46,247 nucleotides of DNA, taken from assembly GCA_016208495.1 (NCBI GenBank), contig JACQXX010000026.1, positions 1 through 46,247 on the forward strand, given 5' to 3'. The notes beneath the pieces are model-generated. The model had not been told where the DNA came from. It made no database searches and saw nothing but the letters and a program-made list of their open reading frames with translations. Positions within the stretch are counted from its first letter, which is position 1. Each line of letters opens with the position of its first letter. Positions 1 to 46,247 of the stretch are shown here, one piece after another. Position numbers and translations under genes: made by a program. The stretch comes from Acidobacteriota bacterium. GTDB lineage: Bacteria > Acidobacteriota > Blastocatellia > Chloracidobacteriales > Chloracidobacteriaceae.

Positions 1-608
1 AGCCCGACCAAACCGAGCCCATCAGGGATTGAAACATCCAGGCAGAAAACCAGTTCTTTCTTAGCTCTGGCTAGCCCGACCAAACCGAGCCCATCAGGGA
101 TTGAAACTCCGTGATTGATAAATTCGGCAGTGAAATCCTGCTAGCCCGACCAAACCGAGCCCATCAGGGATTGAAACGAAATAGATTCCCATAAGCTGGG
201 TTTGACTCAACTCTAGCCCGACCAAACCGAGCCCATCAGGGATTGAAACCGGTTGCCCCGGCCAGCCACCGCCGCATGTGCTCCCTAGCCCGACCAAACC
301 GAGCCCATCAGGGATTGAAACACTCACGGTTGCACCGCCAAGCTCTAATAGTTCTCTAGCCCGACCAAACCGAGCCCATCAGGGATTGAAACCCATCAAC
401 CCTAGCCCGACTGGACGCCATTTTTTCTAGCCCGACCAAACCGAGCCCATCAGGGATTGAAACTGGAAAGTCTTCATAATCATGAATAGCAAACTCTTCT
501 AGCCCGACCAAACCGAGCCCATCAGGGATTGAAACAGATCTATACACCGTGGAGTTTCTTTTCGATTGACCCTAGCCCGACCAAACCGAGCCCATCAGGG
601 ATTGAAAC

Positions 609-629
609 GAGCCCATCAGGGATTGAAAC
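609..629 (+). repeat. 21-bp partial CRISPR repeat fused to repeat 9
   Basis: Directly after the full repeat at 572-608, with no spacer between, lies a second copy of the last 21 bp of the repeat (GAGCCCATC...TTGAAAC). The normal spacer follows at 630-663. It looks like a slippage or recombination product, or the remnant of a unit whose spacer and repeat 5' half were lost. Confidence 0.97.
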
Positions 630-2165
630 AGGATTTCACTTAAAGTGGCCGGGCCGCCAGAATCTAGCCCGACCAAACCGAGCCCATCAGGGATTGAAAC
701 CGGCCTCAGCCAGTCGTGCGCCCCGCTCTTCCTGCTAGCCCGACCAAACCGAGCCCATCAGGGATTGAAACTGGTTTTGGGGTATCATCTTTCCCTTGTT
801 TTAGTCGCTAGCCCGACCAAACCGAGCCCATCAGGGATTGAAACATAATCATGAATTGCAAACTCTTCATGATTGCCTCTAGCCCGACCAAACCGAGCCC
901 ATCAGGGATTGAAACTGGAGAGGTTAATTTCCCTTTCCCTTTCAAGTTTTCTAGCCCGACCAAACCGAGCCCATCAGGGATTGAAACTTGCAACCAACGT
1001 TTCAAAACGGAAAAATTTTCGCTAGCCCGACCAAACCGAGCCCATCAGGGATTGAAACAATTTAAATAGAAAAGAACTTAGGATACTTCTTGACTAGCCC
1101 GACCAAACCGAGCCCATCAGGGATTGAAACTATCGGGCTGCCGGTGATAGCCGCCCTAGCGCCGCTAGCCCGACCAAACCGAGCCCATCAGGGATTGAAA
1201 CCCGAACTAAATCATAAAGCTTCTCTTTCGCTTTACTAGCCCGACCAAACCGAGCCCATCAGGGATTGAAACAACCGTGCTTGCTCCGTCAAATGCCATC
1301 GTTGGCTAGCCCGACCAAACCGAGCCCATCAGGGATTGAAACCTTTTTGAAGATGAAATTATCACTTTCCCTTCGGAACTAGCCCGACCAAACCGAGCCC
1401 ATCAGGGATTGAAACGAAAATGAACCGGCAAAAAATTCTAAAAAGCTTCCTAGCCCGACCAAACCGAGCCCATCAGGGATTGAAACAGAGGGAAATTGAC
1501 GAACCGCTACACTGTGCCGCCTAGCCCGACCAAACCGAGCCCATCAGGGATTGAAACATAAATTGGTATAATCAATTCGGCGGGCATAATGGCTAGCCCG
1601 ACCAAACCGAGCCCATCAGGGATTGAAACTGTAGGTGCCGCTCTTGTACGAAAAGGTGTCGCCGCTAGCCCGACCAAACCGAGCCCATCAGGGATTGAAA
1701 CTTGCAACCGGGCTGACAACCGGCTTGGGCCACATTCTAGCCCGACCAAACCGAGCCCATCAGGGATTGAAACACCTTTCTTTGGAGGGGGAGGGGCACT
1801 ACCTTTCTAGCCCGACCAAACCGAGCCCATCAGGGATTGAAACAATTTGCCCCAAACCTCCGCCGAGGCTTCGTACTCTAGCCCGACCAAACCGAGCCCA
1901 TCAGGGATTGAAACCGGCTGTACCTGGGTCTTCGGCTGTTGTCCTTGCTAGCCCGACCAAACCGAGCCCATCAGGGATTGAAACATCACGGAGACCCTGA
2001 CGGATGGTCCCAAGCCGACCTAGCCCGACCAAACCGAGCCCATCAGGGATTGAAACTCACCTGAAGTGACCGCCTTTGTCGGGCAGTCCTTCTAGCCCGA
2101 CCAAACCGAGCCCATCAGGGATTGAAACTTTGGATGAGTTGGGCTGCGCTAGCCAACTCTGTGGC

Positions 2166-2188
2166 CTGGCCCGACCAAACCGAGCCCA
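2166..2188 (+). repeat. decayed terminal CRISPR repeat
   Basis: The last repeat keeps only its first 23 bp, with one change (CTGGCCC for CTAGCCC), then departs from the consensus. The missing 14 bp include the whole ATTGAAAC handle. It marks the old, trailer end of the array and stops 7 bases short of the stop codon of the convergent GH13 gene. Confidence 0.95.
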
Positions 2189-2195
2189 AAGAACC

Positions 2196-4019
2196 TCACT
2201 CTTTTTGAAAGTAGATCCGCCCCCAATTGGAATTGATTGTCTGATTGAACAGCTTAAAGTTGGTGACCGTGTCAGTCGTGTTGTTCAAAAGATCATTCCA
2301 CAAGCCGTTGGTTGAGAAGGGGATGTCAACCTGCTGGTCAGCGTCAGAGTAATTGAGAACGATGATGAATCGTTCAATCCTTCCGTCATCTGCATTGCCC
2401 CACCGATGGTAAATAACAATGTCTTGATCGGGAAAGACCCCATATCCATCTTCAGAATTGGATGGGTACGGGAAGAAGTTTGCTGAGCGCAACGATGGAT
2501 GTTGTGTTCGAATATCTGTAAGGCGCTGGTAAAGCCCAAATAAAGATGCGCCGATATTGTCGCTTCCATCCGCCTGCCACCGGAGCGGGCGGGGAATGAC
2601 CCGGCCTGGGCCGTCTCCGGGTAAAGATTCCTCCTGGCCAAATTCCTGACCGTTGTGGAGCAGCACCGCTCCGGGAGAAGTCAGCAGGGCAATGACTGCT
2701 GGCTGAGTTTTGAACCAGCGATTTCGACTTCCAACCTCATGCGTAAGGGATGAATGATCGTGATTCTGAAGGTAGGTCACTGGACACTTTCCTGGTTGGA
2801 AATCCAGATTTGAATTGAGAATTCGCAGGATGCTGTCATCAATCTGGCCAGATTGACAGTACTCAAAGTGCTTGAACATAAAAGGATCAAACCAGCACCC
2901 AGTGGCGCCGATATGATTGGTGTCGTCAATGGCCTCAAATCGGTTGTCTGGAAGGTGTTCGATAAAGAACCCAATGTTTGAGCGGTGGGTGGTGGTGAGG
3001 TGCTGGTTGAGATTGGAAATCAGCTTCGTAATACCAACATGAGGGTTATTTTCCTGGAAGAACCCACGGGTGAAATCAAACCGAATTCCGTCAATCTGAA
3101 ATTGATCAAGCCAGAAAATACAGACATCACGGATGAATTCTTCAACGCAATTGTTTTGATAATCCAATTCGTCAAAGAAGCCACCGGCTGCAAAGTCGCC
3201 GATGAACGGGGAATCAGCCGGATCCTGGTAAAGCCACTTGTAGGCAAATCGTGGACTGAAACTATCTCCGGCCTCAACATGGTTGAAAACACCGTCCAGA
3301 ATCACATGCATGCCCCGCTGATGCATGTCGTTGATCAAGTTCTTGAGTTTCACCACTTTATCAGCAGGAGTGGTTGGATCATTGACATAACTGTATTCAA
3401 TTGAGAAAAACGAGAAAGGCGCATACCCCCAGTTAAAAGCATTCCCCGGCCAGGCCGTCCAGGGCATAAACTCAACCGCATTGACACCCAGCCGTTGGAG
3501 ATAATCAAGCCGCTCCCGGAACGCATCAACCGGCGCCTTCGTGCCTCGATATTCGTGAGTGAAGTCGTCCAGATGCGTTTCATAAATAATCAGGTCACGT
3601 GCTGGCAGACGGTTTCCGATTGGCAACACATCGGTTCGATTACCGCCAATCACAAAGGCTGAATTTTCGCTCTCATCATTGCCGCCATACTTTGTAACCG
3701 GATCGCTTACCCAGCGGATAGTGTCATTTTCAAATTCGACGACATATTTGTACTGATAGTAGCCTTCTGGCAGGTCTGAATTCAGGGCAAGTTGGTACAC
3801 CCAGCCGTTTGGATGAGCAACTTTTTGCATCTTAAATTGCTGATCAACCTGCCAGTTCTGGCTGCCCAGACTGTTTTGGAAGTCACCGCAAACGTGGATC
3901 TCCTTGATTCGAGGTGACCCTCCACGCACATACTGGGTTGGATCTATTGCCTTATCAGGAAGGAATAGGGAAAACACAACTCGGGGACCGCTGACAACCG
4001 CACCAAATTTTTCATACAT
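2196..4019 (-). CDS. GH13 (alpha-amylase family) glycoside hydrolase with N-terminal CBM48-like domain
   Basis: A 607-residue enzyme of the alpha-amylase clan. Residues about 10-130 look like an E-set/CBM48 starch-binding domain (PNGWVYQL, EGYYQYKYVV); the TIM barrel follows from about 140. The catalytic residues of GH13 are visible: nucleophile D315 in GIRFDFTRGF, acid/base E354 in FFIEHLPDN, and transition-state D421 in the NHD motif of YLQNHDHSS. DGVFNH supplies the conserved region I. A branching, pullulanase-type or amylase activity on alpha-glucans is likely; I cannot fix the subfamily. No signal peptide is seen, so it probably acts on intracellular glycogen or maltodextrin. The ATG at 4017-4019 is chosen over a TTG 15 bases upstream because GGAG lies 9 bases before it. 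No terminator separates its stop codon from the CRISPR array. Confidence 0.9.
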   Translation of the reverse strand: MYEKFGAVVSGPRVVFSLFLPDKAIDPTQYVRGGSPRIKEIHVCGDFQNSLGSQNWQVDQQFKMQKVAHPNGWVYQLALNSDLPEGYYQYKYVVEFENDTIRWVSDPVTKYGGNDESENSAFVIGGNRTDVLPIGNRLPARDLIIYETHLDDFTHEYRGTKAPVDAFRERLDYLQRLGVNAVEFMPWTAWPGNAFNWGYAPFSFFSIEYSYVNDPTTPADKVVKLKNLINDMHQRGMHVILDGVFNHVEAGDSFSPRFAYKWLYQDPADSPFIGDFAAGGFFDELDYQNNCVEEFIRDVCIFWLDQFQIDGIRFDFTRGFFQENNPHVGITKLISNLNQHLTTTHRSNIGFFIEHLPDNRFEAIDDTNHIGATGCWFDPFMFKHFEYCQSGQIDDSILRILNSNLDFQPGKCPVTYLQNHDHSSLTHEVGSRNRWFKTQPAVIALLTSPGAVLLHNGQEFGQEESLPGDGPGRVIPRPLRWQADGSDNIGASLFGLYQRLTDIRTQHPSLRSANFFPYPSNSEDGYGVFPDQDIVIYHRWGNADDGRIERFIIVLNYSDADQQVDIPFSTNGLWNDLLNNTTDTVTNFKLFNQTINSNWGRIYFQKE

Positions 4020-4183
4020 GGCTGATTTCTCCAAATCAACAGATTGCTGAATGTACCAAGTTGAATCCTAGAATGATACCAGGTGCCGGGTGGTTTGAAC
4101 TCAATGAGTTTGGTCCTCAAATTAAAGAGAAATTTGACCATTCGTCATTGATTGCCCAGAAATTAGACCGCATAAGTCTTTTG

Positions 4184-4831
4184 TCAAGAATTATTTCCTG
4201 GGACTCGATATCCCAAAAGATTACTTTTAAGATATTCGGAGGTATTAACTTCATTGCTTTGATTCCCGCCAAGTACTTTGATTTTGTCACTCGTTTCACC
4301 CCAGTAGAATCCCACATGTCCACCGGCGCCTCTTCTAAAAACGACGATACAGCCTTTACGGGGCTGGTCTATTGGAACCCCCCAATTAAGCCAGGATCTT
4401 GCCCAGGCTGAATCAGTTCCTTCATAACCAGCACGTTCAACACACCAATTTACAAAAGCTGAACACCAGTAGGTTTCATCATTGTCTCTGGCTGAACCTG
4501 GGAGAGTGGTAGAATGTAAATACCCTACAATTCTGGGGTTGTCTCCGCTTCCAGGAAATTCCTTAACTCCAACTTCGCCAAGTGCAATGCTCACCCATGG
4601 GAATTCTAAAGCTGAGTCCGTTGTCTCGGTAACAGCCTGGAGGTACCTGTGAGAAACCCATCCTTTTTGACCTGTGGGAGATATAACTTTATACCAGTAG
4701 TCGTCACCAGACATACTGATAAACTCAACAATATCCCCTTTTCTAAGGAAACCAATAATATTTCCGTGAATAGATGGCTCATCTCGGAAGTTAAGTACTT
4801 CAGCAACAACTTTATATTGATTAGTAGACAT
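4184..4831 (-). CDS. SH3b plus CHAP-like (TIGR02594-type) cysteine hydrolase
   Basis: A 215-residue protein. Residues 5-65 form a bacterial SH3 domain (LNFRDEPSIHGNIIGFL, KGWVSHRYL). The rest resembles the TIGR02594/CHAP-type NlpC/P60-like fold: a likely catalytic Cys in YWCSAFVNWC and His in GGHVGFYWG. Such proteins cut peptidoglycan peptides or amides. There is no signal peptide, so it is either released by another route, phage-derived, or part of a contact-dependent or immunity-type system; no holin or phage gene is near. Start ATG at 4829-4831 is supported by AAGGAG seven bases upstream. A foldback mobile element begins right behind that ribosome site, so the promoter must lie inside or beyond the element. 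No clear terminator is seen in the 165 bp before the GH13 gene. Confidence 0.8.
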   Translation of the reverse strand: MSTNQYKVVAEVLNFRDEPSIHGNIIGFLRKGDIVEFISMSGDDYWYKVISPTGQKGWVSHRYLQAVTETTDSALEFPWVSIALGEVGVKEFPGSGDNPRIVGYLHSTTLPGSARDNDETYWCSAFVNWCVERAGYEGTDSAWARSWLNWGVPIDQPRKGCIVVFRRGAGGHVGFYWGETSDKIKVLGGNQSNEVNTSEYLKSNLLGYRVPGNNS

Positions 4832-4837
4832 TGTTTT

Positions 4838-4846
4838 CTCCTTAAG
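4838..4846 (-). promoter_or_regulatory. ribosome binding site abutting the mobile element
   Basis: On the - strand CTTAAGGAG precedes the ATG at 4831. Its TTAAG part (4842-4846) is one copy of the 5-bp target duplication of the element at 4847-5225, so the element inserted exactly at the 5' edge of the Shine-Dalgarno site. Confidence 0.7.
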
Positions 4847-5225
4847 TACAAGTCCCCATAAATGGGGGATGGAATTTCGGTGATTCCGAATTGGCTTTCG
4901 CCCGGATGGGCGCCGGACAATAGCCGGTGGTTTGCCGCTTTGGGCACACCACCGGATCTTCGGTCCGCAGTGGTTTGCGCTGGTTTGCGCCTGGATGGGC
5001 GCTGGAAGCTGGTTCGGGTCACGTTCCCTGCGGGGTTTTCGGCGACTCGCTCACCATTGTATTCCAGCGCCCATCCGGGCGCGAACCCGTGATGGTGACT
5101 CTTTCCGGTGGCCGCGTGTCCAAAGCGACACTTGCCACCGGCTATTTTCCACCGCCCATCCGGGCGAACCCCAATTTTCTCCTAGCGAGTGGTCAAATTT
5201 CATCCCTCTTTTATGGGGACTTGTA
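4847..5225. mobile_element. foldback non-autonomous element, copy 1 (379 bp)
   Basis: Inverted ends TACAAGTCCCCATAAA are followed by imperfectly paired arms, each carrying CGCCCGGATGGGCG and a (C/A)AATAGCCGGTGG block. A second, nested inverted pair (GCGCTGGAAGCTGG against its complement near 5060-5080) fills the middle. It is flanked by a perfect 5-bp direct repeat TTAAG (4842-4846 and 5226-5230). No transposase is encoded. A near-identical copy lies at 33350-33719, with related, differently ended copies at 11397-11707 and 29548-29665. Confidence 0.9.
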
Positions 5226-5304
5226 TTAAGTGTTCTTAAAAGTAGTTCCATGTAAGAAAGCGAATTATTGACATCTTATGGGTCAACAGGAATGAAAATA
5301 AAGT

Positions 5305-5347
5305 AAAAAAGCGACAATCTGCCTGAGGTAACAGATTGTCGCTTTTT
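5305..5347 (-). terminator. intrinsic terminator after the carboxylase gene
   Basis: A perfect GCGACAATCTG stem with a 10-base loop is flanked by A- and T-runs, so on the - strand it ends in TTTTTT. It lies about 180 bp past the carboxylase stop. The T-run on the + strand also allows it to work in both directions. Confidence 0.85.
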
Positions 5348-5410
5348 GGTAAGTCGAGCAGGAAGCAATACTATTTGGGGCTGAAGACTCGCAAGTTCGG
5401 GGCAATCAAA

Positions 5411-5523
5411 GGGATGAGGGATGAGGGATGAGGGATGAGGGATGAAATAAAACCAGTTTTTCAACCCACTTTCTTCAGCCCTCATCCCGACTTCTTCAGC
5501 CCAAGTTCTTCAGCCCGAGTTCT

Positions 5524-5530
<7 letters not shown>
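5411..5530. repeat. heptamer tandem repeats 3' of the carboxylase gene
   Basis: Five perfect copies of GGGATGA occupy 5411-5445. TTCTTCAGCCC recurs at 5471, 5492, 5506 and 5520, that is at steps of 21, 14 and 14 bp, all multiples of seven. The last unit overlaps the carboxylase stop codon at 5524-5526. Confidence 0.85.
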
Positions 5531-10890
<5,360 letters not shown>

Positions 10891-10930
10891 ATTTCCTCCA
10901 TCTAAGAGAGAAGCAAGTAGCGAGCTCAAG

Positions 10931-11097
10931 AGTGAGTAGTGGGTAGCGAGTAGCGAGTAGTCAATCCAGAAAAGTGAATAGCAAGTGGAGCTCAAATCAG
11001 TATTGGATCACTTCCCAGGTGAGAAGTAGGAGAACCAGTAACCGAAACAACAAATCTTCTTTTCTGACTACTCGCTACTCGCTACTCACTACTCGCT
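10931..11097. repeat. inverted pair of GTAGCGA heptamer arrays
   Basis: Left arm 10931-10962 reads GTAGTGG, GTAGCGA, GTAGCGA, GTAGTCA. The right arm 11065-11097 is its reverse complement (ACTCGCT units). About 100 bp lie between them. The stop codon of the small gene at 11107 is itself inside a TAGCGA unit. The pair could fold into a long hairpin in the transcript between the two genes. Confidence 0.9.
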
Positions 11098-11106
11098 TTT
11101 TGTTCG

Positions 11107-11358
11107 CTAGCTTGCGGCTTCGCTGGCTTTGGTTTCTTCTTCAGTGTTGACGTGGGCCAGCAGGTGCACAATTTTTTTCAAACCGGTGATGTCAGTCAAA
11201 AACATTTGTTTTTCCGGGGTTGAGTCCGGCAGGCAGGCCAGAAAATCGTGACAAATCTGAAGTGTGGCCAGCAGGTTCCCGGTTTTGTAATGGTGGATCA
11301 AAAAGGTCAAAGCATCGATTTGAGATTGGGTTAATGATGGTGCGACGTGGTTATTCAT
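11107..11358 (-). CDS. small hypothetical protein between megasynthase and carboxylase
   Basis: An 83-residue, Leu- and His-rich, probably all-helical protein (SQIDALTFLIHHYKTGNLL, LKKIVHLLAHVNTEEE). I recognise no family. The ATG at 11356-11358 is chosen because GAGAGGAT precedes it; the longer frame upstream runs through a foldback element and is unlikely to be translated. It sits 217 bp before the carboxylase gene and 358 bp after the megasynthase gene, on the same strand, so it may be co-transcribed with either. Its acidic C-terminal tail and small size would fit an adaptor, but that is only a guess. Confidence 0.6.
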   Translation of the reverse strand: MNNHVAPSLTQSQIDALTFLIHHYKTGNLLATLQICHDFLACLPDSTPEKQMFLTDITGLKKIVHLLAHVNTEEETKASEAAS

Positions 11359-11396
11359 GGCTGGATCCTCTCTAGGGTGAATGAAGAATGAAAAAT

Positions 11397-11707
11397 CTCC
11401 GTTATGGAAAGATCGCTTGAGCTTGACAGCCTTCCGCCCGGAGGGCGATGGAAAGTAGCTGGTGGTTTGCCGCTTTGGGCACACCACCGGATCTTCAGTC
11501 CGGTTTGGTTCGCGCCCGGATGGGCGCTGGAAGATGGGTTTGGTTCAGTATCTGAAAGTTTTCCGATCAGTTTGCGATTTTAGTCCAGCGCCCATCCGGG
11601 CGCGAATTTGTTCCGGTCCGGGTTCCGGTGGGTGCGCCTCAAAGCAGGCTTCCCACCGGCTACTGTCCGGCGCCCTCCGGGCGAAAACCGACCTCTCCAT
11701 AACGGAG
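11397..11707. mobile_element. foldback element with a related core and different ends
   Basis: Ends are CTCCGTTATGGA (11397-11408) and its complement TCCATAACGGAG (11696-11707). The interior shares the GCCGCTTTGGGCACACCACC block, the CGCCCGGATGGGCGC palindromes and the nested arms with the elements at 4847 and 33350. I see no clean target duplication. It fills most of the 358 bp between the megasynthase stop and the small gene. Confidence 0.8.
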
Positions 11708-11716
11708 AATAAGACA

Positions 11717-14700
11717 TCAACTCAACACCGTTCGGATGAGCGCGACCTGCGCTTCATCGTTGGCGGTAAATTCGACGGTCCGGTACCCTTGCAGGTACAG
11801 AAAGACATTGCCTTCGCCGTCACAGACGACACCGTCAAAGCCGTTGTTTTCGGTGTCGCGACGGATGATGGCGACCTGACGACCGCTGACGTTTTCTCCG
11901 GTGCGGAGTTTGAGCACCCGGTCAACGTGCAGTGGCAATCCCATATGGCCGGTTTCGCCAATTTCCCAGATTCCGGCGGTTTGGAAGCACAACTCGATCA
12001 GACGCGGCGTCAGTTGGGTTTCAAGTTCCATCGGACGATGGTTTTCGATCAATTCGGCGGCAAACTGACCGGCGACGCAATCCTCCCATTTCCAGATTTT
12101 TTCAAGGACCTGATAGGCCGGGCCGTGGAAATAAATCCGGTAAATGTCTTCGGCGTTGACGGTGGCTTCAGCTTCAGTCGCTGGTTGTTCCAGGTCTTCC
12201 GGGAGTGGTTGCCGGGTCAGGCGAACTGTACCGGTAAAGTGAACGGTTTCCTGCGGTGTCGGTTGGTTTGGCAACGTTCGCGTTCCAATCAGGCGGCAGA
12301 AGGCCAGAATGTCTTCGCCGTCGGTTTGGAATTTGGCCACGAGTTTGATGGTCCGTGGTTCGTGCCGGTAAAACTTAAACGGCGCCAGAAAGTCCACGTT
12401 TTCAACGCTGGCGACTGACCGGTCAGGGAAGAGCACGGCGGCCAGTTCGGCAAATGATTCCATGCCCATCACGCCCGGCAGTACTGGCGTGCCTTCAATC
12501 TGGTGATCAAAGAGGAATGGTTGTTCCTTTGGATCCAGTGTGGTCTCAATCGTGAGCCCGGTGTGGAGTCCAAATCCGGTCACGTTGCCAATCATTGGGC
12601 CGACGTTTCCGGCTTCGCGGTGCTCGGCCAGTTGTTGATTGATGGCTTCGACATCGAGACCGCCGGTTGCATCAAATTCGTCCATCAAGAGGCCGAGTCG
12701 CTCGGCGACCACGATTTCATCCCGGCGGCTGCCGGAGATCAATTCGCGGCGAATGAATGGGATGCCGGCTTCGGGGGCCAGCATGTCAATGCCGGCAAGT
12801 TCCATCATTTTTGGAATCGAGCCGCGCGAGGCCATTCCGATGCTGCTCCAGGCCGTCCAGTCGGTGGCAATGCCCCGCGTGTTGGGCCGCGTCGTGCGGA
12901 AGCTCGATGTGGTTTTGCAGAGCAGATCATTGGCAGAGCTGTAATCAGTTTGACCGCCGTTGCCAAAGCGTCCGGCAATCGAACTAAACACCACGGTGGC
13001 GCCAAGCGGCATCTGGCCAATGCTGCGCAGCAGGTTAAACCAGCCGTCGCACTTGACGTCAAACACCAGATCAAACTCGCGCGGTTCTTTGTCTTTCAGG
13101 AAGCGGCTGATTTCGAGTCCGGCGGCGTGCAAGAGCACATCAATCCGGCCTTGCTGTTCCTGAACGGCGTCAATCGCGTTGCCGACCGATTCGGCATCCC
13201 GCAGGTCAACGCTAAAGTAATGCGCGGTCCCGCCGGCGGCTTCGATGGCCTGGATGGCGGTGAGTGCGGCGCTGGCGCGTTCCAGGGCGGCGAGTTCTTT
13301 TTCAACCATGGCCGGGGTGGCGCGTTCGCCTCTGGCTTTGAGGCGTTCAAAGATGTCTCGCTTGAGGTTGTCTTTGTCATTGGCCAGCCGTGGAATGTCC
13401 GGGTTATGGCGGTCTGGTTCAGGGACCAAATCAAGCAGATAGAACGTCCCACCTGAGGCGACGGCCAGATCGGTGGTAATTGCTGACACAATGCTCCCGG
13501 CGGCACCGGTGACCACAAACACGGTGTCCTGGTTCAATTCCATTCCGGGTTCGCCGTTTTCGACCGGGATTTCCCGGAGTCCAACTGTCCAGCGATTTCC
13601 CTCCGCATAGCCAATTTCGACGGCGCCAGGATCAGTCAGGGTTTCAGCAATCAGGGTTTCAGCAATCTCATCGGCTGAAGTGTCAGGTTGGAAGTCAACT
13701 GTTTTGACGAGTGCTTCGGTGCGTTCGCGTTTATAGGCTTTGGTAAAGCCGGTGACGGCGCCGCCCAGCGGAGCGCGGGCTCCGGTCGGGCCATAGCCGT
13801 GCTGGCCATCCAGATGAACTGCCGAAACCAGGAAGGTGCCGGCGGCCTGAATCTGGTCATAGAGCACCCGCATTGTGGCGTAGAGGTACTTGACGCGAAC
13901 CTCCAGCTCAGCCCGCCACTGTTCCAGGTGCATATCAAACAGGTTGTCTTCGACGGCCAGGGCTGGTAACCAGTACACACCGTGGATTGGCCCGGCTTCG
14001 AGCCAGGTCTGAATCTGATCGGTGAGGGAAGCCGCATCCGATAGATTGTCAAGTTTCAGGACTTCGACGCCACGGTTTGCCAGTTTCTGACACAGGATTT
14101 CGGTGACGTCGCCCAGTTCGGGCATGACGATCACGCGGGTGCCGGCTTCGAGCCTGACGCCGGTTGGTTTGCAATCAGTCAGTGCCGGTCGCAGGATCGG
14201 AACCGGGACGCGTCGTGGAATGGCCGCCGCCGCATCGAGCGACATCGTTTTTGGCGTTGCGGGCGTTGTGACCGCTACGGTTGCCGCCGCACTCGTTGAC
14301 GGGGCAGTTGATTGAGCCGTGACGTTGCCTTTCAAATCCGGGCGTTTGTCATACACAAACCCAATCACGTGGCTGAGGGTTGGGAAGTCCCGGAGTTTCA
14401 GATTTTCATCACGTGGAATGTCAAACATTCCGCGAACCGAGGCAAACATTTCGGCTTGCTTGACGGTGTCAACCCCCAGGTCGGCTTCCAAATCGAGATC
14501 AAGGTCCAGCATTTCCGGCGGATAGCCGGTTTTCTCGACGGCCAGATCCAAAACTTTCTGGGTGACTTCGTCAACTGCCGGTGCTGCTTCGGCGACCGGG
14601 GCGGCAACCGGTTGAACCGGTGCTGGTGCCGCGGTGACTTTCAGGTCAGGTCGTTTGTCATAGACAAACCCAATCACATGTTTCAAGGTCGGGAAGTCGC

Positions 14701-17700
14701 GCAGCTTGAGGTTTTCATCGCGAGCAATGTTAAAAATGGCCCGAACTGAAGCAAACATTTCGGCTTGCTTGACGGTGTCTACGCCCAGGTCGGCTTCCAG
14801 ATCGAGGTCAAGATCGAGCATTTCCGGCGGATAGCCGGTCTTTTCAGCGGCCAGGGCCATCACTTTTTGGGTGACTTCGTCGTGAACCGGTTCTGGCGCG
14901 GCAACTGGCGCTTGAGCGTGAACCGGGGCTACAACCACCGGGGTTGGTGCCGCTGGTTCTGAAGCTTTCAAATCCGGACGCCGATCATAGACAAACTGAA
15001 TGACGTGTTTGAGCGTCGGGAAGTCGCGTAATTTGAGGTTTTCATCGCGTGGAATGGTGTAGGCCGCACGAATCGCCGCAAACATTTCAGCCTGTTTGAC
15101 GGTGTCAACACCCAGGTCGGCTTCCAGATCAAGGTCCATATCGAGCATGTCAATCGGGTAGCCGGTTTTTTGAGCCGTCAGTTTCAGCACTTCTTCGCGA
15201 ACTGGATCAATCGTTGCCACCGCGACGACGGGTGCCAGAGCCGGTGCCGCGCCAACACCAGAAGGCATGGAAACGACTCTCGCCGGAAGTGGTGGCAGTT
15301 CAACCGCTTTGAGATCGGGACGCCGATCATAGACAAACTGAATGACGTGTTTGAGGGTCGGGAAGTCGCGCAGCTTGAGGGTTTCCTCGCGTGGAATGTC
15401 ATACGCCCCGCGAATCGCCGCAAACATTTCGGCCTGTTTGACGGTGTCAACACCGAGGTCGGCTTCCAGGTCAAGATCTAAGTCCAGCATATCCACGGGA
15501 TAGCCGGTCTTTTGGGCGGCCAGGTTAAGCACTTTTTCTTTAACCAGGTCAAAGACCGGAAGCGGCGTTGCAACCGGGGTAAATTGCGGTGCCGCCAGAA
15601 CCGGTTCGACCTTCGGAGGTTCAATTTTGGCCGCTGGTTGAATCACTGCCGGTGCGGGTGACGGTTGTGACATGGCCGGTTGCGCCCAGGAAGTCGCCGG
15701 TGCATTGACAATCGGTTTCGCGGCACCGGTATGCAGCGGCACGGCTGGCGTTCCCTGGTCTTTAATGCGCAGGGTGCGGTTGACCACTTCCATTTCGGCG
15801 GTTTGATAGCCTGACACGAAACTCAGCCATTGATTGAACTGATTCCGATCAAAGATCCGATATTCATACCCGAGCGCATCGGGCGCACGGTGCATGCCAT
15901 CGGCGGTTGGAATCCAGCGAATCAGCGTCATGCTGATTTGTGAGCCAAACCCGGCGCCCAGCCGGAGGGCATATTGAACCGGGTAGGCGCCGCCTTTCGA
16001 CAGATTGAGCACGCCCAAATCCGGGTCAACTTCTTTAAAATTGGCGACCGGCGGCACAATACCGGTTTCAATCGCTTTGATCCCGATGACGTCTTCAATT
16101 CCGACGCCCATCGGATGGCCGGTAAAGCCTTTGGTATTGGCGATCACAAGCTGGCTGGCATGGTCGCCAAAGACCTGCCGGAGGGCATGGACTTCGGCCG
16201 CCGCGCTGCCACCGCGAGCCGGGGTGTAGGTCTCGTGCGAGACAAACACGGTCTGCGGTGCGATCTGGTGGCGGTTAATTCCGGTGCGGGCTTCGGCCTG
16301 GGAGACCAGCTTTTCCATCACCATGCAGATATGGTTGACGTCGAGTCGGGTGCCGTGGAAGGCGCTGTTGGCCGTGGCCGTGCTGAGGACTTCGCAAATC
16401 GGCTGGATGCCGCGTTCGCGGGAGGCTTCGGCACTTTCAATCACAAAGGACGCCGCGCCCATCCCGAGAATCATCCCGTGACGACGACGGTCAAACGGGG
16501 TGGCGGCTTCTTCGACCACATCATCGGTGGCCGCCGCGCCCGTGGCGAGAAATCCGGCGCCAAACCATTCCATCAGATTGTCGGAGGTCACATCATCAGC
16601 GGCCACCACAACCACCCGTCGGCAGCGACCGGAATGAATCCAGTCTTCGGCCAGGGCAACGGCTTGCGTGGTGCTGGCGCAGGCGGAGTTAATCGCGGTG
16701 TTTGGCCCACGGGCGCCGATCAATTCGGCAAATTGTGAATGACCCATGGCCAGAACCCGGAACAGGAATCGGCGATCAAACTGGAACGGCGCGGCTTCAA
16801 TGGCACGGTTGAGTTCGCCAATCCGGCGATCAATTTCAAGGGCAATGGTGGTTGCCTGGCCATCCAGGCGCGAGCGCAGACTGGTCAACATTTCCAGTTC
16901 CTGGTGCCGGGCGTGATCTTCCCAGTAGTGGGTCAAACTCGACGCAAATGAGTCATAGCCTGGAAACGCCGAGGCAAAAATCACGCCGGTTTCATCACGC
17001 AGGGCTTCGGGCAGCCCCCACCGGTCGGGGAGTTGCGTGCCTTTGGTGGTGGTTTTGTACCGCAACACCAGTGGAATTCCGGCATCGCGCAGGGCGTCAA
17101 TCCCGGCGCCAATGGCGAGTTGTGTCACTTCATCCAGGGCCGCCAGCCGGTCCGCTGGGATGCCGAAATCGTGTTCCAGATCAATGATTCCAGCTCTGGC
17201 CGCCAGCTTCACCACTTCCGAAGCGCTTTCAATCGCTTCAAAGCGGGCGCCGGCATCACTCTTGACCAGCCGGGTGATGTGTTTTTCGACCATCAACCGC
17301 CGGTATTTGGCTGGAATGACATCAATAAATTGTTCGCCGCGTAAAATACGGCCCAGATTGGCTTCGTCAAACACGCGTTCAACGCCGGGCAATCCAAGCG
17401 CGGCACCGGAAATAACGACCAGTTCCTGGGCGGCGCGAGCGGGTGTGGCCTGGCCTTGATACAGGTGCATGCCGCGTTCAAGGAATTCGGCAAAGAGTTT
17501 GCCAAGCTCCACATAGGTTTGATTTGCATTTGGTGTGCTCATACCTGCTCCACGAGTGACAGCCGCGGTTGGTATTCCAGACGGCGTCGGGTGAACCGGC
17601 GCGGCGGCAGTCAAATTCACTGATGGTTGGGCGGGTGCGGAAATCGCCGCTGTCGCCTGGGTGACAACTGGCTGGGCAACGGGTTGGGGAACTCGCCCGG

Positions 17701-20488
17701 CACCCAGACCGGCGGCATACAGCCCGCACAAAGCCTGGTTAAACGAAGCAACATCACCGGTTTTCGGATGATTGGTGGCCAGCGAAATCACATCTGGATG
17801 GTGACCCAGTACATCATCCACAAACCCTTGCAGGGCTTTTTTCGGGCCGACTTCAACAAAAATTCGGGCGCCGGCTTCATAGAGCGTGTGCAGTCCTTTG
17901 ACGAATTGCACGGGGGAGGCCACCTGTTTGGCCAGAATGTCGAGCATCTCTGATTTGACATTGGGACCGGTTGGGTAGAATTCGCCGTTGATATTGGCCA
18001 CGGTCGGAATTTTCGGAGATCGCATGGTGAGCCGTTCCAGCGTCTGGCGGAGCGGACCGCTTGCCGGGGCGACAATCGTGGTATGAAACGCGTGACTGAC
18101 CGGGAGCGGCACACAGTTGTATCCAGCTTCTTTAAAAAGGTGCTCGGCCTGGGCCACCGCCTCGCTGATGCCGCCGATCACGGCCTGAACGTTGCTGTTG
18201 ATATTGGCAATCACCACATACCCATCAACAGTTTTTAAGATCCGTTCAATTTCTGGAAGCGGCGCAAAAACCGCGGCCATTTTGCCGTTGTCGCCCATTG
18301 AAACTTTGGTCATTTCGCGGCCACGGGCACTGACGGCTTCGAGGGCATCGGCAAACGGCATCGCTTCAGCGGCCACCAGCGCCCCGTATTCACCCAGGCT
18401 GTGGCCCATCACCATATCGGATTTGATGCCATAGCTGGCCATCAATTTGGTAAGTGCCGAATCAACCGCCAGGACCGCTGGCTGGGTAATGGCTGTCTGG
18501 CGCAGATCCTTTTCGGCCTGGGCGACGGCGGCTTCATCAGCCTGTTGCACAAAAATGTAATCGGATAACGATTTTCCACCGAGCAACGGGGTCATGACCT
18601 TATCGGCTTCAGCAAAGACCTCAGCCACCACTGGTTCGATGTCGCGCAGGTGCTGGAGCATGTTGACGTATTGCGAACCCTGCCCGGTGTAGAGAAACGC
18701 GACTTTTGGCGCCGGGCCGCTGCCGTGAAACACACCCTGCGACCGCAACGCTTTCCACATGGCCGGGTTGTTGGTTTCGAGGGCTTTGAGCGCCTTTCCG
18801 GCTTTGTCGGCCAGGTCTTTGGCATCGGCATAGTCAATCGCGATGCGTTCCGGGGCTCGGAGGTCAGCTTCGGCTGGAGCTTCGATTTCTGGCGCATTTC
18901 CGGCCTGGGCTGCGGTTTGCACGGCTTTCAGGCGTTCGATCAACGCGGTGCTTGACGTGCCGCCAAGGACCAGAGCCCCCCGGAACGGCGCTCTCAGTTC
19001 AGCCGTTGAGCCTTTCGCGGGCACAGTTTCAATGCCGGAAACCTGGACTTTTTTCGGTTTCAGGCGGCCTGGAATATATTCTTCAAAGACAGCATGAAAG
19101 TTGGTGCCACCAAACCCAAAGGCGCTGACGGCGGCCCGTCGAACACCACACGCCGGCGTTGGCCAGGGTTTGAGTTCGGTGTTGACATAAAATGGCGAAT
19201 GGGCGAAATCAAGATTTGGATTCGGTCTATGGAAGTTGAGGCTTGGCGGCAGCACTTTTTCGTGCAAGGCCATGATGACCTTCAACATCCCGCTGGCCCC
19301 GGCGGCGCCTTTGAGGTGGCCGATGTTGGATTTGACCGAACCCAGCGCGATGGACTGCGTGGCAGGTCCAAACGGGGTAAAGACGTCAATCAGGCTTTGG
19401 ACTTCGACCACGTCACCGACTTTGGTTGACGTCCCGTGGCCTTCGATCAAGGTGGCCGTGGCTGGCGAGAGCCCGGCATTTTTCCAGCCGCGTTCGATGG
19501 CAATTCGCTGGCCGATTGGATTTGGAGCCGTAATGCCTTTTCCACGTCCATCGCTGGAGCCACCCATGCCGCGCATGACCGCATAAATCGTATCGCCATC
19601 GCGTTCGGCGTCTTCGAGGCGCTTGAGCACAAAAATGGCGGCCCCTTCACCCATCACAAATCCGTCCGAACCGTCTGCATAAGGCCGGGTGCCGGTCGCC
19701 GACAGGGCGCCGATCTTGCAGAATTTCACAAACGTGGCGATTCCCATGTTGCGATCAATTCCGCCGGTAATCACGGTGTCGAAATCACGTTCAACCAGAC
19801 CTTCAATCGCGGCACTCATGGCCGCCATGGCTGAAGCACAGGCCGCATCACAGACATAGTTTGGGCCGTGGAGGTTAAACAGATTGGCGACACGACCCGC
19901 GATGCAGTTGGAAAGCTCGCCCGGCATGGTGTCTTCCGTGATGTTGGGGAAGAACTCCTGGGTGTTGGCATGAAATTGCTGGAGGATCGTGGCGCGAACA
20001 TCCGCTGGAAGCGCCGCAAACGCCGGGGCGTTGCTCAACTCGCGGGCAAATTCAGGATGGGCCAGCCGGGTTGACGTCAAATAGTGACGCTCACCGGCCA
20101 TGGCATTCCCGAAAATAACGGCAGTGCGTTCCAGGTCGAGTGGTCGGTTGGGGTATCCAAAACTGGTCAGTGCTTCGTGGGTACATTTTACCGCCCATTT
20201 TTGGGTGTCATCCATTGACTGGCTGACACGCGGCGGAATCGGCAAATGCCAGGCAATCGGATCCCAGGCACATTCACGAACCCAACCACCGATTTTGGAA
20301 TAGGTTTTATCTGGTACTTTCGGATCGGCGTCATAATACACCGCCGGATCCCAACGGTCGGGGGTGACTTCCGAAATCGAATAGCGACCACCCTTTACAT
20401 TGGCCCAGAAGGTCGAGGCGTCGGGTGCATCGGGGAGTGCGGCACCGATTCCGACGACGGCAATTGCACGGTAAGCTGTATCTTCCAT
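11717..20488 (-). CDS. type I PKS / PUFA-synthase-like megasynthase: KS-AT-KS-ACPx4-KR-DH
   Basis: A 2923-residue multidomain synthase resembling the PfaA-type synthases of polyunsaturated and other secondary lipids. KS1 (about 1-460) has C217 in DAACASAM plus EGHGTST and NIGHLKGA. The acyltransferase (about 590-900) has S697 in GHSLGE. A divergent second KS (about 1030-1560) has C1270 in NSACASTT, SHETYT and FTGHPMG, so it may be active. Four carrier domains follow at about 1640-2050, separated by Ala/Pro linkers; each has LGVDTVKQAEMF, with Thr at 1682, 1796, 1905 and 2008 in place of Ser. A ketoreductase has TGAAGSIV and Y2516 in TDYSSAND, and a hotdog dehydratase ends the protein with H2662 in DHQIEGTPVLPG. 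No enoyl reductase, thioesterase or phosphopantetheinyl transferase is seen. Start at 20488 has GGAAG upstream. Product unknown. Confidence 0.9.
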   Translation of the reverse strand: MEDTAYRAIAVVGIGAALPDAPDASTFWANVKGGRYSISEVTPDRWDPAVYYDADPKVPDKTYSKIGGWVRECAWDPIAWHLPIPPRVSQSMDDTQKWAVKCTHEALTSFGYPNRPLDLERTAVIFGNAMAGERHYLTSTRLAHPEFARELSNAPAFAALPADVRATILQQFHANTQEFFPNITEDTMPGELSNCIAGRVANLFNLHGPNYVCDAACASAMAAMSAAIEGLVERDFDTVITGGIDRNMGIATFVKFCKIGALSATGTRPYADGSDGFVMGEGAAIFVLKRLEDAERDGDTIYAVMRGMGGSSDGRGKGITAPNPIGQRIAIERGWKNAGLSPATATLIEGHGTSTKVGDVVEVQSLIDVFTPFGPATQSIALGSVKSNIGHLKGAAGASGMLKVIMALHEKVLPPSLNFHRPNPNLDFAHSPFYVNTELKPWPTPACGVRRAAVSAFGFGGTNFHAVFEEYIPGRLKPKKVQVSGIETVPAKGSTAELRAPFRGALVLGGTSSTALIERLKAVQTAAQAGNAPEIEAPAEADLRAPERIAIDYADAKDLADKAGKALKALETNNPAMWKALRSQGVFHGSGPAPKVAFLYTGQGSQYVNMLQHLRDIEPVVAEVFAEADKVMTPLLGGKSLSDYIFVQQADEAAVAQAEKDLRQTAITQPAVLAVDSALTKLMASYGIKSDMVMGHSLGEYGALVAAEAMPFADALEAVSARGREMTKVSMGDNGKMAAVFAPLPEIERILKTVDGYVVIANINSNVQAVIGGISEAVAQAEHLFKEAGYNCVPLPVSHAFHTTIVAPASGPLRQTLERLTMRSPKIPTVANINGEFYPTGPNVKSEMLDILAKQVASPVQFVKGLHTLYEAGARIFVEVGPKKALQGFVDDVLGHHPDVISLATNHPKTGDVASFNQALCGLYAAGLGAGRVPQPVAQPVVTQATAAISAPAQPSVNLTAAAPVHPTPSGIPTAAVTRGAGMSTPNANQTYVELGKLFAEFLERGMHLYQGQATPARAAQELVVISGAALGLPGVERVFDEANLGRILRGEQFIDVIPAKYRRLMVEKHITRLVKSDAGARFEAIESASEVVKLAARAGIIDLEHDFGIPADRLAALDEVTQLAIGAGIDALRDAGIPLVLRYKTTTKGTQLPDRWGLPEALRDETGVIFASAFPGYDSFASSLTHYWEDHARHQELEMLTSLRSRLDGQATTIALEIDRRIGELNRAIEAAPFQFDRRFLFRVLAMGHSQFAELIGARGPNTAINSACASTTQAVALAEDWIHSGRCRRVVVVAADDVTSDNLMEWFGAGFLATGAAATDDVVEEAATPFDRRRHGMILGMGAASFVIESAEASRERGIQPICEVLSTATANSAFHGTRLDVNHICMVMEKLVSQAEARTGINRHQIAPQTVFVSHETYTPARGGSAAAEVHALRQVFGDHASQLVIANTKGFTGHPMGVGIEDVIGIKAIETGIVPPVANFKEVDPDLGVLNLSKGGAYPVQYALRLGAGFGSQISMTLIRWIPTADGMHRAPDALGYEYRIFDRNQFNQWLSFVSGYQTAEMEVVNRTLRIKDQGTPAVPLHTGAAKPIVNAPATSWAQPAMSQPSPAPAVIQPAAKIEPPKVEPVLAAPQFTPVATPLPVFDLVKEKVLNLAAQKTGYPVDMLDLDLDLEADLGVDTVKQAEMFAAIRGAYDIPREETLKLRDFPTLKHVIQFVYDRRPDLKAVELPPLPARVVSMPSGVGAAPALAPVVAVATIDPVREEVLKLTAQKTGYPIDMLDMDLDLEADLGVDTVKQAEMFAAIRAAYTIPRDENLKLRDFPTLKHVIQFVYDRRPDLKASEPAAPTPVVVAPVHAQAPVAAPEPVHDEVTQKVMALAAEKTGYPPEMLDLDLDLEADLGVDTVKQAEMFASVRAIFNIARDENLKLRDFPTLKHVIGFVYDKRPDLKVTAAPAPVQPVAAPVAEAAPAVDEVTQKVLDLAVEKTGYPPEMLDLDLDLEADLGVDTVKQAEMFASVRGMFDIPRDENLKLRDFPTLSHVIGFVYDKRPDLKGNVTAQSTAPSTSAAATVAVTTPATPKTMSLDAAAAIPRRVPVPILRPALTDCKPTGVRLEAGTRVIVMPELGDVTEILCQKLANRGVEVLKLDNLSDAASLTDQIQTWLEAGPIHGVYWLPALAVEDNLFDMHLEQWRAELEVRVKYLYATMRVLYDQIQAAGTFLVSAVHLDGQHGYGPTGARAPLGGAVTGFTKAYKRERTEALVKTVDFQPDTSADEIAETLIAETLTDPGAVEIGYAEGNRWTVGLREIPVENGEPGMELNQDTVFVVTGAAGSIVSAITTDLAVASGGTFYLLDLVPEPDRHNPDIPRLANDKDNLKRDIFERLKARGERATPAMVEKELAALERASAALTAIQAIEAAGGTAHYFSVDLRDAESVGNAIDAVQEQQGRIDVLLHAAGLEISRFLKDKEPREFDLVFDVKCDGWFNLLRSIGQMPLGATVVFSSIAGRFGNGGQTDYSSANDLLCKTTSSFRTTRPNTRGIATDWTAWSSIGMASRGSIPKMMELAGIDMLAPEAGIPFIRRELISGSRRDEIVVAERLGLLMDEFDATGGLDVEAINQQLAEHREAGNVGPMIGNVTGFGLHTGLTIETTLDPKEQPFLFDHQIEGTPVLPGVMGMESFAELAAVLFPDRSVASVENVDFLAPFKFYRHEPRTIKLVAKFQTDGEDILAFCRLIGTRTLPNQPTPQETVHFTGTVRLTRQPLPEDLEQPATEAEATVNAEDIYRIYFHGPAYQVLEKIWKWEDCVAGQFAAELIENHRPMELETQLTPRLIELCFQTAGIWEIGETGHMGLPLHVDRVLKLRTGENVSGRQVAIIRRDTENNGFDGVVCDGEGNVFLYLQGYRTVEFTANDEAQVALIRTVLS

Positions 20489-20512
20489 AAGGTTTCTTCC
20501 AGAGAATGGGGA

Positions 20513-20685
20513 TTTAGGGTTCAGGGTTCAGGGTTTGGGGTTCGGGGTTTAGGGTTCAGGGTTCAGGGTTTATGCTGCTCCGAAATGATTGCTTTTTGTC
20601 CTTTTCGTCTTTTTTGTCCCTTTTATTGAGTTCAGGAAGACCAAACCCTGAACCCTGAACCCCGAACCCTAAACCCCGAACCCTG
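20513..20685. repeat. inverted pair of GGGTTCA heptamer arrays
   Basis: Arm 20513-20571 consists of GGGTTCA, GGGTTTA and close variants; arm 20641-20685 carries the complementary CCCTGAA units. The 70 bp between are pyrimidine-rich (TTTTTGTCC, TTTTCGTC). The pair fills the 201-bp gap between the acyl-CoA dehydrogenase and megasynthase genes and would form a stable hairpin in a joint transcript. Confidence 0.9.
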
Positions 20686-20689
20686 CTGT

Positions 20690-22357
20690 TCACTGTTTCC
20701 GGTCATAGATCGCATCGGCGACCAGGTCCATATCGGCAACCATTCCAGCCTGAGCGCGGTAAATGGCGGCGCATCGCAGGCTGGCTTCAAAGGCCGGCAT
20801 TTCGGCATCACTGACGCCGCCGGCGCCGGCAATCCAGCGCATGCCATCTTGAGCCAGTTTGAGTGCGACTTCGCGGGCATTCACCCGGCTCATGGCCGCC
20901 TGGGCCGCAGCGTGAAAGCGATGTTCGGCTTTCGGGTTGAGCAGTTTATTGGCGGTGGCCACGGCGCGTCTGGCCAGGGCTTCGGCGCCTTCAGCCAGTG
21001 CAATCAGCTCACCCAGGCGGAACAAAATGTGTTGATACCGGGTGAGTCGAGCCGTGCGGGCGCGTTCCAGGATTTCAGCCAGCGCGTGCAGCGCCAGGGC
21101 GACGACATTGGCCCCGACCTGCGGATTGGTTTGATGGAGGGCCTCCATCGCCTTGGCTTTGTCGTGATAATGCTGGCCACGGGTTTTTAAGTGAGCCTGC
21201 CACCGGTCACGGCTGATGGTCATTTCCATGATTTCGGAAGTGCCTTCATAAATGGTTGTAATGCGCACGTCCCGTTTATATTTTTCGACCATGTATTCTT
21301 TGGTATAGCCATAGCCGCCCAGGGCCTGGATGGCGGCATCCGCGGCGGCGTTCCCGGCTTCGGTCGCCAGATATTTGGCAATGGCACCCTCGGTGTTGAG
21401 GTTGGCTTCACCGCTGGCCAGCCGTTCGGCGGTGGCTTCGATATAGGCGCGTCCGGCTTCGAGTCGGACGACGTGTGGAACAATCAGTTTGTGGGTATAG
21501 CCCTGTTTTTCAGAGAGTGGCGCACCGGCTTGAATTCGCGTCGTGGAGTAGGGAATCGCGCGATCCATTGCTGCCCAGCCGCCGCCAAGTCCAAACGCAG
21601 CCACCATTAGGCGTGTGTAGCCAAACACGTCCTGAGCCTGCAACAAGCCCTGGCCTTCCACGCCGCCAACCATATTTTCAAATGGAACAAAGACTTCGTC
21701 GAGTGCGAGTGCCGCCGTGTTGCTGGCCCGGATCCCGTGTTTGTCTTCCGGTTTGCCGTGGCTAAACCCTTCCTGATCTTTGGGAAGGACAAACCACGTT
21801 GGGCCGCCCGGAGCATTGGCCAAAATGGTGTAGACATCGGCCACGCCGCCGTTGCTGATCCATTGTTTATTGCCGTTGAGCCGATAGCCGATGACTTTGC
21901 CATCTTCTTCGACCGGTCGGGCGGTGGTGCGCAGTGACCCAAGGTCGCTTCCGGCTTCGGGTTCGGTGGCGCCATAGGCATAGAGCACACCGTCTTCGGC
22001 AATTTTTGAAAGCCAGGTCATTTTTTGGTCTTCGGTGCCTCCGGCCAGAATTGGGTCGCTTCCCAAAAACGTCGCCAGCACACCGGTGGCAATTCCCAGG
22101 TCAAACCGGGCCATGGCTTCACAAATTCGATAAATATCAATGGCATCGCCGCCCATTCCACCATAGGCTTCGGGGACAAATACCAGTTGAATGCCAAGGT
22201 CGGAACCGATGCCCCGAACCACGTCGGTCGGGAATTCATCGCGTTCGTCAAACCCGATCAGATCATGGTCTGAAACCTGAGCTGCAATGTAGTCTTTAAA
22301 TGCCTTGAGCGTCATCTCAAGGGTTTCCTGGTCAAGTCCTGTGGTTGCGATTTGCAT
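20690..22357 (-). CDS. acyl-CoA dehydrogenase with long C-terminal extension
   Basis: A 555-residue flavoprotein. Residues 1-400 form the standard acyl-CoA dehydrogenase fold ([37 protein letters not shown]) with catalytic base E371 in [12 protein letters not shown]. About 150 further helical residues follow, as in very-long-chain enzymes; plain family members are near 380 residues. It should oxidise an acyl-CoA to the 2-enoyl-CoA using FAD. Lying between the PFOR pair and the lipid megasynthase, it may instead act on an acyl product of that pathway, or run as an enoyl reductase; nothing in the sequence proves this. Start ATG 22355-22357 has AAGGTG upstream and is preferred to a GTG 24 bases earlier. 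Confidence 0.92.
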
Positions 22358-22404
22358 AGTTTCACCTTTCGGAAAAAGCACTTCATCTTCGGTAATACCA
22401 ATGA

Positions 22405-22551
22405 GGGTTCAGGGTTCAGGGTTGCGGGGTTCAGGGTTGCGGGGTTCAGGGTTTTCGAAATTTATGTCCTTTTCGTCCTTTATGTCCTTTATGTCCTTTT
22501 GATCTTTTTTGTCTTTTCCCTGAACCCTGAACCCTGAACCCTGAACCCTGG
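22405..22551. repeat. inverted pair of GGGTTCA arrays with TGTCCTTTA core
   Basis: Arm 22405-22452 is GGGTTCA-type, with some GGGTTGC units. Arm 22518-22551 is CCCTGAA-type. The core between them repeats TGTCCTTT(A/T) in 9-bp steps. It has the same design as the pair at 20513-20685 and occupies the gap before the acyl-CoA dehydrogenase gene. Confidence 0.9.
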
Positions 22552-22576
22552 TTTTCAAACCCTGACCCCCGATCCC

Positions 22577-23590
22577 TCAAATAAGCACCCCGGTTGGATC
22601 AGAGCGCCAGGATTGCAGCGCTTTCATATAGTTGGCGCGTTCAAATGCAGTCGGTTCCGCCACGTTTTTCTGGCTCATGCTGCCCTGCATCTGGACAATG
22701 GATTCATATTCGCGTTCTTCCATCCAGCGCGTGAGATCGGTCACAATTTCATTGATCCGTTTAAACCCGTGCTGGAGCAGTTCAGAGGTAATCATGGTGA
22801 CCTTGGCCCCGGCCATCATGCCCTTGAGCACATCTTCATGGGTGTGGACGCCGCTGGTAATCGCCAGATCAACCGGCACGCGACCATAAAGAATTGCCAC
22901 CCAGCGCAGAGGCAGACGGAGTTCGTTGGAATTGCTGAGGACCAGGTGCGGGACCACTTCCAGGTTTTCCAGATCAAAGTCCGGCTGGTAAAACCGGTTG
23001 AAGAGGACCAGTGCATCGGCGCCCTGGGTGGCCAGTCGGTGGGCCATATTGGCCGTGGCGCTAAAGTATGGGTTGAGTTTGACCGCGAGCGGCAGCGAAA
23101 TGCTTTGTTTGACCTCGCAGACAATGTCCAGATACATTTGTTCGACCACCGTGCCGGTAATGTGCGGGTCGGTTGGAATGTAATATATATTGAGTTCCAA
23201 CCCTTGCGCGCCGGCCTGTTCAATCTTTTTGGCGTAATCAACCCAGCCACCCGTCGAAATCCCATTCAAACTGCCGATGATTGGAATGTCGGTTGCCTCG
23301 CGGGCCCGGGCAATCAGATTGACATATTCATCTGGACCGAGATTGTACGCCGACGGTTCTGGAAAATAACTCATGGCTTCGGCATAACTTTCTGAACCAT
23401 AGGCTAAGTAATGATCCAGACGATGGCTTTCGTGGGTAATTTGTTCCTCAAACAAAGAATACATGACAATGGCTGAGGCGCCGGCGTCTTCCATTCGGCG
23501 AATAGTATCCAGCGTTCTGGACAGGGGTGATGCCGATGGCACCACCGGATGTTTTAATTTGAGTCCCAGATAGGTCGTTGACAGATCCAT
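22577..23590 (-). CDS. dihydroorotate dehydrogenase-like FMN protein
   Basis: A 337-residue TIM-barrel protein of the class often annotated dihydroorotate dehydrogenase-like. It opens [20 protein letters not shown] and keeps [26 protein letters not shown] and the late-barrel [11 protein letters not shown] of FMN-binding barrels. The usual catalytic Cys/Ser loop of true PyrD is not obvious, so orotate synthesis is doubtful. The start is 14 bp after the stop of the pyruvate:ferredoxin oxidoreductase gene, which implies one transcript. Such genes commonly sit beside nifJ-type oxidoreductases, and a role in electron transfer or metabolite repair for that enzyme is an inference from context. Its stop lies directly beside GGGTTCA-type repeats. 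Confidence 0.88.
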
Positions 23591-23604
23591 ATAACGCGTC
23601 CTCC

Positions 23605-26600
23605 TCAGCTCGGTTGTTCGGTTTTGGCCATTTTTTCGTACTTTTTCCAGCGTTCCATAATTTCACGTTGGGCGACTTCCATCAGGTGGGCCGCCGTCGT
23701 CGGATCGCTCTGAACGAGCATGCTGTAGCGGGTCTCGTTATAGGCATAGTCCTTGAGCGGCAGTTTCGGCGTTCGTGAATCGAGCAGGAACGGATTCTTG
23801 TTTTCGGCTTTCAGTCGCGGGTTATAGCGGAACAGCGGCCAGTACCCGGTTTCGGCAGCCAGTTTTTGCTGGTGCATTCCCTTGGCAATATCAATCCCGT
23901 GCGCAATGCAGTGGCTATAGGCAATGATGAGCGACGGCCCGTCATAACTTTCAGCTTCCTGGAAGGCTTTCAGGGTGTGGATGTCGCTGGCGCCCATCGC
24001 AATCTGGGCCACATACACATTGCCGTAACTGATCGCCATCAAGCCCAGGTCTTTTTTGCCAGTCGGTTTTCCACCAGCGGCAAATTTGGCAACCGCACCC
24101 ATCGGCGTGGCTTTCGATGCCTGACCGCCGGTGTTGGAATAGACTTCGGTATCAAGGACCAGCAGGTTGATATTTCGACCACCAGCCAGCACGTGGTCAA
24201 GTCCGCCATAGCCGATGTCATAGGCCCAGCCGTCACCGCCGACAATCCAGACGCTCTTTTTGACCAGCATTTCCGACACACAGACCAAATCGCGAATTTG
24301 AAGGTGGTACTCAGGAAATTCGCCATCGCTGGTTTGCAGCTTTTGTTTCAAGATGGCGACTCGTTCGCGTTGGGCGCCGATTTCACCTTCGGTGTCCTGG
24401 GTGCTATTGAGCAGACCATCGGCCAGGTTGTCGCCGATGACCGTGCGCAATCGGGTGACCAGTTCGCGGGCATATTCGGTTTGTTTATCAATGGTGAGCC
24501 GCATGCCGAGTCCAAATTCCGCGTTGTCTTCAAACAAGGAATTGCTCCAGCTTGGTCCACGTCCATCTTTGTTGGTCGCCCAGGGGGTCGTTGGCAGGTT
24601 CCCGCCATAAATACTCGAACACCCCGTGGCGTTGGCAATCAACGCCCGGTCGCCAAAGAGCTGCGACAGGAGTTTCAAATACGGTGTTTCGCCACAGCCG
24701 GCGCAGGCACCAGAAAATTCAAAGAGGGGTTGGATGAGTTGGACGTTTTTCACGGAATCAACCTTGAGTGACTCGTGGACTGGAATGTCAGGTAACTTGA
24801 GGAAAAATTCCCAGTTGTCCCGTTCGACTTCTCTGAGTGGCAAATACGGTGCCATATTGATGGCGCGGCGTCCGGTTTGGGTCTTGTCCTTGACCGGGCA
24901 GACCTCGACGCACAGCCGGCAGCCTGTGCAGTCATCGGCTGAAACCTGAAGCGAATATTTTTTTCCAGGCAGTTCTTTAAACCGGGCATCGGTGTATTTA
25001 AAGGCCGCCGGCGCCGTTTCAAGTTCCGCCGGGTCATACACTTTGGCGCGAATCACCGCGTGTGGGCACACCATCACGCACTTGCCGCATTGAATACAGA
25101 GATCGGTTTCCCAGACTGGGACGTCCTGGGCAATGCACCGTTTTTCCCATTGGGTGGTGCCGACAGGGAATGTGCCGTCAATTGGGAAGGCGCTCACTGG
25201 CAACAGGTCGCCGCGACCAGCAATGATTTCGGCTTCGACGTTGCGCACAAAATCCGGGGCGTTGGCGGGCACGACCGGTGGTCGTTCAAAGGTACTGGTC
25301 AGTTGTTCGGGGACTGCCACCTGGTGCAGATTTTCAAGTGTCTGGTCAACGGCGGCGAAATTTTTGATCACCACGGCTTCACCGCGTTTGCCGTAGGTTT
25401 TGCGGATCGTGCCTTTGATTTTTTCAATTGCTTCTTCACGGGGCAGCACACCGCTGATGGCAAAGAAGCAGGTCTGCATCACGGTGTTGATGCGGTTGCC
25501 CATGCCCGCCTGTTTGGCCACCGAATAGCCGTCAACCACATAGAACTTGAGCTTGAGGCGAATGATTTGTTCCTGGAGCGAGCGCGGCAGCTTGTCCCAG
25601 ACTTCATCGGGTCCATATGGACTGTTGAGCAGGAAGGTCGCGCCTTCACTGGCATTTTCGAGCACGTCAAATTGTTCGACAAAGCCAAACTGATGGACGG
25701 CGATAAAATTGGCACGTCGGATCAGGTACGTGCTGTTGATCGGGCGGGGGCCAAAGCGGAGGTGCGAAACGGTTCGCGCGCCGGATTTCTTCGAGTCATA
25801 GACGAAATACCCTTGAGCGTAAAACGGAGTCTCTTCGCCAATAATCTTGATTGAGTTTTTGTTGGCGCCAACCGTGCCGTCAGCTCCGAGTCCCCAGAAG
25901 AGTGCCCGGACGACATCATCGGCTTCGATATCAAAGTTCGGATCAAAATCGAGGCTCGTGTGCGTCACGTCATCATTGATACCGATGGTGAAGTGGTTTT
26001 TCGGCTTGTCTTTGGCAAGTTCGTCAAACACGGCCTTGACCATGGCCGGGGTGAATTCTTTGGATGACAGGCCATAGCGACCGCCGATGACTTTCGGGAA
26101 TTTGGTAAACGGCGACAGGACCTGACCGTTGATGTAATCTTCGCTGATGGCGGTGAGGATATCCTGATAGAGCGGTTCGCCCGAGGCGCCAGGTTCTTTG
26201 GTGCGATCCAGTACCGCGATGGATTTGACGGTGGCCGGCAGCCCTTTCAGGAAATGTTCAACTGAAAATGGCCGATAGAGCCTGACTTTCAAGAGGCCGA
26301 CTTTCTCGCCTTGTGCCAGCAGGTAATTGACGGTTTCTTCGGCGGTTTCACAGCCTGAACCCATCATCACAATGACGCGTTCGGCTTCCGGGTCACCGAC
26401 ATAATCAAACAGGTGATACTGCCGCCCGATCAACCGGGCAAACTTGTCCATCGTGTCCTGAACGATTCCGGGTGTCTCGGTATAAAAAGGATTGATCGTT
26501 TCGCGGGCCTGGAAAAAGACGTCCGGGTTTTGGGCCGTGCCTCGAATGACCGGACGGTCAGGTGACATCGCACGCATGCGGTGGGCATAAACGCTTTCAC

Positions 26601-27189
26601 GGTCAATCATTGCGGAGATATCTTCTTCCGGAATGCGCTCGATTTTCATCACTTCGTGTGACGTTCGAAAACCGTCAAATACATGAAGGAAGGGAACACG
26701 GGCTTTGAGTGTGGAACTTTGCGCAATCAGCGCAAAATCCATCACTTCCTGCGGCGAACAGGCAAACAACTGCGCCCAGCCGGTTGACCGGACCGACATC
26801 ACATCGCTGTGGTCGCCAAAAATTGAAAGTGCGTGGGTGGCGATTGAGCGGGCGGCGATATGAAACACGGTGCTGGTTAATTCGCCCGCAATCTTAAACA
26901 TGTTGGGAATCATCAACAGCAGTCCCTGGCTTGAAGTGAAGGTCGTGGTCAGGGCACCGGTTTGGAGCGCACCGTGGACGGCACCTGCCGCGCCGCCTTC
27001 AGATTGCATTTCCTGCACGAGTGGAATGCTGCCGAAAATATTGGTCTGGCCGGCAACCGACCAGGCATCAGACAATTCCCCCATCGCCGAAGACGGGGTA
27101 ATCGGATAAATGGCAATCACTTCATTGGTTTTGTGCGCGATATAAGCGGCGGCTTCATTTCCTTCCAGGGTAACTTTTTCGCGATTCAT
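23605..27189 (-). CDS. nifJ: pyruvate:ferredoxin (flavodoxin) oxidoreductase
   Basis: A 1194-residue single-chain PFOR, the usual length. It oxidises pyruvate with CoA to acetyl-CoA and CO2 and reduces ferredoxin or flavodoxin. The domain order is standard: N-terminal pyrimidine-binding domain ([16 protein letters not shown]), CoA/core domains, and two 4Fe-4S clusters (C698 in [16 protein letters not shown]754 in [13 protein letters not shown]). Then come the cluster-proximal CAGCGETPY and the thiamine diphosphate domain ([28 protein letters not shown]). The start at 27189 is supported by AGGTAGGA and by the conserved N-terminus. It leads a - strand block with the dihydroorotate-dehydrogenase-like gene 14 bp behind. 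It implies low-potential electron metabolism, and in this context could feed acetyl-CoA to the carboxylase and megasynthase downstream. Confidence 0.97.
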
Positions 27190-27641
27190 TGCTCGTCCTA
27201 CCTTTCGCTGGCTGTTGTTTTCCTCAGTTGTGGCTGGCCGAAAACCTGGTGCCCGATCACGTCCTGATGAAATTCAATAGCATTGAATTATTAAGTAAGT
27301 GCTGTATTTTCAACTGGTTGTCATTCTGATTCGAGGAGACGCAACTCATCTGACCAGTTCGACAAACAGGAACCGTGAGCAACCATCAAAAACTTTTCAC
27401 CGAGATTGGGTCGTTGCTGTGCTGGAGACCGATTTGGGGTTGTACCTCACTTGATTTAGAAGAGGAGCAAATCCCGTGCCTTGATTGAAAAGGGGGATTT
27501 TCCGCAAAGGCAGCATGAAGAATGAAAAAAGTGGTGAGTGGCTGGTGATGCGAATGACCTCACTTTTGCCCAAGATGGCATCGAGTGGAATTGGATTTCA
27601 CGAAACTCTCTTTGTCACTCCCATCAAACTGACTTCAAGGG

Positions 27642-27686
27642 TGTCCTTTATGTCCTTTATGTCCTTTATGTCCTTTATGTCCTTTG
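27642..27686. repeat. 9-bp tandem repeat TGTCCTTTA x5
   Basis: Four perfect TGTCCTTTA units and a fifth ending in G. The same unit forms the core of the inverted repeat at 22405-22551. Confidence 0.95.
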
Positions 27687-27742
27687 GTTTGGACTCAACC
27701 AACCATCACTGAGACCAAAAATGAGGTGAGAGCCAGAAACAC

Positions 27743-27789
27743 AAAAACGCCGTGCCAACCTGAACTCAATTGAACAGGGCAGCACGGCG
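27743..27789 (-). terminator. intrinsic terminator
   Basis: On the - strand a CGCCGTGC stem (27782-27789 with 27748-27755) with a 26-base loop is followed by TTTTTGTG. It lies about 45 bp past the stop of the gene at 27833. Confidence 0.8.
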
Positions 27790-27832
27790 GTGGATGGGAA
27801 AAATTCGATTCTTTCGTTGTGAGAAGCGAGTT

Positions 27833-28384
27833 TTAATATTTTTCGGGTTCGATAGGTTGAATAAACTTGCCCAGCGCAAAGCGATTTAATGATCGGAGCG
27901 ATTGGAGTTGGTCAGTTTTCCAGCCCCCTGAGTCAGTTTTTACATTGGTGATGGACAGGGCCACCTGGCTCGCTGACTCCATGGTAATTCCTTGCTTATC
28001 AAGTTTGGTTGAAGTGCCAGGTTTGACTTTCAAACCAAGTTGATAGGTGAAATCAACTGATTGCCCAGGGGCAATGCTGACTGGCTGCTGCCAGAGCGCA
28101 ACACAATTATGAGAGCCATCTGGCAAAAATCCCGTGATGAGAAATTCAATATTGTGGATTGTCGTTTGACCCTGGTTCCTCACGGTGCCGGTCAACACTT
28201 GTTTTTGATCCATGTCCATGATCACAGCCGTTTCCACTTTGATTGGCCAGGCAGGTGAAATCATCTGGTTGACTGCGATTTGTTTTGAACTGTAAGCATA
28301 TTCTTGAGCTGCGGTTGAACCCAGGAACGGGTTCGTGAATACAAAGCAGAGAACAGCAAACAGAAAGAGGGAAGAGTATTTCAT
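27833..28384 (-). CDS. secreted hypothetical protein
   Basis: A 183-residue protein with a clear signal peptide (MKYSSLFLFAVLCFVF, cleavage likely after the Ala pair near residue 26). The mature part looks like a single beta-sandwich: VLTGTVRNQGQTTIHNIEFLI and VDFTYQLGLKVKPGT resemble the FxLYD-like or CARDB-like folds that bind or scaffold at the cell surface. I do not recognise a family with confidence. The ATG at 28382-28384 is chosen because of the signal peptide and GAGAAG upstream. A terminator follows, so it ends its own transcript. It may pair functionally with the secreted protein encoded just upstream at 28657-29382, but 270 bp separate them. Confidence 0.75.
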   Translation of the reverse strand: MKYSSLFLFAVLCFVFTNPFLGSTAAQEYAYSSKQIAVNQMISPAWPIKVETAVIMDMDQKQVLTGTVRNQGQTTIHNIEFLITGFLPDGSHNCVALWQQPVSIAPGQSVDFTYQLGLKVKPGTSTKLDKQGITMESASQVALSITNVKTDSGGWKTDQLQSLRSLNRFALGKFIQPIEPEKY

Positions 28385-28523
28385 AATTCTTCTCAAGTTT
28401 AGATTCCAAAAAATGTGATATTGGGATGTATGCGAACCAGAGGGGGAAACCCTCGAACCTGACATTTGTTCAACTTTTTAAAGCTGAGCCGATCATAAAG
28501 AACAAACCCAGGTCAATCAACCC

Positions 28524-28543
28524 CATAAACGCCAGGATAAGGA
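28524..28543. repeat. solo end of the CATAAGCGCC foldback element
   Basis: CATAAACGCCAGGATAAGGA differs by one base from the 20-bp inverted end of the element at 41821-41979. No partner copy is seen nearby, so it is a relic or a solo end. Confidence 0.7.
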
Positions 28544-28656
28544 AATTTTAGCGTCTTTGAGACAGCGAGATGAGGAGACACGGGGACAAGGCATACACAT
28601 CAACGGAAATCAAAGCTGTGACAAGTCACAGCACTCCATATTCTTTTTCTGAACAG

Positions 28657-29382
28657 CTACCACTTCCGCTTTTGTTTTTTCACGTTCAGCACTTTGCCGG
28701 TCACGCCGTCAATCGTGCAGACATAAAGCGGATGCCCGATGTCATTGATGGACCACTGAAAGACGATCTTCTGGGTCAGATCAATTGAGAACCCAAGGCT
28801 GGTTGAAGAAGTAATGATTTTATCCGGCTTGCGCAATTCAATCGTCCAGACTTGTTTACCAGTTGCCCATTCGTACCTGGTCACCGTGTCGCCTGAAGCG
28901 AAAAAGATAGCATCCTTAAAACTGGCGCCCATGACGTCATTCCCATCCGGATTGCTCACCGGATGCGACCATTTGGGCTTCATGGTGGTTGTGTCCCACA
29001 AGGTCATTTCATAGCTGTAGTCTTTACCTGGTTCTTCTGGTTGCAGTAGCGCGACCGTCAGGAGTTCATTTTGATGAGCGATGAATTGCAGTTGGCGCAA
29101 CGTGCTTTTTTCAAAACCGGGGCAGGAAAATTTGAGCGCGGAATCGCCTCGGACGGGGATTTTGATTCCCTGGCCGGAAACGTCAATTTCGTAGCGCGCT
29201 TCGGATGTTTCAATGGTGACATACTTCAGAAAAACCGGGTGGTCTTCGGTTGCATTTTGAAAAGTTTGATAGGTGGTCGGTGCCGATGCCGTGGGTCTTT
29301 GCGGCACGATTGCCAGAGTTGGAAGTGCGGCTGACAGCACCAGCCAGCCAGAGAGAAGTACAAGCAGAGTCAAACGAAACAT
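28657..29382 (-). CDS. secreted beta-propeller-like protein, function unknown
   Basis: A 241-residue exported protein. Residues 1-24 form a signal peptide (LTLLVLLSGWLVLSAALPTLA). The mature part has PQQ-propeller-like strands (YEMTLWDTTTMKPKWSHPV; VTRYEWATGKQVWTIEL; VCTIDGVTGKVLNV), too few for a full propeller, so it may be a fragment of a blade assembly or a small scaffold. It ends KKQKRKW, which is very basic. Start at 29382 has AAGGA seven bases upstream. It stands alone on the - strand, flanked by repeats. Confidence 0.75.
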   Translation of the reverse strand: MFRLTLLVLLSGWLVLSAALPTLAIVPQRPTASAPTTYQTFQNATEDHPVFLKYVTIETSEARYEIDVSGQGIKIPVRGDSALKFSCPGFEKSTLRQLQFIAHQNELLTVALLQPEEPGKDYSYEMTLWDTTTMKPKWSHPVSNPDGNDVMGASFKDAIFFASGDTVTRYEWATGKQVWTIELRKPDKIITSSTSLGFSIDLTQKIVFQWSINDIGHPLYVCTIDGVTGKVLNVKKQKRKW

Positions 29383-29400
29383 AGGTGGTCCTTATGGTAT

Positions 29401-29725
29401 TTAGGGTTCAGGGTTCGGAGAAATACAATTATTTCAATGGTTTAGTCTTTTGATAATCGGGAATATGATTCCAAAAAGGTAATATTTTTTATGATGGAGG
29501 TGTCATTTGAGGGGAGAGGTTCAGTCGTTTCTCCGGTGTTGAAGAATTGGTTTTCGCCCGGATGGGCGCCGGAAAGTAGCCGGTGTGGAAGCCTGCTTTG
29601 AGGCGCACCCACCGGAATCCAGGCCGCGAAGCGTTCGCGCCCGGATGGGCGCTGCACAATGTGTTCGGTACGATTCAATGATTGAAAGAACTGCCTTTTC
29701 ACAAAACCCTGAACCCTCATCGGTC
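29401..29725. other. 325-bp gap filled with repeats
   Basis: Holds two short GGGTTCA runs (29404-29418, and complementary units at 29704-29716) and half of a foldback element (29548-29665). No gene is seen. Confidence 0.7.
29548..29665. mobile_element. half copy of the foldback element core
   Basis: Carries TTTTCGCCCGGATGGGCGCC, GTAGCCGGTG, the GAAGCCTGCTTTGAGGCGCA block and a second CGCCCGGATGGGCGC. In reverse complement it matches the right half of 11397-11707. The other half is missing. Confidence 0.75.
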
Positions 29726-32611
29726 TCATTCTCCATCAACATCAAGCCCCGCCAACCAGCTTCTGATGATTCCAGCTTCGGGTATCTGCATCTCCTCAGC
29801 CGCCTGGAGTGCCAGTGTCAATAATCGCCGGGCTTCGGCACGGTCATCAGGTTGATTTCGTTGCATCAAAAGCAGACTGAATTTTGCTCGCCCAACCAAA
29901 AGGTCACGTTTGGCATTGAGCTTTTCATAAACCGGCAACTCTTCCTCCTGCCGAATCCGCAACGCTTCGTCCAACTCCCCACGCGCCGCCAGAATGTCGG
30001 CGATCTGCCCCAGCGTCACCGCCCGCTCCCGCACATCGCCCAACCGGCTATAGACCGGCAACTGTTCCTCCTGCCGAATCCGCAACGCTTAGTCCAACTC
30101 CCCACGCGCCGCCAGAATGTCGGCTTTGACCCCGGCTGCCAGGGCTACCTCACGGTCCGCTCCTCGTTTTTGGTCAAGCGTATGTTTGGCTTCAGCCGCA
30201 TCCCAGGCGGTTTTTGGTTCACCAGCTTTGAGGGCAACCAGGCACAGCGTCCAATAGAAATTTGATTTTGAAAGATCATCCTGGCAGACAGAAAGTCCAG
30301 CCCGGCAAAATTGAATCCAGGCGTGGAATGGGCCCACGATGGAAGCAAACCAACTGGCGGCTTGTTCGATGTGGTTCAGCTCTGGTTCTGAAAGATTGGC
30401 GGTTTGGACTATTTCCAGCCAGTTGACCAGTGCTGCCTGTTCAATATGAATCGCCCGCCAGCAATCACCTTGCTGTTGGTGGGCTTCATCAGTGTTTTCA
30501 GCCGCTTTCGGAAAACGAACCGTAAACCAGTCGGTCATGCGATCAAGGGCTGTTTTGGCATCCGCCAGCGAACGGAAGTATTCCGCCAGAAGCGGGTGAA
30601 TATTCCACGCCGGGTCAGGGCGCACTGTTTTGGGAACAGTTTCAACCAGCGAAAACTTTTGTGCCGTGACGATCAGCGTTTCAAAATCGTGTTCCTCCAA
30701 ACCGGCAACGGCAGCGCCAATCCCAGGCCCAAAACCGGCAACCGGCAAGTACCCCAACAAGGCAAGGGCGGAGCACATTCGGTCACCGTCATGATCAAAA
30801 TGACGGCGAAGCAATTCCAACGAAAGTTCAAAGGTGCTTCGCAAAATGGTGCGGGCTCTGTCTGCCGGATCAGTTGGGTCAGCCGGGCCAAGATCGAGTT
30901 GTTTCCGGTGGAGTTCATCTAAAAACCATTTGACCGAATACCCGTCAAGCAAATACCCAACTGCGAGGTGGATCGCCAGCGGAAGGAAGCCCAGCTCTTT
31001 GACCAGTCGTTTTTGGTCCACCAGCGGAGGCAATGGATATTTCCCAAATTCAGCCAGGAGTTGTTTGAGTGCATCTTCTTCAGTGAAGGGCTGGATGGAA
31101 ACCTGTTCCCACTTTGAATTTTGTCGTCCTAATCCTTGAAGCCGTCCGGTGATGATGATTGGAACGGAAGACAATTGACTGACCAGTTGTCCGACCACCG
31201 ACGCGATGGCACTGGAGTCCACATTTTCGATATGGAGCAAAGTCAGGAAGTTGAACAAACGTTCACGCAGAAGCTTCCAAGGATCAGCTCCGCCATAACT
31301 CACCTGGAGTTGGTCAAGCAACGTGTCGCGCAATTGCTCTGCTGTCCTGACATCATCTGATTGGAGCACCAGCCGTTTGTACCCGCCTGGAAATCGGTCG
31401 TGATGTCGTTGGGCAAATTCATCCGCCAGATAGGATTTACCGACGCCGGGCATGCCGTGAACCGCGCAAATCGCCACGGGTTGAGGATTGCCAGTGGCGG
31501 GAAGTAATGCCTTTTCGAGGGTTTCGAGTTCGGTAATCCGACCGATGAAAACACGTTCGCGGAGTTCAATATCTGGTTCGGGAGGTGGTGGAACAACCCA
31601 CCAGCGAAGCCGGCCATTGTTGGTGTTTTTGTATATTTCATTGGTGTCACTCCAGAAGCCACCTTTTGCCCAGCCTCGAAACCACAGATCAAATTTGAGC
31701 GGGCGTCCAGTCTGGTCAAAGGTAATGTCAATCACCTGACAGCAATTCGGATATTTATCGTGTTCATAGAGACACCCGGCAGCCAGGTGCCGGAGCGAGC
31801 GTTGCGGGTCTGCCCATTCTGAGACTTCGGTCTCGTGGAGGTGTCCGCGAAGGAGCAAATCCAGGTTCTCGGAAACAAAGCGGCGACAGTCATTTCCATC
31901 GGCTAAATCTTCCAGCGGATGGTGGATCAATCCAATCCGAAACCCGGGAAGGGAAGCACCTTTTTCCGTCGCAAGGCGCATCACCTGATCTTCAGTCAAC
32001 CGGAGTTTTCCGCTGTCGTTGTTATCTCCGGCGAGCCATGCGGAGTCGAGGCCAATGATGTGCAGGTCAAATGGAAACCCATTTAATCGTAGCGTTTGCC
32101 GGTAGCCAAGGTTGGAGTGCAATTGAGCATCTGGAAGCAACGCAGTCCGTCCAAAAGCTCGGAGCCACTCACGGTAGGCTTGTTGCCGTTCCAAAATGGC
32201 GGCAAGTTGTGCAGCTTCAAATCCAAATGGTGGTTTTCCGCCGGCCACCCAGTTGGAAAGATTGACGGCTGAAGCTTGAAAAAAATCGCTGCGGAGTTTT
32301 TCCCAGACTGGTTTTTGAACAGTTCGGTCAACATCGTGATTCCCAGGCACGACAAAAAATCGTTCGGGAGGCACCTTGAGCCGGGTGAGCGTCAGGTCAA
32401 GAAACTCCGAAGCTTTTTCATATTCCGCAGGCTGTCCTGAAAACGCCAGGTCTCCGGTAAAGCACACCAGATCAACTGGTTTTCCATCTGCGACAATTTT
32501 GGAGAGGTTGTCTTCCCACTCTTTGCCAAGCACTCGACGTCGGCGCCAATCATCAGATGGTTTCTGGTGGAAGTCCGAAATATGAAAAATGCGGATGGTG
32601 TATTCGGTCAT
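29726..32611 (-). pseudogene. calcineurin-like phosphoesterase/STAND NTPase/TPR gene with in-frame stop
   Basis: Codon 841 of 962 is TAA (30089-30091); the frame continues intact to 29726, giving 840 plus about 120 residues. Residues 1-270 are a metallophosphoesterase with all metal motifs (D13-x-H15, GD54L, GN91H92D, IHHPLE, GHLHE). Then comes a STAND/NB-ARC NTPase: Walker A GMPGVGKS with K392, LLHIENVD in the Walker B place, IIITGR, GFLPLAIHL, and a WNIHPLL motif in the MHD position. TPR repeats close the protein. This layout (nuclease or phosphatase effector, NTPase switch, repeat sensor) is typical of prokaryotic antiviral or conflict proteins. The ATG at 32609-32611 is preferred to an upstream TTG. 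The longer first part may still be made as a protein that lacks the last repeats. A sequencing error is also possible. Confidence 0.85.
29931..30123 (-). repeat. 123-bp (41-residue) TPR unit duplication
   Basis: About 65 bp around 29931-29999 recur at 30054-30122 with very few changes, a step of 123 bp or 41 codons (ILAARGELD, ALRIRQEE, LPVY). One of the few differences, C to A on the + strand at 30091, converts GAA to the TAA stop. Confidence 0.9.
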
Positions 32612-32908
32612 AAACCTGGAAATCCGTGAAATCAAAACAGTTGTTGGAGAAAGCTCGAAAGCGTGAAATCAAAGAAGAATGATCCGCGCTGGTTGGAAGA
32701 GAATGATCAAAGGACATTCTCAATCATTAAGGAGCAATCTGCAACAAAACTCTTTCAGAAAACGGAAAGGTGACCGATGCTCAGCTTTGCTGAAGTTGTT
32801 GTGCTCTCGCCATTGGCAAACTGGTTGCCGTGAAACCAGGCAATGGGTATCGTTCACGAAGAGAACTCCTGGCTCATATCGAGAACCTGTATTTGTGGAG
32901 AAGCCGAA

Positions 32909-33280
32909 ATGACTCACGAAGAAATGGAACGCACGATGGGGTTTATTCTGACTCAGCAAGCCAAATTCAGCGTGGATATTGATTTGTTGAAAGAGTCTCA
33001 GGAACGACTGACTGAAAATCAGGCCAGAATGTCTGCCGACATCGGAAGGTTAACCGAAAATCAGGCCAGTATGGCTGCAAATCAGGCGAGCATGTCTGCC
33101 GACATTGCCAGTTTGATCGAACTCTCGCGGAGATCAATGGAAACGGCGGATGCCGACCGGCGGCTGGTTCGTGAGATGGTTCAAGATTTAAAGGAAATGG
33201 TTTATCGGGTTGAATCGAAGGCCGACGATGCCTTGAGACTTGCCCGGAGGAGCGATTCTCCGTCATCGGGCTCGGAGTAG
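32909..33280 (+). CDS. small coiled-coil protein
   Basis: A 123-residue protein and the only convincing + strand gene. MTHEEMERTMGFILTQQAKF is followed by near-repeats LTENQARMSADI, LTENQASM and ANQASMSADIASL, which form a coiled coil. A second helix (LVREMVQDLKEMVYRVESKA) and a Ser-rich tail follow. I know similar proteins only as uncharacterised; they resemble the coiled-coil stalks of adaptor proteins. The ATG at 32909 is chosen because GGAG lies eight bases upstream. It diverges from the STAND gene, with about 300 bp between the two starts, so a shared control region is possible. Confidence 0.75.
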   Translation: MTHEEMERTMGFILTQQAKFSVDIDLLKESQERLTENQARMSADIGRLTENQASMAANQASMSADIASLIELSRRSMETADADRRLVREMVQDLKEMVYRVESKADDALRLARRSDSPSSGSE

Positions 33281-33349
33281 CCTAAGACCAATTTGCAATA
33301 AAGCGCTCGTATCATAAAATAGTCAAATAGTTCAATCAAATAAACTTAG

Positions 33350-33719
33350 TACAAGTCCCCATAAATGGGGGATGGAATTTCGGTGATTCCGAATTGGCTT
33401 TCGCCCGGATGGGCGCCGGACAATAGCCGGTGGTTTGCCGCTTTGGGCACACCACCGGATCTTTGGTCCGCAGTGGTTCGCGCCCGGATGGGCGCTGGAA
33501 GCTGGTTCGGGTCCCGGTTTTCGTGGAAGTTTCGGCTGCTGGCTCACGACTCCTGTTCCAGCGCCCATCCGGGCGCGAACCCGTGATGGCGACTCTTTCC
33601 GGTGGCCGCCTGTCCAAAGCGACACTTGTCACCGGCTATTGTCCGGCGCCCATCCGGGCGAAAACCAATTTTCTCCTGGCGAGTAGTCGAATTTCATCCC
33701 CCTTTTATGGGGACTTGTA
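33350..33719. mobile_element. foldback non-autonomous element, copy 2 (370 bp)
   Basis: Same ends TACAAGTCCCCATAAA and same nested arms as the copy at 4847, nearly identical over the first 120 bp. It is flanked by a perfect 5-bp direct repeat CTTAG (33345-33349 and 33720-33724). The sequence on both sides, joined, matches an uninterrupted related stretch at 44173-44203, which serves as an empty site. No protein is encoded. Confidence 0.93.
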
Positions 33720-33724
33720 CTTAG

Positions 33725-33751
33725 CGAACGACTGACGACTGACTACTGACT
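33725..33751. repeat. GACTGAC heptamers 3' of the zinc-ribbon gene
   Basis: CGAAC is followed by GACTGAC, GACTGAC, TACTGAC and TC, ending just before the stop codon of the gene at 33756. Related text recurs at 43700-43733 and 44191-44203. Confidence 0.85.
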
Positions 33752-33755
33752 CTTA

Positions 33756-34235
33756 TTATTTTGTGGTTCGTTCCCGATACTGCGACTGCGGTTGCAGCGT
33801 CTTGGTGGTGTGTTCGGTGACGCTGAGTGGAGGCTCTGGAAGCAGGTTCGGTTGAGCCAGGGGTCGCTCTGGCAAGGGGAGGGAATTCGATTGTACCGGA
33901 GGTGCCATGTGCAGATAGAGTTTCAACAGTCGAGACCACTGAAAGAGAAACACGCTGGCAAGACCCATAATCATCAACAATCCAATGAGAAATAACGGCA
34001 CGGCTTCGCCGACCTGTCCTCGCTCCAGTAACTTGATGGCAAAGAAAAACAACAGGATCAGTGCTCCACCTCCGATCACACCAACCGTGGTTGACACATA
34101 TTTCACCATCTCTGTCAGTTGATGCGATGGCACCACCATTTCGGCGGGTCTTCCCTGGAGTGACAATTGCGTTCCACACCGGTTGCAGAATTTCAGTTGG
34201 GATGGCAAATCGGTTCCACAGGCTGGGCAGTACAT
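33756..34235 (-). CDS. zinc-ribbon membrane protein
   Basis: A 159-residue protein. Residues 1-22 are a zinc ribbon with two CxxC pairs (CPACG and CNRCG). Two hydrophobic helices follow (VGVIGGGALILLFFFAI; VPLFLIGLLMIMGLASVFLF), then a Pro-rich, probably cytoplasmic tail (SLPLPERPLAQPN). Function is unknown; such small zinc-ribbon membrane proteins are often anchors or sensors. Start at 34235 is supported by AAGGAG about ten bases upstream. It lies between a foldback element and the TPR-CHAT gene, which reads the same way about 155 bp further left. Confidence 0.8.
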   Translation of the reverse strand: MYCPACGTDLPSQLKFCNRCGTQLSLQGRPAEMVVPSHQLTEMVKYVSTTVGVIGGGALILLFFFAIKLLERGQVGEAVPLFLIGLLMIMGLASVFLFQWSRLLKLYLHMAPPVQSNSLPLPERPLAQPNLLPEPPLSVTEHTTKTLQPQSQYRERTTK

Positions 34236-34390
34236 AAATCAAAGTTCTCCTTCAAAAAAACAAACCATACCTTACCCGCTTGTTTGCTGGGAAGTGTTTT
34301 CTTTGTGAGATGTTACCGGAAAAGTCAAGTCGAATTCGAGTGAGGGATACTGGCTTTTGATCCGGCTTCAGTCAGTCCAGGTGCCCTCTG

Positions 34391-37300
34391 TCATCGCCAT
34401 TCACCCTGGAGCGTAAACGCCGCCCAATAAAATGGAGAGCGAAACCGGGGGTTTTTCATCAGTGTCAGTTGTGCTGTTCGTAGGGCCGCGACTGGACGTT
34501 GATGATTCTGAAACATGGCTCGATAAAATTCCTTCATAAAGACTGCCGTGGCTTTATCGTCAACTTTCCACAGGCTGGCGACCACCCGGCTGGCGCCGGC
34601 ATACATAAAGGCACGCGTCAGCCCAACCAGCCCTTCGCCACGGACTTCTTTTCCGAGACCGGTGCGGCAGGCACTCAGGACCACCAGTTCCACCGGGATT
34701 TTCAGATTCACCAGATCCGAAACCCGCAAAAACCCATCTACGTCCGTGCCTTTCTCATTGACCAGCGACAGGACAATGCCTGAAAGCTCCGGATTCTGAC
34801 TGTTGAGGAGCCCGTGGGTGGCAAAATGAATCACCTGATACTGATCAAACGGAAGATGAAGGGCTGTATCGCGGCTGGTTTCAAAATCCAGGGCGAGTTT
34901 AAAGTCCTTTGGTGAAAGACCAGTGGTAATGTCAATTGCTTCCCGGCGGGAAAAGGGAAGTCGCCCTAAGGAGGTATCCCCTGGAAAATCACGCAATACC
35001 TGATGCTTTGAGGCACTGGCGACTACCTGTTCGGGCGGGTTCTTTTTGGTCTGGGCCAGTTCTTTTTTGAGTCGGCTATCGGTTGAGGTAAATACTGGAT
35101 CGGCAAAAACCGCCAGTTTTTTTGACGCCAGCTTGCGATGGTCACCTTCTTTTCTTAAAACCGGTACGGCTGAAATTGACGGGAGGTATAAAATCTCGTT
35201 GGTTGTCACCAGGGAGGCTGGCACAGTTTGTGATTCACCCGCCGCAGGTGCAATTGGCAACACACCCAGCGGGATATATTGCAAAATTCCATCACTGACA
35301 ACGATGAGTCGTTTTCCTTCTAACTCGGCTGCGGCTGGCGCCAGGATCATCTGACTTAACGCCTGGGCGGCCTCACCGATGGCTGATTGAGCCGATGGCG
35401 AACTGGAAGTTTCTGCCGCTGGATTGGCACTGAGTGCGTCATACACCCGGCGGGCAACGGGTTCGATGGTAGTGCGACCAGGGAGTTGGTACGTTTTTAT
35501 GGTTGTTTGGGAAACAACCCACAAATAGCTTTGTTTTTCACCGAGTAGATATTCAAGCAGCACGGTGTCGGGATCAAGTATCTGCTGTTGTATTTCCTCA
35601 ACCGAGAGCGGTTTGGATTGAAACACCGATGAATATTTTGGGTTCTCAGTTCGGATTTTGGTTTGTACCTGATCAAGTTGATTCAGACAGTCCTGGACTT
35701 CTTTTTCACCCGCGCTGATTTTGTCGGCGGGCTGATTGGTGCTGGTCAATTTTCGGAGAGTAATGAACTTTTCGCTCAACTGCCGCTGAAGCTTCTGTTC
35801 CTCAGTCAGGAGTTCCGGTCTGACCCCCTGACGCAGACCCAGTTGATTTTCCCGCAACAGTTCCACAAAGCTTCGCGCCCGGCTCCCTTCGGCCATTTGA
35901 AAGGCCAGCCTGGCATAGTCTGCCTGGGGATGTTCCTGATCGAGCTGCACCAGGACTTCAATATAGCTGCCGTACAGTGCCTGAACCGTTGCAAAGTAGG
36001 CCGCCCGAGTTTGAGGACTGGCTGTATTTTGACGCAAGAGTTCAACCAGTCTGATGCCTTCCTCAAAGGTGGTTTTGGCTGCTAAAAGTTGACGCAAGTC
36101 TTTTTGTAATGACCCCAGACTTCCAAGTGATCTGATTTGAGTTTCAGTATCGCCAGTTTGCTGACCCAGCCGAAGTGCCGATTGGTGAGCTTCCTCTGCC
36201 TTGGAAAATTCCTTCGTCAGGTGATAAAGCCGCCCAATATTGTTCAGCGTCGAAGCTTGAATGATGGGATTGCTGATTTTTTTGTGCAATTCGAGCGCCT
36301 GAAGATAATGGCTCAACGCCTGGGGCAAATCACCCATTCGGCGGTAGATGACACCGAGCGTCGTCAACGATGAGGCTTCGATGTACTGATATCCATATTC
36401 GTGACTGAGTTGAATTGCCTGCTTGAGGATTTCTGAGCCTTTGGCATAGTCCCTGATCATCAGGTAGACATACCCAAGATTGTTGGCGAGATTGGCTTCG
36501 CTGTGGATAAATTTATTTTTGTGAGCCATTTCCAGAGCTTTGGAATAATAGCCAATCGCCGTTTCATATTCGCCTAACGCATCATAGGTGGCAGCTAAAT
36601 CATTGAACGCTCTTACTATTTCCCTATCCACCTGACGGGACTGAGCCAGATCGTGTGCCTGGGTCAGGATTTCAATTGCCTTTTGAGGGTTTCCCATCTG
36701 GAAGTAGGTATGGCCCAGGTCACTCAGGATCAATAGCTCACTCGCCTGGTCTTTGACTTCGCGCTGGATGACCAGCGCTTTCTCAAAATATTCAATCGCT
36801 GTTTGTTGCTCACCCGCCAGTTTGTGAACGGCACCAATATTGCCCAAACACGTTGCTTCATGAAATCGGATGCCTATTTTACGACTGAGTTCCAACATCT
36901 GGTGATAGGTTTTCAGGGCTTCCGGAAGTCGTCCTGAATATTGATAGATCCCTCCCACCGCGGAAAGTGCAACACATTCAGTGTCTTTATCTCCTGCATC
37001 ATGAAAGATCTGGGCTGCCTGCTGGTATTTTTCCAGGGCTTTCTCAAAGTTGTTCAAACGCTCATACACCTGTCCTGATTCCTGTACAAACAATGCCTCA
37101 GCGCGCTTATCACCAAGGCGTTGGCTCAATTGAGTTCCCGCTCCAAGTTTGGTGAGGGCCCGGTGCAATTGTTCTGGGTCATCGGTTTGAGAGAATTTTT
37201 GAACCTCATCAAAAAATTGCGGCAGGTTCACATAATCTGCAAATTGGCAAAAATCATCTGGCGTGGCTGGATGTCGCTCACTGACCGTAAGTTCAAAAAA

Positions 37301-37732
37301 GCTGGAAGTGGATGTTGGATCTTTTGGTTTAATTTCAAGCTCATACCGGCCACCCGATCCTGAAACAAAAAAGATCATCTGGGAGCCATAGGTGCCCAAC
37401 GGAAATGACCGTTCAAGTCGCAGGTTTTGGTCAGCACTTCTGAGTCGAATCGTTGTGGTAACCCCATGCTGGACAACTTTTCCTTCAAGGACCGAATTTT
37501 CAGGGAGTGAGAGTGAGTAGACATATTTCTCGCCTGTCACGACTGTTTTTCGAAGTGTCGTTCCAAAAGAGAATGGCGCTGATTGAGGGGATTGAGTGAC
37601 AGGTGGTGGGTTGGGAACATTGGTTGTTGACGGTGACTGCTGGCCATAACTGGTTGTGAATCCAATGATAAGCCAAATGAATATTCTTGAATCCCATACA
37701 AGACGCTTTAGGCATCGATTTATCGCGTGCAT
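34391..37732 (-). CDS. secreted TPR-CHAT protein
   Basis: A 1113-residue protein with a signal peptide (RIFIWLIIGFTTSYGQQ), a beta-rich N-terminal domain (about 60-190), some ten TPR repeats (about 190-620), a helical linker, and a CHAT domain. CHAT is a caspase-like protease fold; the catalytic pair is visible as H973 in HFATHG and C1022 in SACRTGLGKE, followed by GLTRAFMYAGASRVVASLW. Families of such exported proteins are large in Acidobacteriota and cyanobacteria and mostly unassigned. The ATG at 37732 is chosen for the signal peptide; a GTG start 63 bases upstream would bury it. Being exported, it is unlikely to be a Csx29-like partner of the CRISPR array. Confidence 0.92.
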   Translation of the reverse strand: MHAINRCLKRLVWDSRIFIWLIIGFTTSYGQQSPSTTNVPNPPPVTQSPQSAPFSFGTTLRKTVVTGEKYVYSLSLPENSVLEGKVVQHGVTTTIRLRSADQNLRLERSFPLGTYGSQMIFFVSGSGGRYELEIKPKDPTSTSSFFELTVSERHPATPDDFCQFADYVNLPQFFDEVQKFSQTDDPEQLHRALTKLGAGTQLSQRLGDKRAEALFVQESGQVYERLNNFEKALEKYQQAAQIFHDAGDKDTECVALSAVGGIYQYSGRLPEALKTYHQMLELSRKIGIRFHEATCLGNIGAVHKLAGEQQTAIEYFEKALVIQREVKDQASELLILSDLGHTYFQMGNPQKAIEILTQAHDLAQSRQVDREIVRAFNDLAATYDALGEYETAIGYYSKALEMAHKNKFIHSEANLANNLGYVYLMIRDYAKGSEILKQAIQLSHEYGYQYIEASSLTTLGVIYRRMGDLPQALSHYLQALELHKKISNPIIQASTLNNIGRLYHLTKEFSKAEEAHQSALRLGQQTGDTETQIRSLGSLGSLQKDLRQLLAAKTTFEEGIRLVELLRQNTASPQTRAAYFATVQALYGSYIEVLVQLDQEHPQADYARLAFQMAEGSRARSFVELLRENQLGLRQGVRPELLTEEQKLQRQLSEKFITLRKLTSTNQPADKISAGEKEVQDCLNQLDQVQTKIRTENPKYSSVFQSKPLSVEEIQQQILDPDTVLLEYLLGEKQSYLWVVSQTTIKTYQLPGRTTIEPVARRVYDALSANPAAETSSSPSAQSAIGEAAQALSQMILAPAAAELEGKRLIVVSDGILQYIPLGVLPIAPAAGESQTVPASLVTTNEILYLPSISAVPVLRKEGDHRKLASKKLAVFADPVFTSTDSRLKKELAQTKKNPPEQVVASASKHQVLRDFPGDTSLGRLPFSRREAIDITTGLSPKDFKLALDFETSRDTALHLPFDQYQVIHFATHGLLNSQNPELSGIVLSLVNEKGTDVDGFLRVSDLVNLKIPVELVVLSACRTGLGKEVRGEGLVGLTRAFMYAGASRVVASLWKVDDKATAVFMKEFYRAMFQNHQRPVAALRTAQLTLMKNPRFRSPFYWAAFTLQGEWR

Positions 37733-37833
37733 AACTGAGTACCCTGTTGTTTTCAGAGGATAGCTGATGGGAAATTCCCGTGAGTTAGCTGTCACCGTTC
37801 ATACCATAGTATATCAAGGACTAATTTTTGGAC

Positions 37834-37874
37834 AAAAAAAGACGAACCGTGGCCACATTGGCCATGGTTCGTCT
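37834..37874 (-). terminator. strong intrinsic terminator after the Nfu gene
   Basis: AGACGAACC(A/G)TGGCC pairs over 15 bp (one mismatch or wobble) around a 5-base loop, and on the - strand is followed by a run of seven T (37834-37840). Confidence 0.93.
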
Positions 37875-37906
37875 TTGGGGAAACAACTGATGAATGTGGA
37901 GGCTTG

Positions 37907-38449
37907 CTACACGGCAACGACTTCGAGTTCCGGGTCAACTTCGCTCCGCAGGATATGCTGGATGGCGTACAGCGTTCCGGAAATGGAGCTTGGGCAGCTT
38001 CCACAGGCGCCTTGATACCGGACCGATAAGGTTTTTCCTTCAAGTCCCATAATTTGCAGGCCACCACCATCCCCAGCCAGCCCAGGTCGGATCCGAAGGT
38101 CCAAAATTTCATTGATTTGATCCAGCTTGGGGTTCAATCCGGGCAAAAAGGCCGCCTCCGCTGGCACCTGGGCGGCAATCGAAGCCGCTGCTCGAATTGG
38201 GATTGCCACCTGACGCAGCAATTCATCCCAACCAATTTCATTGTCTTTGGTAATGGTCACAAAGCGGTCCATGATAAAGACGCTCTTGACGTGTGGAATC
38301 GTAAACAGCGATTCGGCCAGCGGGTCTGAAGCTGCCTCCGCCGGGGTGGCGAAACTGTGTGAGACACCTGGCGCGGTCAATGGTTCTTTCAAAATGATCT
38401 TGCGAGCATTTGGATTTGGCGTGTATTCGATATCCTCAATCTTAGGCAT
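37907..38449 (-). CDS. Nfu-type Fe-S cluster scaffold or carrier
   Basis: A 180-residue protein with the two domains of Nfu proteins. Residues 5-90 are the Nfu N-terminal domain ([30 protein letters not shown]). Residues 105-178 are the NifU C-terminal domain, with the cluster-binding CxxC in GACGSCPSS. It should carry 4Fe-4S clusters to target proteins; the window's own PFOR would be a plausible client, though not linked by operon. Start at 38449 has GAGGAGT upstream. A strong terminator lies about 35 bp after the stop. Confidence 0.93.
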
Positions 38450-38524
38450 ACCCCCATACTCCTCGTTGAAAAATTGCAGATGATGAGTGAAAAGGGAAGC
38501 CTACAGGAGGTGGGGGCGCCCGGT

Positions 38525-38845
38525 CTATCCGACTTTCCAGTCCAGAGGAGTGTCCGGCTCACCTGTGTTGGCGGGTGGTTCGTCAGTCCCATCTGGAGCA
38601 GCGAGTGCCGCAAGCTGGATTTCCAGCAACGCAAGCCGGTCATTGAGTGCTACCAGTTCATACCCCATGTCACATTCATCCAGATAGGTCCATTTGTATT
38701 CCGGATCATCAGACAGAATCACAATGTCTTTTTGGTTCGTTGGGAACTTGATCAACATTTTAAATGGATCTGTCTCAACCGGGCTTGGGTATAAATCACC
38801 ATAGCCAATCTCGCCAGTGGATTTTTTAACTACTTTGAAAGCCAT
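38525..38845 (-). CDS. small hypothetical protein paired with Uma2
   Basis: A 106-residue protein (MAFKVVKKSTGEIGYGDLY) that begins 19 bp after the Uma2 stop, with AAGGAT as ribosome site, so the two are almost certainly co-transcribed. It contains KDIVILSDDPEYKWTYLDE and a Pro- and Asp-rich tail. I recognise no family. The longer frame upstream is only an overlap with the Uma2 gene in another frame and is not used. Confidence 0.7.
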   Translation of the reverse strand: MAFKVVKKSTGEIGYGDLYPSPVETDPFKMLIKFPTNQKDIVILSDDPEYKWTYLDECDMGYELVALNDRLALLEIQLAALAAPDGTDEPPANTGEPDTPLDWKVG

Positions 38846-38864
38846 ATCCTTGATTCCAAATACC

Positions 38865-39668
38865 TTAAATTTGATCTGGGTCTTGTCCAAGCTGACGGAG
38901 CAATTCAGCAAGGCGTGCGGCTTTTTGCTCAGCTTCGATGGCTTTTTGCTCGGCTTGTTCAGCTCGACGCAATGCGGATTCTTTTTCTCTTCGTTCCTGT
39001 TCCAGGCGTTCGTCGAGGTGTGGAATCCAGTGGCCAGACTTGTCATACCACCGGAGCCAAAGCCGATGATTGTCGTGGTAGCTGCCTTCCCATAGCCCAA
39101 GTCCTAATTCGATTTCTTCAAACCAAAATCGCCCTTGATGATTGAGCACTTCCTCATACCGTGTCCCCGACAATTTCAGGATTTTTAACTCGTCCGTATG
39201 TCGGCTGAAGAGCACATAATAGGGAACCCGCAAAATTTGCTCGTAAACCTCCCATTTGGAAGGGGATTCGCCTAGTTTTCGAGGTCGAGATTTGCCAAGG
39301 TCTTCATCTTTGGTACTTTCCGACAGGAATTCAACAATGATCATGGGCGCCGTTCCTTCCTGCCAAATCACATAGCTGTCACGCAATTTCCGTCCGTTTT
39401 TCACGCCAACCGCAACAAACCAATCTGGCCGCTTGCACTGGCCGGTGTTATGCACGTTGAAATACAAATTCACATCTGCGGCGATACAGATTTCTTCGGG
39501 CGCATAAACCGGTGACTGAAATGTGTCTTCGAGTAGACGGGGCTGCCAAAGATGAAAAAAGTCTGGCACACCTGGGTCTCCTATCTGTTCGGATGGTAGA
39601 TCTTCCATGGTTGGAAGTGTTTCTTTTGGTGGCAACGGGTGGTCCAATGTTTGATATTTGGTGGACAT
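38865..39668 (-). CDS. Uma2 family (DUF820) PD-(D/E)XK nuclease-like protein
   Basis: A 267-residue protein. The restriction-endonuclease-like core has PDWFVAVG and MIIVEFLSESTKDED, which supply the D...ExxS/K pattern of the Uma2 fold. Then come YVLFSRHTDELKILKL and a C-terminal Glu/Ala/Lys coiled coil (EQERREKESALRRAEQAEQ). Uma2 genes are multi-copy in cyanobacteria and Acidobacteriota and their role is uncertain. Start at 39668 is supported by GGAGG. It is the first of a two-gene unit. Confidence 0.88.
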   Translation of the reverse strand: MSTKYQTLDHPLPPKETLPTMEDLPSEQIGDPGVPDFFHLWQPRLLEDTFQSPVYAPEEICIAADVNLYFNVHNTGQCKRPDWFVAVGVKNGRKLRDSYVIWQEGTAPMIIVEFLSESTKDEDLGKSRPRKLGESPSKWEVYEQILRVPYYVLFSRHTDELKILKLSGTRYEEVLNHQGRFWFEEIELGLGLWEGSYHDNHRLWLRWYDKSGHWIPHLDERLEQERREKESALRRAEQAEQKAIEAEQKAARLAELLRQLGQDPDQI

Positions 39669-39858
39669 TTCTGGCCTCCTAAAAGAATGTAGAATAAATA
39701 AGTTATCTGCCGCTTGAACAAAGTTTCCAGGGAAGGGTGGTCTTGGTTTTCACCAAATCAAATATATCGTAGCCCCAATTTCATTGTTTCCGCAACAAAA
39801 TGAAATGTCGTTAAGAAACAGGCTCAAATTGTTTGTGCCCTACAGGTTAAAAGGTTCT

Positions 39859-41787
39859 TCATTTTATATTCCTCATTTGAACCGGTTCAATCAGGTCAGC
39901 CGGAGTAAACCCAAAAATTCGCGAATAGAAATAAAACTCGCCGTCGAGCGTGCGCTTGATGTTTTCAGCTTTGCGGAAGCCGTGTTGTTCGCCTTCATAA
40001 GCCACATAGGCCACCGGAAGCCCTTTTCGTTCCAGTGCCGCCACCATCATTTCCGCCTGATTGGGAGGAACGACTTTGTCTTCCAACCCTTGAAAGAAAA
40101 TCACTGGACACGAAAGCTGGTCAACAAAGTGAATCGGCGACCGTTCGACGCACACCCGTTCCCAGTCAGGCCCGAACAGAAAATCCTGGTATCGGGATTC
40201 GAACTTGTGGGTGTCACGCACCAGTGCCAGGGCATCGCTTACGCCATAAAAACTGGCCCCGGCGTGAAATACATTGTGAAAGGTCAATGCACAGAGCACG
40301 GTGTAGCCTCCGGCACTGCCGCCATCAATCGCCAGCCGGTTGGCATCTACCAGCCCTTGACCCACCACATACCGGGCCGCGTTGATGCAATCCTGGACAT
40401 CAACCACACCCCACTCAGCACGAAGCCGCTCGCGGTACTCGCGTCCATATCCAGTACTGCCGCCATAATTGACATCCAGTACGGCAAAACCACGACTGGT
40501 CCAGTATTGATACCCCCAGGTCAAAATCGGATAGGTCTGTCCGGTCGGACCGCCATGACATTTGACCAGCAGCGGAGGTTTTTCACCTTCAGGTGCCTCG
40601 AAATCAGGATTGGTCGGCGGATAATAAAAAGCATGGGCCGTCAACCCCTGCTCGGTTGGAAATTCAATTGCCTGGGGAACCGACAAAAACCGTTCGTCAA
40701 CCGCCAGGGTGCTGGATGTGCGCAACACTTCGACCTGAAGCGTCTCCAGGTCAAGCCGAACCACCTGACTCGATTCAGTTGGAGACGCAGCACAAAAAAC
40801 CGCCGCACCCGGAACCGTACTCACATTCCAAATTTTGGTGTAGGGAAGATCAATTTTGCGAAAGTCGCCAGTCTGCAGATTGATTGTGGCCAGACGCGAT
40901 TGGCCGTGCTCAATGTAGCTGCACACCATCCGTTCAGCCGACTCAATCGCAAACAGGGTCATGCCAAATACCCAGTGGGGTTCGGCAAATTCGGCGTTCA
41001 TTGGGCACACCGGCTGAATATCACCTGACTTCCACCGATAGAGATTCCACCAGCCGGTTTGGTCTGACACAAAATACAATTCGCCGGAAGGTGACCAGGT
41101 TGGCTGGACAATTGATTCCGTCCGGCCACCAGCCATCAGAGAGCGGTTGATGAGTTCACTGGATTCAGCAACTTCGGCCATCCATAGCTCAGTGCCATCC
41201 CAGGGAAGGTTGGGGTGTGACCATTCAATCCAGGTCAAAAACTTTCCGTCGGGACTCAGTCTCGGCGTGGAGTAAAAATCATTGCCTTCCACCAGCACCG
41301 AAATGGTTCCAGATCCATCGAGTGTGACCGCACCCAGAAAGTTCCGGGCTTCGTGATCTTCCGGTGAGTGATCTTCGCACACACAAATCAGCCGCTGATG
41401 GGCTCGATCAATGGCTGCATCCGCATATCGCATTTGGGTTTCCGGCGTGATCGCTTCAGGTGCGGACCCTGAACTTGTGCGGTACAGCCGTTGATCCCGG
41501 TAGTTTGAAAAGTACACCGTCTGTGTGTCAATGAGCACCGGAGCGCCGCCGTATTCGTGAACTCTGGTTCGCGCGTTAAAGCCTTCGGGAATCAAATCAG
41601 TCGTTGTCCCATCGCCATTCCATTTGACCAGGACGCTCCGTCCAGCCTCAAGCGGGCGACCTTCAATCCAGTACATGTCGTGGCCTGACACGTGGATTTC
41701 GAGCAGGTTGACGGTTTTGGCGACAATCAAATCAGAGGAAATTGGGGATTTCCACGAACCAAACGGAGCACTGTGGAGTGATGTCAT
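39859..41787 (-). CDS. S9 family prolyl oligopeptidase / acylaminoacyl-peptidase-like
   Basis: A 642-residue enzyme: an N-terminal beta-propeller (about 40-370) that gates substrate size, and a C-terminal alpha/beta hydrolase. The triad is S491 in GGSAGGY, D570 in GLEDKVVPP and H602 in EGEQHGF. It should cut short peptides, possibly with S9C-type aminopeptidase activity. No signal peptide is seen, so it is cytoplasmic. The start at 41787 has only a weak ribosome site. It follows pyrB on the same strand, but 228 bp with a foldback element lie between them, so joint transcription is uncertain. Confidence 0.93.
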   Translation of the reverse strand: MTSLHSAPFGSWKSPISSDLIVAKTVNLLEIHVSGHDMYWIEGRPLEAGRSVLVKWNGDGTTTDLIPEGFNARTRVHEYGGAPVLIDTQTVYFSNYRDQRLYRTSSGSAPEAITPETQMRYADAAIDRAHQRLICVCEDHSPEDHEARNFLGAVTLDGSGTISVLVEGNDFYSTPRLSPDGKFLTWIEWSHPNLPWDGTELWMAEVAESSELINRSLMAGGRTESIVQPTWSPSGELYFVSDQTGWWNLYRWKSGDIQPVCPMNAEFAEPHWVFGMTLFAIESAERMVCSYIEHGQSRLATINLQTGDFRKIDLPYTKIWNVSTVPGAAVFCAASPTESSQVVRLDLETLQVEVLRTSSTLAVDERFLSVPQAIEFPTEQGLTAHAFYYPPTNPDFEAPEGEKPPLLVKCHGGPTGQTYPILTWGYQYWTSRGFAVLDVNYGGSTGYGREYRERLRAEWGVVDVQDCINAARYVVGQGLVDANRLAIDGGSAGGYTVLCALTFHNVFHAGASFYGVSDALALVRDTHKFESRYQDFLFGPDWERVCVERSPIHFVDQLSCPVIFFQGLEDKVVPPNQAEMMVAALERKGLPVAYVAYEGEQHGFRKAENIKRTLDGEFYFYSRIFGFTPADLIEPVQMRNIK

Positions 41788-41820
41788 AGGAGTCAGGGTT
41801 CAGGGTTCAGGGTTCAGGGG

Positions 41821-41979
41821 CATAAGCGCCAGGATAAGGATTTCAGGCCCGCAGGGTCGTCGTGCAATAGCCGTGGTGCGAAGCCCACGGTTTCTCGGCC
41901 AGAACCAGACCCAGGCCAGGCAATGGTGTCGTTTGGTGTCTACGGAAGGAGCTCAGGTTTCCTTATCCTGGCGCTTATG
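41821..41979. mobile_element. 159-bp foldback element set in GGGTTCA repeats
   Basis: Perfect 20-bp inverted ends CATAAGCGCCAGGATAAGGA (41821-41840; complement at 41960-41979). Inside are smaller hairpins such as CCGTGG...CCACGG. GGGTTCA heptamers flank it on both sides in the same direction (41791-41819 and 41980-41996), as if it had inserted into a heptamer array. No coding capacity. Confidence 0.85.
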
Positions 41980-42015
41980 GGGTTCAGGGTTCAGGGGTGT
42001 GTGAACCTCACCAGT

Positions 42016-42945
42016 CTATGAGTTGGCCAAAAGGAGTTTTTCCAGCACCGCCATTCGTACGGCCACGCCGTTTTGGACCTGTTCCAGGATTTTGGATTGG
42101 ACTGAATCAGCAATTTCAGAAGCAATTTCCACGTTTCGGTTGATTGGACCAGGGTGCAACACAATCGCATTCGGGCGAGCCAGATCAAGTCGGGATTGAT
42201 TCAGGCCATAGAACTTGAAGTACTCGCCCAGGGTTGGCAGGAAGGCACTGTTTTGGCGTTCGCGCTGGATTCGCAACATCATAATGGCATCGGCATCAGT
42301 TACGGCATCTTGAATGGAATTATAAACCGTTGCTGTTCCAGGATTTCCATCCGCCAGATGTTCTATTCCATCCGCCAGTAACGTTCTGGGACCGCCAATT
42401 CGAACCTGGGCGCCGAGTTTGGTCAGCAAATGAACATTTGAGCGGGCCACCCGACTGTGAAGCACATCGCCCAGAATTGCCACCGTCAACCCGGCGATTT
42501 TCCCGAAATGTCGCCGAATCGTGAGCGCATCAAGCAGCGCCTGGGTGGGATGTTCATGCGCACCGTCTCCGGCATTGATGAAATGCGCCTGTGAAAAATT
42601 CGCCAGATGGGCCGGCACTCCCGAAGTCGAGTGCCGAACCACCACCGCATCGGGTCGCATGGCATCCAGGGTCAAAATGGTATCGCGAAGCGTCTCGCCT
42701 TTCGTCACACTTGAGGCGCCAACGACCAGATTGACCACTTCCATTCCAAGACGCTTGGCCGCGATTTCAAATGACGTGCGGGTGCGGGTCGAGGCTTCAA
42801 AAAACAAATTCACCAGCGTCCGCCCGGCACATCGGGAGAGCGTTGCTTGATCAGGAGTTTCGAGTGGAAGAAAGCCATCAGCTCGATCCAGCACATCAAG
42901 AATCATCTGAATGTTGAGCGGGCGAATGCCAAGTAAGTCTTTCAT
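42016..42945 (-). CDS. pyrB: aspartate carbamoyltransferase, catalytic subunit
   Basis: A 309-residue enzyme that joins carbamoyl phosphate and aspartate in pyrimidine synthesis. It has the carbamoyl-phosphate motif [17 protein letters not shown] and [10 protein letters not shown], all typical of PyrB. Length is normal. The ATG at 42943-42945 gives the standard N-terminus ([11 protein letters not shown]); the open frame continues upstream only because the tandem repeat there lacks stops. No Shine-Dalgarno site is visible, and the repeat sits where it should be. It follows pyrR on the same strand. Confidence 0.96.
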
Positions 42946-42947
42946 AA

Positions 42948-43136
42948 TGAGCGAGGTAGCGAGGTAGCGAAGTAGCGAGGTAGCGAGGTAGCGAGGTAGC
43001 GAGTAGTCAGAACAAATACTCCCAAATTTGAAGTGTTCAAAAATTATTGACAGCCTCCAGAACTTAAAGGTCAAGGATCCAATTCAAACTGTGATGGATT
43101 GACTACTCGCTACTCGCTACCTCGCTACTCGCTCTT
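42948..43136. repeat. inverted pair of GAGGTAGC/GTAGCGA arrays between pyrR and pyrB
   Basis: Left arm 42948-43008 has about seven GCGAGGTA units (8-bp step, ending in 7-bp GTAGCGA-like units). Right arm 43101-43136 is the complement. About 90 bp lie between. The right arm overlaps the last codons and the TAG stop of pyrR; the left arm ends three bases from the pyrB start codon. Confidence 0.9.
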
Positions 43137-43682
43137 GCTCTTCGCTTCAACAATGAGCACCTGATTGATGTCGTCAATGCTATCAATCATGACTTTGACG
43201 ATTTCGCTGGCTTTGGTGGCCACTTTTTCGCCAATGTAATCGGCCTGGATCGGGAGTTCGCGAAAGCCCCGGTCAACCATGACGGCGAGTTGAACGCATT
43301 TCGGGCGACCGATATGAAAGAGTGCATCCAGCGCCGCCCGGATGGTGCGTCCGGTATAGAGCACGTCGTCCACCAGCACGATGGTGTAGGAAGTGATGTC
43401 TTCCGGCATTTCGGTTTGGTTGACAACCGGAGCACTGGCGACCAGGGTCAGGTCATCGCGATAGAGTGTGATATCCAGGATTCCAACCGGAGGGCGGCTC
43501 CCTTCGAGTTCGGCAATCCGGTCGGCCATGCGTTCAGCCAGCGGAACGCCACGTCGTCGGATTCCGGTTAACAGCAAATCCTGGCTGCCGTGGTTGCGTT
43601 CCACGATTTCAGACGCCATGCGGGCCAGAACCCGGTTCATTTGAGGCGCGTCCATCAGACGGACTTTTTCAATGAATTCCAT
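43125..43682 (-). CDS. pyrR: PyrR: pyrimidine operon regulator / uracil phosphoribosyltransferase
   Basis: A 185-residue protein of the PyrR family. The PRPP-binding motif is [34 protein letters not shown] and [18 protein letters not shown] are also typical. In Gram-positive bacteria PyrR binds nascent pyr mRNA and promotes termination; it also has weak uracil phosphoribosyltransferase activity. I saw no clear PyrR-binding loop upstream, so the control mode here is unknown. It precedes pyrB with a 179-bp gap filled by an inverted repeat. The final SE-stop codons come from the repeat sequence. Confidence 0.96.
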
Positions 43683-43874
43683 AAAAATGTCTCGGTTTTT
43701 TAGTCAGTCGCCGGTAGTCGGTCGTCAGTCGTTCATCAACTTGAGGAGATTGAGTGATTTAACTGGCTACAACGGCAGATTGGTGATGAAAAATGAGTTG
43801 TGAAAAGGACGGTCGTAGCTTGTAACACAGGAAACAGCCGTGTCTCAAGCACGAGAAAAACTTTCAATTCACTT

Positions 43875-43925
43875 AAAAAAATTTGGCTGAAGAAAAGGCA
43901 GTGCGTGAGCCTGCTTTCTCCAGCC
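43875..43925 (-). terminator. intrinsic terminator of the surface-protein gene
   Basis: GGCTG-A-AGAAA-GGCAG pairs with CTGC-TTTCT-C-CAGCC; on the - strand the hairpin is followed by AAATTTTTTT. It lies about 290 bp past the stop at 44216. Confidence 0.75.
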
Positions 43926-44045
43926 AAAAATCAAATCATCAAGTCTGAATCCAAACCTGGGTGGTCCTACTGCTCAGGCGTGTCGTTTCTGCTTCTACCG
44001 GATTTTGTGGTATGCCAGGCTCACCTTGGAAAGAAAGGGCCTGTC

Positions 44046-44107
44046 AGTACCACCCGCGTCAGTGGGCCTGGTTGCTTCCAAACCCACCCGCTCACACGGG
44101 TGGTACT
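44046..44107. repeat. 62-bp foldback with AGTACCACCCG arms
   Basis: AGTACCACCCG (44046-44056) and its complement CGGGTGGTACT (44097-44107) enclose a second CCCAC/GTGGG pairing. REP-like in size and GC content; only one copy is seen here. Confidence 0.7.
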
Positions 44108-44172
44108 CACTAAGTACCGATTGTGATTGGTGGAAACACAAGAAGGAACGAAGCATTGCTGCCATCAAGCGA

Positions 44173-44203
44173 TTCGATCAAATAAACTTATCGAACGACT
44201 GAC
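44173..44203. repeat. empty-site relative of the insertion point of element copy 2
   Basis: Reads TTCGATCAAATAAACTTA then TCGAACGACTGAC without interruption. The flanks of the element at 33350-33719, joined across one CTTAG, match it at 29 of 31 positions. Confidence 0.85.
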
Positions 44204-44215
44204 AACGAACTGGTA

Positions 44216-46247
44216 TTATTGTTCTGGTGAGTTGTTCTCCAAAATATCCAGAAAGACCCGAATCGTTTTGCCTTCGATGAGCGCCACATCATAGTTGCGA
44301 TCACCTCCGAAATTCCCAACTACGATTCGGGTATCGAGGCTAGTTGAGGCGCCTTCATACCGAATGACCGGCACCCCATTGGCCAAAAGAATCCGATTGG
44401 TTGGGTTTGCTTCGTCCTGGGCTAAACCCAGTACCGACCCGTTTCCAGCCTGTGGCGCCTGGGCCATTCCCAGCAGCTTGAAGTTTTCCGGAAGTGAAAA
44501 TTCAGTTGACGCCAGGTAGTTTCCGCTTCCATCGGTGGAATACACCCGTACCCGGTCGTCTCCCAATACCAGCAGGTCCGTTCCGCTGTACACAAAATCC
44601 ACCGTTCCAACCGAAGGGATCACATCCCGAGTGACAATTTCCGATTCAATCGGAGTCCCAAACGTCGTGGCCGAAGTCCGGGGGAACACCAGAAGTCGGC
44701 GCTGGTTGTCCCCATCTTCAGCAATTGCCAGCACATCAACCAGGTCATCCTGATTCACATCAAGCACTTTCAACCCTCGGAGCGGAGTCGAACCTGAAGT
44801 TGGAATCACAATCGGCGGGCCAAAGGTTCGGTCTGGCCTTTCAGCTCGAACGGTCAATTCCGTTCCGCCAGTGACCTTCAGGAAGGCATACACTTGCTGA
44901 ACGCCACCAATCCGGACAAAATCAATTCCACGCGCCATGGCCTCACATTCCTGGCTCAGGCCGGTTTCAAACGGGTCACTTCCTACAACGCCAAGGTTGC
45001 GGTCCAGATAAAGGGTAGTTGCTGGTTGAGGTTGGCCAACTGGTTGAGCCAAAATATCGAGTTCAAAATCTCGGGAAGTATTGAACTGTCCAGATTCGGC
45101 ACTGAGTGTCGCACCAAACGGCAGGTTGAACCGGGAATCAAAACTGAATGAGCCAGTTCCGGAACTGAAATAGATTTGACTGGCCTGGTCGGGAAATCCG
45201 ATGAACAGGTCATCTGGCCCGTCTCCACCAAAATTCCAGGTGACCACCGACGTCACATCGGAGTGAAGCAAAGTGACTTTGGTTTGGGAAACTGTGATGA
45301 GACCAAGGCCAGTTGTTCCTCCACGAACCACCGACACCCAGGCAGAACGTCCCTGGTAGCCCTCAATTGGCTCTTCGACGCTGACCGAAACTGCTTTTCC
45401 AAACGGTAGCGTGGGCACACCTACAAACTCAAAAAAGCCCCCCGCGTCAGTAACCGTGGTCTGGTTGTCGCTTTGGAGCGTCACCTGGGCATTGGCAACA
45501 CCAGTTCCGATTGGAGTCACCACCCTTCCGGTCACAGTCGTCAATGGATCTGGAGCGATTTGAATCGTCACCGGTGCGGCTTCCCCGACATTCCCGGCAG
45601 AGTCAATCGCGCGGGCTTCGAACGTGAGTTGCGTTCCCGGCGCGGCATTCGGAACCGTGTAGGACAGTTGGAACGGCGCTTCGGTCAAATTGGCGGCAAC
45701 CTGGCCGTTGATTTTGATTTCGACCCCGACCACGGCACTGTCATCGGTGGCGGAAACCGCAATCGGGAACGTTTCGCCTCCCACAACCGTCAGATCAGCC
45801 GTTGGCGATGTAATTTCAGCCTGTGGTGCAACGTCATTGCGATCCGTCTGGTTGTACTGGCTGATGATGAGTCGCGAATCTCCTGTGCGCTGGTTTTGAT
45901 TGCCGTTGATCGCAGATGCTGTCAGGTAGGTAAACGATTCATCCACGGCAATTCCAGTTGCAAACCGGTAGCGGTTGATACCGCCGGGTACATCCAGGCG
46001 TGACGCTGGAACCACTCCAGCCAGGACCGCACGCGACTGGTTTTCAGGTATGACATACACTGGAATAAACCCAACTGAAAGCCCTCGACCAATCGCACTA
46101 AAGATCAGGTTTCCGTGGACTTCCAGATCGGAAAGAATCGTGAGTTCAAGTGGTGTCACCCCAGCGATTTGCGGAGACTCAGGGTCCTGGACATTGACTG
46201 AAAGCAGGCCATTCTCAAATGTTTCCGACGACCGTCCAGCAATCAGC
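44216..46247 (-). CDS. large surface protein, 5' end beyond the window
   Basis: At least 677 residues; the frame stays open to the right edge, so the start is off-window (a GTG at 46159 is only internal). From its visible N-terminal side come strands resembling LVIVD/propeller repeats (LEVHGNLIFSAIGRGLSVG). Next are an Ig-like domain (ITSPTADLTVVGGETFPI; DDSAVVGVEIKINGQ), a carboxypeptidase-regulatory-like beta sandwich (VTGRVVTPIGTGVANAQVTL), and FG-GAP-like repeats (WNFGGDGPDDLFIGF; LDVNQDDLVDVLAI; VGNFGGDRNYDVALI), whose Asp-rich loops usually bind calcium. This is the build of a secreted or cell-surface adhesion protein. The C-terminus has no anchor motif that I recognise. Confidence 0.85.
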   Translation of the reverse strand, partial: LIAGRSSETFENGLLSVNVQDPESPQIAGVTPLELTILSDLEVHGNLIFSAIGRGLSVGFIPVYVIPENQSRAVLAGVVPASRLDVPGGINRYRFATGIAVDESFTYLTASAINGNQNQRTGDSRLIISQYNQTDRNDVAPQAEITSPTADLTVVGGETFPIAVSATDDSAVVGVEIKINGQVAANLTEAPFQLSYTVPNAAPGTQLTFEARAIDSAGNVGEAAPVTIQIAPDPLTTVTGRVVTPIGTGVANAQVTLQSDNQTTVTDAGGFFEFVGVPTLPFGKAVSVSVEEPIEGYQGRSAWVSVVRGGTTGLGLITVSQTKVTLLHSDVTSVVTWNFGGDGPDDLFIGFPDQASQIYFSSGTGSFSFDSRFNLPFGATLSAESGQFNTSRDFELDILAQPVGQPQPATTLYLDRNLGVVGSDPFETGLSQECEAMARGIDFVRIGGVQQVYAFLKVTGGTELTVRAERPDRTFGPPIVIPTSGSTPLRGLKVLDVNQDDLVDVLAIAEDGDNQRRLLVFPRTSATTFGTPIESEIVTRDVIPSVGTVDFVYSGTDLLVLGDDRVRVYSTDGSGNYLASTEFSLPENFKLLGMAQAPQAGNGSVLGLAQDEANPTNRILLANGVPVIRYEGASTSLDTRIVVGNFGGDRNYDVALIEGKTIRVFLDILENNSPEQ

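What the first reader, a model, noticed from the sequence alone, without database searches (positions are those of the whole stretch)
14465..15445. All four carrier domains have Thr at the phosphopantetheine Ser position
Seen: LGVDTVKQAEMF occurs in all four tandem ACPs, codon ACC each time (15443, 15101, 14774, 14465). In the PfaA family the motif is DS(I/L)K and the Ser receives the 4'-phosphopantetheine. Four identical substitutions are not random decay, since the rest of each domain is well kept. Either a specialised transferase modifies Thr, or these domains bind something other than a phosphopantetheine arm. I believe DTVKQAE-type carriers exist in other PKS-like proteins, so the pattern may define a subfamily.
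Basis: partly seen in the sequence, partly recalled or inferred. Interest (0 to 1): 0.72.

Follow-up and report, generated by a model that had tools for sequence, protein, structure and literature searches.

The report
Polyketide synthase with threonine carrier domains
A widespread but unstudied family of bacterial lipid-making enzymes appears to hold its growing product on a threonine where known carrier domains use a serine, and it usually travels with its own enzyme for loading that site, which points to a lasting, working change in a textbook protein modification.

Summary
All four tandem ACPs of the 2923-aa synthase at 20488-11717 (KS-AT-KS-ACPx4-KR-DH) carry LGVDTVKQAEMF with ACC=Thr. 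It is not local decay. In 80 relatives picked by ketosynthase alone, 188 of 189 readable ACPs have Thr, none Ser, and all four Thr codons occur. Six neighbouring PfaA-type loci have Ser (14 of 14), as do the 16 other carrier domains found in this genome. The KS tree gives one Ser/Thr split plus one return to Ser at a single ACP. The Thr synthases are partnered by one subfamily of Sfp-type phosphopantetheinyl transferase, usually encoded beside the PKS or fused to its C-terminus; in this genome it lies on another contig. Best reading: Thr is the phosphopantetheine acceptor, loaded by that PPTase. No chemistry was tested. The layout matches the uncharacterised 'Type R secondary lipid synthase' of Shulse & Allen 2011, whose main text never says 'threonine'. 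'Binds something else' is unlikely.

The parts
11717..20488 (-). Iterative type I PKS/lipid synthase, 2923 aa, KS1-AT-KS2-ACPx4-KR-DH
   Evidence: ORF, Pfam, translation, domain HMMs
19049..20470 (-). KS1 (active Cys in DAACAS)
17804..18697 (-). AT (GHSLGE)
15809..17206 (-). KS2, Cys present (NSACAS), so not an obvious Cys-less chain length factor
15305..15574 (-). ACP1, acceptor Thr codon ACC at 15443-15445
14963..15232 (-). ACP2, acceptor Thr codon ACC at 15101-15103
14636..14905 (-). ACP3, acceptor Thr codon ACC at 14774-14776
14327..14596 (-). ACP4, acceptor Thr codon ACC at 14465-14467
12719..13501 (-). KR
11744..12571 (-). DH
20690..22381 (-). Acyl-CoA dehydrogenase-like gene; an ACAD of this family lies beside the PKS in 77 of 80 relatives
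5524..10995 (-). Single-chain acetyl-CoA carboxylase-like protein; lies between PKS and PPTase in many relatives

Best explanation
The protein is an iterative type I lipid/polyketide synthase whose tandem ACPs carry the 4'-phosphopantetheine arm on threonine instead of serine. The arm is attached by a partner Sfp-type phosphopantetheinyl transferase. In this genome that enzyme is encoded at contig C128:14792-15556; in relatives it mostly lies next to the PKS or is fused to its C-terminus. The rest of the cycle is ordinary: acetyl-CoA carboxylase supplies malonyl-CoA, AT loads it, KS1/KS2 condense, KR and DH process. I infer that the neighbouring acyl-CoA dehydrogenase, with EtfAB and an Fe-S membrane protein in many Acidobacteriota, handles enoyl reduction or desaturation, since no enoyl reductase domain was found in the synthase. 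Shown here: the conserved Thr, intact catalytic residues, PPTase partnership and one Thr/Ser swap. Inferred: that Thr is modified, that this PPTase does it, and the kind of product.
For: KS-selected census without reference to the ACP: 188 Thr, 0 Ser, 1 unclear 'Q' (L108, motif missing) and 7 cut domains in 80 loci. An earlier HMM count gave 192 Thr and 4 gaps in 65 loci. Codons ACC 102, ACG 72, ACT 8, ACA 6. The same ACP HMM does find Ser domains where they exist: 14 of 14 in six PfaA-type loci. KS1 Cys, AT Ser and KS2 Cys in 9 of 9. In the window's phylum, PPTase of this subfamily (E below 1e-15) in 9 of 10 motif-positive genomes and 1 of 139 others (Fisher 1.3e-12), or, choosing by KS1 over 800 bits, in 9 of 11 and 1 of 138 (Fisher 7e-12). 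The one other, G074, holds a sister PKS that also has Thr ACPs. Present in 18 of 20 named genomes, 16 of the 20 titled outside Acidobacteriota. All 15 PPTase loci fetched from those lie beside the PKS (12) or its ACC up to the contig end (3). PPTase is fused in 15 loci, above Pfam's ACPS cut-off in both tested. KS and PPTase distances correlate, r=0.79 over 35 pairs, 0 of 2000 permutations as high. ACP1 is Ser in three genomes and Thr in their sisters, same architecture and, where the 3' end is held, a fused PPTase of the same group. The PPTase model matches Sfp-type enzymes, including Sfp bound to CoA and a carrier protein.
Against: No modification was measured. In E. coli ACP the S36T change gives a protein that, in the authors' words, cannot be modified by 4'-PP (PMC3340395, passages read); a spinach Ser38 to Thr/Cys change is said to lose function (cited in PMC9310384, passage read). 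A co-encoded PPTase is also common beside other, presumably Ser-type, synthases (PMC3098273, passages read), so its presence suggests that the carriers are meant to be loaded, not that the enzyme is adapted to Thr. No PPTase signature tracks Thr: KES in 30 of 55 loci, KEA 24, REA 1. In this genome and in G037 the PPTase is not next to the PKS. Genomes with the synthase but no such PPTase found: G090 (81% complete) and G113 (93%; its PKS is cut before the ACPs), and the named G157 and G164.
Confidence: 0.85

Rival explanations
1. The Thr ACPs are unmodified spacers or docking domains, and substrate is carried by another holo-ACP (for example the genome's type II ACP).
For: Lab-made Thr mutants of serine ACPs are inactive (PMC3340395, passages). 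Own genome has a normal type II ACP with Ser (L132).
Against: The Thr is fixed in 188 of 189 readable KS-selected domains, which a spacer would not need. A PPTase is co-encoded or fused in most relatives. In three genomes one ACP of the same synthase type has Ser.
Confidence: 0.07
2. The carriers are modified by the ordinary housekeeping transferases (AcpS or the NRPS-type Sfp) and Thr is a neutral variant with no dedicated partner.
For: Own genome has AcpS (L001) and another Sfp-type PPTase (L002). PPTases with the standard KEA motif serve some Thr synthases. Four genomes with the synthase showed no partner PPTase.
Against: A separate PPTase subfamily follows the Thr synthases across phyla, mostly adjacent or fused. 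A neutral variant should drift back to Ser more than once over this depth; the tree needs one return, at one ACP.
Confidence: 0.1
3. The domains carry a different prosthetic group or bind a ligand other than phosphopantetheine.
For: Acceptor residue changed in all four domains.
Against: The fold model is ACP-like with Thr at the start of helix 2. The checked active-site residues of KS1, AT and KS2, which work with a thioester arm, are kept. Thr and Ser exchange at one orthologous ACP beside a fused PPTase. The PPTases keep the usual GxDxE and WxxKExxxK motifs, with few variants.
Confidence: 0.02
4. Sequencing, assembly or lineage-local decay artefact.
For: Tandem repeats can be misassembled; one relative (L108) shows a domain with the motif missing.
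Against: Same residue in close to two hundred KS-selected domains from several phyla, with different codons, and in more by motif.
Confidence: 0.01

Closest known systems
Type R secondary lipid synthase (Shulse & Allen 2011, PMC3098273, passages read)
   Same: One protein KS-MAT-(KS/CLF)-ACP(3-6)-KR with a downstream PPTase; found in Acidobacteria, Chloroflexi and Elusimicrobia; an ACC gene between PKS and PPTase in Koribacter.
   Different: The paper's main text has no word 'threonine' and no 'acyl-CoA dehydrogenase'; the passages read describe no acceptor change and no PPTase fusion in this type. The window's second KS keeps its Cys and a DH follows the KR. Identity with the paper's own accessions was not tested.
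PfaA of omega-3 PUFA synthases (TIGR02813)
   Same: KS-AT-tandem ACP-KR order; best-scoring NCBIfam model.
   Different: 981.6 bits, below the model's curated 1010.1; ACP acceptor Thr, not Ser; one-protein layout with a second KS and DH. Six PfaA-type loci form the Ser outgroup.
Sfp-type (group II) phosphopantetheinyl transferases
   Same: Pfam PF01648 above cut-off; model of the L050 enzyme matches human AASDHPPT and the Sfp-CoA-carrier complex; motifs GxDxE, WxxKExxxK.
   Different: Separate subfamily tied to Thr-ACP synthases; strict monophyly not shown.
Enediyne PKS with C-terminal PPTase domain (recalled, no call)
   Same: PPTase fused at the C-terminus of an iterative PKS, as in 15 relatives here.
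   Different: Enediyne PKS has, as I recall, one ACP with Ser; not compared here.

Membership tests
Phosphopantetheine carrier domain (PF00550) | Profile match above Pfam cut-off | tested here: met
   27.7, 25.3 and 23.3 bits against 20.8 for three of the four domains; the fourth not listed
Phosphopantetheine carrier domain (PF00550) | Acceptor serine at the start of helix 2 | tested here: not met
   Thr in 4 of 4; model helix 2 starts at that Thr
Phosphopantetheine carrier domain (PF00550) | Carries 4'-phosphopantetheine | not testable with these tools
   needs mass spectrometry
PfaA (TIGR02813) | Curated NCBIfam score | tested here: not met
   981.6 of 1010.1 bits
PfaA (TIGR02813) | ACP motif with Ser (LGIDSIK) | tested here: not met
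   Thr in window; six PfaA-type loci 14 of 14 Ser
Type R secondary lipid synthase | Single protein KS-MAT-KS/CLF-ACP(3-6)-KR | tested here: met
Type R secondary lipid synthase | Downstream PPTase gene | tested here: inconclusive
   Met in most relatives checked; in this genome the PPTase is on another contig
Type R secondary lipid synthase | KS clusters with the named Type R proteins | tested here: inconclusive
Sfp-type PPTase (the partner in this genome) | ACPS profile and catalytic motifs | tested here: met
   66.2 bits against 25; GCDLE, WSAKESALK

The most novel reading that the evidence does not exclude
This is a natural, ancient class of O-threonyl phosphopantetheine carriers. Its Thr makes the carriers invisible to AcpS and the NRPS-type transferase, and only the partner or fused PPTase can load them. 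It would be an insulated second phosphopantetheinylation channel, running in the same cell as the serine system and spread, by record titles, over at least six bacterial phyla.
Probability: 0.4. Interest if true: 0.85.

Novelty: new variant of a known kind. Interest (0 to 1): 0.74.

Why it matters
Serine is treated as the attachment point of phosphopantetheine, and an E. coli ACP with Thr there was used as a dead control (PMC3340395, passages read). A large conserved family that uses Thr would change how carrier domains are annotated, could give an orthogonal PPTase-carrier pair for labelling and synthetic biology, and gives a handle on an uncharacterised lipid pathway found in many soil acidobacteria. 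The Ser/Thr swap at one ACP and the fused PPTases make the question directly testable.

Tried and rejected
Rejected: decay or artefact (the census refutes it). Rejected: a PPTase active-site signature for Thr; WSAKES looked promising in the first alignment but is absent in 7 of 9 Chloroflexota rows, in G054, G074, L302, L305 and L346, and in 13 of 15 fused forms. Rejected: PPTase inside the window; no ACPS hit on this contig. Solved-structure search with ACP1 found only the PigH ACP pair and one weak ACP. Literature (open-licence PMC papers only): 'DTVKQAE' in no paper; searches for Thr acceptors showed no natural Thr carrier in the listings, nor in the passages I opened; one search found nothing at all; one search listed 12 of 100. 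The JACS Au paper says the ACPs of its PUFA-like synthase all have Ser (PMC13291983, passage read).

15 of the 80 gave no ACP, as a rule because the contig ends. The sets were found by a pattern that leaves the acceptor codon free but fixes the flanking KQA, so Ser synthases with other flanks are missed there, and the match list is cut. (KS only) covers this for one phylum; of 164 genomes with a match I fetched 20 stretches. In some searches some matches with other residues (A, V, L, G, D, R, one lone T) were taken as chance and not checked one by one. The KS tree used 62 of 123 rows (those with a readable ACP, about every third of the 80 loci, L108 not among them), a quick method and the Ser rows as root; L299/L124 and L034/L046 are the same sequence twice. 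In the PPTase tree two long-branch rows of other PPTases fall inside the Thr group. The E cut of 1e-15 was set after seeing the gap (G074 1.4e-16, next genome 2.6e-7). The 164 of 164 required DT, so it does not test Thr.
Full report
What is there. The window lies in an 8.4-Mb genome (window = contig C26). A genome of the same family (G051) has the same KS sequence as a Blastocatellia MAG, so the organism is probably an acidobacterium of that class. The finding lies in an ORF of 2923 aa, 20488-11717 minus. Pfam and my own domain models give KS1-AT-KS2-ACPx4-KR-DH. An acyl-CoA dehydrogenase gene lies upstream and a single-chain acetyl-CoA carboxylase downstream.

The observation. The four DTVKQAE sites are real, on one frame, with ACC each time; none in 100 shuffles. 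The Thr falls on the Ser column of the carrier domain and starts helix 2 in a model of mean pLDDT 83 whose nearest solved folds are ACPs. KS1 Cys, AT Ser and KS2 Cys are present in 9 of 9 homologues. Sixteen other carrier domains found in the same genome all have Ser; only the PKS domains have Thr (by reading the printed stretches).

Is it general? To avoid choosing by the motif, I aligned KS1 from nine homologues and scanned one genome for each of 84,980 species with it: 567 relatives, best 80 kept, 63-82% identical, in Acidobacteriota, Pseudomonadota, Myxococcota, Chloroflexota, Actinomycetota, Bacteroidota and others by record title (some MAG titles may be wrong). Their ACPs read 188 Thr, 0 Ser, 1 'Q' where the motif is missing (L108), 7 cut. 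The Thr codons vary (ACC 102, ACG 72, ACT 8, ACA 6), so the amino acid is kept while the DNA changes. In the window's phylum the exact motif occurs in 10 of 149 genomes, in tandem or at a contig end. A pattern with the acceptor codon left free matched in 70 of 282 genomes of the phylum of L072 (titled Myxococcota) and 24 of 301 of the phylum of L115 (Chloroflexota); the listed tandem sites are Thr, apart from three Ser sites treated below.

Where Thr begins. A KS-only search of the 282 genomes gave matches in 164. I fetched 20 stretches. Among these, synthases above about 500 bits on the KS model with readable ACPs have Thr (29 domains, one more cut); the six that score 441-461 are PfaA-type with Ser, 14 of 14 domains, and show no PPTase of this subfamily in the fetched stretch. 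Rooted on these six, the KS tree puts the other 56 rows on one side of a branch with support 100: 54 Thr, one mixed, one Ser. The last two, with L276 (which has no KS1), are three genomes (L275, L276, L277) with Ser at the single ACP between AT and KS2; where the tandem ACPs are also held (L275, L276) these are Thr. Sister proteins (L279-L281, L355, L358) have Thr at that position. So one ACP went to Ser while the array stayed Thr. The simplest meaning is that Thr and Ser do the same job there.

The transferase. This genome has three PPTase genes: AcpS (L001), one next to an ORF that I read by eye as a thioesterase (L002), and a third (L003 = C128:14792-15556). The third is 34-43% identical to PPTases directly downstream of the PKS in eight relatives. 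Over the 149 phylum genomes, this subfamily (E below 1e-15) is in 9 of 10 motif-positive genomes and 1 of 139 others (Fisher p 1.3e-12). Chosen by KS1 over 800 bits instead, it is in 9 of 11 and 1 of 138 (p 7e-12). The two without it are G090 (81% complete) and G113 (93% complete; its PKS is cut before the ACPs). The one other, G074, has beside its PPTase a sister synthase with DTVKQAQ in three ACPs, so it follows the rule too. Of 20 named genomes, 16 of them titled outside Acidobacteriota, 18 have it; G157 and G164 do not. I fetched 15 of those PPTase loci: 12 lie beside the PKS and 3 beside its ACC up to the contig end; the other three (G156, G158, G166) were already seen linked in L115, L118 and L054. 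In the window's phylum 8 of 10 are linked; G000 (this genome) and G037 are not. In 15 loci of other architectures the PPTase is a C-terminal domain of the PKS itself, above Pfam's cut-off in the two I tested. KS and PPTase distances run together (r = 0.79 over 35 pairs, 0 of 2000 permutations as high).

Mechanism. Shown: fixed Thr, active-looking synthase, Sfp-type PPTase with usual motifs and fold in steady partnership. Inferred: the PPTase moves the arm from CoA to the Thr hydroxyl. For a serine ACP the same change kills function (E. coli, PMC3340395, passages). That makes a fixed natural Thr surprising, and may be why a dedicated transferase is kept. An insulated channel that AcpS cannot touch is attractive but untested. 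No active-site feature separates these PPTases: KES 30, KEA 24, REA 1 of 55 loci.

What is known. Shulse & Allen (PMC3098273, passages read) described 'Type R' clusters, KS-MAT-CLF-ACP(3-6)-KR plus PPTase, in Koribacter, Solibacter, Elusimicrobium and Roseiflexus, product unknown. The present family has that layout, and L287 comes from a 5,801,598-base contig, which is the length I recall for Roseiflexus sp. RS-1. 'Threonine' does not occur in that paper's text. The window protein falls just short of NCBI's PfaA model (981.6 of 1010.1 bits). 'DTVKQAE' is in none of 5.39 million open papers; other searches listed no natural Thr carrier that I could recognise.

Verdict. A real and widespread variant of the carrier domain, in a synthase type probably already named by layout but whose acceptor change I did not find reported. 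The chemistry remains to be shown.

Noticed in passing
window 5524-10995 (-): Single-chain acetyl-CoA carboxylase with biotin carboxylase, biotinyl, eukaryote-like central and carboxyl transferase parts; a similar long form lies between PKS and PPTase in relatives from several phyla.
   Followed up: partly
L048:4281-9922 and many other Acidobacteriota loci: Operon Fe-S/CCG membrane protein, EtfB, EtfA, ACAD upstream of the PKS: a possible external enoyl reductase or desaturase system for a PKS without an ER domain.
   Followed up: partly
window 22577-27189 (-): DHOD-like protein and pyruvate:ferredoxin oxidoreductase directly upstream of the ACAD gene, where many relatives have the Etf genes.
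   Followed up: no
L188 (G074), 2631-12518 (-): Sister synthase with two leading KS domains, three Thr ACPs and a stretch between ACPs and KR that I read by eye as an acyltransferase/peptidase-like insert; PPTase gene nearby.
   Followed up: partly
L063:2656-4335: Wax ester synthase/DGAT gene upstream of the operon; ORFs of its cluster occur in 14 of 81 loci, a hint at a storage or wax-like lipid product.
   Followed up: no
L108, PKS 3394-12918: One ACP of the array lacks the acceptor motif; real loss or an assembly join within repeats.
   Followed up: no
window 30089-32635 and 34391-37795 (-): Phosphoesterase-plus-AAA/NB-ARC protein and a TPR-CHAT protein, signalling or defence-like.
   Followed up: no
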